64,000 nucleotides of DNA, from positions 124,001-188,000 of the forward strand of contig NZ_AAEW02000005.1 in assembly GCF_000167355.1 (NCBI RefSeq), given 5' to 3'. This DNA is from Desulfuromonas acetoxidans DSM 684. GTDB lineage: Bacteria > Desulfobacterota > Desulfuromonadia > Desulfuromonadales > Desulfuromonadaceae. Below are positions 1 through 64,000 of the stretch, one piece after another. Each line of letters begins with the position of its first letter. Positions within the stretch are counted from its first letter, which is position 1. The position numbers and the translations under genes were made by a program. The notes below the pieces were generated by a model, which made no database searches, was not told the DNA's origin, and was given only the letters and a program-made list of their open reading frames with translations.

Positions 1-1048
1 TCTCCAGCCCCACCCCTTTGAGATAAATACTGCGCAGCATGGCAATAAAGTAACGAGCTGGAAAAATATGGCTCAAAATGCGGATCGGCAGCGGCATATT
101 GGCGATCGTGAAAACAAAACCACTCAGTACCAGCGTTGGTAAAAAGCCGGTAATCAGAGCGATTTGATTGGCGACCACCTGTTTTTTCAGCACAATGCTC
201 AACACCAGTCCGTAAAACAGCACGCCGACGAGGAACACCGACGCCACCAGTAACACCAGCGCCGGTTCGCCACGCAACGGCACATCAAACAGCCATTGAC
301 CGAGACCGGCGGCGATCAGCACATCGACGATACCGATAAAGTAGAGCGGTATCGCCTTGCCCAGAGTCAACTCCAGACGACGAATCGGCGTACTGATCAG
401 TTGCTCCATCGTACCGGTCTCCCATTCACGGGCCACAGTAACACTGGCCAGCATGGATGCGATCACCACCATAACAATGGCAATAATGCCGGGAACGATA
501 TTGTAGGTGCTGACCAGGCCTTGGTTGTACCAGGCGCGCATATGACCTTCAACCTGCCCCACCTGGATTTCGCTGCCAAGATGACGACTGCGCTCGACCA
601 GGACCTGCTGACTGTACAGCCAGCCCAACGCCTGGGCGTAACCAAGAGCCAATCGACCGATGTTGGCATCACTGCCGTCGACAATCAGTTGCACCTGAGC
701 GGTCTTTCCTTGTTCAATATGGCGGGCAAAATCACGCTCGATGAGCAACGCCACCAGAATGCGGCGCTGGCGCATGGCGCTCTGAACTTCGTCGAGCGTT
801 TGCAACGAGTGCTCAATAGAAAAATAGCTTGAACCGTCAAATTGACTGATCAGATCACGACTTTGTGGCGACATGGAGCGATCAATCACAGCCGTCGGCA
901 CCTGCTTGAGGTCCATATTCAGCGCGTAGGCAAACAACGCCAGCAGCAGCACCGGGATGGCAACAGCCAACGCCAGGCTGCGCCAATCGCGCAGAATATG
1001 GATAAATTCTTTGACCACCACGGCCTTAAGTCGCTGCAGGTTAATCAT
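1..1048 (-). CDS. ABC-2 type transporter permease (YbhS-like), 3' part outside window
   Basis: Inner-membrane permease of an ABC efflux system. The frame is open from the ATG at 1048 (MINLQRLKAVVVKEF...) to the window edge, so the C-terminus is missing. One N-terminal membrane segment (about residues 22-42) is followed by a large soluble loop and then several hydrophobic segments, the usual arrangement of YbhS/YhhJ-type ABC-2 permeases. Its start overlaps the end of the upstream ATPase gene by 8 bases, which implies translational coupling. A second permease may follow outside the window, as in ybhFSR. Substrate cannot be read from the sequence; relatives export drugs or other hydrophobic compounds. 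Family is clear, substrate unknown. Confidence 0.85.
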   Translation of the reverse strand, partial: MINLQRLKAVVVKEFIHILRDWRSLALAVAIPVLLLALFAYALNMDLKQVPTAVIDRSMSPQSRDLISQFDGSSYFSIEHSLQTLDEVQSAMRQRRILVALLIERDFARHIEQGKTAQVQLIVDGSDANIGRLALGYAQALGWLYSQQVLVERSRHLGSEIQVGQVEGHMRAWYNQGLVSTYNIVPGIIAIVMVVIASMLASVTVAREWETGTMEQLISTPIRRLELTLGKAIPLYFIGIVDVLIAAGLGQWLFDVPLRGEPALVLLVASVFLVGVLFYGLVLSIVLKKQVVANQIALITGFLPTLVLSGFVFTIANMPLPIRILSHIFPARYFIAMLRSIYLKGVGLE

Positions 1049-2936
1049 CGCTACGCGCCTGTTCAATTAATCGGATAAAAACATCTTCCATACTCGGCTC
1101 TGTCACAGAGACCTGTGCGGCCACCTGCTGTTGACGGAAGAACGCTTCCATTTGCCTCTGTCCTTGCTGTGCATCACGCACCGTCACATGCAATCCCGCC
1201 CCAAACAGCGCCACATCCGTGATCTGATCAAGGTCGGCAACCGCATCCAGCCATTGCTGGGGTCGCTCTACAGCAACCTGAAACAACAGGCCATCATGAT
1301 GCTGACTCTTTAATTGCGCCGCAGATCCGGAAGCGATCATCGCGCCGCGATAGATCAAGGCCAAACGGTCGCAATACTCAGCCTCTTCCATGTAATGGGT
1401 GCTGACAAACACGGTCACGCCGTGATCGGCCAGCTCGTTGATAATCTCCCAAAATAAACGACGACTGGCCGGGTCCGCACCACTGGTCGGCTCATCGAGA
1501 AACACGATGGACGGTGCATGGAGGATGGCGCAGGCCAACGCCAACCGTTGCCGCCAGCCACCGGCAAGATCCGCAGTCGGTTCAGAGCGGCGTTGTTCAA
1601 GTCCGGACAATTGCAGCGCCCAATCACGTCGCTTGGCCAGATGGGTGCCGGACAGGCCATAGATACCGCCGTAAAAGTCAATATTTTCCACCACCCGCAA
1701 ATCTTCATAGAGCGAGAACTTCTGGCTCATGTAGCCAATGCGGGTTTTAATTCGCTCGCCCTGACGCTGGACATCAAAACCAGCCACCTGACCGCGCCCG
1801 GCACTCGGCGTCAACAGCCCGCATAACATGCGGATGGTCGTACTTTTGCCGGCCCCGTTCGGCCCCAGAAAGCCAAAGATCTCACCGTACGGCACATCCA
1901 GAGTAATTTTGTCGACGGCGGTAAAACTGCCAAAGGTTCGTGTCAGATCCTCCGTAATTACAGCACTGCCTTGCGGGCTGTCGATCCCCTGAGCCACCTG
2001 ACTGAGCAAGGCATCTTTCTCGCTGTCCGCAGGTTGTAGGGTCATAAATATATCTTCGAGCTGGGCACGCTCCTGAACAATATCGCTGGCATCCGGTAAC
2101 CAGCGACGCAGTTGAATCATCATGGCTTGCGAGTCGTCACAACGCACCCTGACCCGGTCGCCGTAGAGATGTATCTGGTCGGAATCAAGATGCTGCTTGA
2201 GAATCCGTGCCGACTCAATACAGCGCGAACACGATACCGAAACAATATGCAGCCCGCTCTCTTCGACCACCTGTGCGGGCGTTCCTTCGCGGATCAACTG
2301 TCCCTGATGCAACAGACCGACCCGTTCACAACGCTCGGCTTCATCGAGATAGGCGGTACTGACAATGATGGTCATGCCTTCGCCAACCAGTTCATAGAGG
2401 ATGCGCCAGAAGTCGCGACGACTGACCGGATCGACGCCGTTAGTTGGTTCATCAAGCAACAACACCTGGGGTTTATGAATCAGGGCACAGATCAGCTGGA
2501 GTTTTTGTTTCATGCCACCGGACAGTTGACCGGCACGCCGCTGACGGAACGGGCGCATGGTGCTGAAATCAAGCAGCAGTTCGGTGCGCTCGCGGCGTTC
2601 CGCGCCACTCATGCCGTAAAGATCGGCATAAAAGCGGATGTTTTCATCAACCGTCAGATCGGGATAAAGGGCAAAACGCTGACTCATATAAGCCATGCGA
2701 TCTTTGACCTGCTCCTGCTGTGAGGTTGACGAAAACCCGCTGATAAACGCTTCGCCGCTATCCGGTCGCAACAGGCCGCTGAGCATACGCAATGTTGTCG
2801 TCTTACCTGCGCCGTCCGGACCGATCAGACCATAGATGGTGCCGTGCCCCACCTGAAGAGCCAGTGACTGGACGGCAACAAGCGGACCAAACGCTTTTTT
2901 CAGTCCACGGGCTTCAACAGCCCACGCGTCACTCAT
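1041..2936 (-). CDS. ybhF: ABC transporter ATPase with two fused nucleotide-binding domains (YbhF-like)
   Basis: Energises the adjacent ABC-2 efflux permease. The 631-residue protein holds two complete nucleotide-binding domains. The first has Walker A GPDGAGKT near residues 39-46 and signature LSGGMKQKL. The second has Walker A GPNGAGKST near residue 365 and a less usual signature, LAGGWRQRL. Both have a Walker B followed by DEPT. This tandem arrangement and length match YbhF. Its ATG overlaps the stop of the membrane-fusion gene (ATGA), and its end overlaps the permease start, so the four genes from 4593 down form one tight operon. Asp in place of Asn in the first Walker A is seen in this subfamily and does not suggest inactivation. 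Confidence 0.9.
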   Translation of the reverse strand: MSDAWAVEARGLKKAFGPLVAVQSLALQVGHGTIYGLIGPDGAGKTTTLRMLSGLLRPDSGEAFISGFSSTSQQEQVKDRMAYMSQRFALYPDLTVDENIRFYADLYGMSGAERRERTELLLDFSTMRPFRQRRAGQLSGGMKQKLQLICALIHKPQVLLLDEPTNGVDPVSRRDFWRILYELVGEGMTIIVSTAYLDEAERCERVGLLHQGQLIREGTPAQVVEESGLHIVSVSCSRCIESARILKQHLDSDQIHLYGDRVRVRCDDSQAMMIQLRRWLPDASDIVQERAQLEDIFMTLQPADSEKDALLSQVAQGIDSPQGSAVITEDLTRTFGSFTAVDKITLDVPYGEIFGFLGPNGAGKSTTIRMLCGLLTPSAGRGQVAGFDVQRQGERIKTRIGYMSQKFSLYEDLRVVENIDFYGGIYGLSGTHLAKRRDWALQLSGLEQRRSEPTADLAGGWRQRLALACAILHAPSIVFLDEPTSGADPASRRLFWEIINELADHGVTVFVSTHYMEEAEYCDRLALIYRGAMIASGSAAQLKSQHHDGLLFQVAVERPQQWLDAVADLDQITDVALFGAGLHVTVRDAQQGQRQMEAFFRQQQVAAQVSVTEPSMEDVFIRLIEQARSDD

Positions 2937-3964
2937 GGCGACTCCAGGAGGATCTGCCCTTCAACAGGCATCCCCGGTTTCAGTTCGTGCTGCGGATTTG
3001 CCAAGGTGATTTTAACGCGGTACATAAAATTGATCCGCTCACGGTAGGTTTGCACCGACTTGGGAGTGAACTCCGCTTCGTCAGAGATATAGGTGACCAC
3101 ACCGTTGAAATCACGCTCAGGCCAACTGTCACTGCGAATCACCGCTTTCTGGCCAAGCTGAATGCGGCCAAGATCTGTTTCACTGACATACACCCGCGCC
3201 CACACCTCATCGAGAACGGCTGCGGTAAAAATGACACTGCCCGGTTGAACGTATTCCCCCACTTCGGCCGGCCGAGTAAGAATGGTGCCATCAAGCGGTG
3301 CGTTAAGATGGGTATAGGTCAGTTGCTGGCGCGCCTGCGCGGTTGTCTGCTCAGCCACTTTCACTTGGGCCTGAGCAGACAAGATCGCCTCATTGCGCGA
3401 GCCTTCGACCGCCAGACTTAACCGTTCCCTAGCCTGGCCAACAGCCGCCCGCGCCTGTTTTACATGCTGTTGTGCAGTTTTCAAGGCGGTCTGGTACAGC
3501 TCCAGAGTGCGGCGGCTGGTGCCACCTTCTTCATAGAGTTGGGAGAAACGCTGTTCATCGAGTTGCGCCTGTTCGAGTTCGGCCTGACTGGCCTGCTCTG
3601 CAGCTCGCGCTTCATTTATGGCGGCCTGAGCTTCGCGAATCTGTTGGGTGCGACTGCCGGCCAGCACTTCGTTGAGCACAGTTTGCTGATAATCGCGTTG
3701 CGCTTCGGCCACAGCGACCGCCAGAGTTTCATCACTGTCCTCAAGCACTGCGAGTTGTTGCCCCTGTTTGATCTGGTCGCCTTCATCAACATGCAGCTCG
3801 CTGAGACGACCGGAAATCTTAAACGACAAATCAACCTCCGTGGTCTCGATCATCCCGGAAACAAGGACACGGTCCTGAGGAACCGTATCGCGACTGTTGA
3901 CGATGACAAAACCCACAGCAGCACCGATCACAAGAATCAGCGGCAACAGGAGTAATTTTTTCAT
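2933..3964 (-). CDS. HlyD-family membrane-fusion protein of the efflux system (YbhG-like)
   Basis: Periplasmic adaptor linking the inner-membrane ABC pump to an outer-membrane channel. Starting at the ATG at 3964 gives MKKLLLLPLILVIGAAVGF, a single N-terminal membrane anchor. A lipoyl-type half-motif (residues about 45-75), a long Ala/Gln/Glu-rich coiled coil (about 80-210), the second lipoyl half with LNAPLDGTI, and a beta-barrel domain follow. A strong GAGGAGGGG ribosome site sits just before this ATG, and the ATG overlaps the TetR stop (ATGA), which favours it over an in-frame start 24 bases upstream. Family assignment is secure; the exported compound is unknown. Confidence 0.88.
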   Translation of the reverse strand: MKKLLLLPLILVIGAAVGFVIVNSRDTVPQDRVLVSGMIETTEVDLSFKISGRLSELHVDEGDQIKQGQQLAVLEDSDETLAVAVAEAQRDYQQTVLNEVLAGSRTQQIREAQAAINEARAAEQASQAELEQAQLDEQRFSQLYEEGGTSRRTLELYQTALKTAQQHVKQARAAVGQARERLSLAVEGSRNEAILSAQAQVKVAEQTTAQARQQLTYTHLNAPLDGTILTRPAEVGEYVQPGSVIFTAAVLDEVWARVYVSETDLGRIQLGQKAVIRSDSWPERDFNGVVTYISDEAEFTPKSVQTYRERINFMYRVKITLANPQHELKPGMPVEGQILLESP

Positions 3965-4593
3965 AACCCCTCCTCTTTCAGGCCACACAGACCATGCAGG
4001 GAAAATTGGTATATATGTTGAGCATGACGTTCAATCTCTTCACGATCTTTGCCGAGCGTAAAACCTGAACGACTCATGACTTCATGGGCGATAAACGGAT
4101 ACAGGCATTGTCCGGCAACACTGGTGGCTATTCGGATCAGTTCCGCCGGTTCCCGTGGCCCGACAAATTCGCGCACCACATCGACCATGGTCAAAATCAT
4201 CGGTTGAATATGGCGTTGAAACAGTTTTTCAAAGGCCGGTGACGGTGCGGTTAACTCCCGCGCCATCAGTCGCACCCGCGAACGATCACGTCCGAGGCCG
4301 TCACCACCAATCAGACGATGCAGTAACAGGCGAATTATCTGGCGCAAGCGCTGTTCAGCGGACATGCCCGGCGTCAGGTAGTCGGTCATGGGGTAGCGGT
4401 CAAAAGCGTCACCAATCACCTGATCAAGGAGGGCTTCATACAGACCGTTTTTGTTTTTGTAGTGGTAATGAACCAGGGCAACACTGACACCGGACTTGGC
4501 GCAGATGTCGCGAATCGTCGTGGCCTTAAAGCCCTTATCGGCGAAGAGTTTCAGTGCCGTCTGTTCAATACGTTGCTTTGCAGAAAGTTTCAT
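3961..4593 (-). CDS. TetR-family repressor with YbiH/CecR-like C-terminal domain
   Basis: Probable local repressor of the efflux operon it heads. The first 50 residues form a TetR helix-turn-helix (TTIRDICAKSGVSVALVHYHY). The remainder resembles the DUF1956 ligand-binding domain of E. coli CecR (YbiH), which controls ybhGFSR. The same gene order here (regulator, fusion protein, double ATPase, permease) supports that comparison. Length of 210 residues is normal. The stop overlaps the next start, so regulator and pump are co-translated and autoregulation is likely. An imperfect palindrome lies 12-25 bases upstream of the start and may be the operator. Confidence 0.87.
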   Translation of the reverse strand: MKLSAKQRIEQTALKLFADKGFKATTIRDICAKSGVSVALVHYHYKNKNGLYEALLDQVIGDAFDRYPMTDYLTPGMSAEQRLRQIIRLLLHRLIGGDGLGRDRSRVRLMARELTAPSPAFEKLFQRHIQPMILTMVDVVREFVGPREPAELIRIATSVAGQCLYPFIAHEVMSRSGFTLGKDREEIERHAQHIYQFSLHGLCGLKEEGL

Positions 4594-4604
4594 TTATCGC
4601 ACCC

Positions 4605-4618
4605 TGAACAAATGTTTA
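4605..4618. promoter_or_regulatory. candidate TetR operator upstream of the efflux operon
   Basis: The 14 bases TGAACAAATGTTTA form an imperfect palindrome (10 of 14 positions symmetric) just upstream of the TetR-family start at 4593. Its position and AT-rich core fit an autoregulatory operator. There is no second copy nearby, so this is a suggestion only. Confidence 0.35.
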
Positions 4619-4766
4619 GTTTAAGCCTAACGTACTTTGCTCCTCGGCGCAAGGAGCAGAGGACATCGTTGGCACCGGTGCTATTTGTCCGTTCCTGGAA
4701 AAACGGAACGACAGAAGGTTACTCGCTTACGGAAAAGACGCGTGTCGAGAGATGGGAACAAAAAAA

Positions 4767-4792
4767 AGCGGAGCAACAATGGTTGCTCCGCT
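4767..4792 (-). terminator. terminator of tRNA-Glu, possibly bidirectional
   Basis: A perfect 11-bp stem (AGCGGAGCAAC with GTTGCTCCGCT) encloses a 4-base loop. In the minus direction it is followed by a run of seven T. It lies 25 bases past the 3' end of the tRNA. The plus direction also ends in TTTT. Confidence 0.85.
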
Positions 4793-4816
4793 TTTCGTCC
4801 CATAACGGGATGTGGA

Positions 4817-4894
<78 letters not shown>

Positions 4895-4966
4895 ATATAT
4901 GTAACATCGGGAAAACCCGAAATTTTCAGTAGCTTGTGGAGAAGTGATCTCCCTGAAAACGCGCTG

Positions 4967-4995
4967 ATAATAATGAACATTGTCGGTCAGGTCAA
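4967..4995 (-). promoter_or_regulatory. sigma-70-type promoter for tRNA-Glu
   Basis: On the minus strand TTGACC (4995-4990) and TATTAT (4972-4967) are separated by exactly 17 bases. Predicted start is near 4960, which leaves a leader of about 65 bases before the mature tRNA 5' end, to be removed by processing. Confidence 0.6.
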
Positions 4996-5182
4996 GACAA
5001 AAAAACGACGAATGTTTTTTTTATGTTCAAAGGACACATTGACGGTAACGTAAGAAGGCTTTTCACACAATCACCCACTCCCTGCCCCAGCCTGTGCGCG
5101 ATTTTTTCTCTCAACGTGGACAACCAGGATGGGTTCCGCTACTATTATTAAAAATCCCCCTTGCTTGAAGAAGGAATGTCAC

Positions 5183-5548
5183 ATGAATGAAAAACGTCAC
5201 TATGCTCGTGTCAATTTCGTTGAGCAGGCCCACCTGCAATATGCCGATCAGTCGCGGGAAGTCACTCTGCACGATATCTCCCTCAAAGGAGCATTAATAG
5301 AACTGGCTCAGCCTGTTGCAAACGATCTGACCGGGTCCGCATGCCACCTGTCGTTACGTTTGGCCGACAGCAGCATTGTTCTTGATTTTGATGCGCAGGT
5401 GGCTCACGCCGAGGGAACAGCGATGGGTATGACCTTCACAGGCATGGACAGCGACAGCATCACCCACCTGCGTCGCCTGCTGGAACTCAATACCGGAAAT
5501 CCGGAAGAGATTGACCGGGAACTGAGCTACATGGTTCAGAACCGCTGA
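5183..5548 (+). CDS. PilZ-domain protein, predicted cyclic-di-GMP receptor
   Basis: Small cytoplasmic protein of 121 residues formed almost entirely by a PilZ domain. It carries the N-terminal arginine motif RHYAR (residues 5-9) and the downstream motif DISLKG, the two elements that bind cyclic-di-GMP in this family. The ATG at 5183 is preferred over one 54 bases upstream because AAGGAA stands just before it and the domain begins right after it. It is monocistronic, running toward a convergent unknown gene. A diguanylate cyclase is encoded at 34600 in the same window, but no direct link between the two is visible. Its effector target is unknown. Confidence 0.85.
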   Translation: MNEKRHYARVNFVEQAHLQYADQSREVTLHDISLKGALIELAQPVANDLTGSACHLSLRLADSSIVLDFDAQVAHAEGTAMGMTFTGMDSDSITHLRRLLELNTGNPEEIDRELSYMVQNR

Positions 5549-5568
5549 TCGTTATACTTCTCCAACCG

Positions 5569-6387
5569 TCATTTCGTTCCAGGTTTGATCGTGTTCCAGC
5601 CTTTGGACGTGACCAGTTCAAGCAGTTGTTCGACTCGCAAGTGACAGTCAGTCAGGCCCATAACCTCCTGACCGGGCAGTGCATAGTCTGATGCCGGCCA
5701 GACACCTTCAGCTGTGGGGTCAATGCAGTCCGGCACGGCAATCCCTTCAAGCAATTCGTAAATGTCATCCATATCTGTCTCAACTCCGACCACCTCACAA
5801 CCGGCACAACGAGCCAGATAAAGCACCTGTCGGCATTGCATCTGTTCTGGCGGATAACCCCACTCCCAGTAAACATTGATGGGGAAATAGCGCCACCCTT
5901 GTTGATCGGCGACCGTCACCGGCTGAACAAAGCACAACACAACACTGGCCTCATATACGCTTTCATCAAGAGGGACACCTTCCGGTTTCACTGCATACAG
6001 GCGCAAAGGGCGCTCAGAATTCCAATGCTGTTCAATGAAATCCGCTGCAGCGGCAATATTGTTATGAAACGTCAGGCAGGGATACATGGCCGCATCCTTG
6101 CCCTGCAACCAAGAGGGATCAGCGCCAAGGAGATCAACGCCAACAGCCATCTGTTGCTCTGCTGTCTCTGCCAGTCCCTGTGCATTCAGTCCACAACGGC
6201 TGACGAGCTGTTGCCAGCGAGCGGCATCCAGTGATGGTGGCAGTTCCATACTTTGATCACCTCCGCAACAGCCTGGAGCCGGAGCATCAGGCAAATGCGC
6301 GCGACGTCGTCCTGCGATATAACTGACAATCCCACCCAAGAGGCATAGGATCACGGCACTCCAGATCAGATAGGCAAACCATTGCAT
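5569..6387 (-). CDS. membrane-anchored protein of unknown function
   Basis: I do not recognise the family. The 272-residue product has one N-terminal membrane segment (about residues 4-25), a short basic stretch (GRRRAH), then a Cys pair (GCCGGD, about residues 39-44) and a soluble domain rich in Trp, Tyr and Cys. That domain contains the segments YFPINVYWEWGYPPEQ and LARCAGCEVVGVETDMDD. The paired cysteines could bind metal or form disulfides, which is inference. A good AAGGAGG ribosome site precedes the ATG. The gene is convergent with the PilZ gene and divergent from the next gene. Confidence 0.7.
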   Translation of the reverse strand: MQWFAYLIWSAVILCLLGGIVSYIAGRRRAHLPDAPAPGCCGGDQSMELPPSLDAARWQQLVSRCGLNAQGLAETAEQQMAVGVDLLGADPSWLQGKDAAMYPCLTFHNNIAAAADFIEQHWNSERPLRLYAVKPEGVPLDESVYEASVVLCFVQPVTVADQQGWRYFPINVYWEWGYPPEQMQCRQVLYLARCAGCEVVGVETDMDDIYELLEGIAVPDCIDPTAEGVWPASDYALPGQEVMGLTDCHLRVEQLLELVTSKGWNTIKPGTK

Positions 6388-6640
6388 CAGCGTCCTCCTT
6401 TATCATTCGACACAAGACCTTCAAAATCATGAAACCCAAAACCCGTTGCACATCAACACATTGGACGATGACACAACAAAACCGGACACTAGCAAATTGT
6501 CTACGGTTGAGCAATGCAATTTCCTTGCACACCGGGGCGCTTTCTGACAATATGCAGCGCGACCCGTTCCACAGGCTGTTGACAAAATGTGTTCGACAGC
6601 GCTGTGTATTCATTTCAATCCAAAGCACGGAAGGTTTCTC

Positions 6641-7033
6641 ATGCTGACAACCCGGGATCAGCAGGCGGTTTTCCTGCTGGCGCATGTCGTTATTCGTGAT
6701 CGTAATCTGTCAGTGGCGGCATTGAAAAGCGGTCAGGACATTCACCATCGCACCCCTGGTCGGCCAACCATGTTGGACTGGGCGATGGACTACATCCTGA
6801 CACTGCCCGATGACATGGGAGATCAGGAGTTGCTCCACAATCTGCACCTGAATCCGTCGCATCAGTGGACACCGGAACAGGCCCGACGCGTCGCTACCGT
6901 ACATAAAAGTTTTTACCAGCGCCTCACCGATCAACGTATTTACGCCATCGGCGTAAAATGGCTGAACTCTCAAGGCCGGTTGATCCTCCAGCAATATGCA
7001 CTGAGCCAGGCTTCTGCACAGACCTGCCAGTAA
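6641..7033 (+). CDS. hypothetical protein upstream of oleA
   Basis: A 130-residue soluble protein without signal peptide or membrane segment; I do not recognise a domain. The ATG at 6641 follows a GGAAGG ribosome site at suitable spacing, so the 54 bases of open frame upstream are probably not coding. The central part, with MLDWAMDYILTLPDDMG and WTPEQARRVATVHKSFY, is predicted to be helical. It ends 38 bases before oleA on the same strand and may share its transcript. Nothing in the sequence ties it to olefin synthesis. Confidence 0.65.
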   Translation: MLTTRDQQAVFLLAHVVIRDRNLSVAALKSGQDIHHRTPGRPTMLDWAMDYILTLPDDMGDQELLHNLHLNPSHQWTPEQARRVATVHKSFYQRLTDQRIYAIGVKWLNSQGRLILQQYALSQASAQTCQ

Positions 7034-7071
7034 TTTTCAATAATTCGAGCAACACAACACGCAAAACGGTT

Positions 7072-8115
7072 ATGAACTACCAAAACGTTTATATTAACGC
7101 TATCAATTACGAACTTCCGCCGGTAGTCGTCTCCTCACAGGAGCTTGAACATCGTCTGGCACCGTTGTATGAGGCGCTGCATATGCCTCTTGGGCAGCTC
7201 CAGGCCCTCACCGGCATTCGCGAGCGGCGCTGGTGGCAACCGAACACCCCGCTGTCACAAGGTGCGATTGCTGCCGGACACAAAGCACTCACCGCAGCAG
7301 ATGTCCCGGCTGAGGCGATCGGCGCCATCACCTATGCCGGTGTGTGCCGCGAATTGTTTGAACCGGCGACCGCCTGCCGGGTGGCCGATGGCCTGGGTAT
7401 TGGTGGCGAAGCCCTGATTTACGACACCAGCAATGCCTGCCTTGGTGTTCTCAACGGCATCCTCGATATGGCAAACCGCATTGAACTTGGCCAGATTCGT
7501 GCCGGGATGGTGGTCTCCTGTGAAAGTGCCCGCGAACTTAACGAAGTCACCATTCGCCGTATGCTTAAAGAACAGGATATGGCTCTGTTCTCCCGCTCTG
7601 TCGCTACCCTGACCGGCGGCTCCGGAGCTGTGGCCGTACTGCTGACCGATGGTTCGTTCAACAGCGCACAATCTCACAAATTACTTGGCGGCGTCGCGTT
7701 GGCAGCCCCCCAACACCACCAACTGTGCCGCTGGGGTGTTGAGGAAACCGCTCAGGACCAACTGCGCCAATTCATGAACACTGATGCCGTGGCCGTTATG
7801 AATAACGGTGTGCAATTGGGCCTCGACACCTGGAAGAAGTTTTTGCCGACCATGGACTGGAGCGAAACCGACATTGATCGTGTCATCTGTCACCAGGTCG
7901 GGTCAGCCCATCAGACCACCATTCTTAAGACGTTGGATATCGATGCGCGTAAAGACTTCACTACGTTTGAGTTTCTCGGCAATATCGGCACCGTATCGCT
8001 ACCGATTACTGCGGCCATTGCCGCTGAGCGCGGTATCCTCAAAGCCGGCGACCGAACTGCCCTGCTGGGAATCGGCAGTGGTCTGAACTGCATGATGTTG
8101 GGAGTACAATGGTGA
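7072..8115 (+). CDS. oleA: OleA, acyl-CoA head-to-head condensing enzyme
   Basis: Thiolase-superfamily enzyme that joins two fatty acyl-CoA molecules by a non-decarboxylative Claisen condensation to a 2-alkyl-3-ketoacid, the first step of long-chain olefin synthesis. Catalytic residues are all visible in 347 residues: nucleophile Cys123 (SNACLG), His274 (VICHQ) and Asn304 (FLGNIG). The OleA-specific base Glu97 lies exactly 26 residues before the Cys, as in the Xanthomonas enzyme. That Glu separates OleA from ordinary FabH. The ATG at 7072 starts the conserved fold; the 114 bases of open frame before it have no ribosome site. It overlaps oleB by 7 bases, and oleC and oleD follow. Confidence 0.93.
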   Translation: MNYQNVYINAINYELPPVVVSSQELEHRLAPLYEALHMPLGQLQALTGIRERRWWQPNTPLSQGAIAAGHKALTAADVPAEAIGAITYAGVCRELFEPATACRVADGLGIGGEALIYDTSNACLGVLNGILDMANRIELGQIRAGMVVSCESARELNEVTIRRMLKEQDMALFSRSVATLTGGSGAVAVLLTDGSFNSAQSHKLLGGVALAAPQHHQLCRWGVEETAQDQLRQFMNTDAVAVMNNGVQLGLDTWKKFLPTMDWSETDIDRVICHQVGSAHQTTILKTLDIDARKDFTTFEFLGNIGTVSLPITAAIAAERGILKAGDRTALLGIGSGLNCMMLGVQW

Positions 8116-8990
8116 AACGACTGCTGCCCTTTCAAGGAAACACGCTGACCCTGGCCAACAACCTGCGTTATCACTATCTGGATAAAGGTCAGGGAGATCC
8201 TGTGGTCATGGTGCATGGTAATCCGAGCTGGTGTTACTATTACCGCCACTTGGCTGTTGCACTGTCCGCCAGTCATCGGGTCATTGTTCCCGACCACATC
8301 GGCTGTGGACTGTCGGACAAACCGGATGATTCCCGCTACCGTTACACCCTCGAACAGCGTATCGCCGATCTCGAAACCCTGTTGGACCATCTGCAGATCA
8401 AAGAAAATATTACCCTGGTGGTTCACGATTGGGGCGGCATGATTGGCATGGCCTATGCCACCCGCTACCCAGAGCGGATCAAGCGCTGCGTCGTGCTCAA
8501 CACCGGAGCCTTTCACCTGCCACCATCCAAACCGCTGCCAAAAGCACTGAAACTGTGTCGCGACAGCAAACTTGGCGCGTTTCTGGTGCGCGGGTTCAAC
8601 GCCTTCAGCCGTGGGGCGGCCTGGGTCGGCTGCAAGATCAATCCCATGCCCCCGGCCCTGCGTGCCGCTTATATGGCCCCGTACAATACCTGGAACAATC
8701 GCATTGCCACTTTGCGCTTTGTTCAGGATATTCCCCTTGATCCGTCAGATCGCGCCTATGCTGAAGTTAGTCGGGTTGCGGACAATCTCCACCTGCTGGT
8801 GGACAAACCCATGTTTATAGGTTGGGGTGAAAAAGACTTCGTTTTTGACCACCATTTTCTTGCTGAGTGGCAAAAACGGTTTCCCAACGCCCAATATCAT
8901 ACCTGGCCACGTGGCGGCCATTACATCCTTGAAGATGTCGGCGACGAACTGATCCCATTGATCTGCCGATTCATTCAGGAAACAAAGTGA
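8109..8990 (+). CDS. oleB: OleB, alpha/beta-hydrolase beta-lactone decarboxylase
   Basis: Converts the cis-beta-lactone made by OleC to a cis-olefin with loss of CO2. The 293-residue protein is a haloalkane-dehalogenase-type alpha/beta hydrolase. It has the oxyanion segment HGNPSW (residues 36-41), nucleophile Asp107 in HDWGG, and catalytic His271 in GGHYILED. An Asp rather than Ser nucleophile is expected for OleB. No signal peptide is present; OleB, OleC and OleD form a cytoplasmic assembly in studied bacteria. Start ATG overlaps the last codons of oleA. Confidence 0.92.
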   Translation: MVKRLLPFQGNTLTLANNLRYHYLDKGQGDPVVMVHGNPSWCYYYRHLAVALSASHRVIVPDHIGCGLSDKPDDSRYRYTLEQRIADLETLLDHLQIKENITLVVHDWGGMIGMAYATRYPERIKRCVVLNTGAFHLPPSKPLPKALKLCRDSKLGAFLVRGFNAFSRGAAWVGCKINPMPPALRAAYMAPYNTWNNRIATLRFVQDIPLDPSDRAYAEVSRVADNLHLLVDKPMFIGWGEKDFVFDHHFLAEWQKRFPNAQYHTWPRGGHYILEDVGDELIPLICRFIQETK

Positions 8991-9001
8991 CATAAGAAAC
9001 C

Positions 9002-10663
9002 ATGATGGATTGTGACCTGACCGAAAACCTTGCCATTCATCTGACTCGTCGTGCCGAACAACAGCCTTATACGGCGGCGGTTATTTTTCCTGAGGGGCGA
9101 GATCGTGATGGTCACGTCAGCTATACCCACCTCACCTATCAACAACTCGAACAACAAAGCAACCGCATTGCCTGTGCTTTGAGCCAATACGGTGTTCGCT
9201 GTGGTGACCGCACGGTCCTGATGGTGAAACCGAGCCTGAATTTTTTCTCGCTGACCTTTGCCCTGTTCAAATTGGGTGCTATTCCAGTGCTTATCGATCC
9301 GGGCATGGGTGTTAAAAACATCAAGCAGTGCCTGGAAGAGGTGCAACCGGACGTATTCATCGGCATCGATAAAGCGCATGTGGCGCGCCTGCTGCTCGGC
9401 TGGGGGAAAAACTCTCTACGTCTGTCCATCACCACCGGCGTTTCCCTGCGCTCGACAGTGCCGACATTGCGCACGTTAGTACAGAGAGTTGCCGAGGCGG
9501 CACCGTTTACCGCACACCAACCGCAGAATAATGAAACGGCGGCGATCCTGTTCACCAGTGGCAGCACCGGTCCCCCCAAAGGGGCGATCTACACCCATAC
9601 CAACTTCAATGCCCAGATTGCCGCCCTCAAACAGCTGTATGCCATTGAACCGGGCGAGATCGACCTGTGTACCTTTCCGCTGTTTGCTTTGTTTGCTCCG
9701 GCTCTTGGCATGACGGCAGTGATTCCCGACATGGATGCCACCCGTCCGGCCCAGGTCAATCCGCAACGCATTTTTGAAGCTATTGATAACTTCGGCGTCA
9801 CCAATATGTTCGGCTCTCCGGCCCTGCTGCGACGTGTCGCTCAACAGGGTCTGCTCCAGCACAAACAGTTGCCGACCCTTAACCGGGTGATTTCCGCCGG
9901 AGCGCCGGTGCCGGCAACAGTGCTTGAGCAGTTCACTTCAATGATGGCGCCCGAAGCAAAAATCTACACCCCTTACGGAGCCACCGAATCACTGCCGGTC
10001 TGTTCAATTGACAGCACCACGTTGCTGGGAGAAACCCGTTATCTGTCGGATCAGGGCAAGGGAACCTGCGTCGGACAAGCCATTATCGATGTGCAGATCA
10101 TTGCCATTGATGATGAGCCCATTGAACATTGGACAGAGGATCTGACCGTCGCGGATGGCGTTATCGGCGAAATCTGTGTACGCGGTCCCCAGGTAACCAG
10201 CGGCTATTTCAACCGTGAACAATCCAATAAACGCTCCAAGATCTTTGTGGAGGATGGCAGCTTCTACCACCGCATGGGCGATGTCGGTTATCGTGATGAC
10301 CAGGGTCGCATCTGGTTCTGCGGTCGTAAGGATCATCGTGTTGAACACAATGGCGAAACCCTGTTCAGCATCCCCTGCGAAGCGGTGTTCAACACCCATG
10401 GCGATGTGTTTCGTACGGCACTGGTCGGTCTCGGCAGCCGCCCCAATCAACGGGCAGTGTTGTGCGTCGAGCTGAATCCGGGCATCGGTAAAGAGCGTCA
10501 CGACTCCATTCGTCAGCAATTACGCGATATTCAGAACAACTACCCTCATACCCAGGCCATCGACACGATTCTGTTTCACCCCCGTTTTCCGGTGGACATC
10601 CGGCATAACGCCAAGATTTTCCGCGAAAAACTGGCGGTGTGGGCGGCCAAGGAGGTGTCATGA
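9002..10663 (+). CDS. oleC: OleC, beta-lactone synthetase (AMP-binding superfamily)
   Basis: ATP-dependent enzyme closing 2-alkyl-3-hydroxyacids to beta-lactones in olefin synthesis. The 553-residue protein is an ANL-superfamily adenylating enzyme with the P-loop-like motif FTSGSTGPPKG near residue 185, the YGATES motif near 325 and a GDVGYRDDQGR segment near 423. Genomic position between oleB and oleD, rather than motifs alone, fixes the assignment to OleC instead of a generic acyl-CoA ligase. Two ATGs stand in tandem at 9002 and 9005. Its stop overlaps the oleD start (ATGA). Confidence 0.92.
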   Translation: MMDCDLTENLAIHLTRRAEQQPYTAAVIFPEGRDRDGHVSYTHLTYQQLEQQSNRIACALSQYGVRCGDRTVLMVKPSLNFFSLTFALFKLGAIPVLIDPGMGVKNIKQCLEEVQPDVFIGIDKAHVARLLLGWGKNSLRLSITTGVSLRSTVPTLRTLVQRVAEAAPFTAHQPQNNETAAILFTSGSTGPPKGAIYTHTNFNAQIAALKQLYAIEPGEIDLCTFPLFALFAPALGMTAVIPDMDATRPAQVNPQRIFEAIDNFGVTNMFGSPALLRRVAQQGLLQHKQLPTLNRVISAGAPVPATVLEQFTSMMAPEAKIYTPYGATESLPVCSIDSTTLLGETRYLSDQGKGTCVGQAIIDVQIIAIDDEPIEHWTEDLTVADGVIGEICVRGPQVTSGYFNREQSNKRSKIFVEDGSFYHRMGDVGYRDDQGRIWFCGRKDHRVEHNGETLFSIPCEAVFNTHGDVFRTALVGLGSRPNQRAVLCVELNPGIGKERHDSIRQQLRDIQNNYPHTQAIDTILFHPRFPVDIRHNAKIFREKLAVWAAKEVS

Positions 10664-11634
10664 TCGTTCTCGTGACCGGAGGCGGTGGTTTTCTCGGCAC
10701 GGCCATCGCTCGCAAGCTCCGCCAACAGGGGCATCAGGTGCGCAGCTATTCGCGTCGCCATTATTCTCACCTTGAGCAGATGGATATCCAGCAATTCAGC
10801 GGCGACTTGACCGATGTGAACGCGCTTAAAAACGCGGTCAGCGGTTGTGATCTTGTCTACCATGTTGCGGCAAAAGCCGGTATCTGGGGAGATTACGCCG
10901 ACTACTACCAAGCCAATGTGGTGGGGACGGAAAATGTCATCCGTGCTTGTCGTGACTGTGGCGTCAGTAAACTGGTCTACACCAGCTCACCCAGTGTTAT
11001 CTTCAATGGCGAATCAATGGAAGGCGTTGATGAATCACAGCCCTACCCTGAGCATTATGAAACCGCCTATCCACAAACCAAGGCCTTGGCCGAACAAAAG
11101 GTTATCGCTGCTAACGATGACACCCTGGCCACAGTCTCGCTGCGACCTCACCTGATCTGGGGTCCCGGTGACAACCATCTTACGCCACGCATTATTGAAG
11201 GTGGTCGACAAGGCAAACTGCGCCGTATCGGCAGACAGGATCACTTGGTTGACTGCATTTATGTGGATAATGCCGCTGATGCACACCTGCTTGCCGGTGA
11301 AAAAATTGCCATCGGTAGCCCCATCAGTGGAAAATGCTATTTTATTTCCCAGGATGACCCCCGTTACTTGTGGGATATTGTCAATGGTATTCTAGCAACG
11401 CAAGGCATTGCTCCGGTATGTAAAACCGTGCCACGACAGTTGGCTTATATCCTTGGCGGACTCTGTGAAACAATTTTTCGAATGCTACAATTGAAAAAGG
11501 AACCGCCGATGACCCGCTTTGTGGCTAAGGAATTATCAACAGCACACTGGTTTTCCATGGATGCCGCTAAAAAAGAGTTGGGTTTTCAACCGAAAATTTC
11601 AATTGAACAGGGTCTTGAACAGTTAAAACACTGA
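10660..11634 (+). CDS. oleD: OleD, NAD(P)-dependent 2-alkyl-3-ketoacid reductase
   Basis: Reduces the OleA product to a 2-alkyl-3-hydroxyacid. Extended short-chain dehydrogenase of 324 residues. The Rossmann motif TGGGGFLG lies at residues 6-13, and the catalytic YxxxK pair is Tyr137 and Lys141 (YPQTK). The ATG at 10660 overlaps the oleC stop and starts directly with the first beta-strand; an in-frame start 21 bases upstream lies inside oleC and is less likely. This completes the four-gene set in the order A-B-C-D. No clear rho-independent terminator follows. Confidence 0.92.
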   Translation: MIVLVTGGGGFLGTAIARKLRQQGHQVRSYSRRHYSHLEQMDIQQFSGDLTDVNALKNAVSGCDLVYHVAAKAGIWGDYADYYQANVVGTENVIRACRDCGVSKLVYTSSPSVIFNGESMEGVDESQPYPEHYETAYPQTKALAEQKVIAANDDTLATVSLRPHLIWGPGDNHLTPRIIEGGRQGKLRRIGRQDHLVDCIYVDNAADAHLLAGEKIAIGSPISGKCYFISQDDPRYLWDIVNGILATQGIAPVCKTVPRQLAYILGGLCETIFRMLQLKKEPPMTRFVAKELSTAHWFSMDAAKKELGFQPKISIEQGLEQLKH

Positions 11635-11805
11635 AAAGATACAATTGTATACAAACGACAACATTATGGCTGTTTAAATGTTTTTCCAGACTATAACCTT
11701 TTGTAATTATTAGATCTTTTCTATCTGCCTATTTTTTATGCAATCCGTCAATTCCTTCGTAAAACGGGGAGTTTAGCTTTTTATTCAGGTAGTTTTCCAG
11801 AAGTT

Positions 11806-11824
11806 ATCCACAGCCTCTGTGGAT
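11806..11824. repeat. perfect inverted repeat overlapping a DnaA-box-like sequence
   Basis: ATCCACAG and CTGTGGAT (8 bp each) are separated by 3 bases in the 221-base gap between oleD and the DUF2835 gene. The left arm extends to TTATCCACA, identical to a DnaA box. The rest of this gap is AT-rich with no other feature I can support. No T-run follows, so it is a poor terminator; an operator or mRNA hairpin is equally possible. Confidence 0.4.
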
Positions 11825-11855
11825 CACGGTTTTCCGTCTCAGGAGGGCCCGATTT

Positions 11856-12074
11856 ATGACACGAACCACCTTTTCACTCAACATTTCCGCTGACGATTTT
11901 CTGCGTTACTATCAGGGTTCAGCCACCTGGATTCGCATTCAGGCCGACAACGGTCAGATGCTCAAACTTCCCGCCAGCAACTTTCGTAAATTCCTCACCC
12001 ATTCAGGAATCCACGGCCGGTTTATGATTGAATTTGATGACCAATTCAAGTTGGTCGGTCTGACAAAGCTCTGA
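11856..12074 (+). CDS. DUF2835-family small protein
   Basis: A 72-residue protein matching the DUF2835 pattern throughout: LNISADDFLRYYQG at the N-terminus, RIQADNGQMLKLPA in the middle and THSGIHGRFMI near the end. The function of the family is not established. The start is supported by an AGGAGGG ribosome site. It sits between the ole operon and the cytochrome locus and looks like an independent gene; the sigma-54-type promoter that follows it points into the next gene. Confidence 0.82.
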   Translation: MTRTTFSLNISADDFLRYYQGSATWIRIQADNGQMLKLPASNFRKFLTHSGIHGRFMIEFDDQFKLVGLTKL

Positions 12075-12097
12075 ACGCAGCACCATTCCTCTGAAAT

Positions 12098-12114
12098 CTG
12101 GCAAAGTTTGTGCA
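12098..12114 (+). promoter_or_regulatory. sigma-54-type promoter for the octaheme cytochrome
   Basis: CTGGCAAAGTTTGTGCA has GG at 12100-12101 and GC at 12112-12113 with exactly 10 bases between, plus TGGCA at the -24 side and TGCA at the -12 side. Expected start is near 12125, giving about 40 bases of leader before the ATG at 12166. A sigma-54 activator gene lies immediately downstream of the target gene. Confidence 0.6.
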
Positions 12115-12165
12115 ATATCACTACAGATTAGCTGTGTTTCTGCTTTAACCCTTCGGAGGAAAACG

Positions 12166-13407
12166 ATGCGCCCAGGTCCGCTCACATCGTTCATTGTTCT
12201 GATGCTGTTGCTGATCACCACTAGCCCGGTGGTGGCTGGTGATTATCTCAATTCTGCCCATGGCAATGCATCGTATGGCGTAGACCGCCTCGACGGCCCA
12301 TACGCTATAGGCAACTGCGCCCACTGTCATGAACAGCACGCATCCATTGACGGCAATGAACCCTCACCGGTTATTGATGACTCGCCGACAAAGCACGCTC
12401 TGTTCACTTCGGCCTACACCTCAGCAACCGATAATTTCTGTGTCGAGTGTCATGATGGAACGATCGGTGTCGCCAACTCAGCAATTGTCAATCACAGCTA
12501 CAGCTACCGTGCTGGTGGCCTGACGACCGATTTTGCCAGTTCCATCAAGGATATTTTTGATCTCGATTCTGTGGACATCGCCTCAACCCATAATCTTGAC
12601 GATATAAAAACTCTGCTCTCATCTGCAGCCGTTGGCTTACCATGGGGATACACCAGCGCCTCCCACCCTTGTGAGGGGTGCCACAACCCCCATGCGGTCC
12701 AAGGAGATCCAGCCAACTCGGATACTGGCCGCAAAACCGTCGACAGTCGCGGCTATCCGTTATCACGCCCCAGTCAGCACACGCCGCTTTCCGGGTGGGG
12801 CGTCTGGGGAGACGACAGCTCGGAAAAGATGTCGACCTATGCCGCAACAGGGATCTACCAAGCACCGTATTACTACGGTTCAACCTCGAACCATGAGCCG
12901 GAAAACAACACCACAGATGACGGTTCCAACCTGACCGACGTCAATACCTTTTGTACCGATTGCCACAACAAAACCACGTCCATCTACAGTACGACGCTCG
13001 GACGTCCTTTGTATCAATTCGACTGGGGCACTGAAATTCACGGCAAAGGCAGTGCGATCGATCTACCGGCCAAAACCGAATGCCGTACTCCTTTTATCGA
13101 CAGCAACCAGGGAAGCTATATCCTGGCTTGTACCGATTGTCACGAAGCTCATGGATCACCCAACATCTTTTTAATTCGTCCCATTGTCAATAACAATGCG
13201 GTGTCTCTGCCCGTGGGCACCACGTATTGGGGAGATCTGTGCAGCAGTTGCCATGCAGCAACGGCAGACCTTCGCGCGTTCCACCACCAGGCCAATGACG
13301 GCTATGCTTGTACAGACTGTCATGAAAGCGGCAAGGGGCCTCAGGTCAACAACTGCACCGGCTGCCATTTTCACAGCAGCTACAACAGTAACTATCGTCT
13401 ATTCTAA
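12166..13407 (+). CDS. octaheme c-type cytochrome, secreted
   Basis: Exported electron carrier of 413 residues. A signal peptide (cleavage probably after VVAG, about residue 25) precedes eight CxxCH heme motifs: CAHCH, CVECH, CEGCH, CTDCH, CTDCH, CSSCH, CTDCH and CTGCH. The first three are spread over about 130 residues, a heme-free stretch of nearly 100 residues rich in Ser, Thr and Tyr follows, and the last five are concentrated in the C-terminal third. There is no lipobox. A GGAGGA ribosome site fixes the start. I cannot place it in a named cytochrome family. A strong hairpin follows the stop. It opens the electron-transfer locus and is probably transcribed alone from the sigma-54-type promoter upstream. 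Confidence 0.9.
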   Translation: MRPGPLTSFIVLMLLLITTSPVVAGDYLNSAHGNASYGVDRLDGPYAIGNCAHCHEQHASIDGNEPSPVIDDSPTKHALFTSAYTSATDNFCVECHDGTIGVANSAIVNHSYSYRAGGLTTDFASSIKDIFDLDSVDIASTHNLDDIKTLLSSAAVGLPWGYTSASHPCEGCHNPHAVQGDPANSDTGRKTVDSRGYPLSRPSQHTPLSGWGVWGDDSSEKMSTYAATGIYQAPYYYGSTSNHEPENNTTDDGSNLTDVNTFCTDCHNKTTSIYSTTLGRPLYQFDWGTEIHGKGSAIDLPAKTECRTPFIDSNQGSYILACTDCHEAHGSPNIFLIRPIVNNNAVSLPVGTTYWGDLCSSCHAATADLRAFHHQANDGYACTDCHESGKGPQVNNCTGCHFHSSYNSNYRLF

Positions 13408-13423
13408 GCATTAAAAGACATCA

Positions 13424-13465
13424 AACGCACAAAGGGGAAGGCATCTGCCTTCCCCTTTGTGCGTT
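13424..13465. terminator. 20-bp perfect hairpin between convergent genes
   Basis: Arms 13424-13443 and 13446-13465 are perfectly complementary over 20 bp with a 2-base loop. It lies between the octaheme cytochrome stop and the regulator stop, the expected place for a bidirectional terminator, although the T-tracts are short. Confidence 0.7.
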
Positions 13466-13496
13466 ATACCTATCAATCGTTGACTGATATCATTCG

Positions 13497-14908
13497 TTAA
13501 TTCAAACCAAACTTTTTCATCCGGTAGCGGATGGTGTCACGGCTCATGCCCAAACAATTGGCTGCTTTGGTCTGGTTACCGTCATAACGCAGCAACGCCT
13601 GTTGAATCAGCATTTTCTCAACTTCGTCCAGCGTAATACCGTTGGGTGGCAGGGTAATCCCCATGCCGGAGCTATCTGTCGAAACCAACGTATCGCTGTC
13701 CACGGGCTGATCGGTAATCAAATCGTGGTTGGGGTGGCGGATTTCACGCGGTAAAAAAGTTGGCGTCAGTAAAGGTGCCGGGTCCAGCATCATAATCCGC
13801 TCAATAGTATTACGCAATCACGCACATTGCCCGGCCAGTCATACTGCTTTAAATAGGCCATGGTTTCCTTTTCCAATCCCTGCACTTTCTTTCCGTATTC
13901 AGCGTTAAGCCGACCGATAAAATATTCAACCAGGCTGGGGATACAATCGATACGCTCACGTAATGGTGGCAAATGGATACACATCACATTAAGGCGATAG
14001 TACAGATCACCACGGAATAACCCTTGCTCCACCAGAGCGGGAAGGTCCTGATTGGTCGCTGTGACAATCCGCACGTTCGCTTCGAGATTACTGCGACCGC
14101 CAACCCGCCGGTAGCGCCGTGTCTCAATCACCTTGAGAATCTTGGTTTGCATAGCCAGAGGCATGTCGCCAATTTCATCGAGGAAAACGGTACCGCCATC
14201 CGCGCATTCAAAGATCCCCTCTTCACGCTGGGAAGCATCGGTAAACGCCCCTTTTTCATGTCCAAACAGTTCGTTTTCGAGCAAATTGTCGGGAATGGCT
14301 GCGCAGTTGACATCAATAAACGGCGCATCCGCACGCGAGCTGTGCATATGAATAGCCCGAGCGACCAGCTCCTTTCCCGTACCGCTTTCGCCAAGAATCA
14401 GAATGGTTTTACAATCACTTTCCGCACAGATCTTGGTCATCTTGAACACTTCAATCATCTTGGCCGATGAGCCGACCAGTTGGTCAAAATCGTTCTGACG
14501 CCGCAAAATCCGCTTGGTGGTTGTGGTTTGTTTTTTCAGGCGGCGCTTGTCGAGAATCTGACGGACGCGGTGTTCAATCACATCAAGATTAAAAGGCTTA
14601 CCGATATATTCATCGGCACCAAGTTTCAAGGACTTGACCGTGGAATCGAGATCGGCGTTGGCAGTGATCATAATGATCATGACCTGCTCATCCTGCTCTT
14701 TGAATTCCTGCAACAGTTCCATGCCGTTAGCGTCAGGTAAAGCGATGTCCAGCAAAATCATTTCTGGCTGAAAAGAGGCAAACTTACTGCGCGCCTCAGC
14801 ACCAGTCGTTGCCGAATCAACCATATAGCCGGCATCTTCAAGCATTTCAACCAGTGACCAGTTAATCAGTTTTTCATCATCAACAACAAGAATTCGCTCA
14901 CTATTCAT
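13497..14908 (-). pseudogene. sigma-54-dependent response regulator (NtrC type), apparent one-base frameshift
   Basis: Transcription activator for sigma-54 promoters, read in two frames. The first frame (14908 to 13790) gives a receiver domain (VVDDEKL, phosphorylatable Asp in LLDIALPD) and a full AAA+ domain (Walker A GESGTGKE, GAFTDA loop, Walker B FLDEIGD) up to YDWPGNVR. It then runs into an unrelated tail. The second frame, from 13817, resumes exactly where the family continues (LRNTIERIMML) and ends with a Fis-type helix-turn-helix (QTKAANCLGMSRDTIRYRMKKFG). One missing base near 13816-13818 restores a 470-residue protein. Either a real mutation leaving a regulator without DNA-binding domain, or a sequencing error. 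GAFTDA replaces the usual GAFTGA. Divergent from the propeller gene at 15357. Confidence 0.88.
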
Positions 14909-15053
14909 GGGACAGACAACCTCCCGCCCGGTTCATACGTCTTGGGGCAATACCGTCAGTAAAGATCAAAATCAACCAGTCAACACACCACCTGTTCGAC
15001 CAGGCACCTAAAATTTTCCTTGTCATTTGCCGAATCCGACCGCGTGAAAAAAT

Positions 15054-15070
15054 TTGGTTTCATTGTTGCA
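15054..15070 (+). promoter_or_regulatory. sigma-54-type promoter for the propeller and 12-heme cytochrome genes
   Basis: TTGGTTTCATTGTTGCA has GG at 15056-15057, exactly 10 bases, then GC at 15068-15069, with a full TTGCA -12 element. The CAC of the -24 element is missing. It is flanked by GTCATTTG (15022-15029) and CAAATGAC (15086-15093), an inverted pair that could be activator half-sites. Predicted start near 15081 leaves a long leader before the gene at 15357. Confidence 0.5.
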
Positions 15071-15307
15071 ATTTCTCATGAACGACAAATGACGCTACTG
15101 GTGTTTGCAAAAAGCCAACCATATTGAGACTTCGATGAAGAATCCTTCAATCGAGGATCTGAAGGATGACAACAGAGGCCTCAACTAGGCTTTTTTACAT
15201 CTGAAAATGATGGTGTCTGTCGTGACTTTTTCACCGAACAAACTCAGTGCCTTGAGGGAGCACCAACATCACAATCCGAGAGGCATTTAACGCATAAAAG
15301 CGTCAAC

Positions 15308-15331
15308 AAAGTGGGGCATATCACCCACTTT
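15308..15331. promoter_or_regulatory. inverted repeat upstream of the propeller gene
   Basis: AAAGTGGG and CCCACTTT, 8 bp each, flank an 8-base spacer, 26 bases before the GTG start at 15357. A related repeat with the same spacer length lies at 33252-33273 before the last cytochrome gene. It could be an operator or a leader hairpin. Confidence 0.35.
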
Positions 15332-15356
15332 ACCACAAAACAGGGAACGGCAACGG

Positions 15357-16346
15357 GTGGACTCAGCACAGCGCGAAAAAAAAAATAAATATTTTTTTCC
15401 ACCGTTTCTTTTCATCGGTGTGCTTTTCGGTCTCATGCAGATTTGTGCGTCCGAATGTGTGGCTCAAACCCAGATCAATACGATCCGGCTGGTGGAAACA
15501 CGTCATGTTGATGATAACGAGCAGCCGCTGTCTTACCCGACAACGATTGCCTACGACGACACTCGTGACGAAATCATTGTCACGGATGCCGGGAAATCGC
15601 AGCTGGTGGTTTTTAACAACGAGTTGTTCCCCATTGCCAGCTTAGATCAGGGACGCGGCATTATGGGGGTGACCAGTTGTCTGCCGAGCAAAGAGGGATT
15701 TTACGTCACCTGCGGCAGTACCGAGAATGGCGACGGTTACATTGCTCTGGTCAACAAGGCGTTCATTATTGAAAAAAAGATACGTCCGGCGCAGCTCAAT
15801 CCGCAATTGGGCAAGTTTACTGCAACACGCCTGATTGCAAATACGAACAATCGTTTCTACGTACTCAGTGTTGAAAGAAGCGCGGTCAGTGTTTTCGATC
15901 AGAACTGGCGCTACCAGCACGACATCATCCCCAAGGATGAAAAACTCGGCATTCCGGAACCAGCTTCCATTCAGGCTCTGGATTGTGACAGCCATGGCAA
16001 TCTGTACTTTCTCAGTGAGGAGCGTGGCCGGGTGTTTGTTTACGATTTACACGAGAAGTTTCTTTATAAATTTGGCGAAAAAGGTGGCGCGGAACGCAAG
16101 CTGGCGCGACCGCGAGGCATCAGCGTCGACAGCAAAAACCGCCGTCTGTACATCGTCGACTACCTGCGCCACACGGTTTCTTCCTACACCCTGGGAGGAG
16201 ACTATCTGTTCGAGATCGGCGGCAAAGGGAATCGGCCCGGCTGGTTTCTCTACCCGACGGATGTCACCGTCGACATGGAAGGAAATATTTATATTACAGA
16301 CACATTTAACCATCGTATTCAGGAGTTTTCAATTACGGCGCAATAA
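15357..16346 (+). CDS. NHL-type beta-propeller protein, exported
   Basis: Predicted periplasmic or surface protein of 329 residues. Starting at the GTG at 15357 gives a basic N-terminus followed by a hydrophobic signal segment (FLFIGVLFGLMQICA). Repeated blades of the NHL type follow, for example RPRGISVDSKNRRLYIVDY and YPTDVTVDMEGNIYITDTFNHRIQEF at the C-terminus. No heme motif is present. NHL propellers occur repeatedly next to multiheme cytochromes in Desulfuromonadales and may serve as scaffolds; that role is inferred. It precedes two 12-heme cytochrome genes on the same strand, with a short gap that contains a 7-bp palindrome at 16370-16388. The start codon is the least certain part. Confidence 0.83.
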   Translation: MDSAQREKKNKYFFPPFLFIGVLFGLMQICASECVAQTQINTIRLVETRHVDDNEQPLSYPTTIAYDDTRDEIIVTDAGKSQLVVFNNELFPIASLDQGRGIMGVTSCLPSKEGFYVTCGSTENGDGYIALVNKAFIIEKKIRPAQLNPQLGKFTATRLIANTNNRFYVLSVERSAVSVFDQNWRYQHDIIPKDEKLGIPEPASIQALDCDSHGNLYFLSEERGRVFVYDLHEKFLYKFGEKGGAERKLARPRGISVDSKNRRLYIVDYLRHTVSSYTLGGDYLFEIGGKGNRPGWFLYPTDVTVDMEGNIYITDTFNHRIQEFSITAQ

Positions 16347-16369
16347 CGTTGACCGTAGTTTATCGCATT

Positions 16370-16388
16370 GTGTCAAGGATGTTGACAC
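16370..16388. repeat. palindrome before the first 12-heme cytochrome gene
   Basis: GTGTCAA and TTGACAC are perfect 7-bp arms with a 5-base spacer, 31 bases before the ATG at 16419. It may be an operator or a leader hairpin between the propeller and cytochrome genes. Confidence 0.35.
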
Positions 16389-16418
16389 GCCATGAAATTC
16401 AACTTTCAGGAGGAAAAC

Positions 16419-17201
16419 ATGATGAGACGTGCCACAATCTTTGTGTTGAGTCTGACCCTGCTGTCGCTGACGACATCAGGAGCTTTGGCCGACCCACTCC
16501 CTTTGAGCACAGACGACTGTGCCAAATGTCACGACGAGGTCGTTACCGACGTCACAACACGAGGAAGCAAGCACAACACCGCCGTCACCTGTCTCGATTG
16601 CCACCTGGAGCACCCCCCCAAGGGAACGGAAGTAATTCCAGCTTGCTCCATGTGTCATGATCCGGCGGAAAAAACCCACTACACCATTGACAACTGCATC
16701 GGCTGTCACTACCCGCACTACCCTCTTGAGATCGACCTTGATGAAGCCGGCACCGTCAAGCCGGTGTGTATCAGCTGTCATGAAAATGAGGGCACCCAAC
16801 TGGTTGACTACCCCAGTATGCACAGTGAACTGGATTGTAAAGAATGCCATCTGGCTCACGGGCAATTCCTGCCGTGCCTGGAATGTCACGAGCCGCACAC
16901 TGAAGAGATGATTTATGAGGATTGCATCACCTGTCACCAACCTCATAAACCGACGGTCGTTAAGTATCCGGACAACATCCAGTCAGCCTACTGTGCCGGT
17001 TGCCATGAGACGGAAACCGCCGTGCTGGCCCAAAACACCACCAAGCACCATGATTTGAGCTGCGCCTACTGCCATAAAATGCAGCACAAGATGGTACCGC
17101 TGTGCACCACCTGCCACGGCACGCCGCACGATGCCGCTCTGCACACGAAATTTCCGGACTGCATCAGCTGCCATATCGATCCACACGGCTTGGAAAAATA
17201 A
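16419..17201 (+). CDS. dodecaheme c-type cytochrome (12 CxxCH)
   Basis: Exported cytochrome of 260 residues with twelve CxxCH motifs, one per about 20 residues, so the protein is mostly heme scaffold. Many motifs are followed by an extra His (CHLEH, CHYPH, CHLAH, CHEPH, CHQPH, CHIDPH), likely distal ligands for bis-His hemes. The N-terminus is a signal peptide ending near GALA; there is no lipobox. AGGAGG six bases before 16419 selects this ATG over one 27 bases upstream. Its neighbour at 17255 also has twelve hemes with similar spacing and a matching C-terminus (CISCHIDPHGLEK here, CTDCHFDPHALVL there), so the two are tandem paralogues. Probably a periplasmic carrier. Confidence 0.92.
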   Translation: MMRRATIFVLSLTLLSLTTSGALADPLPLSTDDCAKCHDEVVTDVTTRGSKHNTAVTCLDCHLEHPPKGTEVIPACSMCHDPAEKTHYTIDNCIGCHYPHYPLEIDLDEAGTVKPVCISCHENEGTQLVDYPSMHSELDCKECHLAHGQFLPCLECHEPHTEEMIYEDCITCHQPHKPTVVKYPDNIQSAYCAGCHETETAVLAQNTTKHHDLSCAYCHKMQHKMVPLCTTCHGTPHDAALHTKFPDCISCHIDPHGLEK

Positions 17202-17254
17202 TCCGGCGATAGACTGTTAACACCTATCTATCTGTTGTTATGAAGAGGAGACCC

Positions 17255-18136
17255 ATGAAACGAATCAAAAGACATCTCAGCGTATTTATCGCCGTCGCAT
17301 TTATCGCCGGCATCTGGGGCTGCGTTGAACCAACCAACAGCTCCATGGTAACCTCGGTCGCCCAGGCCAAGTCACGTGACAAAGAGGAAAAAAGTCCCTA
17401 TGAGCAGGACGTTAAACCTCTGACAACACTTGATTGTGCCCGTTGCCACTATTCTGTCTTTGAAATCATCCGTGACAATGGTGGCAAACACCAGCTTGAC
17501 TGCCAATTCTGCCACGAGACATTCCACACCTATCGCCCGGACAAGAACTGGAGCGATGTGGTCCCCCAATGCACCACCTGTCATGGCGAAATCCACGGAC
17601 CAACATTCCTCGATTGCCTGAGCTGTCATGGCAATGCCCATATGCCGATTGCCGGCCTGACTAACATGACAACCCTGGAGAAAGACTGTGCCAACTGCCA
17701 TACCGCCCAATCGGCTGAAGTCACCCAGTATCCGAGCGCTCACAGCAAAGTAGCCTGCAGTGATTGTCACCACACCCAGCACGGCTACAAGCCGGATTGT
17801 GTTGAATGCCATGAGCAGCCTCACACCGACTATGCCAACAATGATTCTTGCATGGGCTGCCATCCGGTCCATAAACCGCTGGAAATTCGTTACACCGAAG
17901 AGACTCCCAACGGTGTCTGTGCGACCTGCCATGAAGAGATCAACTCACGGTTGATCAGTACCCACAAAAAGCACGCGTCTTTACAGTGTGCCTATTGTCA
18001 CCAGGAGACCCACGGCAACATCCCGCAATGTCAGGATTGCCATGGTCTGCCGCACAGCAAGGGGATGCTCGACAAGTTCAATGGCTGCACGGATTGCCAT
18101 TTTGATCCGCATGCGCTGGTACTCCCCGGCCATTAA
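17255..18136 (+). CDS. dodecaheme lipoprotein cytochrome c (12 CxxCH)
   Basis: Paralogue of the preceding cytochrome, 293 residues. The signal peptide ends in a lipobox (IWGC, Cys23), so the mature protein should be lipid-anchored. A charged linker of about 35 residues follows, then twelve CxxCH motifs, again often with a trailing His (CHETFH, CHGEIH, CHGNAH, CHHTQH, CHEQPH). GAGGAG just before the ATG at 17255 excludes the in-frame ATG 15 bases upstream. The lipid anchor suggests that the pair splits the work: a soluble periplasmic carrier and a membrane-attached one. Lipoprotein sorting (inner or outer membrane) cannot be settled from sequence. A strong hairpin and a sigma-54-type promoter follow. 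Confidence 0.92.
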   Translation: MKRIKRHLSVFIAVAFIAGIWGCVEPTNSSMVTSVAQAKSRDKEEKSPYEQDVKPLTTLDCARCHYSVFEIIRDNGGKHQLDCQFCHETFHTYRPDKNWSDVVPQCTTCHGEIHGPTFLDCLSCHGNAHMPIAGLTNMTTLEKDCANCHTAQSAEVTQYPSAHSKVACSDCHHTQHGYKPDCVECHEQPHTDYANNDSCMGCHPVHKPLEIRYTEETPNGVCATCHEEINSRLISTHKKHASLQCAYCHQETHGNIPQCQDCHGLPHSKGMLDKFNGCTDCHFDPHALVLPGH

Positions 18137-18155
18137 TGATGATGGTGCCGCATCA

Positions 18156-18172
18156 GTGGCACACGCCCTGCT
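18156..18172 (+). promoter_or_regulatory. sigma-54-type promoter for the outer-membrane barrel operon
   Basis: GTGGCACACGCCCTGCT has GG at 18158-18159 and GC at 18170-18171 with exactly 10 bases between, a complete TGGCAC -24 element and TGCT at -12. This is the best sigma-54 match in the window. Expected start is near 18183, about 90 bases before the barrel gene. Confidence 0.6.
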
Positions 18173-18197
18173 CCGCCACCGCTCGCGGTGGCGGAGC
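18170..18197. terminator. 13-bp perfect GC-rich hairpin between cytochrome and barrel genes
   Basis: GCTCCGCCACCGC pairs perfectly with GCGGTGGCGGAGC around a 2-base loop, 33 bases after the lipoprotein cytochrome stop. No T-run follows. It overlaps the -12 end of the sigma-54-type promoter, so a transcript from upstream would contain the hairpin while one starting at that promoter would not. Confidence 0.55.
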
Positions 18198-18272
18198 ACT
18201 CATGTTATTTCATGTGATTGAATCGACGGGTTACACCCTCTTTATCCCGATAACCCGGATGCTTGAATTCTT

Positions 18273-20312
18273 ATGTCGTTATTGCAGGGTATAAAAAAGA
18301 CTGTCGCATCCTTGTCGCTGGCACTGCTGTTTGCCGTCGAAGCTGCGTCATCCCCATTGCATCTCACCGGCAACTGGAGCCAGCCCTATGGCGACGACAG
18401 TGACCAGTGGAAGTTGGGCCAGAGCTACAATCTGGATCTGAGCAATGATCTGACCTCTGCCCTGCGCATGTCGGCTAACATGCGCTATACCACCAACAAG
18501 AAAAAAGATTCAGCAGATACCGAAACCCTGTCACCGTCGGTTCTCATCGGCCTCAATAACGACCTGTTCAACCTGAGCCTTAACGGCATGGAGAACCGCC
18601 GCAAGGTTGAAGATGAACCGACAACCATCAACCGCAGTTGGAGTACGACGTTTATCAGCTCACTGGATGAACGGTACTGGCCGCAACTGCGTCTCAACTA
18701 CAGCCAGAACACGACAACGGATGATGCCTCACCGAAAACGAGTGATCAGCAGTCGGACATTTTCGATTCGAGTCTTAAATATAAATGGCGATTCCTGTCA
18801 TTTCTTTACGATTTCACCAACAGTATCGACACCAATAAAATCGAAGACACCGAGAATGAAAACACCAATCATTCGGCACGTATTCAGTGGCAGGACACCT
18901 ACTGGAACAACCGCTTGAGTGTCATTGCCTCACACAAGTACAGCCATGATAAAAACACCATTACAGCCACATCGGGCAGCAGTCAGATCAGCCGGCCGCT
19001 TTTGCCCAGTGCCGGGATCACCAGCCTCGATGACACCCCGTCAAACGATCCACTGGCGTCAGAACCGGCGTTGATCGATAACGATCTGTTTACCCCAACC
19101 GGCGTTGAGCTGCTGCAGCCGACGGAAACGGTCAATGTCGGGGTGCAAATCAACCTGGAGAGTTTCAATGAATTGGTTTTTTATCTCGACCGCGAAATCG
19201 ACGCGACAACGCAAAGCCGTTTAAGCTGGAGTTTTTATGGCAGCCTCAACAACGATGACTGGTCACCAGTCACCACACCGACAACCATCATTTACTCCGT
19301 TGAGGATGGCCGTACCCTGGTCACCGTTGAATTTCCATCAGCGGTTGAAAACCTGCGCTATATCAAGGCCGTTGTCACATCAACAGCGGGTGTCAGTACC
19401 GCCTTTATTACCGAAATCGATGTCAACCAACTGGTGACACTGGCACCGGGAGACAGCTCTCTGACCACACTGACCCGCACCCATTTAAGTCAGGGCAGCA
19501 TCAGTTTCAGGCCATGGGATCAGTGGAACCTGGGCTACACCTTCAACCGCAATGACACCGATTCAGACAGTCGCTCGCAATCGCTTCAGTTCAATCAGAC
19601 CCTCAACAGTGCCCTCAATCTCAACCGGTACTTTGCCCTGTCCATGAGTGTCACGGAAACCACCGATGACATCGAAGATCAGGATACCATCAAGAACCGC
19701 TCCTATGCTCTGTCCTACCGGGCCACGCCGCTCAACAGTTTGAGTTTCTCTCTGGGGGGAACACGTACGGAACATTTTATCGACAGCAGCCTCAACAGCC
19801 GCTCCGACACTTTGAACAGCCATCTGTCAGCGACCCTGTTTCCCGACCTAACGGCCGGACTGTCGGCAAACTGGACCCGCAGTCAGGATAAAGAGAATAA
19901 CGAAGAGACGACCAACTGGGACTATCGCTTCGATATTGCCGCACGCTTTACCGATTCGTTTAATCTGTCAGCCAGTTACACTTATCGCGACAACGATGAC
20001 GGCAGCAGTGACAACAATTACGAGATCAACACCGTCTATCGTCCATCGACGTATATCTCCCTGACAACGGGTTACAAACGCAACGATGCGACAGACAATC
20101 TCTATTCAACACTGAATTTCCGCCTGACCCGGAAAATTCAGACTGATTTTCGTTATGCCTATCTCAAAGCGGATACAACGGTGCAGTCGGCCAGTTTCAA
20201 CCTGACCTGGAACTTAAGTACGATTTTCAACCTCCGCCAGAGTCTGGCCTGGGCAGACGATGGCGAAGAACAGACCTGGTCCGGCCTGACGACTCTTAAC
20301 TACAATTTCTGA
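18273..20312 (+). CDS. outer-membrane beta-barrel protein of the electron conduit
   Basis: Predicted outer-membrane barrel of 679 residues. It has a signal peptide (ending near AASS), many alternating amphipathic strands with Asn, Thr, Ser and Tyr, and a C-terminal Phe (TLNYNF), the signal for barrel insertion. Between about residues 255 and 400 the pattern is interrupted by a segment that reads like a beta-sandwich (VNVGVQINLESFNELVFYLD, then YIKAVVTSTAGVSTAFITEIDV), with no strand periodicity of a barrel. This may be a surface or periplasmic domain. Size and location among multiheme cytochromes suggest the porin of a porin-cytochrome complex such as MtrB or OmbB, though I see no direct similarity to those. 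First gene of the cluster behind the best sigma-54-type promoter. Confidence 0.82.
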   Translation: MSLLQGIKKTVASLSLALLFAVEAASSPLHLTGNWSQPYGDDSDQWKLGQSYNLDLSNDLTSALRMSANMRYTTNKKKDSADTETLSPSVLIGLNNDLFNLSLNGMENRRKVEDEPTTINRSWSTTFISSLDERYWPQLRLNYSQNTTTDDASPKTSDQQSDIFDSSLKYKWRFLSFLYDFTNSIDTNKIEDTENENTNHSARIQWQDTYWNNRLSVIASHKYSHDKNTITATSGSSQISRPLLPSAGITSLDDTPSNDPLASEPALIDNDLFTPTGVELLQPTETVNVGVQINLESFNELVFYLDREIDATTQSRLSWSFYGSLNNDDWSPVTTPTTIIYSVEDGRTLVTVEFPSAVENLRYIKAVVTSTAGVSTAFITEIDVNQLVTLAPGDSSLTTLTRTHLSQGSISFRPWDQWNLGYTFNRNDTDSDSRSQSLQFNQTLNSALNLNRYFALSMSVTETTDDIEDQDTIKNRSYALSYRATPLNSLSFSLGGTRTEHFIDSSLNSRSDTLNSHLSATLFPDLTAGLSANWTRSQDKENNEETTNWDYRFDIAARFTDSFNLSASYTYRDNDDGSSDNNYEINTVYRPSTYISLTTGYKRNDATDNLYSTLNFRLTRKIQTDFRYAYLKADTTVQSASFNLTWNLSTIFNLRQSLAWADDGEEQTWSGLTTLNYNF

Positions 20313-20368
20313 GGAACATTTATTGCATAAACCAACAGATGACCCTGATAAAACGAAGTGAGGTTAAC

Positions 20369-20938
20369 GTGAACTATGCCATTCGCCTGCTACTGATTGC
20401 CGTTTTACTTTGTGCAGGATGTGCCAAAACTGGCCATCACTACACCGACCCGGCGGTCGGCCTGGGCTATATCAAAAAAATCGCTATTTTGCCGCTGGAA
20501 AACTTTACGGCACGCAAAGGCATTGAGGAACGAAGCCGTGAACTGCTGACCACCCGCATTCTCGGCCACGGTTTGTATGAAGTTGTGGAAAAGGGGGAAC
20601 TGCACCGTTTTCTACGCGACGAGATCCGTTCCAACGAAAAAGAGCTGATCGACCAGCGTGTTGCGAAACGGATGGCGCGCGAATTCAACATTGAAGCCTA
20701 TATTGCCGGCTCAGTCGATGAATTCACCGAGGTGCGTAACGGCTCCTATACCTACCCTGAAATCGCCATCAGTCTGCGCATGGTGGACATTAAGACCGGC
20801 AATGTCGTCTGGAAAGCCAGCCATCATGCCAATGGCTACAGCACAGCCGGTCGTCTGTTCGGCCTAACCGCCGAAGACACCAACAGTGTCCTGTTTCGCC
20901 TGATTGATGATCTATTGGCAACATTAAGCGAGAGTTGA
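20369..20938 (+). CDS. small lipoprotein, CsgG/LpoB-like fold predicted
   Basis: Lipoprotein of 189 residues (lipobox LCAGC, Cys18). The body resembles the CsgG/GNA1162/LpoB group: IKKIAILPLENFTARKGIEE at the first strand, an ERSRELLTTRIL helix, VVEKGEL, then AEDTNSVLFRLIDDLLATL at the end. Such proteins act in outer-membrane export or assembly of surface structures. The GTG at 20369 is chosen because a GAGG ribosome site and a clean signal peptide follow from it; an ATG 30 bases upstream is possible. It overlaps the next gene (TGATG). Two related proteins follow. Confidence 0.75.
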   Translation: MNYAIRLLLIAVLLCAGCAKTGHHYTDPAVGLGYIKKIAILPLENFTARKGIEERSRELLTTRILGHGLYEVVEKGELHRFLRDEIRSNEKELIDQRVAKRMAREFNIEAYIAGSVDEFTEVRNGSYTYPEIAISLRMVDIKTGNVVWKASHHANGYSTAGRLFGLTAEDTNSVLFRLIDDLLATLSES

Positions 20939-22440
20939 TGATGCTGAGAGCGTGTATGTCCAGCTGTTTTATCTGTCTGATCGTGAGCGCGCTTCTGGTG
21001 ACGTCAGCCTCGGCATATCGTCTTACCGTGATGCCGGTCCACGACCTGACAGCCTCACGCAGCGGTCTGGACGTTACGTTGACCAAACAGCTCTCAGATG
21101 TCTTTCAGCAACAGGGACTCGATGTCGTCCCCTACCAGAAGATGCTCGCCTTTCTGGTGGATAACAGCATCCGCCGCAGTGGCGAGATTGATTCGCTGAC
21201 GGCACGGCGCATGGCCCAACAGCTTAACAGCGACGGTGTATTACTTACCACCATCACTGAACGCGCCATTCATCGGCAGTCTAAAATCGCCCTGACTCTG
21301 GTACTGCTTGATGGCGAAAGCGGCGAACAGATCTGGGGTGCCACGGTATGCGATCACATCAATGACAGTCAGCCGTTGCTGGGGATCGGTCGGTTGGAGA
21401 CCGACGACGATCTCAAACAGCATTCATTGCGCACCACTGCGGCTCTACTCAGCGCCAAAATCCCCGACCTGCCGCAACGCGAAGCCTCGCTGCCTGACTA
21501 CCGGATTACCGACATCGACCTGAAACCGGTTCTGGTGCGCAACGGCAACCCGGTATTTTGCCGTGTTCAGATTAAATTTCTTAACCAGGCTCCCACCTAT
21601 CTTGAGGTGGAAACCAGCGCCGGAAGCACTATTTTACGCAAGAGCCGAATTCCCAACTGTTATGAAGGACAGGTCGCAACCAGCCCACGCAACGGCAGTC
21701 ATCCTGTTCATCTGAAGATTCACTGGTCCAAGGATAAACTCGATACAGTAGACAACCTGACCCGTTATCATGTGGCCAATACGCCGCCACCACTGAAGAT
21801 GCATGTCACCACCGGCTTGAACATTGAAGAAACCTATGCCTTTTCCGACAGCGTGGTGATCTTGCCGCGGCTCGAAGAGGATCGCCCTCTGGACCGCTGG
21901 CAGTTAATGATCAAAGATCGTGAGGGAAAAACAATTCTCACCGAAGGCAAAAACGCATCATTGCCCGAACGCCTTGAATGGCGCGGCACGGATGCCTACA
22001 ACCATCGCCTTGAAACCGGTCGCTACACCATGATCATGCAGGTCTGGGATGTTGCCGGGAACCGTAATCAGGTGGCAACAAAGTTTTATCTGCAACCCGC
22101 CAATCAGGACATGATCAATATCAGCCAGGTTCAAATCGATGGCAAAAATTATCTGAAACTCCTTCCAGCGCAAGACCAACTGGTACCGGTGGAGCAATGG
22201 TCACTGGAGTTGGAAACTCCCGAGGGCAACTCCGTCTACAACAAAACCGGCTGGGAGCTGCCATCACTGGTGGCAATTCCTGTCAACCTGGAGGCAGACC
22301 GGCTGATCTGCAGCGTGCAGGCTTTGGATCGTCTGGGCAACAATGTTGAGATCAAAACCGCCCAGTTGGACCTGAGCAGCGATCATGAGCGTGTGGCACA
22401 ACGCCCCTCTCAAAACAGCCTCTGGTCTGTGGATTTTTGA
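20938..22440 (+). CDS. exported protein with CsgG-like N-terminal domain
   Basis: Exported protein of 500 residues with a signal peptide ending near TSASA. Residues about 25-175 resemble the nucleotide-free CsgG/FlgT fold (YRLTVMPVHDLT, QLSDVFQQQGLDVVPYQ, RRMAQQLNSDGVLLTTI, SGEQIWGA). The rest (about 190-480) is beta-rich and Ig-like, including TGRYTMIMQVWDVAGNRNQ, a motif typical of FlgD/FN3-like repeats. No heme motif. The start overlaps the previous stop; ATG at 20938 and 20941 and TTG at 20935 are all usable. Probably a periplasmic or outer-membrane assembly factor encoded with the barrel and lipoproteins. Family name not certain. Confidence 0.72.
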   Translation: MMLRACMSSCFICLIVSALLVTSASAYRLTVMPVHDLTASRSGLDVTLTKQLSDVFQQQGLDVVPYQKMLAFLVDNSIRRSGEIDSLTARRMAQQLNSDGVLLTTITERAIHRQSKIALTLVLLDGESGEQIWGATVCDHINDSQPLLGIGRLETDDDLKQHSLRTTAALLSAKIPDLPQREASLPDYRITDIDLKPVLVRNGNPVFCRVQIKFLNQAPTYLEVETSAGSTILRKSRIPNCYEGQVATSPRNGSHPVHLKIHWSKDKLDTVDNLTRYHVANTPPPLKMHVTTGLNIEETYAFSDSVVILPRLEEDRPLDRWQLMIKDREGKTILTEGKNASLPERLEWRGTDAYNHRLETGRYTMIMQVWDVAGNRNQVATKFYLQPANQDMINISQVQIDGKNYLKLLPAQDQLVPVEQWSLELETPEGNSVYNKTGWELPSLVAIPVNLEADRLICSVQALDRLGNNVEIKTAQLDLSSDHERVAQRPSQNSLWSVDF

Positions 22441-22441
22441 T

Positions 22442-23044
22442 ATGGCGCGTCTGATTGCACACATCCTGCTCTGCAGTATGTTAATCGCCTGTGCCGGAAA
22501 AACACCAACAACGACGGAAGTTCCCGGCCAGCATAAATCAGCCGGATTCTGCCGGATTACCGTGCTGCCTTTTGCCAACGACACGGATGAACCAAGACTG
22601 GGTTTAATTGCCGAAAAGATCTGTCAGACCGAGCTGTTACAGCGCGAAGCTCAAGTTGTCAATGAAGCGGATGTGCGCCTGTTCCTACAAAAACGACAGG
22701 TCTTTACCTCGGAGTTGACCCAACACGGCAGCACGGAACTGTATGCCGCCCTGGCCGAAGAGCTCAAAACCAAAGTCATTATCCGCGGTCGCATTCTGAC
22801 GATTGATGATGAGAAAAAACAGGGCGAAATTGTTCCGATCATCACCCTGCAACTGGAACTGATCAATGCCACGGATGGACAGTTGATTGTCAGTTCCTTT
22901 CTGCGTCGCAGCGGTGAAGATTATCGCACCATTCTTCATTACGGTGTCATTCGCACCCGTAGTGAATTGATTCGGCAGATCATTGCCGAAATTTTTAACG
23001 ACTGGATAGCGCGAGGAGTTGTAAGTTGTCAAAAATCTGCGTAA
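22442..23044 (+). CDS. lipoprotein, CsgG-like fold predicted
   Basis: Lipoprotein of 200 residues (lipobox LIAC, Cys17). The body follows the same plan as the lipoprotein at 20369: a first strand CRITVLPFANDTDEPRLG, a helix ending in LLQREAQVVNEADVRLFL, then LAEELKTKVIIRGRIL and QLELINATDGQLIV. The ATG at 22442 is one base past the previous stop and opens directly with the signal peptide; the longer open frame starts inside the neighbouring gene. The third CsgG/LpoB-like product in a row. Together they may form an outer-membrane export or assembly complex for the cytochromes, which is inference. Confidence 0.72.
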   Translation: MARLIAHILLCSMLIACAGKTPTTTEVPGQHKSAGFCRITVLPFANDTDEPRLGLIAEKICQTELLQREAQVVNEADVRLFLQKRQVFTSELTQHGSTELYAALAEELKTKVIIRGRILTIDDEKKQGEIVPIITLQLELINATDGQLIVSSFLRRSGEDYRTILHYGVIRTRSELIRQIIAEIFNDWIARGVVSCQKSA

Positions 23045-24645
23045 GAATCAGCCTGACCACCCTGATCTGTCTGTTATGGATAGGTAGCACAAGCCATGCC
23101 CTGTTCTGGCAGGATCCACCGCTTGTCGCCATCAACGATCAATCCTGGAATCGTCAAGACTTCCTCAACTGGTGGCAGGAATGGAAAGAACCGGGCATGG
23201 AACAACCGCAAAGTCCGGATGACTTCATCGACTGGATACTTCTCTCTGATGAAGCGGAGCAGATGCAGCTGTATGATGAACCGCGTTTCAAGCAAAAAGT
23301 GCATACCTTCTTGAAGGTTCGCTCACTAATGATGCTGAAAAATGAGGAAGTGGATGAAAAAATCTCCGTCAGTGATGAGGAGATCGATCGCATCTATCAC
23401 CGTGATTATACACCGTTGCTCAAATTACGCTCCATTGAACTGGACAGCGAGGAACAATGTGCTGCGTTTATGCAGGCGGTCAGTCAAGGATTATCCAGCG
23501 ACGAGGTTCTTGCCGACCCATTATTGCAATTGCCGCAAACAGGTTTGTCTGAACCGATTGTTCAACGCCCCAACCAGTTACCACCGCATGTTCGCACCTT
23601 GTACGAACAAGACCCACAAACCCGTTACCTGCCGGCTTACAGTTATCAGGATCGTTGGTTTATTCTCGAGATTATGCAACGTGATCCGGGCAATGACAAT
23701 GATCGGGCCAATGTCGCTGAATCAATCAGCTATACATTACGCAAGGACAAACAACGTGAGCTGACCGGTCAACTCAATATGCGTTTAATGGAAAAGTATC
23801 AGGTCAAGATGGATGAGCAGGGAATGAAACGGATCCATGAAGACGGTCCGGAAGAGGATGTCGCCGAAGCGGCCATGATTACATTTCCCGATTTCACCAT
23901 CACCGGCCAGATTCTCTACAAAAACGCGCTGAGCCACTATCAGCGTTTCGGCGGCAAAGAGATGAAAGACACCTCGTTTGAGGAGATTGTCCAGCGCGTT
24001 GCCAACGATATTGTGGCTCAATCGCTCACCAGCATGGAAGCGCTCAATCGCCACTATGAATCAAAGCCGCCTTTTCAGTCGGTGTACTTTTTTTACCAGC
24101 GCCATCGTCTGATCCGTGAACTGGAAAGCAAACTGATCCTGCCCTACACCCAGGTCAGTGACGAGGAACTGAGCCACTACTACAACGAGCACCGAGAGGA
24201 CTATGCCTATCCGGTGCGGGTCCGTTATGCCAGCGTGGAAACGCGCAACGAAAAAATGGCCCTGAAATTGCGTGAAGATTTGCGTCAAGGCGCTGATTTT
24301 TATCAGACATTATCACCGTTATCTCCCGCAGGCATTGAAACGAAAACAACACCACTGGCCCATCTTATCCCGGAAATGCAGGACTTAATTGACCGTTTAC
24401 AGCCGGGGCAATCCGACATGTTAGAGGTGGATGGCTACTTCCACTTTATCCGCTTAATTGAGGAACCTAAGGTGGATTACAAGCCATTTGACCAGATCCG
24501 TGATGCCCTGAAAGCGCAACTGACGCAGGCAAAGTTCAGCCAACGACGCGCTGAACTGGTTGCGCAGCTGCGCCAACGCACGACAATTACCGTGAATCAA
24601 AATCAATGGCAACGCTGTCTCAATGAACTCAACAAGGGGCAATAA
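23026..24645 (+). CDS. SurA/PpiC-like periplasmic chaperone (parvulin-fold)
   Basis: Exported protein of 539 residues. The TTG start at 23026, behind a GAGGAG site, gives a signal peptide ending near SHA. The N-terminal helical part (FLNWWQEWKE, then LKVRSLMMLKNEEVDE and SVSDEEIDRIYH) followed by an alpha/beta module with LKLRSIELDSEEQ matches the SurA/PrsA layout. A second such module lies near residues 380-475 (LSHYYNEHREDYAYPVRVRY ... GYFHFIRLIEE). Parvulin active-site residues are not obvious, so it may be a chaperone rather than an isomerase. It overlaps the previous gene by 19 bases and is followed directly by the 26-heme cytochrome. A folding helper for barrels or cytochromes is plausible. 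Confidence 0.75.
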   Translation: MSKICVRISLTTLICLLWIGSTSHALFWQDPPLVAINDQSWNRQDFLNWWQEWKEPGMEQPQSPDDFIDWILLSDEAEQMQLYDEPRFKQKVHTFLKVRSLMMLKNEEVDEKISVSDEEIDRIYHRDYTPLLKLRSIELDSEEQCAAFMQAVSQGLSSDEVLADPLLQLPQTGLSEPIVQRPNQLPPHVRTLYEQDPQTRYLPAYSYQDRWFILEIMQRDPGNDNDRANVAESISYTLRKDKQRELTGQLNMRLMEKYQVKMDEQGMKRIHEDGPEEDVAEAAMITFPDFTITGQILYKNALSHYQRFGGKEMKDTSFEEIVQRVANDIVAQSLTSMEALNRHYESKPPFQSVYFFYQRHRLIRELESKLILPYTQVSDEELSHYYNEHREDYAYPVRVRYASVETRNEKMALKLREDLRQGADFYQTLSPLSPAGIETKTTPLAHLIPEMQDLIDRLQPGQSDMLEVDGYFHFIRLIEEPKVDYKPFDQIRDALKAQLTQAKFSQRRAELVAQLRQRTTITVNQNQWQRCLNELNKGQ

Positions 24646-26580
24646 ATGATGAATCGATGGTTCCCATCTTTTTTGATCGTTCTTTGTATGTTGTTACTCA
24701 GCTATGGCTGTTCCGGATCGGGAGGCTCAGCCAGACGAGTCGTTAAAGACTGTCTCGACTGTCATGCTGAATATCAGACGATGTTGCAGCACGATTGTCT
24801 GCATGATCCTCTCAAAGGGGGAACCTGCAACGGCTGTCATCGTAACCACGGGCTACTCGGCGGGGTTTACCTCAATACCGCTGAAAATGAACTCTGTTTC
24901 AAATGCCACCAGCAGATCACCTCAACGGCTGAGGATGCCGTCGTCCATCAACCGGTTGCCAAAGGCAACTGCGCGCCCTGCCATGATCCGCACGGTGGCA
25001 GCAACGACGCCCTGCTGGTCAAGAGTGGACGCGATTTATGCATCACCTGCCATGACGAGTCGTTATTCTCCGGACGCGTTCGGCATCAACCGGTGGATCA
25101 GAGCTGCGGCACCTGTCATGCCCCCCACTTCTCGATGCATCCGAATCGCCTGACCCAAGAGGAAAGCGCACAGTGTTTGACCTGTCATGACAACAAGGCC
25201 CAGATAAAGCAGCATCACAGCGGCTATCAGGTCACAACAGGCTGTAGTTCATGCCACACGGTTCACTCGTCTAATCGTGAGGGACTGTTGCGACCAAGCA
25301 TCCATCAACCCATTCTTGAAGGAGATTGTTCCGGCTGTCATGTCAGCTCGCAAAACCCATCACCGTTTGACTTAGTTCGTCACGATGCTGATTTATGCCT
25401 CGGCTGTCACGATGCCCTGCAACAGGATATGGCCCACGAGAGCAGTCACCAACCCGTCAAAGACGGTGACTGTTTCAGCTGCCATAACCCTCACGCCAGC
25501 GATCATGACAATTTGCTGACGCAAGCCCCTGAAACCTTGTGTTTTCAATGCCATGACCGGGAGAAAAAGCAAACCAGCCAACATCCGGCGTATTCCACCG
25601 GGCAATGTCTGGGTTGTCACACCCCGCACCGTTCACCCACAAACCAACCGGCGCTGCTGCGGGCACCACTCAACAGCTTATGCGCCTCCTGTCATGAACA
25701 GGGCCAACAAAACATGCGGGTTTCCCATGCCCCGGTCAGTGACACCGCCTGCGACACCTGTCACGCGCCCCATGGCAGCACACAGCCATCGCTGCTGGTC
25801 GAGCCACAACAGGAGCTGTGTTTAGACTGCCACGAAACCATGCGTGAGCCGTTAGCCCGTCTCAACCTGCATGCCCCGGCAGCGACCAACGACTGCTCCG
25901 GTTGCCATCAACCCCACGGCAGCAACAACCGCAATCTGCTTGAAAAACGGGGCGCGGCGCTGTGCGCCACCTGCCATGAAGAAACCGAAGAGATGCGTTT
26001 GCATGGCCCGACCCACAGCCCGTTTAAACAGGGGCAATGCCAAACCTGCCATGACCCACATGCCAGTAATTATGCCGGTCTGACCGTCAAGGACACCAAT
26101 GCCATCTGCTTTGACTGTCATCAGGATTTGGTCAACGACAAAAAAGTGCATCAGCATTCGCCATTTGCCCAGGGCAACTGCACCACCTGCCATCATCCAC
26201 ACGGCAGCGGCTATGTTGCCAACCTCAAACAGGCCTTACCCGATTTGTGCCTGAGCTGTCACGATGTCGATCATTACTGGGCCACAGGGGTCGCTCATGA
26301 ACCGGCTCGTCAGGGACAATGTACCGCCTGTCACAATGTTCATCAGTCAGATCGCCCTCACTTGCTGACCATGGACGTTGACCGTCTCTGTCAACAATGC
26401 CATGAAGAATCTCCCCAGCAACTGGCTGTCCACCACGGTGGGATCGCTCCCGGAGGAGATCGTTGCCTGAGTTGTCACGACAGCCACGGCGGTCAGGACC
26501 GCTCTTTGACATTCCCGATTAAACACCAGCCTTTTGTAGAGAAGAACTGCCAGGCCTGCCACCAGGGAGGGACACACTGA
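24646..26580 (+). CDS. 26-heme lipoprotein cytochrome c
   Basis: Very large multiheme cytochrome: 644 residues with 26 CxxCH motifs and a lipobox (SYGC, Cys22). The motifs come in regular doublets: one CxxC-H-x-P-H-G type (CAPCHDPHG, CTTCHHPHG, CDTCHAPHG) alternates with one LCxxCH type (LCITCH, LCLDCH, LCATCH). Each doublet has a linker such as HQPVxxGxC, where the first His may be a distal ligand. This is the doubled-CXXCH repeat family, here about 13 units. Such a protein can carry electrons over a long distance. The stop overlaps the next cytochrome start by one base. It shares the HQPV/HAPV linkers with the 16-heme neighbour. Lipid anchor and context suggest an outer-membrane location. 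Confidence 0.93.
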   Translation: MMNRWFPSFLIVLCMLLLSYGCSGSGGSARRVVKDCLDCHAEYQTMLQHDCLHDPLKGGTCNGCHRNHGLLGGVYLNTAENELCFKCHQQITSTAEDAVVHQPVAKGNCAPCHDPHGGSNDALLVKSGRDLCITCHDESLFSGRVRHQPVDQSCGTCHAPHFSMHPNRLTQEESAQCLTCHDNKAQIKQHHSGYQVTTGCSSCHTVHSSNREGLLRPSIHQPILEGDCSGCHVSSQNPSPFDLVRHDADLCLGCHDALQQDMAHESSHQPVKDGDCFSCHNPHASDHDNLLTQAPETLCFQCHDREKKQTSQHPAYSTGQCLGCHTPHRSPTNQPALLRAPLNSLCASCHEQGQQNMRVSHAPVSDTACDTCHAPHGSTQPSLLVEPQQELCLDCHETMREPLARLNLHAPAATNDCSGCHQPHGSNNRNLLEKRGAALCATCHEETEEMRLHGPTHSPFKQGQCQTCHDPHASNYAGLTVKDTNAICFDCHQDLVNDKKVHQHSPFAQGNCTTCHHPHGSGYVANLKQALPDLCLSCHDVDHYWATGVAHEPARQGQCTACHNVHQSDRPHLLTMDVDRLCQQCHEESPQQLAVHHGGIAPGGDRCLSCHDSHGGQDRSLTFPIKHQPFVEKNCQACHQGGTH

Positions 26581-27761
26581 TGAATTATCGCAGTTGGATT
26601 ATGTCGTTGCTGCTTCCGGCCCTGGTTTTGGTCAGTGTGAGTAACTCATTCGCTGCCTCTCCCTGTTTTCAATGCCACGACCCAGCCCTTTTTAACGGTA
26701 AGGTAACCCATGCACCGGTCGCCAAAAACAAATGTGACCAGTGCCATAATCCACATCTGGCCAAATTTGACGGTCTGTTGCTCAAACAGGGCAGCCAGCT
26801 GTGCTTTCAATGTCACGATACCTTTGAGGCCAACGTTTTTAGCAAAAAAGTTGTTCATCAACCGGTCGCCGAGGGGCAATGCAGTGCCTGTCATGAACCA
26901 CACGCTTCGGCAACATCGGGCCTGTTAAAACGCTCCATGTCCGAGTTGTGTCTGACCTGTCATAACGATATTGACGAGCAACCGGGTAAAAGCCACGCAC
27001 CGTTTGCCAAAGGGCAATGCGCCACCTGTCATTTGCCCCACTCCGGTGATCGGCGCGCCCTGCTTAAAGCGGATAACAGCGCGGTGTGTTTGAGCTGTCA
27101 TCAATCGAGCCCGGCATTGCGCCGTCAACACCTTAACCGCTCGTTGGACGGTGTCGATTGTCTGGAATGTCACCAGCCCCACAAATCGCAACAGGTCAGC
27201 TTGTTACGCGAGAACCTGCATCAACCGTTTGCCGAGGGAAAATGTCAGAGTTGCCACTCGCGCAACAACGATCTGAGTTTGTGCCTAAGCTGTCATGAAG
27301 AGATTCTGACGTCGTTCAACCACCAGTTCAGCCACCGGGTTGTCGGATCCCAGACCAATGGATGTTTCAATTGCCACAGTCCCCATGCCAGTCGTCAACA
27401 GGGGTTGATCAAACAGGCACCGGGCCAGGCATGTCGTCAATGCCACGAAGGAAAATTTGAGCGCCGCGCCACAAGCCTTTATGTGCATCCTGATGCCAAT
27501 AACTGTGTGACCTGTCATCAACTGCACGGCTCCGATCTGCCGGCCATGCGCAAAAAAGATAACGACTCGGCCTGTGTTGACTGCCATGAGCGTCACAGCA
27601 ATTTCAGCCATCCGATGGGGGATAAAGCGCTTGATCCCCGCAATGGCCAACCGATGAATTGTATCTCCTGTCATGATCCCTGTAACGGCACGATGTTTAA
27701 GTACAACCTCAGGGGAACCAGCGATAAGGGTTTGTGTATCCTGTGTCATGCCGGATATTAG
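26580..27761 (+). CDS. 16-heme c-type cytochrome with doubled CXXCH repeats
   Basis: Exported cytochrome of 393 residues with a signal peptide (cleavage near SFAA) and no lipobox. It contains 16 CxxCH motifs, largely in the same doubled-CXXCH arrangement as the 26-heme protein (CHNPH, CHEPH, CHLPH, CHQPH, CHSPH alternating with LCxxCH). The most C-terminal motifs (CISCHDPCNG, LCILCHAGY) differ. The ATG overlaps the TGA of the preceding gene. The pair likely arose by duplication and acts together, one anchored and one soluble. Together they hold 42 hemes. Confidence 0.93.
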   Translation: MNYRSWIMSLLLPALVLVSVSNSFAASPCFQCHDPALFNGKVTHAPVAKNKCDQCHNPHLAKFDGLLLKQGSQLCFQCHDTFEANVFSKKVVHQPVAEGQCSACHEPHASATSGLLKRSMSELCLTCHNDIDEQPGKSHAPFAKGQCATCHLPHSGDRRALLKADNSAVCLSCHQSSPALRRQHLNRSLDGVDCLECHQPHKSQQVSLLRENLHQPFAEGKCQSCHSRNNDLSLCLSCHEEILTSFNHQFSHRVVGSQTNGCFNCHSPHASRQQGLIKQAPGQACRQCHEGKFERRATSLYVHPDANNCVTCHQLHGSDLPAMRKKDNDSACVDCHERHSNFSHPMGDKALDPRNGQPMNCISCHDPCNGTMFKYNLRGTSDKGLCILCHAGY

Positions 27762-27771
27762 GAGGGACACT

Positions 27772-28713
27772 ATGCGTTTATTTTCATCCCAACAACGAAA
27801 GACGGACACCGTCGACATGGGCGTAATCCACAAAAAAAACAGCATCAGGTTGACCCAACACCTGCTTTGCCTGGCTCTGCTGCTGTTGGTTCCGGCGCTG
27901 GTTTGTGCCAAGGCGCCATCCTGGCACAGCAGTCTGTCATTCCCCAAAGAGATGGCCATTGATGCGCCATCGGGATTGGTAATCGATCAGGCCCGCAAAC
28001 GCTATTACGTCATCGATTATAACGCCGACCAGTTGGTGTCGTTTGATGAACAGGGCCAATTGATCGATCGCTTTGATGCCATGGGCCGCCTGAAAAAACC
28101 GGTCAGCATGGCCTTCGGTGCGCCCGGCAAGATGTGGGTGGTTCAACGCAGCACCAACGAACTGTTGTATATCGACTTGAACAGTCGTGATGTGCGCCGC
28201 TTCAATGTGAGTAAAACGAGTGGCCAGCCGATGCTGATTGACCGCGTGGCTACGGATGACCAGCAACGGCTTTATGTTGCCGACAGTCACAGTGGCCGGA
28301 TCTTTCGACTGGACGACAACCTCAAAATCACCACCATTTTTGCAGGAAAACGCGACAGCCAGCTGATCGATTTTAAAATTGCCGGCTCCACCTTGTATGC
28401 TCTGGACAGCCAGCATCAGCAATTACACAGCTTTACTCTGGATGGCCAGCACAAGGACACGATTGCCCTTAAAGGGGATCTGGATCGGCCGGTTTCCTTT
28501 GTCTTGGATTCGCACGGCATGATCTACATCCTGGACCGCCCACAAGGCAAAATTGCCGTTTTCACGGCAAAGGGGCTGTTCAAGTACGGCTTTTGCCACC
28601 GCGGCGCCCGGCGTGGCCAATTAAATTACCCCAGTGAACTGCACATGGACTGGCAGGACCGTCTGTGTGTGGTCAATCAGGGCAATGATCGCATTGAGGT
28701 TTTTAAACACTGA
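27772..28713 (+). CDS. NHL-type beta-propeller protein, exported
   Basis: Exported 313-residue propeller without heme motifs. The ATG at 27772 follows AGGAGGG; a long open extension into the preceding cytochrome gene is not coding. A basic N-terminus of about 25 residues precedes a signal segment (LLCLALLLLVPALVCA). Blades show the NHL pattern, for example SGLVIDQARKRYYVIDYNADQLVSF-like units and a C-terminal LNYPSELHMDWQDRLCVVNQGNDRIEVF-like unit. It resembles the propeller at 15357 in size and placement. It separates the 16-heme gene from the first OmcS-like cytochrome, which starts 22 bases after its stop, and is likely in one operon with both. Confidence 0.84.
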   Translation: MRLFSSQQRKTDTVDMGVIHKKNSIRLTQHLLCLALLLLVPALVCAKAPSWHSSLSFPKEMAIDAPSGLVIDQARKRYYVIDYNADQLVSFDEQGQLIDRFDAMGRLKKPVSMAFGAPGKMWVVQRSTNELLYIDLNSRDVRRFNVSKTSGQPMLIDRVATDDQQRLYVADSHSGRIFRLDDNLKITTIFAGKRDSQLIDFKIAGSTLYALDSQHQQLHSFTLDGQHKDTIALKGDLDRPVSFVLDSHGMIYILDRPQGKIAVFTAKGLFKYGFCHRGARRGQLNYPSELHMDWQDRLCVVNQGNDRIEVFKH

Positions 28714-28735
28714 TCCACTCGGATCATCAACGGTG

Positions 28736-29848
28736 ATGATGATGTCAGCCAATCGAAGAATAAAAGCAGTTAAACAGGTGACAACGAGAAGAGTCCACGC
28801 CCTTTCCGGTCTCATCGCGGTTTTTTTGTGCCTGTTCGCAACGATGACACACGCGAAGGTCATCGGTCCCTGCTCCAACTGCCACACCATGCACAACAGT
28901 CAGAACAACAGTCTGGTCAACAGTTCCGGACCAAACCATTCTCTGCTGCTCAACGACTGTGTCGGTTGTCATACCGGTGCCAATACCGAAGGCGACTCCA
29001 CCCCGTTTGTTCATAACACCGGCACAGTTGATTACAACACCTCCGGTATTGAGGGAGATACACTGGCTGGCGGCACTTTCAAATATGTGGCAACCAGTGA
29101 TTACAAAGGACACAACGTTGAAGGCATTGCTAATCCCGATCTGACCTTGTCAGCACCTCCTGGATTTGATGGCGGACGACAGGCGGCCGATGCCACCACT
29201 CCGGGTGGCGGTCTGTGGTCAAACCAGCAGATCACCTGTGCCGGCACATACGGCTGCCACGGCAGTCATGCGACAAGTGACCCGTATCAGGCGATCTCCG
29301 GCGGCCACCATAAGAACAGCCAAGGCACGGCAATTACGGCACCGGGAACGGCACCTGAGGATGGATATCGACTTCTGGTCGGCATTGCCGGATATGAAGA
29401 TCCTGAGTGGGAATTTACGCCAACAGCCGCGCTGCATAATCAGTACAAAGGGGTGGATGATGCCGGTCAGTACAGTGACACATCGACCATCAGTTATTTT
29501 TGCTCGCAATGTCACGGTCAGTACCACAATCCATCAGCGAATTTGAGCACCGGGGGCGGCTCCCCCTGGCTGCGCCATCCGACAGATTACGACATGGGCA
29601 ATACCGACCTTGATTCCGAATACCGCAACTATGGCGACATCGGCAATCCCTACCTGCCCGCCACACCGGTGGCCAGTGCTTCGGTGGCCAGTGTGAAAAG
29701 TACTGTGACATTTGCCGATGACACCATCGTCAACTGCCTGTCCTGCCACCGTGCTCACGGCTCCAATTATTATAAAGCCATGCGCTGGGGCTATGCTGAA
29801 AGCAATGATGGCGGGTTATGCTCCAACTGTCATACCAGTAAGGATTAA
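28736..29848 (+). CDS. OmcS-like hexaheme-type cytochrome with a CX5CH third site
   Basis: Exported protein of about 370 residues that matches the plan of Geobacter OmcS, the subunit of extracellular cytochrome filaments. In order: CSNCHTMHNS (heme 1), CVGCHTG (2), the KGHN His segment, CAGTYGCHG (position 3), CSQCHGQYHN (4), a WLRHP segment, CLSCHRAHGS (5) and a C-terminal CSNCHTSKD (6). In OmcS position 3 is a normal CxxCH; here it is CX5CH, repeated in the paralogue at 33403. Five canonical motifs are certain and heme attachment at the sixth is inferred. The start is among three ATGs at 28736-28742, without a clear ribosome site. Signal peptide ends near THA. Confidence 0.85.
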   Translation: MMMSANRRIKAVKQVTTRRVHALSGLIAVFLCLFATMTHAKVIGPCSNCHTMHNSQNNSLVNSSGPNHSLLLNDCVGCHTGANTEGDSTPFVHNTGTVDYNTSGIEGDTLAGGTFKYVATSDYKGHNVEGIANPDLTLSAPPGFDGGRQAADATTPGGGLWSNQQITCAGTYGCHGSHATSDPYQAISGGHHKNSQGTAITAPGTAPEDGYRLLVGIAGYEDPEWEFTPTAALHNQYKGVDDAGQYSDTSTISYFCSQCHGQYHNPSANLSTGGGSPWLRHPTDYDMGNTDLDSEYRNYGDIGNPYLPATPVASASVASVKSTVTFADDTIVNCLSCHRAHGSNYYKAMRWGYAESNDGGLCSNCHTSKD

Positions 29849-29897
29849 ACCGGCCAGGGACAATATGTGTAACTCTTGCAGATTTAATGGAAATTTC

Positions 29898-31286
29898 ATG
29901 AACTATTTTCGATGGCGATATCTGATCTCAACACTACTTGCAGTGATTCTACTGGCTGCCTGTCAACCAAATCTCGTTGAGACGCCGACCCAGTCTCGCT
30001 CAACAACGGACAGCATTGTGTCGGTGTACCTCAATTACACATCCACTGCGGATTTTCGCCTAGAAATTCAAGATCTGGAGTTACGCAGCAAAGATATCTG
30101 GCTCCCCTGCCGTGGCAATACTTCTGACACCAGACGTTCCAGTCGCCAACACCTGATTGCGTTGGATGCTCTTCCGGCAGCACAGTACGATCAGGTTCGA
30201 TTTCGTGTTGAACTCTATTCTGAACAGAACACGCTCCTGCGCACAGAGCAGGTCACTCTGGGGATCGCCAACCATCTGCTTCTCAAGCCATCGGGGAGCC
30301 AGTGTCTGTTTTTACACTGTCGATTGTCCCCGTACACGCTTGACCGCCCACTTCCGGAGCAATTTGTCGTTGAAAATCAGGTAGCACCGTTGGCGGACAA
30401 TCTGCTTTACGCCCTGTGCCCTGACCTGTCAACGGTTTATATCATCCGCACCGACCAATTTACCGTCACCGCCGCCTACCCGCTCCAGGGACAAATCAGC
30501 GACATGGTGGTCGATAACGACCGGCGACTGATCTATTTTCTCGACCGTCAACGCCAGCAGATTCAACGCTGGGACGGTATCTCACAACAGATGACCGACC
30601 GCATTCCCTTGCCCATGACTCAGAGCCCGGAAGGCCTGGAGATCTCCCCGGACGGGGAATTCTTGTTCGTCACCGATACCGTCAACCGCCAATTGCTTAA
30701 AATCGACGCTGAAAATGGAACCCGTCTGGCTCAAGTCAACATCGGTCATGAGCCATCGCAGCCCTACTGGTTCGAGCACAATGGTCAGGCACGCTTGGCG
30801 GTGATCTCTCTTGGCGACCAACAACTGCATCTGGTCAGTGCCGACAGCCTGGCCACGATGGCTGAAGTGACGGCAGGGCAACAACCGTATGAAACCGTGT
30901 ATGCCAACAATGCCCTGTTTGTCAGCGACAGTTTCGATTATCAGATCCTGCAACTGGATCCCGACAGTGGCGTTCTTCAGGCGCGCATTCCCACCATGGG
31001 CCGCCCCATGGCCATGCTTGACGACACCATTCAACGCAATGTCATCATTGCCGAACAGTCCCGCTCAGGGCTGGCGTTACTGCCCTACGGGCAACAGTTG
31101 ATCGCCCGGCACATTGCGGCAGGTGCGGCACCCCACGATCTGGCCATCTCCAACAAACGCCGCCTGTTGTACATTGCTGATGAAATCAACCATTCGATCG
31201 TCGTCCTTGATCTGCCATCGGAAAAAATCATTCAGACGATCGAAGTCGGATCAACGCCAGATGTCATCATGGTTCAGGAGCCTTAA
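29898..31286 (+). CDS. lipoprotein with YVTN/lactonase-type beta-propeller
   Basis: Lipoprotein of 462 residues (lipobox LAAC, Cys22). The first about 130 residues of the mature protein are beta-rich without a recognised domain and contain Cys. From about residue 160 repeated blades of the YVTN type follow (EGLEISPDGEFLFVTDTVNRQLL, APHDLAISNKRRLLYIADEINHSIVVL in part). No heme motif. The ATG at 29898 gives a proper lipoprotein signal; another ATG at 29865 has a slightly better ribosome site but a worse N-terminus. It stops 2 bases before the pentaheme gene. Third propeller of this locus, possibly a docking or assembly platform at the outer membrane. Confidence 0.78.
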   Translation: MNYFRWRYLISTLLAVILLAACQPNLVETPTQSRSTTDSIVSVYLNYTSTADFRLEIQDLELRSKDIWLPCRGNTSDTRRSSRQHLIALDALPAAQYDQVRFRVELYSEQNTLLRTEQVTLGIANHLLLKPSGSQCLFLHCRLSPYTLDRPLPEQFVVENQVAPLADNLLYALCPDLSTVYIIRTDQFTVTAAYPLQGQISDMVVDNDRRLIYFLDRQRQQIQRWDGISQQMTDRIPLPMTQSPEGLEISPDGEFLFVTDTVNRQLLKIDAENGTRLAQVNIGHEPSQPYWFEHNGQARLAVISLGDQQLHLVSADSLATMAEVTAGQQPYETVYANNALFVSDSFDYQILQLDPDSGVLQARIPTMGRPMAMLDDTIQRNVIIAEQSRSGLALLPYGQQLIARHIAAGAAPHDLAISNKRRLLYIADEINHSIVVLDLPSEKIIQTIEVGSTPDVIMVQEP

Positions 31287-31288
31287 AC

Positions 31289-32509
31289 ATGCACGACCAG
31301 CTCAAACATTTTTATGCCATCGTTGTGACGTCCCTCTGCCTGTTGCTGCTGAGCTCATTAACCTGTCAGGCCAATGATGCGTTGTGCCTTGACTGTCATG
31401 ACGAGATTAAACAGGTCATCGATGAAAGCTATTATGTTCACGAACCGGTACGAGCGTATAAATGTCGCGTCTGTCATGCCCGCGACGAATTCGAACCATC
31501 GATGCCGGTATCACAACCGGAGCCGAATAATAACTATGTGCTGGCCTACAAGCAGACAACCTCCCATGAGGAACAACCGATCACCTGGCTGGTGGAAAAC
31601 TTCACGCCGGCTTTTCATCAATCAGCTTTGATCAAGCAACGCAAACTCAAAGATCGCCTAATCCTCGATCTCTGGTATCAACAGGCAGGCAAAAAGACCC
31701 ATCAGTTCGACACACCTGATCTGGACGCACTACAAACGCAGAATCCCCGTTACCAGATGCTTGCCATCGAAAACCTGTATCTCACCGATTTCGATACTCG
31801 TTTGGTGCCACGCGCCACTCTGCACTGGAACACCAATGAACCAAGCCGGTGTACAACCAGTTACGGCAACAAGGCTCTGGATGTCGTGTATGAGGAAGAT
31901 GATCTGTACCTTTATGACCATCACATTGATCTGCGCAATTTCACCGATGGCGGTTACGTGGTGGAGATCTCCTGCCGCGATCCCTATCGACGTGTAAAAA
32001 CCACCGACCGGTTCAATATTCTGACATTGCCGGTTCGTGAGCAACCCATTGCAGCACCCCCAGTGGAAGAAGATCGAATCGCCTTGAAAAACCTTCAGGG
32101 CAAATTGTGGATCGAGGTGGAATCGCACCAGCCAGCCAGTTTGTCCGTTGGCGTTCAAAAGACGGCCGATAGGCAGCAAGCCGTCGATGAACCACTGTCT
32201 CAGGCTCTCGTCGAGACCACCACTGCGGATAGTGAACGTTCGGAAGACGAACACATCACGTTGAATACACGACTTTATACAACAACCCAAGTGTGCCACA
32301 AATGCCATACCGGCCTTGAGCCGGGACAATCGCACCCGGTTAATGTGCTGCCACCGTTGAATATGATTGTCCCCCCGGAATACAAACGGCTTAAAAACGG
32401 AAAAATCAGTTGCATGACCTGCCATACGGTGCATGGCAGCAACACCGAACATCGTCTGATCAAAAAGTCCCCCAAAGCCCTGTGCACCGGATGTCATACA
32501 AATTATTAA
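31289..32509 (+). CDS. pentaheme c-type cytochrome with central non-heme domain
   Basis: Exported protein of 406 residues with a signal peptide ending near CQA. Two CxxCH motifs stand at the N-terminus (LCLDCH near 33, KCRVCH near 58) and three at the C-terminus (VCHKCH near 336, SCMTCHTVHG near 373, LCTGCH near 399). Some 270 residues between them have no heme and read like one or two beta-sandwich domains (ARATLHWNTNEPSRCTTSYG, then DGGYVVEISCRD). Split heme clusters around a beta domain could place the protein at an interface or bind a partner. CHTVHGS near the end resembles the doubled-CXXCH units of its neighbours. It is coupled to the propeller lipoprotein upstream. Confidence 0.87.
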   Translation: MHDQLKHFYAIVVTSLCLLLLSSLTCQANDALCLDCHDEIKQVIDESYYVHEPVRAYKCRVCHARDEFEPSMPVSQPEPNNNYVLAYKQTTSHEEQPITWLVENFTPAFHQSALIKQRKLKDRLILDLWYQQAGKKTHQFDTPDLDALQTQNPRYQMLAIENLYLTDFDTRLVPRATLHWNTNEPSRCTTSYGNKALDVVYEEDDLYLYDHHIDLRNFTDGGYVVEISCRDPYRRVKTTDRFNILTLPVREQPIAAPPVEEDRIALKNLQGKLWIEVESHQPASLSVGVQKTADRQQAVDEPLSQALVETTTADSERSEDEHITLNTRLYTTTQVCHKCHTGLEPGQSHPVNVLPPLNMIVPPEYKRLKNGKISCMTCHTVHGSNTEHRLIKKSPKALCTGCHTNY

Positions 32510-32553
32510 CCGATCTGCGGTATTACTGACCATAACAGAACAAGGAATCCCCC

Positions 32554-33108
32554 ATGACTGCTGACAAATTCAAACGCAAACTGGTCAACCTGAATGTGAA
32601 ACGCCGCTTACAGCTCTGGTTGCTGATCCGCATCGGCGGCATCATCATTCTGACCTCCATCATTTCCGCACTCATCCTCTACGGCTATGCCCGTCACGAA
32701 ACCATCGACACCTTCTATCAGGCGCATATCAAAATTCGCCGTGTCAGTGATCTGCTGTTGCCGGTTGTCTTATCCGGATCAGCGATCAGTCTGATCAGCG
32801 GCGCCCTGCTGGCGTTATTTCTGCCACAGAAAATTGCCGGGCCGCTTTACCGCATTGAACAAGAACTTAACAAGGTTAAGGCTGGAGATTTTCGCACGAA
32901 AATCAGGCTGCGCACCAAAGACACTCTGGTCAATTTCACCAGTCAGATCAACGACACGATCGCAACCGTGGATCAGCGTCTAAGTGACATGCAAAAAGCC
33001 ATGAACAGTATTGACAATATTGAATCACTGCCGCAGGACACCCGGGAAAAACTCGACGATGTCAAGCGACTGCTCAACGACTGCAAGACCACACTGAACA
33101 ATCACTGA
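32554..33108 (+). CDS. two-TM HAMP-domain membrane protein without output domain
   Basis: Inner-membrane protein of 184 residues. Two membrane segments (about residues 28-47 and 69-88) are separated by a short periplasmic loop. A HAMP-like stretch follows (LPQKIAGPLYRIEQELNKVKAGDF), then a helical coiled-coil tail. No kinase, GGDEF or chemotaxis output domain is present. The layout is typical of truncated sensor relatives found beside cytochrome genes in this group; its role is not known. A weak AAGGAA site precedes the ATG. A good terminator follows, so it is probably the last gene of the operon. Confidence 0.75.
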   Translation: MTADKFKRKLVNLNVKRRLQLWLLIRIGGIIILTSIISALILYGYARHETIDTFYQAHIKIRRVSDLLLPVVLSGSAISLISGALLALFLPQKIAGPLYRIEQELNKVKAGDFRTKIRLRTKDTLVNFTSQINDTIATVDQRLSDMQKAMNSIDNIESLPQDTREKLDDVKRLLNDCKTTLNNH

Positions 33109-33130
33109 TCACCATCAGCTTCCCATCAGG

Positions 33131-33170
33131 CTCCGTTTGTTTCGTCGTCGAGACAAACGGAGCTTTTTTC
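33131..33170 (+). terminator. rho-independent terminator after the HAMP gene
   Basis: CTCCGTTTGT pairs with ACAAACGGAG around a spacer rich in CG, followed by a C and six T. It lies about 22 bases after the stop at 33108 and closes the large operon. Confidence 0.8.
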
Positions 33171-33251
33171 TTCCGCCCTCCATCAGCCAGTCGGCACGCT
33201 TCTTGATATTTATACCTGTAACAACATAAACAGCTGGCACAACCACTTAAA

Positions 33252-33273
33252 ATGGGTGTTATTGCCCACCCAT
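33252..33273. promoter_or_regulatory. inverted repeat upstream of the second OmcS-like gene
   Basis: ATGGGTG and CACCCAT, 7 bp each, flank an 8-base spacer, about 130 bases before the ATG at 33403. Spacer length and G/C-run arms recall the repeat at 15308-15331. An incomplete sigma-54-like sequence (TCGGCACGCTTCTTGAT, GA in place of GC) lies at 33191-33207. The rest of the 294-base gap has no gene. Confidence 0.35.
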
Positions 33274-33402
33274 AGGGGCAGATAACACAAGTGCGGCATA
33301 CAGCGACACAACGATTCATAAGCTTAAGACATAGAATATGAAAGAAAGATCGTTCTAGCCAATATCAGACACAAACTGCCACAACACTTCAGGAGGGAAA
33401 CA

Positions 33403-34488
33403 ATGAAAACTTCACGGCTTGGTTTGCTACTTATCGTCACACTGGTTCTTTGGAGTTCCAGTGCCCTGGCGAGCGTCAGCGGTTCCTGTGCCAACTGCCA
33501 TACCATGCACGCCACTGACGGCGCCGGTAACACTCTTGCCGGTGGCGCTAAAGGGTCATTAACCATTGGCGGCTGCGTCGGTTGCCACACCGGTAACAAC
33601 GAAGACGCAGACGGTGCTTCCGCCGGTGCCGGCGGCGTTCCTTACGTTATGGATACCGCCGAGCCGACTTACGGTCCGGAATACTCCGGTGGTACGCTGG
33701 TTGCTAATGTCCAGACCTTGGCTGGCGGCAGCTTCTGGTGGGTTGGTAAATCCGCCGGCAACGATGCTACCACGGGCCACAATGTGACAACAGACGGCCT
33801 GTGTGATTTTGATATGGACGCTCCCGGCCGTCGTGACGGCGATCAAACAGCATTCAGCTCCGGTGCTCCGCTGACCTGCGCCGGCACCATGGGGTGCCAC
33901 GGTGACCGCAGCGTCGCTGGCGACTATGCGAGTATCAGTGGTGCCCACCACGGTTCATCGTCGACAACAGTTGACGACAGCTTCCGCTTCCTCGATGGAA
34001 TTGCCGGCACCGAAGCGCCGGATTGGGAGTACGCTGCAGCCATTGACAACCACAACAGCTATAAAGCTCAAGCACGCAGTGAAGCGTCAACCATGTCCGA
34101 TGGCGGCGATACCATCAGTTCCCTGTGTGGTCAATGCCATGGAGATTTCCACAGTGGTACCGACACAGTATCTGACGGCAGTGCCTGGTTGCGTCACCCG
34201 ACCGATATCGTTCTGCCGGCTGGCGAGTATGCCTCCTACGCGTCTATCCCGGACGAATCCGGTATCTATAACATCATTGCCCCTGTTGGTGTAGCCACTC
34301 CAATTGCCTCAACAGCCGATGTAACCCTGGCCAATTCTGTCGTCACCTGCATCTCCTGCCATCGCGCACACGGCTCACCGTATGCCGACCTACTGCGTTG
34401 GGACTATGCCAACATCAGCGCTGGTTCACCCATCGGTGGTGTTGACAACAACGGCTGCTTCGCCTGCCATACCAGCAAGGATGGTTAG
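33403..34488 (+). CDS. OmcS-like hexaheme-type cytochrome with a CX5CH third site (second copy)
   Basis: Paralogue of the cytochrome at 28736, 361 residues, with a clear signal peptide ending near ALA and a strong AGGAGGG ribosome site. The order of motifs is the same: CANCHTMHA, CVGCHTGN, a GHN segment, CAGTMGCHG (CX5CH), CGQCHGDFH, WLRHPTD, CISCHRAHGS and a C-terminal CFACHTSKDG. Shared unusual site and shared segments (FLDGIAG... here, LLVGIAG... there) show recent common origin. As a separate transcription unit with its own strong terminator it may be the more highly expressed copy. By family it may form or cap extracellular filaments; that is inference. Sequence is Gly, Ser and Ala rich, unlike the Gln- and His-rich doublet cytochromes. 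Confidence 0.87.
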   Translation: MKTSRLGLLLIVTLVLWSSSALASVSGSCANCHTMHATDGAGNTLAGGAKGSLTIGGCVGCHTGNNEDADGASAGAGGVPYVMDTAEPTYGPEYSGGTLVANVQTLAGGSFWWVGKSAGNDATTGHNVTTDGLCDFDMDAPGRRDGDQTAFSSGAPLTCAGTMGCHGDRSVAGDYASISGAHHGSSSTTVDDSFRFLDGIAGTEAPDWEYAAAIDNHNSYKAQARSEASTMSDGGDTISSLCGQCHGDFHSGTDTVSDGSAWLRHPTDIVLPAGEYASYASIPDESGIYNIIAPVGVATPIASTADVTLANSVVTCISCHRAHGSPYADLLRWDYANISAGSPIGGVDNNGCFACHTSKDG

Positions 34489-34515
34489 GTAAGAGTGACA
34501 GCAAACAGATCCAAC

Positions 34516-34551
34516 GGGGATGGGCATGATTTGCCCATCCCCTTCTTTTCC
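34516..34551 (+). terminator. rho-independent terminator of the second OmcS-like gene
   Basis: An 11-bp perfect stem (GGGGATGGGCA with TGCCCATCCCC) encloses a 5-base loop and is followed by TTCTTTTCC. It lies 28 bases past the stop at 34488. Confidence 0.88.
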
Positions 34552-34599
34552 ATATCATTTAATGCATGCCTTATCGGCTAAAAAAAAAGGGAGGGTCAT

Positions 34600-35721
34600 G
34601 TGATCAGCACCAACCGACAGATTACCATGGCACTGAGTGCAGCAGGCGCTCTCGGTGCTATCATTGGCTATCTCTATCTGATTGAGAAAACGGAGCTGAG
34701 CGCTTCAACGCTCTTTCTGTTCATGCCGGTTGGGCTGACTTCTGCGGCGATTGCCGCCCTGCTCCTTGCCTGTCACCTGCGTTCCGACCGCCAGAACCGC
34801 CAGCTATCGGACCAACAGAAACTGTTCAGTGATTTCATTCATCACGCCCAGGATCTGATTCAGGTTGTTGACACCCGCGGCAACATTCTTTACGTCAACA
34901 ACATCTGGGAGGAAACCCTCGGCTATACACGCGCTGAAGCCTCACGCATGAATATTTTTAACATTATTGCCGACGACCACAAGAGCATCTGCCAATCCCG
35001 GTTTGCCGAACTCCTCAACGGCCAATATAAGGGCTGTTTTGAGGTCACCTATCAGACCAGAGACGGCCAGGCCATCACCCTGGAAGGTAATTGCAGCTAC
35101 AGTGTCAAAAACGGCACCCCCCATATGATCCGCGGTATTTTTCGTGATATCAGTCAACGCCGTGAGCAGGATGAACATATTCTACAGATGGCCTATCACG
35201 ATATGCTTACCAATCTACCCAACCGTTTTTTGCTCAATGATCGCTTGTCCCAGGCAATTTCCCAAGCACGTCGTTACCATCAGAAAGCCGCTCTGGTCTA
35301 TGTGGATCTGGACAGCTTTAAACGGATCAACGATCATCATGGTCATACTGTCGGCGATATCCTGCTGCAAAAAACAGCACGACGCATGCAGGACTGTTTA
35401 CGGGAAAACGATACGGTTTCACGCATCGGCGGGGATGAGTTTTTGCTCATCCTCACTGGAATCAAAGACCGCGGCGACATCCCTCAAATTGTCGACAAGG
35501 TGCGCATCGCTCTTGCAGCTCCCTACATCGTCAACAGCCTGCGTATCAACTCGTCAGCCAGCATGGGAACGGCCATCTATCCTTTGGACGGCGTGGACCC
35601 TGAAGCACTGCTCAACCAAGCGGATCAAGCCATGTATATGGCTAAAAAACAAGGTGGAAACGCCCATTGCTTCTATACTGAAAACACCCCGCCAAAAACA
35701 AAAGTTCTGCGTTTGGTTTAA
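34600..35721 (+). CDS. PAS-GGDEF diguanylate cyclase, membrane-bound
   Basis: Predicted to make cyclic-di-GMP from GTP. The 373-residue protein has two N-terminal membrane segments, a PAS domain (about residues 75-195, with NILYVNNIWEETLGYTR) and a C-terminal GGDEF domain. The active-site motif GGDEF is intact, and the inhibitory-site motif RxxD (REND) lies just upstream with the usual spacing, so product inhibition is expected. The GTG start at 34600 follows a strong AAGGGAGGG site; an overlapping ATG two bases earlier meets a stop at once. Placed right behind the cytochrome locus, it may link surface behaviour to the second messenger; the PilZ protein at 5183 is a possible receptor. Confidence 0.92.
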   Translation: MISTNRQITMALSAAGALGAIIGYLYLIEKTELSASTLFLFMPVGLTSAAIAALLLACHLRSDRQNRQLSDQQKLFSDFIHHAQDLIQVVDTRGNILYVNNIWEETLGYTRAEASRMNIFNIIADDHKSICQSRFAELLNGQYKGCFEVTYQTRDGQAITLEGNCSYSVKNGTPHMIRGIFRDISQRREQDEHILQMAYHDMLTNLPNRFLLNDRLSQAISQARRYHQKAALVYVDLDSFKRINDHHGHTVGDILLQKTARRMQDCLRENDTVSRIGGDEFLLILTGIKDRGDIPQIVDKVRIALAAPYIVNSLRINSSASMGTAIYPLDGVDPEALLNQADQAMYMAKKQGGNAHCFYTENTPPKTKVLRLV

Positions 35722-35820
35722 CCCTTACGAACCATAAAAACCTGATAAGGCAACATTACTCTTTCATCGCATTTATGCTATGATGACGAATCAAATGATT
35801 CCTTATCAGTGAGTACATTT

Positions 35821-37950
35821 ATGTCCCTTCGATTTAAGATCCTGCTCATGTTGTTTGCCACCTTGAGCATCTATGGCCTGATGGATTACACCGTCCATCG
35901 GTTGTTCGTCTTGCCGACATTTCTCAACCAGGAACACACCCGCATAGAAGAACATATTGACCACTCCATGCAGATCCTCAGTTTTGAATTACTGGGGCTG
36001 GATCGTTTATGCCGTGACTGGGCATCGTGGGACGACAGTTACACGTTTATGCAAAAACACGGACAGGATAAGGACTATATTAAATCCAATCTGGTGCCGG
36101 CAACCTTTGAATATAATTCCCTGGACCTGATCTGCTTCCTCGACAACGACAACCATATCGTCTGGAAAGGCACCTCGGATAAGTACATCGGCAGCAACCA
36201 GGAAGATTTCCTCCAACCTTTCAGCCCGTTACTGAAAGTTTCAGACAACAATAGCGGCTTCATCATGACAGATAAAGGCCCGATGATTCTGGCCTCTCGG
36301 CCGATCAGCGACAGTGATGAAGCAGCTCCCTATATCGGCTTTCTGGTGATGGGACGCCTGCTGGTCGACAGTCCAATCATGGCTCTGAATCGGCATCTGC
36401 ACGGCAGCGTTGAATTCATACAGCCTAAAACCAATAATTTGATCAGTGACAAAAACCTCGAATTTCTCACACTGCGTGAAGATCCGGTTATTTTACCGCT
36501 CGGCAACACACTCCACACGTTCAAAATGGTGCGCGACATCAACCATCTCCCGGCATTTATTGTCCATATGCAAACAGATCGCACCAATGTCGTCCACGGC
36601 TTGGAGACCATCTCTTACGATGCCTTCTCCAACGTATTTTCCGGCTTTATCACCATCGGAATTTTCGTGCTTTTCCTGCGCCGCAACGTCATCAAACCAA
36701 TCAGTAAACTGACCCGTCATGTCAACAGTATCAACACCGCTGAAGACCTATTGACAGTCCCCTTGAAAACGCCCAGTGACGATGAGATCGGCGTACTTTG
36801 GCAAGGGTTTAACCAGATGGTTCACAGGCTGCAACGGGACCGCTTACGCCGCCTGGCTGCTGAAGAAGCGCTACGCAGCAACGAAAAACGGATTCATGCC
36901 ATTCTCGACACGGCTCCGGACGGAATCATCACCGTAGACCAAAACGGCACCATTGAAAGTCTCAATCTTGCAGCGGCAAAAATGTTCGGTTATGACTCCG
37001 AGGAACTGGTCGGCAAGTCGATCAGTAAATTGGCCCAGGACGAACATTCCGGGCGTTTGCTGCAGACCATCAAAAAGTATCCGGAGACCAGTCATTACAA
37101 ATGCTTTGATTCAGGCTGCGAAATGGCGGGACGAAAGATCGAAGGAGAGTTCATACCGGTTCACATGCGTGCCAGTTCTGTTCAGATCGGCAGTGACACA
37201 CTGTTTGTCTGGATTGTTCGCGATATCTCTGAACTCAAAGCAATGCATGATGAAATCGCCCACAGCAAACGTCTGGCGGCTATCGGTGAAATGGGCGCAT
37301 CCATTGCACATGAAATCCGCAACCCATTGGCCGGTATCGGCGGCGCAGCCCAGATGCTGTTGAAGAGCGTCAAGGACAATCCCCGCCAAGTCGCGATCCT
37401 CAACGAGATCATCATTCTGGTGTTCCGCATCGAAAACACCGTCAACCAGATGCTCGACTATGCCCGCGCCTGGACACCAAATCAAGCGTTGATCACGCCG
37501 ATGCAGCTTCTCAAAGAGGTGGCCACTGAAGCCGAAACCATGGAGAACTTTAAACAGATCTCTTTTAAATTCAGTGGTGACGATTCAATCGCCATTCCTC
37601 TCGATGAAGACCTGATCCGTCAGGTGCTGTGGAATTTGTTTAAAAATAGCGCTGAGGCCATGCCGGATGGCGGTGAACTCTCCTGCCATGTTCAGGCAAC
37701 TCAGAATGAACTGATCGTGTCGATTCAGGACCACGGTATGGGGATGGATGATGAAACGATAAAAAAACTCTTTACGCCTTTCTTCACGACCAAAATTTAC
37801 GGAACCGGTCTCGGGTTGCCCATCTGTCAACGTATTATAGAGGCCCACAAAGGCAGTATCGCCATTCACAGTGCTTTGGGTGAAGGGACAACCATTTCGT
37901 TACGCTTCCCCTTCAACGCTCAACCTCGTCAGATTGAGGATGTACAATAA
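35821..37950 (+). CDS. CHASE4-HAMP-PAS histidine kinase
   Basis: Membrane sensor kinase of 709 residues. An N-terminal membrane segment, a CHASE4-like periplasmic sensor (about 30-260, with DRLCRDWASWDD), a second membrane segment, HAMP, a PAS domain (about 350-470, with DTAPDGIITVDQNGTI), a HisKA domain with the phospho-acceptor His in SIAHEIRNPLAG, and a HATPase domain (N-box NLFKNSAEAMPDGG, G-box GTGLGLPICQRI). The last part is NtrB-like, a type that often partners NtrC-like regulators, and the sigma-54 regulator at 13497 has no kinase beside it, so the two may pair. GTG at 35809 is an alternative start; neither has a strong ribosome site. Confidence 0.88.
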   Translation: MSLRFKILLMLFATLSIYGLMDYTVHRLFVLPTFLNQEHTRIEEHIDHSMQILSFELLGLDRLCRDWASWDDSYTFMQKHGQDKDYIKSNLVPATFEYNSLDLICFLDNDNHIVWKGTSDKYIGSNQEDFLQPFSPLLKVSDNNSGFIMTDKGPMILASRPISDSDEAAPYIGFLVMGRLLVDSPIMALNRHLHGSVEFIQPKTNNLISDKNLEFLTLREDPVILPLGNTLHTFKMVRDINHLPAFIVHMQTDRTNVVHGLETISYDAFSNVFSGFITIGIFVLFLRRNVIKPISKLTRHVNSINTAEDLLTVPLKTPSDDEIGVLWQGFNQMVHRLQRDRLRRLAAEEALRSNEKRIHAILDTAPDGIITVDQNGTIESLNLAAAKMFGYDSEELVGKSISKLAQDEHSGRLLQTIKKYPETSHYKCFDSGCEMAGRKIEGEFIPVHMRASSVQIGSDTLFVWIVRDISELKAMHDEIAHSKRLAAIGEMGASIAHEIRNPLAGIGGAAQMLLKSVKDNPRQVAILNEIIILVFRIENTVNQMLDYARAWTPNQALITPMQLLKEVATEAETMENFKQISFKFSGDDSIAIPLDEDLIRQVLWNLFKNSAEAMPDGGELSCHVQATQNELIVSIQDHGMGMDDETIKKLFTPFFTTKIYGTGLGLPICQRIIEAHKGSIAIHSALGEGTTISLRFPFNAQPRQIEDVQ

Positions 37951-38050
37951 AAAACCTCCATCACATGAATTGCCTACCCGGTGAGCGGATAATTTAATCC
38001 ACGTGTTTCGATGCGGTTGACATGATTGGACACATCGATCAACTTAACAC

Positions 38051-38099
38051 AAAAAAGAAACCGGCCGCTGTCGTTAAAACAGCGGCCGGTTTCTTTTTT
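38051..38099. terminator. strong bidirectional terminator between kinase and receptor genes
   Basis: Arms 38051-38071 and 38079-38099 are perfectly complementary over 21 bp around a 7-base loop. One arm starts with AAAAAAGAAA and the other ends in TTTCTTTTTT. It serves the convergent kinase and chemotaxis-receptor genes. Confidence 0.9.
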
Positions 38100-38121
38100 A
38101 CCTATCAATCTTTGCAGAACC

Positions 38122-40323
38122 TCAGTCGCCCCAACCGATCTGCGGCATCTCTTCGGCAGCCGATGGCGCATTGCTAGCTTGTGCCGTCGGGTTGCCAGCG
38201 ACCTTAAAACGAGCCAGCATGGCACGCATGTGTTCGGCCTGGCTGGACAACTCTTCTGCAGCGGCTGCCCCCTCTTCAGCACTGGCGGTATTTTGCTGAG
38301 TCACCTGATCAATCTGGTTGAGGCCCTCGTTAACCTGAGAGATCCCCTCAGCCTGTTCGTTAGCTGCGGTGGTGATCTCACTGATAAGAGCATCCATTTT
38401 TGAAATACCCTGCATGATCTCCTGCAGAGAACCGGAAGTCCGTTCGGCAATCTTCGAGCCGTTGTCCGCTTTGGACACCGAGCCCTCAATCAGCTCAGCC
38501 GTTTCACTGGCAGCTTTGGCACTGCGCGCCGCCAGGGTCCGAACCTCTTCAGCAACAACAGCAAAGCCCTTACCATGCTGTCCGGCACGCGCGGCTTCAA
38601 CCGCTGCATTCAGCGCCAACAGGTTGGTCTGGAAAGCGATCTCATCAATGACCTTGATGATCTTTGAAATATCCTGACCGGCTTCATTGATCTTTTTCAT
38701 CGCCTCAACCATGGCGTCCATATTGGTGTTACCTTCATCCGCCGATTTAATCGCCGCGCCGGACAATTGGTTTGCCACTGTGGCATTGTCGGCATTCTGA
38801 CGTGTCTGACTGGCAATTTCAGTCATTGAACTGGTAATCTCCTGCAGAGACGCCGCTTGCTCCGTCGCGCCTTGCGATAACGCCTGACTGACATCCGACA
38901 CCTGCATGGAGCCGGAAACAATCTGACTGCTGGCGCCATTGACTTCAGAAACGAGGCTACCGAGACCGGCCACCATCTCCTGAAGAGCCTTACCAAATTC
39001 ATCTTTTTCCGATGCCAGATGCACTTCAGGAGTCAGATCACCACCTGCAATGACTTTAGCCAGTTTCGCTTTATCAGCGAGACTGTCACACATGGCGTTC
39101 AGGCTGGCGGAGAGAACTCCCATCTCATCTTCTCGCTCAATATCGAGGCGCTGACTCAAATCGCCCAGAGCAATGGCTTCTGTGACACCAACAGCCTGAC
39201 TGAGCGGTTTGGTGATGAAATTGGTCACCACCAGAACTATCACCCCAATCAAAACCAGCAGGAACAAGGCGGCAAAGATACTTTTCTGCTCAATGGACTC
39301 CAGAGATGCCAGCCCGGTGCTCTTAATTGACGCCAGACTCGTCAGAGTTTCACTGACATCTTCCGTCATCACCATCAGACCGGCCTGTTTACCGGAAAAA
39401 TCCTTAATCGGAAAAACCGTTACATAATAGTTATCGACCAATTCCGAATGTAATGACCCCACACCGGCATTGAGGCGGTTGATATCCACCAGACGACTGA
39501 CGAGTGATGAGTCGGTTGAGGCGCATAAAACATACTTGCTCCCCAGTACCGGATATTTTTTCGCGTCTTGAAGTTTGGTGGCAATGGGCAACAGGTCGGC
39601 GTTCATATACACGGAATAATTTTGCGTTGGAGCGGTTTTCGAAATTTTCAACAGGGCATTAAATGGCAACAGCACTTCCGCCGAACCAAGATGGCTGCCT
39701 GAATCCTCAATCGGCACCAAACCACGAATGGCAAAACCACCCCGACCAACTTCAATGCCACTGATCGGTTTATGACTACCACTGTTTATTTCAAGAACAG
39801 TTTTACGAAATCCTGTCAGGTCATCCGAGATATCAATCTTCTGACCATTACGTTTGGTCTGCCACCCATCACGCCACAAACGCACCAGACTGCGCCCGGT
39901 CGGCAAGTGAAAATGGAGTTTCAATTCAGCAAGACCTGTCTCTTTTTTAAAACCGGCAATAACGGGTTTAAACATTTCCCGGAGCTGAACACGCGCTTGT
40001 TGTCCTGAATCATCACTTTCGTCATTTAAGTTGCCGGAATGTGCCAGGCGATAGGCGTCAATCACACCGGGGGTCTGACTGAGAATTGCAGCCTGCTCCA
40101 GGGCTTTACGTCCCATGCGATCAATATTACCGTTGATATCCTGAACTTTAGCTGCCGTATTGGAAACCAGGGACCGTTCAGAAAGTTGCTGCGTTGTCTG
40201 CAACTGGCTGTCCACCAACGATGTGATGGCATTTTTCATACCGAACATGCCAACAACAAAGGCAAAGATCAACACACCAAAGACAGGCAACAAAAACTTG
40301 GTCCGGATTTTCTTTACGCGCAT
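38122..40323 (-). CDS. methyl-accepting chemotaxis protein with Cache-type sensor
   Basis: Chemoreceptor of 733 residues. The N-terminal membrane segment is followed by a large periplasmic sensor (about 35-350; MDRMGRKALEQAAILSQTPG near its start and a Cache-like end VTVFPIKDFSGKQAGLMVM). A second membrane segment (about 355-377), HAMP, and a long cytoplasmic coiled coil follow. The signalling tip is intact: EIAFQTNLLALNAAVEAARAG in two parts. The C-terminus ends in WGD, reminiscent of short tails that recruit methylation enzymes, but this is weak. GGAGGCG precedes the ATG. It is transcribed alone, toward the terminator it shares with the kinase gene. Ligand unknown. Confidence 0.92.
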   Translation of the reverse strand: MRVKKIRTKFLLPVFGVLIFAFVVGMFGMKNAITSLVDSQLQTTQQLSERSLVSNTAAKVQDINGNIDRMGRKALEQAAILSQTPGVIDAYRLAHSGNLNDESDDSGQQARVQLREMFKPVIAGFKKETGLAELKLHFHLPTGRSLVRLWRDGWQTKRNGQKIDISDDLTGFRKTVLEINSGSHKPISGIEVGRGGFAIRGLVPIEDSGSHLGSAEVLLPFNALLKISKTAPTQNYSVYMNADLLPIATKLQDAKKYPVLGSKYVLCASTDSSLVSRLVDINRLNAGVGSLHSELVDNYYVTVFPIKDFSGKQAGLMVMTEDVSETLTSLASIKSTGLASLESIEQKSIFAALFLLVLIGVIVLVVTNFITKPLSQAVGVTEAIALGDLSQRLDIEREDEMGVLSASLNAMCDSLADKAKLAKVIAGGDLTPEVHLASEKDEFGKALQEMVAGLGSLVSEVNGASSQIVSGSMQVSDVSQALSQGATEQAASLQEITSSMTEIASQTRQNADNATVANQLSGAAIKSADEGNTNMDAMVEAMKKINEAGQDISKIIKVIDEIAFQTNLLALNAAVEAARAGQHGKGFAVVAEEVRTLAARSAKAASETAELIEGSVSKADNGSKIAERTSGSLQEIMQGISKMDALISEITTAANEQAEGISQVNEGLNQIDQVTQQNTASAEEGAAAAEELSSQAEHMRAMLARFKVAGNPTAQASNAPSAAEEMPQIGWGD

Positions 40324-40444
40324 AAATTCGCCTCCTGGTAAACGGGTGTTCTTATTTAATGATCAAAATAACAGCAAATCGGAAAATTGCATCAACTTCA
40401 AAAAATTAATTAGTTACGCCAATATTAGAAAACAAAATCCGTAC

Positions 40445-40957
40445 TCAATGAGAAGAGAAATTATCAACTTCTCCTTCCGGCATTAATGCTTTGCTTTTGC
40501 GCCGACGACGCAAGCGCCTTTCACCACCGGCATTCAATGCCTGTTCAAAATCGGTTTCGGCAACAATCTCGGGAACCCTTATCGGGGTTCCATCAGAATC
40601 CAAGGCAACAAAGACAAGAAGTGACGTCAGGCACAGTTGTTTTTCGCCGCTCATCAGATCTTCCGCAACTACTTTGACATAAACCTCCAACGAGGTGGTA
40701 CCGGTCCAACAGACGAACGATTCCAAGGTCACCGCCTGACCAACCCGCACCGGACAAAGAAATTCAACAGAATCAATAAATGCTGTGACAACTGTGGTAC
40801 GAGCATGACGCATGGCTGATATGCTGGCAACTTCATCGACATAGGCCATCATCTTTCCACCAAATAATGTCCCATGGGTATTGGCATCAGGAGGAAGCAC
40901 AACAGACGTTTTAGTGACCCGCGATTCACTGCACGGTTTTGCCGACTTTTCTGCCAT
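40445..40957 (-). CDS. acyl-CoA thioesterase, hotdog fold (YciA/BFIT-like)
   Basis: Predicted to hydrolyse acyl-CoA to free acid and CoA in the cytoplasm. The 170-residue protein begins a single hotdog domain at VVLPPDANTHGTLFGGKMM, the active-site segment of this family, with Asp in YVDEVA as the next conserved residue. The middle follows the usual order (FIDSVEFLCPVRVGQ, TSLEVYVKVVAED). A basic stretch (RRLRRRRKS) ends the protein. An AGGAG site precedes the ATG. It stands alone. It could influence acyl-CoA supply for olefin synthesis, but no sequence evidence ties it to that pathway. Confidence 0.87.
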   Translation of the reverse strand: MAEKSAKPCSESRVTKTSVVLPPDANTHGTLFGGKMMAYVDEVASISAMRHARTTVVTAFIDSVEFLCPVRVGQAVTLESFVCWTGTTSLEVYVKVVAEDLMSGEKQLCLTSLLVFVALDSDGTPIRVPEIVAETDFEQALNAGGERRLRRRRKSKALMPEGEVDNFSSH

Positions 40958-41130
40958 AGTGACTCCTAAAACAACTCATTTAATTACATTTACACGTTAG
41001 CAGCCCTGTTCACTAAATAACAAGCGTTGTTTTGTGAGAAACATTAAACAAAAAAGCCCCTTACAGATATGCAAAGGACTAATATTATACAAAACTTCTG
41101 AGATTAAAACGTCACAGGACAGTCAAGAAT

Positions 41131-41997
41131 TCATTGATTCATCTTGGCCAAAACTTTTGCTTTTTCTTCTTCATACTCTTTGCTAGAAATCAATCCATCC
41201 TCAAACAGGCTTTTTAAAAATTTAAGCTGCTGCTTGATCGCCTGTTGCTGTTGGCGTGGGGTTATGGCTGGCACACTCGTCTCACCCCTGTCTGGCTTAT
41301 GCGTCGCATTGAGTGGCAAAGAAAGTGTCGTTTTGGGCGGGGCAACAGGAACATACTGGTCTTCGACATCAAGATGGTCTTCAAAGGTTTCCATATCCAC
41401 TTCAAGCCACATGCACACCTGACTGCCATCAGCCATTTTTTTTAGGTGTAATCCGGCGTTTTCAACAACCAGCGGAGTTTCGGTTCCAGCAACTTCAAGA
41501 GGGCTCAGCTTGGCAAATTGATGATAGATGGCAGAGGTTTCACTCGGTGCCCGCTTGGCATTGATGTAACTAAAGGCAATGTTTACGTTATTGTCGGAAT
41601 CAATAAACACCACCCCTTCGGTTTTGCGGCTGTTGCTGAACAGAACCCCCTGTTGCTGGCCAAAAGAGACAAAACGCACCCATTGCTGTGGTGACGCGTG
41701 CTGAAGAGCTTGCTGCAACGACGGTGCAAGTCGTTCAATTTCCGCCGATTGAAATACCGCCATGGGTGTCTCTTCGTTGGCAATCCCCGCTGCACCAACA
41801 TAGACCAGTTGCGCCAAAAGGTCTTTCACTGCATCCAATTGCAGATGATGTGGATGGGCAAAAGCCTGATCCGCCTGTTGCCCAAGAACAACCGCGTGAT
41901 GGTACTGTTTTACAACAGAAGTCTGTCCCAACTGCACACTGGCACACGCAGTTAACAGCAGCAGAGCAACGCTCCATAAAACGGCCAGTTTTTTCAT
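41131..41997 (-). CDS. lipoprotein with C-terminal SHOCT domain
   Basis: Predicted lipoprotein of 288 residues (lipobox LTAC, Cys18). The central part is not recognised. The last 35 residues form a SHOCT domain (LKSLFEDGLISSKEYEEEKAKVL), a short helical module seen at the ends of many proteins. The start at 41997 is supported by a GAGG site and by the signal peptide; the open frame 48 bases upstream is unlikely coding. It lies behind the porin gene and a terminator separates them. Function unknown. Confidence 0.75.
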   Translation of the reverse strand: MKKLAVLWSVALLLLTACASVQLGQTSVVKQYHHAVVLGQQADQAFAHPHHLQLDAVKDLLAQLVYVGAAGIANEETPMAVFQSAEIERLAPSLQQALQHASPQQWVRFVSFGQQQGVLFSNSRKTEGVVFIDSDNNVNIAFSYINAKRAPSETSAIYHQFAKLSPLEVAGTETPLVVENAGLHLKKMADGSQVCMWLEVDMETFEDHLDVEDQYVPVAPPKTTLSLPLNATHKPDRGETSVPAITPRQQQQAIKQQLKFLKSLFEDGLISSKEYEEEKAKVLAKMNQ

Positions 41998-42031
41998 AAA
42001 AACCTCACACCCGATATCATGAAAAAAATAA

Positions 42032-42063
42032 GGCAGGCTTCTCAATGTTGAAAAAAGCCTGCC
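42032..42063 (-). terminator. rho-independent terminator after the porin gene
   Basis: GGCAGGCT and AGCCTGCC pair over 8 bp with a 16-base loop. In the minus direction the stem is followed by TTATTTTTTT. It lies just past the porin stop at 42071. Confidence 0.75.
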
Positions 42064-42070
42064 CTAACCT

Positions 42071-43237
42071 TTAGAAACTGACAATAGCGCCCAGAGCGAT
42101 TGTTTTAGTCTCCTCTTCAGCATTGCCGATCGAAATCTCGTTGATGTTGTATTCACCAACCAGCTTCAATCCCTCATTGACCGTATAGAAGATGGCACCG
42201 GTTTTAGTTTCATTTTCCCAGTCCTCGACGCCGACATCGCCATCAAGCTCACTCTCGCCATACGATCCGACAAAGCGGAACGCACCGAGTGTGTATGCAG
42301 CCTGAAGCAGATAGCCCTCAGAGTCCAGTTCATCTCCATTGGCATCAACAACCGGCAGCCCCAGCGTCGTATCAGCACCGGCACCGAGTTCAAAACCAAG
42401 GCCACTCGCCTGATAGCCGGAAGCATGGAGAGCCAGACCGGAAAAACTGGCACGGATCCCGTAGGAAACTCCGTTAGTATCGATCTCGTTGTCCTCGTTT
42501 TCAGAAGACTGGGTTAAAAAGCCGGTCCACGCGGTGATGCCACCTTGCTTGTAGGTGTAATTGTAGGTCAATTCACCTTCGAAACGCGGTGCATGTTCTT
42601 CACCACCGGCGGCAGTGCGTGACGGATCGACAACGCCAATGGTCAATTTAAAACCAGCAACTTCCGGCGAACGATAGGTGATCTGAGCCGAGGGGAACGG
42701 GTAGGTATAACCGGTACCGATATTTCCAAAGGAAACCCCGTTGCCATCGATCAGGCCCATGGCATCGCTGACATTACCGTAACCAAGCAAAATTTCATCG
42801 AGAAAGATGTTGGAGCGGTTGAAAATTGTGAAATCCTTACCGATCAGAACCTGGCCCCAACTGCCGTCGATCGTGCCGTAAAACTGACGAGTGTCGATAC
42901 CGGATTCGGTCACATTATTATCGCTGTCATTAATCGTCACCCAGAAGGATGCACGGCCACCCAATTTCAGATCACCGATCTGCTTGCTGAAATTGAAGCC
43001 GATCCAGTTCGGCAAAAAGCCCATTTTCACCCGGGACTGTTCCCGGTCAGAGCCGGCAATGGCTTCCATTGCCGCATTTTTATCACTGTCACTATGGACA
43101 TAAAACGTGTTGAACGATCCATCAACGCTGAATGTTGTGGCATCCGCTTCATAGAGTGTAAGGGCAGCAAAAGCTGCTTGTCCACTCAACATAAAGATGG
43201 CCGCTCCACAAACTACCCCCCAAAACAATTTACGCAT
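42071..43237 (-). CDS. outer-membrane porin
   Basis: Predicted general or anion-type porin of 388 residues. A signal peptide (cleavage near AFA) is followed by alternating barrel strands and a C-terminal Phe (GAIVSF). A constriction-loop-like segment lies about residues 100-170 (VLIGKDFTIFNRSN). GGGAG six bases before the ATG at 43237 fixes the start; two upstream in-frame ATGs have no such support. The barrel is not related in sequence to the one at 18273. It is transcribed alone and has a terminator behind it. A palindrome lies upstream that might bind a regulator. Substrate unknown. Confidence 0.83.
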   Translation of the reverse strand: MRKLFWGVVCGAAIFMLSGQAAFAALTLYEADATTFSVDGSFNTFYVHSDSDKNAAMEAIAGSDREQSRVKMGFLPNWIGFNFSKQIGDLKLGGRASFWVTINDSDNNVTESGIDTRQFYGTIDGSWGQVLIGKDFTIFNRSNIFLDEILLGYGNVSDAMGLIDGNGVSFGNIGTGYTYPFPSAQITYRSPEVAGFKLTIGVVDPSRTAAGGEEHAPRFEGELTYNYTYKQGGITAWTGFLTQSSENEDNEIDTNGVSYGIRASFSGLALHASGYQASGLGFELGAGADTTLGLPVVDANGDELDSEGYLLQAAYTLGAFRFVGSYGESELDGDVGVEDWENETKTGAIFYTVNEGLKLVGEYNINEISIGNAEEETKTIALGAIVSF

Positions 43238-43617
43238 ACTTTCTCCCATTTTGATTGATGTGACATTTTGACACCATGAATTAACACTTAATTCATGACG
43301 CCGCCTCTCCCTTGGCATAAAAAAGAACGATGTTTACATCGTTGCAAAACTTGAAAGGCTTCTTAGCCATGTTCATGCCAAAAACATCACATCAAGATAA
43401 AACAGGGGTTTAGTATACATTTTTACAAAATTGGCTCAGTGCAAAACCAAAACTGAACCATAATGGAACAACATAGCAAGCACTTAAGAGACACAATGAA
43501 CCAATATGTGACACAATGTATACACTACGGGCTCTAATTATTAGCCATGGATCATTCGGTTATGGTAAATAAAACAACTTACTATTTTTTTAAATAGCTT
43601 TTGCGAGTAATAAATAA
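43238..43617. other. 380-bp intergenic region upstream of the porin gene
   Basis: AT-rich, no coding frame with support. It holds a palindrome at 43326-43343 (AACGATG, TTTA, CATCGTT) and a possible -10 box TATACT on the minus strand at 43412-43417, without a convincing -35 partner. The palindrome would lie in the leader of the porin transcript, a common operator position. Confidence 0.45.
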
Positions 43618-44529
43618 TCAGGAATGATATCGAAGATGATAAAGGCGGGTTTTACAGTGCGGTTTTTTTTCGGGAAAGTCCTCTCCTGAGTCCAGGCAGC
43701 CCAACAGCTCCGCGCAAGGCAGATACGAAGCAAGTAAGTCCTCAAGAAAAGATTCTTCAACATGGGGGCCATTGAGGCAAAGCATCAGCTCGCCACCGGG
43801 AACAACCCAGCTGGGAAGACGCTGCAACAACTTCGGCCAATGGGTCTGGGCTGTGAAACTGCGCCCTTGCTGGGCAGGAGGATCACAGACAATCAGGTCA
43901 AAAGGAGCCAGTTTACGCATGCGGCTGTTACTGCGAAAGACCTCTACAGCTACGAAACTGGCATCGCGCAAGTCATAACCGTTAAGCAGGTGATTGGCGC
44001 GGCCAAGCTCTAACGCACTGCGACTCATATCAACATTACACACATTCCTGGCGCCCCCCGCCAATGCCGCGATAGAAAAGGAACAGGTATAGGCAAACAG
44101 GTTGAGCACCTTTTTGCCTTGAGCCCGTTGACGAACTAGACGGCGACCAAAAGCCATATCCGGAAAAAAACCAAGGTTCTGCCCGCGATCAAGCTGAAGA
44201 TGGTATCGCAGGCCATCCTCGAGCGCCTCAGGCTGATCCGGAGCCTCACCTGACACCACCCTGACCGGGCAGCCCTGTTGATAACGATACTGCACCACCA
44301 CACAACGTGCGTCAGCAATCAGCTCACGCAATTCGGCAGCCATCGCCTCAAGCCACGCGGCATCGCGCTGCCGATACAGGCAGATCAGGATCAGATGCGG
44401 GTGGTAATCAATGACCACATCGTCGTAACCGGAAAAACATTGCCCACGGCCATAAAACAACCGCCGACTTTCACCGTTGGCGGGCAGATGATGTTGTACT
44501 TCGGTTAACAGGGGGGACAATGGTTGCAT
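43618..44529 (-). CDS. class I SAM-dependent methyltransferase, RlmI-like
   Basis: Predicted RNA methyltransferase of 303 residues. The middle shows the glycine-rich SAM-binding motif VLNLFAYTCSFSIAALAGG (in part), then VDMSRSALELGRAN, and the catalytic-type motif DLIVCDPPA. These match the RlmI/RlmK (YccW) group acting on 23S rRNA cytosine, but the N-terminal PUA domain of RlmI is replaced by another short domain. The substrate is therefore not certain. It starts 8 bases past the stop of the DUF4197 lipoprotein gene and may share its transcript. Confidence 0.82.
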   Translation of the reverse strand: MQPLSPLLTEVQHHLPANGESRRLFYGRGQCFSGYDDVVIDYHPHLILICLYRQRDAAWLEAMAAELRELIADARCVVVQYRYQQGCPVRVVSGEAPDQPEALEDGLRYHLQLDRGQNLGFFPDMAFGRRLVRQRAQGKKVLNLFAYTCSFSIAALAGGARNVCNVDMSRSALELGRANHLLNGYDLRDASFVAVEVFRSNSRMRKLAPFDLIVCDPPAQQGRSFTAQTHWPKLLQRLPSWVVPGGELMLCLNGPHVEESFLEDLLASYLPCAELLGCLDSGEDFPEKKPHCKTRLYHLRYHS

Positions 44530-44537
44530 ACCTGTGG

Positions 44538-45272
44538 TCAGTCCTGCGCTGCAAAAACTGTTTTCAGCAGTTCGGTTGTGCGTTTGGCTGGGTCCCGACG
44601 AATCTTGACCTCCTCAGTCGCCAGCATGGTGAACACGCCATCCTGAGCTTCATCAACAATATACTGCTCAAGGTCAAATTGCGGCTTAGACGTAAACGGT
44701 AAGGCATTGTAAGCATTTACCAGCGTCGTGTAATAGCCATATACGCCAACTTCAGCCATTTTATCCTGGACAATGGGCTTGAATTTTTCAGACAGTTGAG
44801 TGGAGGTCTTTTCGCGGAAATAATCCGTGGCCGCCGTATCATCCCCCTGCAAAACCCCCATGGCATCAGTCAGAGTCATCGATGTGATAGCCTCCCAGAA
44901 CACCCCTTTGGCTTCGCCGGAAGCACTCTCTGCAGCGCGGTTCATGGCCACTTCAAACTCATCAACATACGAGTCCATACCGACACTGCGTAATGTGGTG
45001 GAGACCTTCTGTAACGACTCAGGCATGGCAATACGGATCAGGGAATTTCCGAGAAAGCCGTCCTCAGCCGAGGTCAAAGAGACTGCGCGTTCACTGCCGA
45101 CCCGCAGGGCTTCTTTGAGCCCTGAGGCAACGGTGGATTCGTCAAGGGCGCTGGCCGTGGTTGTCGAGGTGAGCAAGCTGCTGAGCAATGGGGATTCAGT
45201 AACCTCAACACAACCGGTACTGAGGCTGATCACGACAGTGATAACGGCTGCAAACCAATAATTTCGTTTCAT
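44538..45272 (-). CDS. DUF4197-family lipoprotein
   Basis: Lipoprotein of 244 residues (lipobox STGC, Cys21). The body agrees with DUF4197 over its whole length: GLKEALRVGSERAVSLTS near the start, IRIAMPESLQKVSTTLR, NRAAESA, and a C-terminal LFT-like end DEAQDGVFTMLATEEVKIRRDP. Function of the family is not known; mostly helical periplasmic protein. AGGAGGGG just before 45272 selects this ATG over the one 21 bases upstream. Followed closely by the methyltransferase gene. Confidence 0.87.
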   Translation of the reverse strand: MKRNYWFAAVITVVISLSTGCVEVTESPLLSSLLTSTTTASALDESTVASGLKEALRVGSERAVSLTSAEDGFLGNSLIRIAMPESLQKVSTTLRSVGMDSYVDEFEVAMNRAAESASGEAKGVFWEAITSMTLTDAMGVLQGDDTAATDYFREKTSTQLSEKFKPIVQDKMAEVGVYGYYTTLVNAYNALPFTSKPQFDLEQYIVDEAQDGVFTMLATEEVKIRRDPAKRTTELLKTVFAAQD

Positions 45273-45543
45273 TTGTCCCCTCCTGTTCATCATCCAACAT
45301 TCCTCGCATCAGCGAATGCTTTCAGTGCACGTGACCTGCGAACCACAGGACCTGGTCTTTCGACCTGCTGATGGGAGGACTGGCGTGCCTTTTACCAGAA
45401 ACGCCTTGCGAAACCAGTCCGGAAAAAAGACTTTTAACCAGCACTGACACATCACCTTCAACACGATTTTAATATTGACAGAGCCCTGCCAGGAACGCTA
45501 CACAAAATCTTTCCTCTGCTGACACAGGATCTCACCACAACAC

Positions 45544-47046
45544 ATGCTGCTCATCCACCCTCCCATCGCCAAAGCCTGTGAGCCACCGGCGGGTCTCGCT
45601 CTCCTGGCCGGAGTTCTGCGCGCCCATGGGCAGAGCTGTCAGGTGATTGACTGCAACCTTGAAGCGCAGGAGCATCTCATTCAAGCCCCTGCCGTTAGTG
45701 ATGACACCTGGACACGGCGGGCGAAAAAACATGCGTCGAGTAACCTTGAAACCATCCGCCAGCCTGCACTGTATCACACGTTTTCCCGTTATCAACGCTG
45801 TGTTGCCGATCTCAATCGCGCCCTTAATCAGAGCAGCCAACAGGCGGCCATGACGTTGAGCAACTATACCGACAGCAGCTTTTCCTGCGTGCGCAGTGAC
45901 GATCTGCTGGCCGCAGTGGAACACCCGGAGCAGAGTCCTTTCCATGACTATTTTATGAACCGCTTGCCCCAGGCTCTGGAAGAAAACGCACCGCAATTCA
46001 TCGGCATTTCTCTCAATTTTATGAGTCAGGCGGTTCCAACCTTTGCCATGATCGGCCTGTTGAAAAAAATCGCTCCACAAGTGACTATCATTGTCGGTGG
46101 CGGTTTGATGACATCCTGGATGCGCCATCCGAACTGGCAAAACCCTTTTAAAAGCTGCATTGATCACTGTGTCGATGGCCCTGGTGAAGCCGCGTTGCTG
46201 AAACTGCTCGGTGTTCATCCCCAGCAAAACCTGACCGCCCCACCGGACTATTCAGTCCTGCCGTTGGAGCACTACTGGTCACCGTCTCCGATTCTTCCTC
46301 TAGCAACATCCCGCGGCTGTTACTGGAACCGCTGCACCTTTTGCCCGGAACGCGCCGAACAAAATCCCTATCACCCTTTGACCGTGTCCACCATTGTTGA
46401 GCAACTCCATCACTTGTGCAGCGAATGGCAACCGGGACTGGTTCATCTGCTGGACAACGCGATTAGCCCGGCGCTGATCAATGCGCTGATGGCCCAGCCT
46501 CTGCCCGCCCCCTGGTACGGCTTTGCCCGAATCAGCAAACAATTAGCAGATCCCGACTATTGCCGGGCGTTGCGACAATCCGGTTGTATCATGATCAAGC
46601 TGGGCGTGGAATCGGGCGATAATCAGGTTCTGGAAAGCATGGACAAAGGTGTCACCGTCGAGCTGACGGAACGGGTGCTGAACAGCCTCAAGCTGGCGGG
46701 CATCGCAACCTACGTCTATCTGCTGTTCGGCACGCCGACGGAAAATCTTGACGCGGCAGAAGCAACCCGCCAATTTATCTGTCGCAACCATGAGGCCATC
46801 GGCTTTTTGAATCTGGCGATCTTCAACCTGCCAACCAACAGCCCGGATGCTCAACGTCTGGATTTACGCCCGTTTTATCAGGGGGATTTGAGTCTTTATA
46901 GTGATTTTGACCATCCTAAAGGCTGGAATCGTGGCGAGGTGCGTCGTTTCATCGACAAACGGATTAAGAAAGAACCGCTCATTGCGGAAATCTTGCGCCG
47001 CGATCCACCGCAGTTCACCTCCAACCATGCGGCGTTCTTTGTTTAA
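45544..47046 (+). CDS. B12-binding-type radical SAM protein
   Basis: Predicted radical SAM enzyme of 500 residues. An N-terminal cobalamin-type domain (LIHPPIAKACEPPAGLALLAGVLR and a later IVGGGLMTSW) precedes the radical SAM core. The [4Fe-4S] motif reads CYWNRCTFC, that is C-x4-C-x2-C rather than the standard C-x3-C-x2-C; it is followed by the expected SAM-binding features (GVESGD near residue 360). Its substrate is unknown. Start ATG is 25 codons before the first conserved segment and follows no strong ribosome site. The gene stands alone. Similar proteins modify lipids, peptides or cofactors; nothing here favours one of these. Confidence 0.82.
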   Translation: MLLIHPPIAKACEPPAGLALLAGVLRAHGQSCQVIDCNLEAQEHLIQAPAVSDDTWTRRAKKHASSNLETIRQPALYHTFSRYQRCVADLNRALNQSSQQAAMTLSNYTDSSFSCVRSDDLLAAVEHPEQSPFHDYFMNRLPQALEENAPQFIGISLNFMSQAVPTFAMIGLLKKIAPQVTIIVGGGLMTSWMRHPNWQNPFKSCIDHCVDGPGEAALLKLLGVHPQQNLTAPPDYSVLPLEHYWSPSPILPLATSRGCYWNRCTFCPERAEQNPYHPLTVSTIVEQLHHLCSEWQPGLVHLLDNAISPALINALMAQPLPAPWYGFARISKQLADPDYCRALRQSGCIMIKLGVESGDNQVLESMDKGVTVELTERVLNSLKLAGIATYVYLLFGTPTENLDAAEATRQFICRNHEAIGFLNLAIFNLPTNSPDAQRLDLRPFYQGDLSLYSDFDHPKGWNRGEVRRFIDKRIKKEPLIAEILRRDPPQFTSNHAAFFV

Positions 47047-47129
47047 CGCAAGGTTATGACCACCCGGATTCACCCCGATAGATACCGTGAGATTTCAAGC
47101 TACTAGTTCGACGCTAATGTGGTTCGACC

Positions 47130-47149
47130 TGTGGGCGCGACAGCCCACA
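47130..47149. repeat. small hairpin after the radical SAM gene
   Basis: TGTGGGC and GCCCACA form a perfect 7-bp stem with a 6-base loop. No T-run follows. It could be a weak terminator for the gene ending at 47046. Confidence 0.35.
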
Positions 47150-47207
47150 TCACGTAGGTAACACGTCACGTACAAGGATGAGGTTTGCAGCAGGAGAAGG
47201 GGTAGCC

Positions 47208-47468
47208 TTACAGCTTTGCCTCAGGCAACTCAGGAAGCCGATTCAAAGCAGCAACATAACGCTGCAAATCAAACGATTCGCCACTTTTCAGCACATCAAA
47301 CACCTCAGAAATCACCACACAGCCAATCAGCTCACGCGCTTCCGGCTCAGGGTAGCCTTCATTAACCAGACGAACCAGTGTTTCGGTCACCTCGGGCGGC
47401 TCATTGGTATCAATCTGTTCCTGAACCACCTGGGCAATGGCATTTTCGATGCGGGGATGGACGTCCAT
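47208..47468 (-). CDS. small helical protein of unknown function
   Basis: An 86-residue soluble acidic protein; no domain recognised with certainty. It reads as predicted helices (PRIENAIAQVVQEQID, VTETLVRLVNEGYP, ARELIGCVVISEVFDVL). AGGAGGG at correct spacing before the ATG supports that it is real. It lies behind the TRAP transporter gene on the same strand with an 85-base gap? No: it lies downstream of that gene, which ends at 47554, and could be its last cotranscribed member. Confidence 0.65.
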   Translation of the reverse strand: MDVHPRIENAIAQVVQEQIDTNEPPEVTETLVRLVNEGYPEPEARELIGCVVISEVFDVLKSGESFDLQRYVAALNRLPELPEAKL

Positions 47469-47553
47469 ATTCCCTCCTGTTGAGATGATAAAATTCTTTG
47501 TTCGGGAGGCACAGACTAACCATCCACTTTGAAAAAATCAAGGAATTCTCTGG

Positions 47554-49983
47554 TTATGTTGCAGCAGCAGTTTGTTGCAGATTTTTACGGTTCTGCGACC
47601 AGAGAATGACTGCCACAATCGCTGCGCCGGACAGATCCGTCACCAGCGTCGGCCAGTACAACAATATGGTCGCCGCACCAAGGGCAAACCATTCCAACCA
47701 GGTGGTGCGCCGCAGCCAGTAAAACATGGTCAGGGCCGAAAAAGCGATGGTGCCGAGAAACGCTGAAAACAGACTCGATGTGACCGCCAGTCCAGTGGCC
47801 GGAATGCCACCACTCAATACCGGGTCGCCCTCTTCGATCATGCCTCCGACACGAACATTGAGCTCATCAATGACACCGCGCTTGTCTGCAACAACGGGAA
47901 ACGTTCCTTCATCGGTTCGGATCTCAAACAGCTTGTCCCCCACCTCAAACGAATCACCGGCTTTCACATCCACTTGAGTAACATCTGCAAAAAAAACATC
48001 ACCCGGCAACGGTCCCATGGTGATGTCCGCGGGTTTACCCTGAAACAGAATCGCCGGAGTAAAGGCGAACAAAATCGGCATGACATAGAGCAGTTTGGCA
48101 AATTTAAACGAGGTCCAGCCGGTTTTCCACGGATCAGCTCCGGCAATCGCGGCCCCGGCATAGGCCGCCACACACACCGGCGGCGTGATGTTGGAATCCT
48201 GGCTGAACCAATAAACGATCATGTGGGCTGCCAGCACCGGCACGCCCATCTCCACCAACGGCGGCACCGCCAGTACTGCGGTAATCAGATAGGCGGCGGT
48301 TACCGGCACGCCCATGCCGAGCACCAGAGATGCCAGCGCAACAAGAAACACTGCAGCCAGTAAGTTCCCCTGTGCCAGAGAGATAATGATGTCGGAGAAC
48401 TTCAGGCCGACGCCAGTCAAAGCAATAATACCGACAATGATGCCGATCACCCCCAGGGTGGCGCCAATGATCAGGGTATTCTGAGCGCCAGTCTGGATGG
48501 CCTCCCAGATCTCTTTTGGCCCCATGCGCGTCTCTGCGCGCACCCAACTGACACCAATACAACACAGTGTCGCCCAAAATGCCGAGAACCCCGGCGAGCG
48601 CCCCATGATCATCAGCACGGTGATAATCACCAACGGCAAAGAGAAATACCACTCCCGTTTCAACACCACTTTCCAGTGTTCAAACTCATGTCCTTTGATC
48701 CCTTTAAGCCCCTGCTTGCGGGCTTCAAAATGGATCATACAGAACACCGAAAAGAAATAGAGCAGTGCCGGTGCCACAGCGATCATCATGATGGTGGCAT
48801 AGGGGGTGTTGGTCAGTTCGGCCATCAGGAAACCACCAGCGCCCATGATCGGCGGCAGAAACATCCCACCAATGGATGCCGACGGTTCAATCGCCCCGGC
48901 AACATGAGGTTTGAACCCGGCCTTCTTCATCAACGGTATGGTAAAGGCACCCGTAGACACGGTATTGGCAATGGCCGAACCGGAAACGGAACCGAACAGT
49001 GCCGAAGCAATGACCGCGACCTTGGCCGGACCACCGGTCGAGCGGCCGGCAACGGCCAAAGGCAGATCAATGAAGAATTTTCCGGCACCGGATTTATGCA
49101 GAAAGGCACCGAAAAAGATAAACAGGATGACATAGGTAGCCAACACGTTGGCCATAACACCGAAGACCCCATTGGGCGTCAGGAACAGAAAGGTGCACAT
49201 CCGTTCCAGATCAAAGCCACGGTGCGCCAGAACATCGGGAAGATAGGGGCCAAAATAGCCATAGGCCAGCATCGCCATACCGATACAGGTCATGGGCCAG
49301 CCCAGTACCCGACGACACACTTCCAGAGACAACAGAATCCCCACCAGTGAAACCAGGGCATCGAGATCGTTTTCCGCCCCGGCGCGGTAGTTGAGATTCT
49401 CAAACTCGGCGATCCAGTAATACACCACCAACGCTGATGTCATGGCATAAAGAACATCGGACAGATTAGGATTTTCCGGCCAACGCTGCGCCAACCAGCC
49501 ATCGACAACATACAGCACAGCAGCCACAATCAGCACCAATCCCAGCAGCGGCCAGAAGGCGATACCGGCAGCTAGCGCCGCACCAAGACCACCCTGCACC
49601 GCCTGATCATAAAACGTCATCAGTTGTTGGTGAAACTCGGCCGCAGTGTCGTAATAAAAAACCACTGCCAGCATGGAACAGAAGACGATACTGATCACAA
49701 ATGTCAGAACAGCGCGTATGGGACGACGACCCGCAGGATACATGAGAAACACCAGCACATAGGTGACAAACACATAGACACCGCGATGAAACTGGGTCGC
49801 TACAGCGGCCAGACCGGCAGTGTAGAGATAAAACAACACCATGCCACCACCCAGTGCGGCAACGATCCAATGCCACAGCCCGGTCGGAACACGGTGCTTG
49901 CGATTGTCTTTTTCCATGAGCTCCTGCAGGCGTTCCTGCTCGGAATCGCTGAGTTCTGTCAAAACCGGATCGTTATCGTCCAT
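47554..49983 (-). CDS. TRAP transporter 4TM/12TM fusion with lipoyl-like insertion
   Basis: Inner-membrane component of a TRAP importer, 809 residues. Small and large TRAP membrane subunits are fused, as is usual for TAXI-type systems. Typical large-subunit segments are visible, such as SGSAIANTVSTGAFTIPLMKK (in part) and GMGVPVTAAYLI. Near residues 660-735, after the last canonical membrane segment, a soluble stretch (VKAGDSFEVGDKLFEIRTDEG ... GGMIEEGDPVLSG, in parts) looks like a lipoyl-type beta-barrel. Two to three further membrane segments end the protein. GGAG before the ATG at 49983 favours it over one 15 bases earlier. Works with the TAXI binding protein encoded at 50078; ion gradients drive uptake. 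Substrate unknown, carboxylates likely. Confidence 0.9.
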   Translation of the reverse strand: MDDNDPVLTELSDSEQERLQELMEKDNRKHRVPTGLWHWIVAALGGGMVLFYLYTAGLAAVATQFHRGVYVFVTYVLVFLMYPAGRRPIRAVLTFVISIVFCSMLAVVFYYDTAAEFHQQLMTFYDQAVQGGLGAALAAGIAFWPLLGLVLIVAAVLYVVDGWLAQRWPENPNLSDVLYAMTSALVVYYWIAEFENLNYRAGAENDLDALVSLVGILLSLEVCRRVLGWPMTCIGMAMLAYGYFGPYLPDVLAHRGFDLERMCTFLFLTPNGVFGVMANVLATYVILFIFFGAFLHKSGAGKFFIDLPLAVAGRSTGGPAKVAVIASALFGSVSGSAIANTVSTGAFTIPLMKKAGFKPHVAGAIEPSASIGGMFLPPIMGAGGFLMAELTNTPYATIMMIAVAPALLYFFSVFCMIHFEARKQGLKGIKGHEFEHWKVVLKREWYFSLPLVIITVLMIMGRSPGFSAFWATLCCIGVSWVRAETRMGPKEIWEAIQTGAQNTLIIGATLGVIGIIVGIIALTGVGLKFSDIIISLAQGNLLAAVFLVALASLVLGMGVPVTAAYLITAVLAVPPLVEMGVPVLAAHMIVYWFSQDSNITPPVCVAAYAGAAIAGADPWKTGWTSFKFAKLLYVMPILFAFTPAILFQGKPADITMGPLPGDVFFADVTQVDVKAGDSFEVGDKLFEIRTDEGTFPVVADKRGVIDELNVRVGGMIEEGDPVLSGGIPATGLAVTSSLFSAFLGTIAFSALTMFYWLRRTTWLEWFALGAATILLYWPTLVTDLSGAAIVAVILWSQNRKNLQQTAAAT

Positions 49984-50025
49984 AGATGCTCCATTCATTT
50001 CTTAAGGAAAACACATCCAATCTCA

Positions 50026-50061
50026 TCAGGCAGACTCACATGACATTGCAAGTCTGCCTGA
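50026..50061 (-). terminator. intra-operon hairpin between TAXI and TRAP genes
   Basis: TCAGGCAGACT and AGTCTGCCTGA form an 11-bp stem with a 14-base loop. It lies between the binding-protein stop and the membrane-subunit start, where partial termination or mRNA protection often raises binding-protein levels above those of the membrane subunit. No T-run, so full termination is unlikely. Confidence 0.55.
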
Positions 50062-50077
50062 GATGTAAAAAAATCCG

Positions 50078-51064
50078 TTAAGGTTTTTGAGCATCCGTGA
50101 GAGTCAGGCCGTTCTCCTTCCAGAAATTCGCAGCGCCTTGACTGACCGGCGTGACCACACCACTCAGAGCACCTTCAACAGACATGGCCTTGGCAGTGCT
50201 CTTCACCTTGACCAAATAGGCCAGTGAGCGTGGCGAGAAAATATCCTTGGTCGCTTCATAGACCAGTTGCGGATCGAGTGACGCATTGGCGACCCACAGA
50301 GCGGAATCCTGGAATGTGGTAACATCATAATCGACACCGCTGTAGGTGCCTGCCGGAATAGTCACCTGAGTGTAAAACGGAAACGTGGTAAAGAATCCCG
50401 CTTTTTCTCCGGCTGAAACCGTGGAAAGAACCCGCACCCGATTACTGGCAGCGGCCTGGATCACCGAGGCATTGGGAAAACCGGCAAACACCCACATAGC
50501 GTCAATCAGCCGGTCGCCCATGGCGGACGCGGCTTTACTGTAGCCGATAAACTCGACGTTCATCTGATCCCACAACCCCAGCGAGGTAAAATAACGTTGC
50601 GCCGAGGCCGCCGCACCGGATCCGGCACCGCCAACAGCAACACGTTTTCCTTTCAAATCTTCAACTTTGGTGATGCCACTCTTTTCAAGTACGACCAGAT
50701 GAGCCGGTGCACCGTACAGATAGGCAATGGCGTGAACATTGGCATAATTGTTAGGATCTTTTGGCAGCTTACCGTGACGGGCCAGATAGGTATCACCGGA
50801 ATAGGCAATGCCGAAATCCGCATCACCAGAATTGACCCGGCGGATATTTTCCACAGACCCGGCAGAAGCCATATTGGTCACTTCGACATCAGCCAGGTCT
50901 TTGGACAGGCGTGTGGACATGCCATTGGAAAAATACTGAAATGTACCGCCGTCCGGTCCACCGGAAAACGCCAAACGTTTTTTGGCGGCAAAGGCACTGC
51001 CCGCCGGCAGTACAAGCAAAGCCGCCACAACCAACCACAGCAAATTCATCAGTTTTTTGTTCAT
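50078..51064 (-). CDS. TAXI-family TRAP solute-binding protein
   Basis: Periplasmic substrate-binding protein of 328 residues with a signal peptide ending near AFA. Conserved segments of the TAXI family are present: FSGGPDGGTFQYFSNGMS near the N-terminus, SAGSVENIRRVNSGDADFGIAYSG (in part), and GKRVAVGGAGSGAAASAQRY. GGAGGAG precedes the ATG. It stands first in the operon with the TRAP membrane fusion. Ligand cannot be read from sequence; other TAXI proteins bind glutamate or dicarboxylates. Confidence 0.93.
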   Translation of the reverse strand: MNKKLMNLLWLVVAALLVLPAGSAFAAKKRLAFSGGPDGGTFQYFSNGMSTRLSKDLADVEVTNMASAGSVENIRRVNSGDADFGIAYSGDTYLARHGKLPKDPNNYANVHAIAYLYGAPAHLVVLEKSGITKVEDLKGKRVAVGGAGSGAAASAQRYFTSLGLWDQMNVEFIGYSKAASAMGDRLIDAMWVFAGFPNASVIQAAASNRVRVLSTVSAGEKAGFFTTFPFYTQVTIPAGTYSGVDYDVTTFQDSALWVANASLDPQLVYEATKDIFSPRSLAYLVKVKSTAKAMSVEGALSGVVTPVSQGAANFWKENGLTLTDAQKP

Positions 51065-51293
51065 GGTCTCCTCCTTTGGGGGGTCTTTCGTCAGGAATGA
51101 CGTTGATCGTGTTGTTCAAAACAAACAGCGTGATCGTTTCTTGCTCACCGCCTGTCGGATATCGCTCAGCCATAGAGCATCGTGATCCGATTAAAAACGT
51201 CCAAACTCACTATTGAGAATAATGGAGAAAGCTTTACCCCGCAACGTGGTTGAGATAATTAATCCATGAATACATTTAAACCCTGCGATCCAT

Positions 51294-52229
51294 TCACGCA
51301 TAGCTGCGTAATAAAAAAAGAATCAGCGTATAGCTAAGCGAGGACATGGCGGTTGTCATCACCACAATGGAACCAGCCAGTTCGGCATCCCCTTTCATCT
51401 GTTGCGCCATGATAAAGGTGGCCATGGCCGTTGGTGCAGCCGACAAGAGCACGCCAACCTGCAAATCAAGACCGGAAACACCCAGATAACGTAATAATAG
51501 ATACGCAAGCAACGGCATCCACAACAGTTTGGTGCCCATGGCCATACCGGCGCACACCAGATCTCCGCGCAAACGGTTGAGCGAAAACGCACCGCCCAGT
51601 GACAACAAGGCCAGCGGTAAGGTCATGCCGGTGGCAATATGGAGCCCACGATCAATCACAATGGGCAGCGGCCAGGAAAAATAACTCCAGGCGGTACCGC
51701 CACAGGCCGCCAGAATCAGCGGGTTTTCAATCACCTGCATCGACCAGAATCGCCAGCCTTTCCCTTGACCACTGTGACGATGCGGCAACAGCAACGCGGA
51801 GACCGCCAGAAGATTGTACAACGGCACCAAAAATCCCATCAGCACACTGGCACGGGTCAATCCTTCATCACCGTGGGCATTAAAGACAATGGCCAACCCC
51901 ATGTAGGCGAGGTTTCCACGAAACGACCCCTGGGCAAAGGTGCCGAGTTTCATCGGTGGATAACTGCGCCAGGCCGCATAGGCATAAGACACGGCAAAAC
52001 CGACAACCACACAGGTCATGGTGGCAAAAACAACCGAACCATTGAAATTACGGCTAAAATCAGCCGTAGCGATTTTGTAAAACAACAGCAACGGCAGGCA
52101 GACGTAATAAACCAGCCGATTGACCTGAAACAGAAACGTTTCATCAATCAAGCGAATCCGGCGCAAAAACCAGCCAAGAATGATCACCAGAAAAACCGGT
52201 AAGACAATTTCAACAATGTCAATAAACAT
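51294..52229 (-). CDS. AEC-family carrier (auxin efflux carrier type)
   Basis: Inner-membrane carrier of 311 residues with about ten membrane segments in two halves of five. The first segment (IVEIVLPVFLVIILGWFL) and the central polar break with NPLILAACGGTAWSY are typical of this family, which includes malate and malonate carriers. ATG at 52229 starts directly before the first segment; the longer open frame of 45 bases lacks support. It is separated from the TAXI gene by 229 bases that hold no clear feature, and is divergent from ovoA. Substrate unknown, possibly an organic acid. Confidence 0.85.
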   Translation of the reverse strand: MFIDIVEIVLPVFLVIILGWFLRRIRLIDETFLFQVNRLVYYVCLPLLLFYKIATADFSRNFNGSVVFATMTCVVVGFAVSYAYAAWRSYPPMKLGTFAQGSFRGNLAYMGLAIVFNAHGDEGLTRASVLMGFLVPLYNLLAVSALLLPHRHSGQGKGWRFWSMQVIENPLILAACGGTAWSYFSWPLPIVIDRGLHIATGMTLPLALLSLGGAFSLNRLRGDLVCAGMAMGTKLLWMPLLAYLLLRYLGVSGLDLQVGVLLSAAPTAMATFIMAQQMKGDAELAGSIVVMTTAMSSLSYTLILFLLRSYA

Positions 52230-52426
52230 CAAGCCATCCAAAAAGGGAAAAAACGTGGTGCAGATTGAGGCCACAGGAAGTCGCCGGTGAAAGTGTCAGT
52301 TTACCACAGCAACACCACAACGCACCTCACCGTCAATCACGAGACAGTGCAGGGTTTCATCGTAACGACTTCGACGTTATACTTGGCAGATATCCTGAAT
52401 TGATATGCACGGCAAAAGGAGTAACC

Positions 52427-54565
52427 ATGATTGAGCGTACCAACCTTGACCGCCCTCACGACCCTGCCCTGAAATCAACTACCATGCCTGCGCTGACCGG
52501 TGATAATGCCGAAGAGAAACGTGCAGAACTTCACGCGTATTTTCGTAAAACGTATGCCATTGAAGAGGCTTTGTACGATACCTTGCGTTACAATGAGAGC
52601 TTTTACCATCGCGCCGATCCGTTACGCCATCCGCTGATCTTTTACTACGGCCACACTCCAGCGTTCTACATCAACAAACTGGTGGTCGCCCGCCTGATCC
52701 ACCAGCGCATCAATCCGCGCTTTGAATCTATTTTTGCCATCGGTGTCGATGAGATGTCGTGGGATGATCTGGATGAAACCCATTACGACTGGCCAACAGC
52801 GTCTGAAGTGAGCACCTATCGCCAGCAGGTCAAAGAACAGGTTGAAGCACTCATCACCACCCTGCCCCTCGAATTACCCATCACCTGGGAAAGTCCCTGG
52901 TGGGCGCTGGTCATGGGTATGGAACATCAGCGCATTCACCTGGAGACGTCGTCGGTCTTGATCCGCCAACTGCCTCTGGACCTTTTGTGCGAGCCCTCCT
53001 TGTGGCAGAGTACCGCAGATCAGGGCGATGCCCCGAAAAACACTCTGCGTGACGTCCCTGGCGGTGAGGTCACGATCGGACGATCTATCGATTCACCCTA
53101 TTACGGTTGGGACTGCGAATATGGCGCTCAATCGTTTTCGCTTAAACCGTTTTCTGTCAGTCAGTACCTGGTTAGTAATGGTGAATATCTCACCTTCGTC
53201 GAGCAAAACGGCTACCACAACCAACGTTGGTGGAGCGATGAAGGCTGGCGTTGGTGTCAGTATCAACAGGCCACCATGCCGCGCTTCTGGCGCAAGACAG
53301 ATGAAGGTTACAGGTTGCGAACCATGCTTACAGAACGCCCGATGCCGTGGAATTGGCCGGTGGAAGTGAATTACCTCGAAGCCAAGGCATTCTGCAGTTG
53401 GAAGACAGCTCAGAGTGGTCAGCCTATACGCCTGCCCAGTGAAGCCGAGTGGCTGCATTGGCACGACCAGGTCAATCCGGGCTACAGCCATGCCCAAGCA
53501 ACAACCCCGGCAAATATCAACCTCAACCAGGCTGCATCCAGTTGTCCGGTGGATCGTTTTACCCGCAACGGTTTCGGTGATGTCATCGGCAATGTCTGGC
53601 AATGGACGGAAACCGCGGTCGACAGTTTGCCCGGCTTTCGTATCCACCCCTATTATGATGACTTTTCCACTCCGACCTTTGACAGTCTGCACAATGTGAT
53701 CAAGGGCGGGTCGTGGATCTCCACCGGCAACGAAGCCACCCGTGAGGCACGCTATGCCTTTCGGCGCCATTTTTATCAGCATGCCGGATTCCGCTATATC
53801 GCCTCGGATCAGCCCCTGACCGAAGCGGCACCGAGCAAGGAAAGCGATCCGCTCATAGCCCGACTGTGCCATGACCACTACGGCAGTAAAGAGAATAACT
53901 TCATGCAGCAACTGGCTGAGCTGGCCATCGCTGCAGTGCCGCAGCAGAACCGAAAACGCGCCCTGCAGGTGGGTTGTGAAGCTGGACGCGGCACCTTTGA
54001 ACTGGCACACGCTTTTGATGAAGTGATCGGCATCGACCTGTCCGCCAATATGATCCGCCGTGCCGTGGAGATGGCTGAAAACGGTCACACCGGCTACCAA
54101 CTGATTGAAGAGGGAGAACTGATCTCCCATCATGAAGTGACACTGGAGGGTGTAGGGCTGGCTTCCGTTGCTGACAAGGTTTCTTTTCTGCAGGCTGACC
54201 CGTGCAACCTCAAACCGCAATACCACGGCTTCGACCTGATTGTTGTCAGCCAGATTCTCGAACGCCTCTACGATCCGGGCAAGTTTCTCGACAGCCTGTC
54301 TGCACGCCTGAATCCGGGCGGTGTGGTGGTGATTGCCAGCAGCTACGATTGGGACGACCAGCGTACTGAACCACACAACCAAATAGGTGGACAACGTATT
54401 GACGGAGAACCGGTTCACGGGCCGCAGGCACTGGCCGAGCGCCTGAAAGTTTCTTTTGATCTCATGGATCACCACACTCTGAGCCGCAAGTTGCATCGCC
54501 ACCGCTACAGTGCCTTGTGGCAACTAAGCGATGTAACCCTATGGCACAAACACAAGGACGCCTGA
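52427..54565 (+). CDS. ovoA: OvoA, 5-histidylcysteine sulfoxide synthase with methyltransferase domain
   Basis: Iron enzyme that uses O2 to couple cysteine and histidine to 5-histidylcysteine sulfoxide, first step of ovothiol A synthesis. The C-terminal domain methylates the imidazole in the last step. Domain order in 712 residues: DinB-like with iron ligands H167-x3-H171-x-E173 (MEHQRIHLE) and a possible third His76; a formylglycine-generating/sulfatase-modifying-like domain (about 200-460, with FGDVIGNVWQWTE, VIKGGSWIS); and a SAM methyltransferase domain (ALQVGCEAGRGTFELA, IDLSANMI). AAGGAG before the ATG at 52427 fixes the start. TGATG overlap with the next gene shows coupling. An O2-using enzyme in a presumed anaerobe is notable. 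Confidence 0.94.
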   Translation: MIERTNLDRPHDPALKSTTMPALTGDNAEEKRAELHAYFRKTYAIEEALYDTLRYNESFYHRADPLRHPLIFYYGHTPAFYINKLVVARLIHQRINPRFESIFAIGVDEMSWDDLDETHYDWPTASEVSTYRQQVKEQVEALITTLPLELPITWESPWWALVMGMEHQRIHLETSSVLIRQLPLDLLCEPSLWQSTADQGDAPKNTLRDVPGGEVTIGRSIDSPYYGWDCEYGAQSFSLKPFSVSQYLVSNGEYLTFVEQNGYHNQRWWSDEGWRWCQYQQATMPRFWRKTDEGYRLRTMLTERPMPWNWPVEVNYLEAKAFCSWKTAQSGQPIRLPSEAEWLHWHDQVNPGYSHAQATTPANINLNQAASSCPVDRFTRNGFGDVIGNVWQWTETAVDSLPGFRIHPYYDDFSTPTFDSLHNVIKGGSWISTGNEATREARYAFRRHFYQHAGFRYIASDQPLTEAAPSKESDPLIARLCHDHYGSKENNFMQQLAELAIAAVPQQNRKRALQVGCEAGRGTFELAHAFDEVIGIDLSANMIRRAVEMAENGHTGYQLIEEGELISHHEVTLEGVGLASVADKVSFLQADPCNLKPQYHGFDLIVVSQILERLYDPGKFLDSLSARLNPGGVVVIASSYDWDDQRTEPHNQIGGQRIDGEPVHGPQALAERLKVSFDLMDHHTLSRKLHRHRYSALWQLSDVTLWHKHKDA

Positions 54566-55707
54566 TGACTCAGCCTTTCGATTTTGACCAGATTGTCGAC
54601 CGACACGGCAGCGACAGCCTCAAATGGGGGATTTATCCTCCAGAGATCCTGCCCATGTGGGTGGCTGACATGGACTTCACCTCTCCGCCCGAAGTGCTCA
54701 CCGCCCTGCACCAGCGCATTGATCACGGGGTGTTCGGCTATGCCCTGGCCACGCAGAAGGTCACTGACAGCGTTGTTAACTGGCTACAACAACGCTACGA
54801 CTGGACGATAGATCCACAGTGGCTGGTCTGGTTGCCCGGATTAGTGCCAGCCCTTCATGCGGCCTGCCTTTCCTACACCGAAGCCGATCAGGAAGTGGTC
54901 ACCTTCTCCCCGGTCTATCCGCCGTTTCTCAGTGCGCCAAAGACCTGTCAGCGCCCTCACCGCGATATTCCGTTAACCCGCGACCACGGCCGTTATACTT
55001 TTGATCTGCAGCGCTTTGACGATCAACTTACAGACAAAAGCCGTCTGCTCCTGCTGTGTCACCCGCACAACCCTGTCGGTCGCGCCTTTGAGAAACAGGA
55101 ACTCACAGCCTTGGCTGAACAGTGCATCAAGCATAATCTGATCATTTGCAGCGATGAAATCCACTGTGATCTGGTGCTCAATCACACTCGCCACATCCCA
55201 TTTGCCTGCTTAAGTGAAGAGATTGCCCAGCGCACCGTGACCCTGATGTCGGCGGCAAAAACCTTCAACATTGCCGGGCTCAACTGCGGTTTTGCTATCA
55301 TTCCCAACCCGACCCTGCGCCGCCAATTCAACCACGCTGCCCAGGGAATGATTCCCCACCCCAATGCTCTCGGTTATACGGCAACCCAGGCCGCTTTCAC
55401 CCAAGCGGAACCCTGGCGACAAGCCTTGTTGGAGTATCTGCGCGGCAACCGTGATTATTTGCTCAAAGAGATCAACCAGCGACTGCCGATGCTGACGATG
55501 GAACCCGTGGAAGCCACCTATCTCGCCTGGATCAATGTCAGTGCATTAGAGGATTATCGCCCGGCATTTTTTGAACAGGCAGGACTGGGATTCTCCGCTG
55601 GAGAACCATTTGGTGACAACCGCTTTATGCGACTCAACTTTGGCTGTCCGCGATCCACTCTGGAAGAAGCCATGCTGCGACTGGAACAGGCCATTTCCCC
55701 ACGCTGA
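54565..55707 (+). CDS. ovoB: PLP-dependent C-S lyase, probable OvoB
   Basis: Fold-type I PLP enzyme of the PatB/MalY group, 380 residues. The Schiff-base lysine is Lys232 (SAAKTFN), and the cofactor-binding Asp lies in SDEIHCDL (residues 196-203). By sequence alone it would be called cystathionine beta-lyase. Its start overlaps the ovoA stop (TGATG), and OvoB cleaves the 5-histidylcysteine sulfoxide made by OvoA to 5-thiohistidine, so that role is inferred from context. The two genes thus complete a route to ovothiol A. Confidence 0.88.
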   Translation: MTQPFDFDQIVDRHGSDSLKWGIYPPEILPMWVADMDFTSPPEVLTALHQRIDHGVFGYALATQKVTDSVVNWLQQRYDWTIDPQWLVWLPGLVPALHAACLSYTEADQEVVTFSPVYPPFLSAPKTCQRPHRDIPLTRDHGRYTFDLQRFDDQLTDKSRLLLLCHPHNPVGRAFEKQELTALAEQCIKHNLIICSDEIHCDLVLNHTRHIPFACLSEEIAQRTVTLMSAAKTFNIAGLNCGFAIIPNPTLRRQFNHAAQGMIPHPNALGYTATQAAFTQAEPWRQALLEYLRGNRDYLLKEINQRLPMLTMEPVEATYLAWINVSALEDYRPAFFEQAGLGFSAGEPFGDNRFMRLNFGCPRSTLEEAMLRLEQAISPR

Positions 55708-55811
55708 GATTTGCCAATTGAGAATCAAGGCAAGAAAGGCTAAGATCAGTGACTTCTTACCAGTACTGTATTGATATGAAATTTATGCGATAAAACGGAG
55801 GACGAAGTTTC

Positions 55812-56147
55812 ATGAGTGAACCACGCAAACCCAGCAAAGCGGAAATCGAAGCGGGCCTGAAAGTGCTGCGCCGTCGCCGTCTTATTTTCTGGATTCTGAT
55901 CGCGGTCTATCTGCCAATGATTTATGTGGTACTGGACATGTCCGGTTCCGACAAGGTTACCGGTATCTTCTTCGGATTCTGGCTGTTTTTTGTCACCATT
56001 GCCGCCAACGTCGTGGCTTTCTCAAAATGTCCGAGTTGTGGTCAGTTCTTCCACATGAACGGTATGATTCCCATGTATTTCCGTAACTGCCTGCATTGCG
56101 GGCTGCACATTACCGGCGATGAAAAACGCAATAAATTTGAGAAATAG
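55812..56147 (+). CDS. small membrane protein with zinc-ribbon-like cysteines
   Basis: A 111-residue protein; family not recognised. A basic N-terminal stretch (LRRRR) precedes two membrane segments (about 25-45 and 53-74). The C-terminal part has two CxxC pairs (CPSCG and CLHCG, about 22 residues apart), a likely zinc ribbon facing the cytoplasm. Good GGAGG site. Monocistronic, convergent with the SprT-like gene; the gap between them contains only a 6-bp hairpin (GCCGGG/CCCGGC, 56246-56263). Confidence 0.72.
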   Translation: MSEPRKPSKAEIEAGLKVLRRRRLIFWILIAVYLPMIYVVLDMSGSDKVTGIFFGFWLFFVTIAANVVAFSKCPSCGQFFHMNGMIPMYFRNCLHCGLHITGDEKRNKFEK

Positions 56148-56314
56148 TGGTCTTTGACCTCGGTCTTCAGTGGTTCGTCATTCGAAACGGATCGCTCTGG
56201 CGAGCTTCATTTGTTCGCAATATTCATACGCACGTGACGTGGGCTGCCGGGACGAAACCCGGCGACCTTGACTTTGATCTTATAGCAAGACAACCCTTAA
56301 GAAAACCAACACTC

Positions 56315-56821
56315 TCACACCGGACGCAACCGCCCACCACACCGCGCATGACGGTACTGACGTCGTGCCGGTAACCGCCGCAAACGATAAATCGGCTCCT
56401 GACACCGCTCACACACGGCAACAACTTTAAGCCGTTGCTGATGCAACTTAGCAACAGCAGGACTATGGCCGCACCTCTGTGCTGAGACTTGCAAAGCTCT
56501 GGCCCATTCTTGCCAGGATTTACCATGACCACCACGATAAGCCTTACCCTGAAAAGCCATGAGATGATCACACAGATGGGCCACTTCATGAAGAAACGTC
56601 TGGTGAAGAGCATCACTCTCCTGAGCAAATTGCAGCCGAATACAGTGAGGCTCGCCACCACGCGAGTAATAACACCCCAAGGAACGGGTAGCGGAACTGG
56701 CTTTTATCGGAACGCTCTGGATTCGGCTCAAAAACGCCTCAGTATCGGAGACCAATCCAACAACAGCCTGTTCAACGTGATGCCATAGGTCATGGCGGCT
56801 GGCAAAATCGTAAAGAGTCAT
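56315..56821 (-). CDS. SprT-like zinc metalloprotease-family protein
   Basis: A 168-residue protein with the SprT-like fold. The active-site motif HEVAH (near residue 83) and the following HGKSWQEWA segment provide the zinc ligands. A C-terminal zinc ribbon is indicated by CERCQ and HARCGGRL. Eukaryotic SPRTN relatives degrade DNA-protein crosslinks; the role of bacterial SprT is not settled. The start ATG lies 5 bases before the stop codon of the selenoprotein gene upstream on the same strand (stop at 56828-56826), so the two are probably cotranscribed. Confidence 0.85.
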   Translation of the reverse strand: MTLYDFASRHDLWHHVEQAVVGLVSDTEAFLSRIQSVPIKASSATRSLGCYYSRGGEPHCIRLQFAQESDALHQTFLHEVAHLCDHLMAFQGKAYRGGHGKSWQEWARALQVSAQRCGHSPAVAKLHQQRLKVVAVCERCQEPIYRLRRLPARRQYRHARCGGRLRPV

Positions 56822-56825
56822 AAGG

Positions 56826-57044
56826 TCAGGAACGTAACGAGTTAATCAGGTCATCCTCTACAGGAAATTGGCCGGTTTCTTTTTTGGAATAAATCTTTGT
56901 CCCGTCCACAGTCACTTCAAACACACCGCCACTCGATGGGATCAAAGTCGCAGCCACATCAAAGTTTTGTTTCAATTTGGCAGCCAGACTGGCTGCTTTA
57001 GGGCGGTAACTTCACTGCTGACAGTACTCAATGGTAACATCCAT
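56826..57044 (-). CDS. SelW/Rdx-family selenoprotein with in-frame TGA (Sec11)
   Basis: Predicted thiol redox protein of 72 residues read through one TGA. From the ATG at 57044, behind a GGAGG site, it reads MDVTIEYCQQ-U-SYRPKAASLA, then a normal Rdx/SelW body (VAATLIPSSGGVFEVTVDG, KIYSKKETGQFP) to the TGA at 56828-56826. Cys8-Gln-Gln-Sec11 takes the place of the CxxC/CxxU redox motif of the family, and the conserved GGVFEV and KKETGxFP segments lie after the TGA. Right after it a 7-bp perfect stem (GCAGCCA with TGGCTGC, loop GTC, 56996-56980) sits 22 bases downstream with GU in the loop, as expected for a bacterial SECIS. Standard gene finding truncates or misses it. Confidence 0.88.
56980..56996 (-). 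promoter_or_regulatory. candidate bacterial SECIS element
   Basis: GCAGCCA-GTC-TGGCTGC on the minus strand begins 15 bases after the Sec TGA (57014-57012). Stem of 7 perfect pairs, G and U in the apical loop. Position and shape fit SelB recognition; the sequence also codes for protein. Confidence 0.65.
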
Positions 57045-57072
57045 CGTAACCTCCATAAAAACTGATTTGTTT

Positions 57073-57726
57073 TTATGAAAGCATAAGTGATTCCGATTGA
57101 AAAGACAGGACCTTTTCCAGGTGATCGGCAATTTTTTTCGGAGAAACTTTACCCAGACCACGCAACACCTCAAAAGGGACCGTGTCAACCTGACAGCGTT
57201 GGCACACTTCACGCTCCATCTCCATCCATAGATGGGCTGTCATTTCGGCATCCGCCAAAGCACGGTGAAACACTCCCTGACTGGGAAGATTCTTATAAGC
57301 CACCAAGGTCGCTAGTTTATGATTTGGTGCCTCAGGATAAAGGCGCCGCGCCACCAACATACTACAGCCAAAACGCAACAGCTTGCACTCACCGATACGG
57401 GCAAACTCACTTTTCAAAAAACGTTGATCAAAGGAGGCGTTATGAGCAACCAAAGGCGCACCGCCAATAAATTCAGAGAACTGATGCATCACCTCTTCAC
57501 AGCGTGGAGCACGACGTAACTCATCGTTGGTAATCCCGGTAAACTCTTCGATAAATGAACTGACTCTGAATCCCGGGTTCATCAGACTTTCGAAATGATC
57601 GACAATGCGGCCATCATTAACTTTAACCGCGCCAACCTCAATAGCCCGGTCCCCTCGTTGTGGTGCCATACCACTGGTTTCAAAGTCGAGGACAATCAGA
57701 TCCTGTTGTGTCCGTGCTGTATGCAT
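57073..57726 (-). CDS. DnaQ-like 3'-5' exonuclease (DEDDh)
   Basis: Exonuclease-domain protein of 217 residues. All DEDDh motifs are visible: DFETSG (Exo I), VAHNASFDQRF (Exo II), and HRALADAEMT (Exo III). It resembles the epsilon subunit or stand-alone DnaQ-type nucleases; no polymerase or GIY-YIG domain is fused. ATG at 57726 is preferred; a TTG 18 bases earlier is an alternative. It lies upstream of the selenoprotein gene on the same strand with a 28-base gap and may be cotranscribed with it. A terminator stands upstream. Confidence 0.88.
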   Translation of the reverse strand: MHTARTQQDLIVLDFETSGMAPQRGDRAIEVGAVKVNDGRIVDHFESLMNPGFRVSSFIEEFTGITNDELRRAPRCEEVMHQFSEFIGGAPLVAHNASFDQRFLKSEFARIGECKLLRFGCSMLVARRLYPEAPNHKLATLVAYKNLPSQGVFHRALADAEMTAHLWMEMEREVCQRCQVDTVPFEVLRGLGKVSPKKIADHLEKVLSFQSESLMLS

Positions 57727-57760
57727 AACAACGCCCTGCGCCAATTAATCAGCCAATAAA

Positions 57761-57790
57761 AAAAGACCCTGCGCAAGCACAGGGTCTTTT
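57761..57790. terminator. terminator after the cold-shock gene
   Basis: AAAAGACCCTG and CAGGGTCTTTT form an 11-bp stem around an 8-base loop. In the minus direction the stem is followed by TTTTTTTATTGG. It lies 26 bases past the cold-shock stop at 57816. Confidence 0.85.
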
Positions 57791-57815
57791 GATGTTTTAT
57801 ACCGACAAACAGTAT

Positions 57816-58016
57816 TTATTGCTTTACAACGTTTGCGGCTTGGGGGCCTTTTTGGCCATCAGTGATCTCGAAAGTGACCCGCTCACCTTCTGCGAGAGAT
57901 TTGAAGCCATCACCCTGAATTTCTGAGAAATGAACGAACACGTCAGGTCCGTTGTCCTGCTCGATAAAACCAAAACCTTTTGCGTCGTTAAACCACTTAA
58001 CTGTACCTTCTGCCAT
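57816..58016 (-). CDS. cold-shock protein (CspA family)
   Basis: RNA chaperone of 66 residues with a complete cold-shock domain. RNA-binding motifs KGFGFIEQ (RNP1) and DVFVHFS (RNP2) are intact, and the protein begins with the usual GTVKWFN. It has a leader of about 120 bases before the next upstream gene; this is enough for the long 5' leader known from csp genes, but no cold-box could be confirmed. Monocistronic with its own terminator. Confidence 0.95.
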
Positions 58017-58180
58017 GTTTCTACTCCCTTACGGAAAACTGTGTTGTTGTACCCCGTTGATGAGGTACGTACTGAATACTTTATGAGCCTATAGCACGAC
58101 AGTTCGGAGAAAAGCAAGCTTTTTCAACAGCTAAGCGCATCGAACCCCTTTTCTTATCGAACCATAACTTAAAAAACAGC

Positions 58181-58660
58181 TCAACAGACCGAAATGATCT
58201 CGAACTCCTTATCAGTTGCCCGCCCGGAACTTACCACGTCACCCACCTGCTTGCCGAGCAGCGCACTACACAAAGGTGAACCGGGTGTAATCACAACCAC
58301 ATTTTCACCGTCACAATCCACCTTCAGTCCACCAGCTTCAGGGCCGAGAAACAGTTGTCGAAGACGTCCATCTTCGTATTCAATCCCAACCAATGCCGTA
58401 AGATAAAACGGCTCATAAGGAGCAAAGCTCTGTATTTCAAGTTTTTTATAAACGTCCAGCGCTTTTTTAAGTTGCTGGGCGCGATTTGCATGGCCCTGGG
58501 CGATATAGGAAGACTCCAGCGCCAGGGTGTCGTATTTATTGTCCGGTTGGGTTTCTTCATCAATGGCGGCTTCATGAGCCGATTTGGCCGCAGCCAACGC
58601 CAGTTCAACATTTTGCTCAATTTTGTCAATGATACATTGACGCAAATGTTCTTTGTCCAT
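58181..58660 (-). CDS. GreA/GreB-family transcription factor
   Basis: A 159-residue protein with an N-terminal coiled coil (about 1-75) and a C-terminal FKBP-like domain of Gre factors (VVVITPGSPLCSALLGKQVGDVV in part). Gre factors enter the RNA-polymerase secondary channel and stimulate cleavage of stalled transcripts. The acidic tip of the coiled coil is present as DEETQPDNKYDT. Sequence is diverged from housekeeping GreA, so it may be a paralogue. GAGGTG before the ATG at 58660 selects the start; a longer open frame upstream lacks one. Monocistronic. Confidence 0.82.
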   Translation of the reverse strand: MDKEHLRQCIIDKIEQNVELALAAAKSAHEAAIDEETQPDNKYDTLALESSYIAQGHANRAQQLKKALDVYKKLEIQSFAPYEPFYLTALVGIEYEDGRLRQLFLGPEAGGLKVDCDGENVVVITPGSPLCSALLGKQVGDVVSSGRATDKEFEIISVC

Positions 58661-59049
58661 ATTCACACCTCGCAACAGAGCACAACATATTATGCGCTCG
58701 TATTTAAGCCCTGAGGCACGCCCCAAAAAGCTCCGGGCAGTCGTTAACAGCCATTGCTCGTTACTCAAAATCACTGTCTGAAAAAGTGATACTTTTTGTT
58801 TTTATAAGGCAATGTGCGCGCAGCGTCAACGAAACAATGAATTGACTGAAAGAATTCCCTAACACACTATTATCAAAGGTTTTTTACAGAAAGAGATTCT
58901 TCTTACGTTCAACTAATTCCACACCATTAATGTCACACATACGCAAAAATCATATTTTAGACGGACATCGTTTTTTTATAGACGTCATCCTGGCAACTTC
59001 GTACCATGAACACATTGTTAACTATTCTTTCTGAAAAGGATTTTTTGCC
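58661..59049. other. 389-bp intergenic region between divergent Gre-like and SlyD-like genes
   Basis: AT-rich region that must hold both promoters. No -35/-10 pair with good spacing could be identified with confidence. A clear AAGGA ribosome site (about 59035) precedes slyD. No other gene or repeat was seen. Confidence 0.4.
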
Positions 59050-59517
59050 ATGAAAAAGGCGCAAAAAGGTGATCAGGTTTCTTTTAATTTCATCGTCCGT
59101 CTGGACGATGGAAGTGTCATTGATTCCACCTATGATGAGGTGGAATGTGAAACCGATCACGAAGTTGATTCCGGGCCAATGCAACTGACCATTGGCGACG
59201 GTACATTTTTCACCCAGGTGGAACAGGCTCTTGTCGACATGACGGAAGGCGCAACAAAAAACGTTGTGGTCCCTGCTGAAGATGCTTTTGGTGCCTATGA
59301 TCCGGATCAGGTTTTCTCCCTACAGCGTGACCAGATCCCCATGGACTTCACGCCTGAGGAGGGAGACCTTCTCGAACTCAGCGCGGAAGATAGCGATCAA
59401 GCTGAAGTGGTTAAGGTGTTGGCTGTGGGTGATGACGAAATCACTCTTGATGCCAACCATCCTTATGCCGGTCAGCGGCTGAATTGCGAAATCGCACTTG
59501 AAAAGATTCTGAGCTGA
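59050..59517 (+). CDS. slyD: SlyD-like FKBP-type peptidyl-prolyl isomerase
   Basis: Cytoplasmic folding helper of 155 residues. FKBP domain with the inserted flap (IF) domain as in SlyD: the first strand VSFNFIVRLDDGSVID, then LTIGDGTFFTQVEQALVDM, GAYDPDQVFSL, and the C-terminal LDANHPYAGQRLNCEI (in parts). The His-rich metal-binding tail of E. coli SlyD is absent, so nickel handling is not expected. A terminator follows. Confidence 0.92.
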   Translation: MKKAQKGDQVSFNFIVRLDDGSVIDSTYDEVECETDHEVDSGPMQLTIGDGTFFTQVEQALVDMTEGATKNVVVPAEDAFGAYDPDQVFSLQRDQIPMDFTPEEGDLLELSAEDSDQAEVVKVLAVGDDEITLDANHPYAGQRLNCEIALEKILS

Positions 59518-59544
59518 TTCGGCATTGATTCATCACAAAAAAAA

Positions 59545-59575
59545 CCCCTGCGGCATCCGTCGCAGGGGCTTTTTC
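59545..59575. terminator. bidirectional terminator between slyD and the OmpA-like gene
   Basis: CCCCTGCG and CGCAGGGG pair over 8 bp with an 8-base loop, with AAAAAAAA on one side and GCTTTTT on the other. It serves both convergent genes. Confidence 0.85.
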
Positions 59576-59604
59576 AATGATTGAGCGTTTGCGAAAACGA
59601 CTTA

Positions 59605-60258
59605 TCAGATGGGGGTGATCTTCAGAGCCACACGCCGGTTGAGTTGACGGCCGTATTCGGTGCTATTGTCGGCAATCGGAGCACTTTCACCAAAGCCCAC
59701 CGTGGTAATACGGGTCGATATGACACCACTGGCAACCAGAATGTTGCGCACCGCCATGGCACGACGTTCGGAAAGGCCCAGATTATATTCTTCGCTGCCG
59801 GTACTGTCAGTATGTCCGGCCACCAGAATTGTCGTCTTATGGTATTCCGTCAGAATGGCCGCTAAACGGGCGACATCCTGTTGTGCACCGGCTCTGAGGG
59901 TAAACGAACCGACATCAAACTGGTTGTCGGAACGGAAGGTGACATAAAGGATGTTACCGTCTCGGTCAATTTTCACACCCTCAACAGAGGCCAGAGCGTT
60001 ACGCATCGCCTGCTCCTGCTGATCCATATAATAACCGATGCCGGCGCCGGTACCGGCACCGACAGCAGCGCCAACCCCGGCACCAATCAAGGTTGATTCA
60101 GTGTCACCACCGGCGGCCTGACCAATAAGAGCACCGGCCAGTGCGCCGGTTGCGGCACCAATGCCGGCGCCTTTCTGGGTCCGGTTCATTGGTTGGGAAC
60201 AACCTGCCAGATAAACCATAACCGCAACCACAACACACATTCTGAGCGTATTACGCAT
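59605..60258 (-). CDS. OmpA-family lipoprotein with glycine-zipper region
   Basis: Outer-membrane lipoprotein of 217 residues (lipobox LAGC, Cys20). A Gly/Ala-rich stretch (about 30-80; GAGIGAATGALAGALIG) is a glycine zipper that can span or associate with membrane. The C-terminal OmpA domain (about 100-215) carries the peptidoglycan-binding motif GHTDSTGSEEYNLGLSERRA. It ties the outer membrane to the cell wall. Similar YiaD-like proteins are widespread. AGGAG before the ATG. Monocistronic. Confidence 0.92.
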   Translation of the reverse strand: MRNTLRMCVVVAVMVYLAGCSQPMNRTQKGAGIGAATGALAGALIGQAAGGDTESTLIGAGVGAAVGAGTGAGIGYYMDQQEQAMRNALASVEGVKIDRDGNILYVTFRSDNQFDVGSFTLRAGAQQDVARLAAILTEYHKTTILVAGHTDSTGSEEYNLGLSERRAMAVRNILVASGVISTRITTVGFGESAPIADNSTEYGRQLNRRVALKITPI

Positions 60259-60362
60259 AAAGACTCTCCTTTAAAATAAAATCACAATCATTACATGCAG
60301 TATAACGGTCCGCCTATGTCTCGCAACCCGCATCGGCACAGTACGGATTGTGCTTTAGCACA

Positions 60363-61373
60363 TCAGAACAGATCGCTGAGCACCACTCCGAAGCCGATTC
60401 GGTTGGACGACGCATTGTAATCGATCAAGCTCTCTCCATAACCGTTAAAATACTGAACATAACCTTTGAGCTGGGACGTCAGCGGAAATGTCCAATCCAC
60501 CTGAACAGCTCCCTTATTGTCATGCTGACGCAAATTGTTACGCAGCATCACGGAAAAAACGTGTTTGTCCCATTTGTAACCGAATTTTATCTCCCCATAA
60601 CCGAGATATTTATCGATATCGGGATTGTCGTCATCGTCGCGATCCTCTTCAAAGCGATACCAGGGCCTGAAGCTGAGGACAAAATCTTGGCGATCGAGAA
60701 TGAAATTAAGATAGAGGCGGTTCCAACTACGCGACAGTGTCCCCCCTTGGCCATTGGACTGATGGTTAAGACCGATCAAAATCAGTGAATTGGTCAAGCC
60801 AAAGATTTTAGTATCGTTTTCAATGGTTAAAAACAGTTCCGGTTCGTGATTTGTTTCGCGGAATGGACTGGAAAACGGCTCATTATAGGCCTGCCAGAAC
60901 GATAGATTGGTATATGCCGCCCACAAATCCGCATCACCTATGACATTTTGCCAAACCGGCACCTTGAAACTGAATTGAAATTTGACTTCAAAGCGATCCA
61001 TATCCTCATCATCAACCTCAAAGGGAGCTGAATTGACATGGGTGTTGTACGTCACGGGCAACAAGTAATTGCGTTTGTGAGGAATGATTGAAAATGGCAG
61101 CCGCGACGCCAGTTTTTCACCTGTGAGGCGCTGATCCACCACTGAACCCGTAGCAAGAGGTTCTTCGAGGTTCTCACATTGCGGAGCACAGGCTTCCACC
61201 TGGTGTTTCTCTAGAAGCTCGCGCAGTTGTCCCACGGTGAGGTCATCATACTCACCACTTTGAACGGCATTGAGCAGATCCGCTTGAAAGGCTGACAAGG
61301 GCTCACCGGCGGCCCAGCACGGCGAAACAAACAACGCACAGCAAAAAAGACTGATATACAGCCCTCTGATCAT
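60363..61373 (-). CDS. pldA: outer-membrane phospholipase A (OMPLA)
   Basis: Calcium-dependent outer-membrane phospholipase of 336 residues. A signal peptide ending near CWA is followed by an about 90-residue extension, then a twelve-strand barrel. The active site is clear: NHQSNGQGGTLSRSWNR contains the catalytic His and Ser (HxSNG) and the Ca2+-binding region. YTNLSFWQAYN upstream is another family signature. Compared with E. coli PldA the N-terminus is longer by about 60 residues and includes two Cys (CAPQC). The ATG at 61373 opens the signal peptide; other in-frame starts lie upstream at 61379-61391. It removes misplaced phospholipids from the outer leaflet. Confidence 0.92.
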   Translation of the reverse strand: MIRGLYISLFCCALFVSPCWAAGEPLSAFQADLLNAVQSGEYDDLTVGQLRELLEKHQVEACAPQCENLEEPLATGSVVDQRLTGEKLASRLPFSIIPHKRNYLLPVTYNTHVNSAPFEVDDEDMDRFEVKFQFSFKVPVWQNVIGDADLWAAYTNLSFWQAYNEPFSSPFRETNHEPELFLTIENDTKIFGLTNSLILIGLNHQSNGQGGTLSRSWNRLYLNFILDRQDFVLSFRPWYRFEEDRDDDDNPDIDKYLGYGEIKFGYKWDKHVFSVMLRNNLRQHDNKGAVQVDWTFPLTSQLKGYVQYFNGYGESLIDYNASSNRIGFGVVLSDLF

Positions 61374-61516
61374 GCACACACACGCCTCCATTGGTAAGCA
61401 ACAAATACGGCAAGAAGACAACCGTAATAACGTTATACGTGACCGTTGCAATGGGGTCAATCTAACTTGAGGCGATTAAGAAAGGATAAAAAGGAGGAAT
61501 ATAAAAAAGAACCAGA

Positions 61517-62335
61517 TCAGCCCATGCTGCCGAGACTGGCCAGAGCAATCATGGAATCCAGTGAACAACCACTGCGATCACCAACAGCCATAAGGACATT
61601 TTCGCCCTGCGTCAGTTTACCAAGACGGGCAAACGCGGCAAGCGAAACAGACGACGCGCGCAAATCGCAAACCAACTCAGTTTCAGAGGTAAAACATCTC
61701 TGAGCCTCCTCAACAAGGCTGGTACCGTCGAATGCCCCCCCCTCGGCAACATACCAGGGACCGAGGATTCCACCCAGTGGATCAAACTGGACAAGCGCGG
61801 TCTGTGTATTGTTCTGCACCAACCGCCCCTGTCTCCCGAGATGTGACAACATGGCAGTACGTGAATCGCCCCAGGCCGCACAATCGATCTGGTAGAGAGT
61901 TTCTAGTTCCGCAGCACAAAGAGAACCAATGGCATTTTCACTGCCGGTGCCATTAACACGCAAACGCACCATCTCATCGATCAGTTCAAATCCACGCCGT
62001 TCGTAGAGTGGTCGTCCCTGATTGGAGGCCGTCAACCAGACACTCGCGGCACCTGTCTTCCACAATTGCTGGAGAATATAATCAAACAGATAGCCGCCCA
62101 GCCCCTGACCACGAAACGTCGGATCTATAATAAGGTTGCCAATCCAGGCTGTTTGACCATGAAGCACAGCAGTGACAAATCCCTGAACCCGATCAGCGGA
62201 CTTAAGAGCATAACAGTAGCTATTAAGACTTTGCGGATAAAAGCCCAGCTCGTTGTGAGGAACATCCCACCCCTGTTGTTCTGCAAGTCGGTTGAAGTCT
62301 TGCCAATCGTTTGCCGAGGCCGGAACAATGCTCAT
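61517..62335 (-). CDS. GNAT-family N-acetyltransferase
   Basis: Predicted acetyltransferase of 272 residues. The N-terminal half is a GNAT domain with the acetyl-CoA loop RGQGLGGYL (about residues 75-83) and YERRGFELID near its end. The C-terminal half (about 145-272) is a second domain, similar to that of YitI-type or dual-domain GNAT enzymes. Substrate unknown. The start overlaps the stop of the homocitrate synthase gene (ATGA), so the two are coupled; this gives no clear functional link. Confidence 0.85.
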   Translation of the reverse strand: MSIVPASANDWQDFNRLAEQQGWDVPHNELGFYPQSLNSYCYALKSADRVQGFVTAVLHGQTAWIGNLIIDPTFRGQGLGGYLFDYILQQLWKTGAASVWLTASNQGRPLYERRGFELIDEMVRLRVNGTGSENAIGSLCAAELETLYQIDCAAWGDSRTAMLSHLGRQGRLVQNNTQTALVQFDPLGGILGPWYVAEGGAFDGTSLVEEAQRCFTSETELVCDLRASSVSLAAFARLGKLTQGENVLMAVGDRSGCSLDSMIALASLGSMG

Positions 62336-63489
62336 CCGTTGATGACTCCGGAAATATTCGTCGGATGCGCCACGAGATTCAACAATTCATCATCCGCAAG
62401 AGAACGCTTATATTTCTGTGAGATAGAACGCACTTGTTGAAGTAGAAAATTAACTTTATCCGCCTCCAAATGCACGCCAAGATTCTGCAAACGACTCTGA
62501 AGTCCATGACCACCGGAATGTTTGCCCAACACCATATGGCGAGTCAGGCCAACCTCACTGGGATCAAAACCCTCGTAGTTTTTCGGGTATTTCAAAACAC
62601 CGTCGGCATGCAAGCCGGATTCGTGAGAAAAGACCTTTTCGCCAACTACGGCTTTCCATTCCGGTACCGGACGATGGCTGGCCTGTCCAACCAGGCGGGA
62701 CAATTCAACAAAGCGATGAGTGTCGATCGCCAATGGTCGATCACAGGCATACTTCATCGCCATGACCACCTCTTCCAAAGCGGCATTACCGGCGCGTTCG
62801 CCAAGGCCGTTGACTGTGGTATTGACAAAATCAGCTCCGGCGCGAATTCCGGCAATGGCATTAGCCGTGGCCATCCCCAAATCATTGTGAGTATGAACCT
62901 CCAGCGGCAATGCTCCGTTACGGTGCAGATAGTCGACATGGTCGTAGGTGGTAAATGGATCCATCAAGCCTAAAGTGTCACAATAGCGAAAGCGATCAGC
63001 CCCGTACTCGGCACCAATCTCAGTCAGTTCACAGAGAAAATCAAGATCCGCACGGCTGGAATCCTCTCCGCCGATGGAAACATAGAGGTCATGAGATTTG
63101 GCAAACTCCAGAGCCCGGTGCAATTGCGCTTTAACCCAGTCGCGAGACTTGCCCAACTTATGCTCAATGTGAATATCGGAAACTGACAAGGAGATATCCA
63201 CGGCTTTAACGCCACTGTGAATGGAAGCCTGAATATCGGAAACCACCGCCCGGTTCCAAGTAATCAACCGTGCATTGAGACCCATATCGACAAGAGCCCG
63301 GACCGAAGCCTGCTCTTCACGCCCCATGGCAGGGATGCCACACTCCAGTTCACCAACACCAATTTCATCGAGCGCTTTGGCGATCTGTTTTTTTTCTTCC
63401 AGAGAAAAAACTACGCCTGCAGTCTGTTCGCCATCACGCAAGGTGGTATCATCAATCACGATCGTCCGGGTTGAATCAATCGCTTTCAT
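62332..63489 (-). CDS. nifV: homocitrate synthase (NifV)
   Basis: Condenses acetyl-CoA with 2-oxoglutarate to homocitrate, the organic ligand of the nitrogenase FeMo cofactor. The 385-residue protein is a DRE-TIM enzyme: the metal/substrate motif DTTLRDGEQ at residues 13-21, metal ligands in EVHTHNDLGMA, and GEKVFSHESGLHADG near the end. Absence of the C-terminal regulatory domain of 2-isopropylmalate synthase supports NifV. No other nif genes are seen in the window. A methionine start at 63489 lies four bases past the stop of the amidotransferase gene upstream. Alternative: lysine-pathway homocitrate synthase, less likely in this group. Confidence 0.9.
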   Translation of the reverse strand: MKAIDSTRTIVIDDTTLRDGEQTAGVVFSLEEKKQIAKALDEIGVGELECGIPAMGREEQASVRALVDMGLNARLITWNRAVVSDIQASIHSGVKAVDISLSVSDIHIEHKLGKSRDWVKAQLHRALEFAKSHDLYVSIGGEDSSRADLDFLCELTEIGAEYGADRFRYCDTLGLMDPFTTYDHVDYLHRNGALPLEVHTHNDLGMATANAIAGIRAGADFVNTTVNGLGERAGNAALEEVVMAMKYACDRPLAIDTHRFVELSRLVGQASHRPVPEWKAVVGEKVFSHESGLHADGVLKYPKNYEGFDPSEVGLTRHMVLGKHSGGHGLQSRLQNLGVHLEADKVNFLLQQVRSISQKYKRSLADDELLNLVAHPTNISGVING

Positions 63490-63492
63490 GGC

Positions 63493-64000
63493 TTAACTCC
63501 TTTTGCACTGTTCGTAAAAATTATCGAACAAGCGCGTATGGGCCGTCACGTGATCTGTCTCTTTGGCCGTGAATTCAGCCATCAGTTCAGCGGAACAGCC
63601 GCTGTGGCGGCACCAGCTTTCAACAATTCCCCCCGTCACTTCCGGATGGAATTGCACGCCGTAAGCATTTTCATAACGAAAGGCTTGGCCTGGACACTGT
63701 TCATTGAAAGCTAGATGGGTAGCACCATGAGGTACTTCAAAGCTGTCATGATGCCACTGAAAAGCTGCAAGCGCGGCGGGCGAACCGGCAAACAAAGGGT
63801 CGGAGGCACCGTCCTCTGTCAGATTTATCACTTGCAGCCCCTGCTCTTCAGCCTTGTCATGGTGAACGGGAGCTCCGAGAATATCGGCCAGCATCTGAGC
63901 TCCCAGACAAATCCCCAACATGGGAATCTGTGCTTCGAGAACTTTCCCCATAAATCGTTTAACATCATGGAGATAGGGATACAGAGTATCAGCATCAAAA
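63493..64000 (-). CDS. class I glutamine amidotransferase, N-terminus outside window
   Basis: Partial gene, open to the window edge. The visible part has the nucleophile Cys in GICLGAQMLA, and the catalytic His-Glu pair in VQFHPEV. Family: stand-alone type 1 glutamine amidotransferase, similar to GMP-synthase-like GATases (YfeJ-type). An ATG at 63951 exists, but the frame continues upstream through a well-formed segment (DTLYPYLHDVKRF), so the true start lies beyond 64000. It supplies ammonia from glutamine to an acceptor that cannot be read here. It ends three bases before the start of nifV and is likely cotranscribed. Confidence 0.9.
   Translation of the reverse strand, partial: FDADTLYPYLHDVKRFMGKVLEAQIPMLGICLGAQMLADILGAPVHHDKAEEQGLQVINLTEDGASDPLFAGSPAALAAFQWHHDSFEVPHGATHLAFNEQCPGQAFRYENAYGVQFHPEVTGGIVESWCRHSGCSAELMAEFTAKETDHVTAHTRLFDNFYEQCKRS

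Follow-up and report, generated by a model that had tools for sequence, protein, structure and literature searches.

A CX5CH motif in place of CxxCH at the proposed third heme site of OmcS-like cytochromes from Desulfuromonas acetoxidans and other bacteria

Two genes in the window (the whole analysed stretch of 64,000 nucleotides from Desulfuromonas acetoxidans DSM 684) encode what we interpret, with a probability of roughly 0.8, as exported OmcS-like c-type cytochromes with six hemes each, in which a CX5CH motif at site 3 acts as a working covalent heme site. This motif is a trait of an entire clade, beyond the two copies in which it was first noticed. We infer a role in extracellular electron transfer for both proteins.

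Both reading frames are without internal stops (Table 1), and the translations, which are 37% identical to each other, follow the motif order proposed by the first-pass annotation: C..CHTMH, CVGCHTG, GHN, CAGT[YM]GCHG, C.QCHG..H, WLRHP, C.SCHRAHGS and C..CHTSKD. The CAGTxGCHG that it read at site 3 is present in both proteins, and the other five motifs are CxxCH.

Table 1. Genes of the cassette and motifs of the two OmcS-like cytochromes, in window coordinates
Feature	Coordinates	Strand	Remarks
PpiC-type peptidyl-prolyl isomerase of cassette	23026..24645	+	
26-CxxCH multiheme cytochrome of cassette	24646..26580	+	
16-CxxCH multiheme cytochrome of cassette	26580..27761	+	
NHL-repeat beta-propeller	27769..28713	+	adjoins copy 1 on its upstream side; frame cut at 27769, which is not a start codon (provisional start)
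OmcS-like cytochrome copy 1 (P0001)	28736..29848	+	370 aa; 5 CxxCH and 1 CX5CH
Copy 1 site 1 CxxCH	28871..28885	+	C46-H50, then TMH (H53)
Copy 1 site 2 CxxCH	28958..28972	+	C75-H79
Copy 1 site 3 CX5CH	29237..29260	+	C168-AGTYG-C174-H175; predicted beta-hairpin
Copy 1 His pair H191-H192	29306..29311	+	invariant in CX5CH rows; candidate distal heme ligands
Copy 1 site 4 CxxCH	29501..29515	+	C256-H260
Copy 1 site 5 CxxCH	29735..29749	+	C334-H338
Copy 1 site 6 CxxCH	29819..29833	+	C362-H366
YncE-like beta-propeller	29817..31286	+	between the copies; frame cut at 29817 (provisional start)
5-CxxCH multiheme cytochrome of cassette	31289..32509	+	
184-aa protein	32554..33108	+	no Pfam match; by eye, two hydrophobic segments
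OmcS-like cytochrome copy 2 (P0002)	33403..34488	+	361 aa; 5 CxxCH and 1 CX5CH
Copy 2 site 3 CX5CH	33877..33900	+	C159-AGTMG-C165-H166; predicted beta-hairpin

Distribution of the expanded site

The search for CAGTxGCHG in other homologues that the first-pass annotation had proposed found the motif to be widespread, with its C and GCHG invariant. Among 194 relatives with the needed anchors, a set cleared solely of sequences identical to, or contained in, another and in which near-copies are retained, site 3 is CX5CH in 146. The remainder have CX2CH (30), CX3CH (10), CX4CH (7) or CX6CH (1), and no row is without a CXnCH at this site; these loop lengths, like those of the second motif described below, rest on anchored regular expressions. 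A further 22 relatives, partial or without anchors, had been set aside beforehand and, wherever their sequence covers site 3, all retain a CXnCH there (L028 reads CX6CH). Many weak matches of the family search cover only part of the sequence and could represent other cytochromes. In the rows classed as CX5CH, the first cysteine and the adjacent Cys-His of the expanded site are each present in 146/146, and Cys168, Gly173, Cys174, His175 and Gly176 are all invariant. The CxxCH sites are conserved in 143/146 or 146/146 of these rows; the three exceptions have gaps at sites 5 and 6, a few of the 194 sequences stopping short of the C terminus.

In a tree built without the site-3 region, the CX5CH rows form one clade on a single branch (SH-aLRT 97) and the spacing changes 9 times, against a shuffled mean of 39.5; this tree holds 118 of the 194 rows, comes from a quick search and has weak support at 34 of its 115 inner branches. 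Database records in which the clade is present are named Desulfuromonas, Desulfobulbaceae, Desulfofervidaceae, Thermodesulfatator and Thermodesulfobacterium. No relative was matched in the viral contigs searched.

A DNA pattern for CAGxxGCHG matches 19 positions distributed over 11 of 31 genomes, all of them within family matches, and the reversed-pattern control gave 0. No CX5CH was found in 242 other multiheme open reading frames, which together contain 3,426 CxxCH. The relatives, the 31-genome pattern and the 242-frame comparison rule out a chance cysteine or a sequencing or assembly error as the origin of the motif, which recurs in other genomes with synonymous codon differences; such an origin is vanishingly improbable. 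The first-pass annotation had already argued against a random error from the spacing shared by the two copies. Among the open-access papers searched, none contains the spellings CX5CH, CX5-CH or CXXXXXCH, and four contain at least two of six spellings for lengthened heme motifs.

A second motif also varies in length among the relatives. Where its flanks match and a C...CH is present, the loop has 3 (2 rows), 4 (5 rows), 5 (1 row), 6 (3 rows) or 7 (3 rows) residues; seven more rows have CX2CH there, with less similar flanks and matched by position, and the motif is absent in 124 of 145 rows. MAFFT had aligned CX5CH with the second motif of a neighbouring pair in the seven-heme paralogues, a placement that we set aside by eye because both the distance to HH and the surrounding ISG...HH agree better with site 3.

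Relationship to OmcS and the predicted hairpin

The relationship to OmcS of Geobacter sulfurreducens (PDB 6EF8/6NEF) that had been proposed for these proteins is borne out by motif order, by profile similarity and by the fold of the copy 1 model. Against the PDB, the family profile (A2) matched OmcS (6ef8_A) at E 3e-22, and copy 1 on its own matched it at E 9.7e-6; copy 2 on its own gave no OmcS match at E≤1, and OmcZ is absent from the 11 profile matches at E≤1. Structural comparison used AF2 models, which are heme-free. The copy 1 model aligned with 6ef8_A at Z 12.9 (rmsd 4.5, 249 aligned residues, 28% identity, model residues 44-369), in a comparison of two chains with a tool that warns of unspecific high Z for helical models, and with OmcE at Z 3.6. 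For the copy 2 model (pLDDT 67), neither of two compared chains, whose identities are not shown, reached Z≥2. Foldseek did not list OmcS at E≤10 for copy 1, its sole PDB match being OmcE (E 1.1), and returned a nitrite reductase fragment for copy 2 (E 8.6).

The OmcS-type rows align with the CX5CH proteins at CxxCHTMH, GHN, RHP and the second-last CHxxH; the HH and HN of the CX5CH proteins are missing at the aligned columns in all of the six OmcS-type rows. Whereas OmcS has six CxxCH (PMC6584659), both copies have CX5CH at site 3. With five CxxCH and one CX5CH rather than six CxxCH, we therefore treat them as OmcS-like homologues and do not file them as OmcS. The first-pass annotation held that either a noncanonical heme or a lost site would change heme stacking in a filament. 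The copy 1 model follows OmcS over nearly its full length, so that heme 3 might take up nearly the position it has in OmcS. Site 3 may be a product of remodelling and not of stretching, because in the profile alignment C174 stands opposite a proline and H175 opposite the second histidine of the OmcS motif CSSCHDPHG.

AF2 places CX5CH on a beta-hairpin in both proteins (copy 1, 166-169 and 173-175, block pLDDT 85-91; copy 2, 158-160 and 164-166), and the CxxCH sites of the two models are helical in 9 of 10 cases. We propose that the site-3 heme is held through CX5CH in place of CxxCH: the two cysteines, on opposite strands of the short hairpin (CA-GTY-GCH), would be placed to meet both vinyl groups of the heme, similarly to the cysteines of a CxxCH turn. 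The histidine after the second cysteine would then ligate the iron on the proximal side, and a different conserved histidine on the distal side. Outside the six motifs, H53, H126, H191 and H192 are conserved in 146/146 CX5CH rows, H264 and H281 in 145, H341 in 143 and H234 in 142, eight positions that would be enough for six bis-His hemes; the histidines at 39, 68, 93 and 178 are variable.

The same hairpin would also suit a loss of the site-3 heme, in which a cross-strand C168-C174 disulfide clamps the hairpin of what would be five-heme cytochromes. Cysteines on opposite strands, as modelled in both copies, make a disulfide-friendly pair. Moreover, 146/146 CX5CH rows lack an extra CxxCH neighbouring site 3, which is present in 39 of the 42 non-OmcS-type rows that have a different spacing; therefore, either a nearby heme was lost or the CX5CH proteins never acquired the extra one. 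A disulfide, however, has no need of the histidine after the second cysteine, yet H175 is invariant. The site-3 Cys-His is also kept in relatives with CX2CH, CX3CH, CX4CH and CX6CH, and candidate distal histidines are in surplus rather than reduced, although the surplus alone cannot tell five hemes from six. We judge the disulfide very unlikely. The first-pass annotation had allowed either a noncanonical heme or a lost site, and the former is favoured over the latter because both cysteines and the histidine are invariant in the clade and the homologous sites vary in spacing while keeping Cys...Cys-His.

Gene neighbourhood, heme attachment and filaments

Both genes sit in a recurring cassette that also encodes beta-propellers, a prolyl isomerase and two large multiheme cytochromes (26-heme and 16-heme), and many loci carry two CX5CH copies. 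Of the 127 CX5CH rows in which the DNA extends at least 1.3 kb upstream, 64 have the NHL gene there; of the 76 in which it extends at least 4.5 kb, 33 have the NHL, 16-heme and 26-heme genes together directly upstream. The same upstream block was counted in 0/8 CX2CH, 0/6 CX3CH and 0/2 OmcS-type rows, a count from which longer copies of three CX2CH loci (L038, L041 and L073), in which the block is present, had been dropped as duplicates. The cassette neighbourhood of CX5CH genes is not universal. At one further locus (L048), some 7 kb separates an OmcS-type gene from homologues of the isomerase, 16-heme and 26-heme genes. The oet and the 26-heme plus 16-heme cassettes described for the sulfate-reducing partners of ANME archaea likewise hold 26-heme and 16-heme cytochromes, with beta-propellers nearby, and the OmcS-like genes reported there may belong to the CX5CH clade, although the descriptions consulted make no mention of CX5CH (PMC10553843, PMC5539420). 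CX5CH relatives do occur in records named Desulfofervidaceae, Desulfobulbaceae and Thermodesulfobacterium. Another Desulfuromonas, D. acetexigens, expresses OmcS homologues, the AlphaFold models of which reach a TM-score >0.5 to OmcS (PMC12133095).

The ordinary System II synthase (CcsB/CcsA) would mature CX5CH by tolerating loops of more than two residues. The D. acetoxidans genome (51 contigs, 96% complete) encodes, as judged by eye, one ResB/CcsA pair, a HemX-like protein that adjoins a hemA-like gene, and, next to a TonB-receptor-like gene, a divergent CcsA-like protein accompanied by a ResB-like frame; PF05140 matches one protein (in two pieces) and PF01578 matches three. None of these genes lies inside the cassette. 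No dedicated heme synthase was found among the window proteins scanned or read (12166 to 34488), and none dedicated to CX5CH among the PF05140 and PF01578 matches of the genome. A CX4CH heme c motif is found in Desulfovibrio cytochromes. The CX15CH of Wolinella MccA and the CKCH of Kuenenia likewise depart from CxxCH and bind heme c covalently, and heme c maturation is reviewed as flexible toward more than two residues between the cysteines (PMC7096707); all three motifs belong to families other than the OmcS-like proteins. Weighing against maturation by the ordinary synthase, the Wolinella CX15CH is described as requiring a dedicated synthase (PMC3601427). Among filament-forming cytochromes, OmcZ also has a lengthened motif, with 14 residues between the heme 1 cysteines; that loop is longer than that of CX5CH and situated in the subunit interface, and OmcZ is described as having no sequence, fold or heme arrangement in common with OmcS (PMC9473688).

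Altered cysteine spacing can derail attachment by the Ccm system, where products with extra sulfur are possible (PMC3601427), an observation that would fit a site-3 heme held by a single thioether at C174, with C168 free or bearing extra sulfur. We consider this very unlikely: C168 is as invariant as C174, unlike a dispensable cysteine, and the first cysteine is present at every loop length seen at the homologous sites.

In our preferred reading OmcS-like polymerisation is probable, and the extra histidine of CxxCHTMH would ligate a heme in the neighbouring subunit. In OmcS-type proteins we take this first-motif histidine to coordinate heme 5 of the adjoining subunit. Heme 5 of OmcS does take a ligand from the neighbouring subunit (PMC7096707). 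Compatible with each of the other alternatives is a possible, if somewhat doubtful, account in which heme is attached but the proteins are extracellular electron carriers with an OmcS fold that form no filaments. As reported for G. sulfurreducens, OmcS alone among its OmcS-like paralogues is known as a wire (PMC12977616), and the D. acetoxidans genome holds four such paralogues. Against this account, the TMH histidine (H53) is kept in all rows of four classes (146/146, 24/24, 18/18 and 6/6, rows without C..CH.MH having been set aside beforehand). The cassette, moreover, resembles by description the gene block, of the GSU2500-GSU2493 type, to which OmcS maturation and secretion are tied in G. 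sulfurreducens (PMC12977616), and it would serve the export of the adjacent OmcS-like proteins.

Implications for the family

We lean towards the view that these proteins represent a widespread OmcS-like class of the nanowire type, in which a heme is held on a beta-hairpin (CxGxxGCHG) rather than on a CxxCH helical turn and the loop has varied naturally, from 2 to 6 residues at site 3 and from 3 (perhaps 2) to 7 at the second site. If so, the System II synthase would read little beyond an upstream thiol and a Cys-His, and CxxCH-based heme counts would be wrong for an entire family. Multiheme cytochromes are commonly found and classified by counting CxxCH (for example, PMC10553843 and PMC5539420), which scores CX5CH proteins as five-heme and could hide them from hexaheme OmcS searches; surveys restricted to hexaheme proteins would then miss them. 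For some of the groups that have the clade, a partnership in interspecies electron transfer has been discussed (PMC10553843). Because its loop lengths form a natural series, the family lends itself to studying what a cytochrome c synthase recognises, and whether holding a heme on a hairpin alters its potential or its stacking within a filament.

Distribution and specificity of the CX5CH motif

The two OmcS-like cytochromes of the window, copy 1 (P0001) and copy 2 (P0002), share 37% identity and are intact ORFs by reading of the window sequence. Each has five CxxCH motifs and, in place of the third, a CX5CH (CAGTYGCHG or CAGTMGCHG), which confirms the description in the first-pass annotation. 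Among the eight ORFs of the window with at least two CxxCH, only these two carry a lengthened motif. The window genome (3.8 Mb, 51 contigs) contains four family members at E ≤ 0.001: the two copies, a seven-CxxCH protein on contig 2 whose site 3 is an ordinary CADCH, and a protein on contig 15 (L004) whose site 3 is CTNSCH, a CX3CH. A relative at another locus, L025, has a CX4CH (CGTNSCH) at this same site.

Positions of the features discussed
Feature	Sequence	Position	Strand	Length
P0001, copy 1, OmcS-like cytochrome	window	28736..29848	+	370 aa
P0002, copy 2, OmcS-like cytochrome	window	33403..34488	+	361 aa
L004, family member with CX3CH	contig 15	19945-21018		
Group upstream of the cassette	window	15357-20312		
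L244, CcsA-like and ResB-like frames	contig 7	near 136.7 kb		

Family matches occur in 31 of the 98 genomes searched (own genome included), and a profile search across 395 genomes of the phylum had matches in 52; many of its weaker matches are partial. Of 561 candidate stretches from a scan of named genomes, 481 were relatives; the best 80, kept as 77 loci, come from records titled Desulfuromonas, Desulfobulbaceae, Desulfofervidaceae, Thermodesulfatator, Thermodesulfobacterium and others. Close relatives also appear in records titled Chloroflexi, Heimdallarchaeota and Deferribacteres (L083, L099, L089 and L126); all four are MAG contigs, for which misbinning is a likelier explanation than transfer. 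Once identical or contained proteins were discarded, the family set comprised 216 proteins; the 194 that carried the required anchors were analysed and the other 22 set aside. CX5CH occurs in 146 of the 194, so the trait is much wider than the first-pass annotation had stated.

The background set consists of the other multiheme ORFs of these loci, 242 distinct ones with five or more CxxCH apiece and 3,426 CxxCH in total, which contain 17 CX4CH and 7 CX3CH and no CX5CH, CX6CH or CX7CH. At the DNA level, the CAGxxGCHG pattern occurs at 19 places in the 31 genomes, every one within a family match. On this evidence, from the ORFs and the DNA pattern, the CX5CH motif appears specific to the family. 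It was not found described in the open-access papers searched, under the spellings used. Lengthened heme motifs are already known, both CX15CH, which has a dedicated synthase (PMC3601427, PMC7096707), and a motif with 14 residues in OmcZ (PMC9473688), and the kind of motif is therefore known.

Loop length and predicted structure at site 3

Site 3 is present in all 194 aligned proteins, with a loop of five residues in 146, two in 30 (6 OmcS-type and 24 others), three in 10, four in 7 and six in 1; the 22 set-aside proteins, where they extend over the site, also keep a CXnCH, which in one case is a CX6CH. Within the 146 CX5CH proteins, the motif reads C (146), A (136), G (145), two free positions, then G, C, H and G (146 each). 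An extra CxxCH before the HH pair is absent from all 146 and present in 39 of 42 non-OmcS-type proteins with other spacings. Two relatives, L202 and L216, carry eight CxxCH; the family thus varies in heme number too.

In a quick tree of 118 proteins, with the site-3 region left out of the alignment, a single branch (SH-aLRT 97) separates all 75 CX5CH proteins from the rest. The spacing states require nine changes (minimum 4; shuffled mean 39.5; 0 of 200 shuffles as low), a count that does not distinguish gain from loss, and the sisters L173 (CX3CH) and L175 (CX4CH) differ by one residue. Many branches are weak, and our claim is therefore limited to the coarse pattern.

In some CX5CH proteins, a further motif lies between HN.Y and site 4. 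In the 145 examined (one of the 146 has no anchor), it is absent from 124 and has loops of two residues in 7, three in 2, four in 5, five in 1, six in 3 and seven in 3. The proteins with loops of three to seven (L185, L035, L210, L044 and L115 among them) have similar flanks, P...LGC or P...VSC on one side and mostly SCH on the other, which suggests that only the length of the loop varies; for the seven CX2CH cases, whose flanks are less similar, homology is claimed by position only. Those present in the tree all fall within one set of 18 CX5CH proteins. Loops that change while Cys-His stays together are the strongest argument that such sites are heme sites with tolerant loops, since neither a disulfide nor a relic should preserve that pairing.

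AlphaFold2 models place site 3 in a hairpin, with strands 166-169 and 173-175 in P0001 (73 aligned sequences; pLDDT 76.5, pTM 0.76) and 158-160 and 164-166 in P0002 (79 sequences; pLDDT 67). Four of the five CxxCH sites of P0001 lie in short helices and the fifth within a low-confidence tail; P0002 has helical residues at all five. The cross-strand cysteines of the hairpin could, we infer, reach both heme vinyls. Foldseek gave no significant match in the PDB: P0001 reached OmcE at E 1.1 and P0002 a fragment of a nitrite reductase at 8.6. With two chains given, VIA-align matched the P0001 model to OmcS at Z 12.9 (rmsd 4.5, 249 aligned) and to OmcE at Z 3.6; with the P0002 model, neither of the two chains compared reached Z 2. 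The CX5CH-family profile matches OmcS at 3e-22, the next match being NrfB at 0.0034. In that alignment, H175 faces the second His of OmcS CSSCHDPHG and C174 faces Pro, so that site 3 may have been either stretched by insertion or remodelled.

Ligands, heme count and maturation

Beyond the six motif histidines, CX5CH proteins have eight conserved ones: H53, H126, H191 and H192 (146 of 146 each), H234 (142), H264 (145), H281 (145) and H341 (143, with 3 gaps). Six bis-His hemes need six such ligands and the count also serves five, so it does not decide between five and six hemes. HH191/192 and H234 are absent at the aligned columns of the six OmcS-type proteins, and the ligand scheme therefore need not match that of OmcS. 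A heme is probably present at site 3; the altered heme stacking proposed in the first-pass annotation is possible and unsupported.

The window genome has one ResB-like protein (PF05140) and three PF01578 proteins. By eye and from their neighbours, two of them form a ResB/CcsA pair; the others are a HemX-like protein, encoded next to a hemA-like gene, and a divergent CcsA-like protein. Given this set, the ordinary System II synthase presumably matures the lengthened motifs, with the divergent CcsA-like protein a possible alternative. At L244, on contig 7 of the window genome, divergent CcsA-like and ResB-like frames adjoin a TonB-receptor-like gene; specialised heme handling is possible at this locus, which lies away from the cassette.

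Gene neighbourhood and published cassettes

In the window block, a PpiC-type isomerase is followed by a 26-heme and then a 16-heme cytochrome, an NHL propeller, copy 1, a YncE-like propeller, a cytochrome with 5 CxxCH, a small protein with no family assignment and finally copy 2, and much of this order is found again in many loci. The NHL, 16-heme and 26-heme genes lie directly upstream in 33 of the 76 testable CX5CH cases. At L038, L041 and L073, a seven-heme CX2CH relative takes the cassette place held elsewhere by CX5CH proteins; L027 and L196 also have such a relative, and at all five loci the NHL gene lies upstream of it. In the group upstream of the cassette, one protein looks NHL-like by eye, two are cytochromes with 12 CxxCH apiece, and another, of 679 aa, weakly resembles an outer-membrane beta-barrel, below the Pfam cut-off; the group is perhaps a porin-cytochrome conduit.

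An operon of 26-heme and 16-heme cytochromes, often with propellers, was reported in SEEP-SRB1 and Desulfuromonadales (Skennerton 2017, PMC5539420), and filaments of OmcS-like and OmcX proteins from an oet cassette have been proposed (Murali 2023, PMC10553843). Filament formation by CX5CH proteins would be plausible from homology and neighbourhood. A 2026 mBio paper (PMC12977616), citing Shen 2025, links an eight-gene block beside the OmcS-like gene GSU2501 to OmcS maturation and secretion; its sample was drawn from Geobacter genomes and consisted of hexaheme proteins whose length is within 10% of that of OmcS. Independently of those genomes, on which we make no statement, a count of CxxCH only would score a CX5CH protein as pentaheme.
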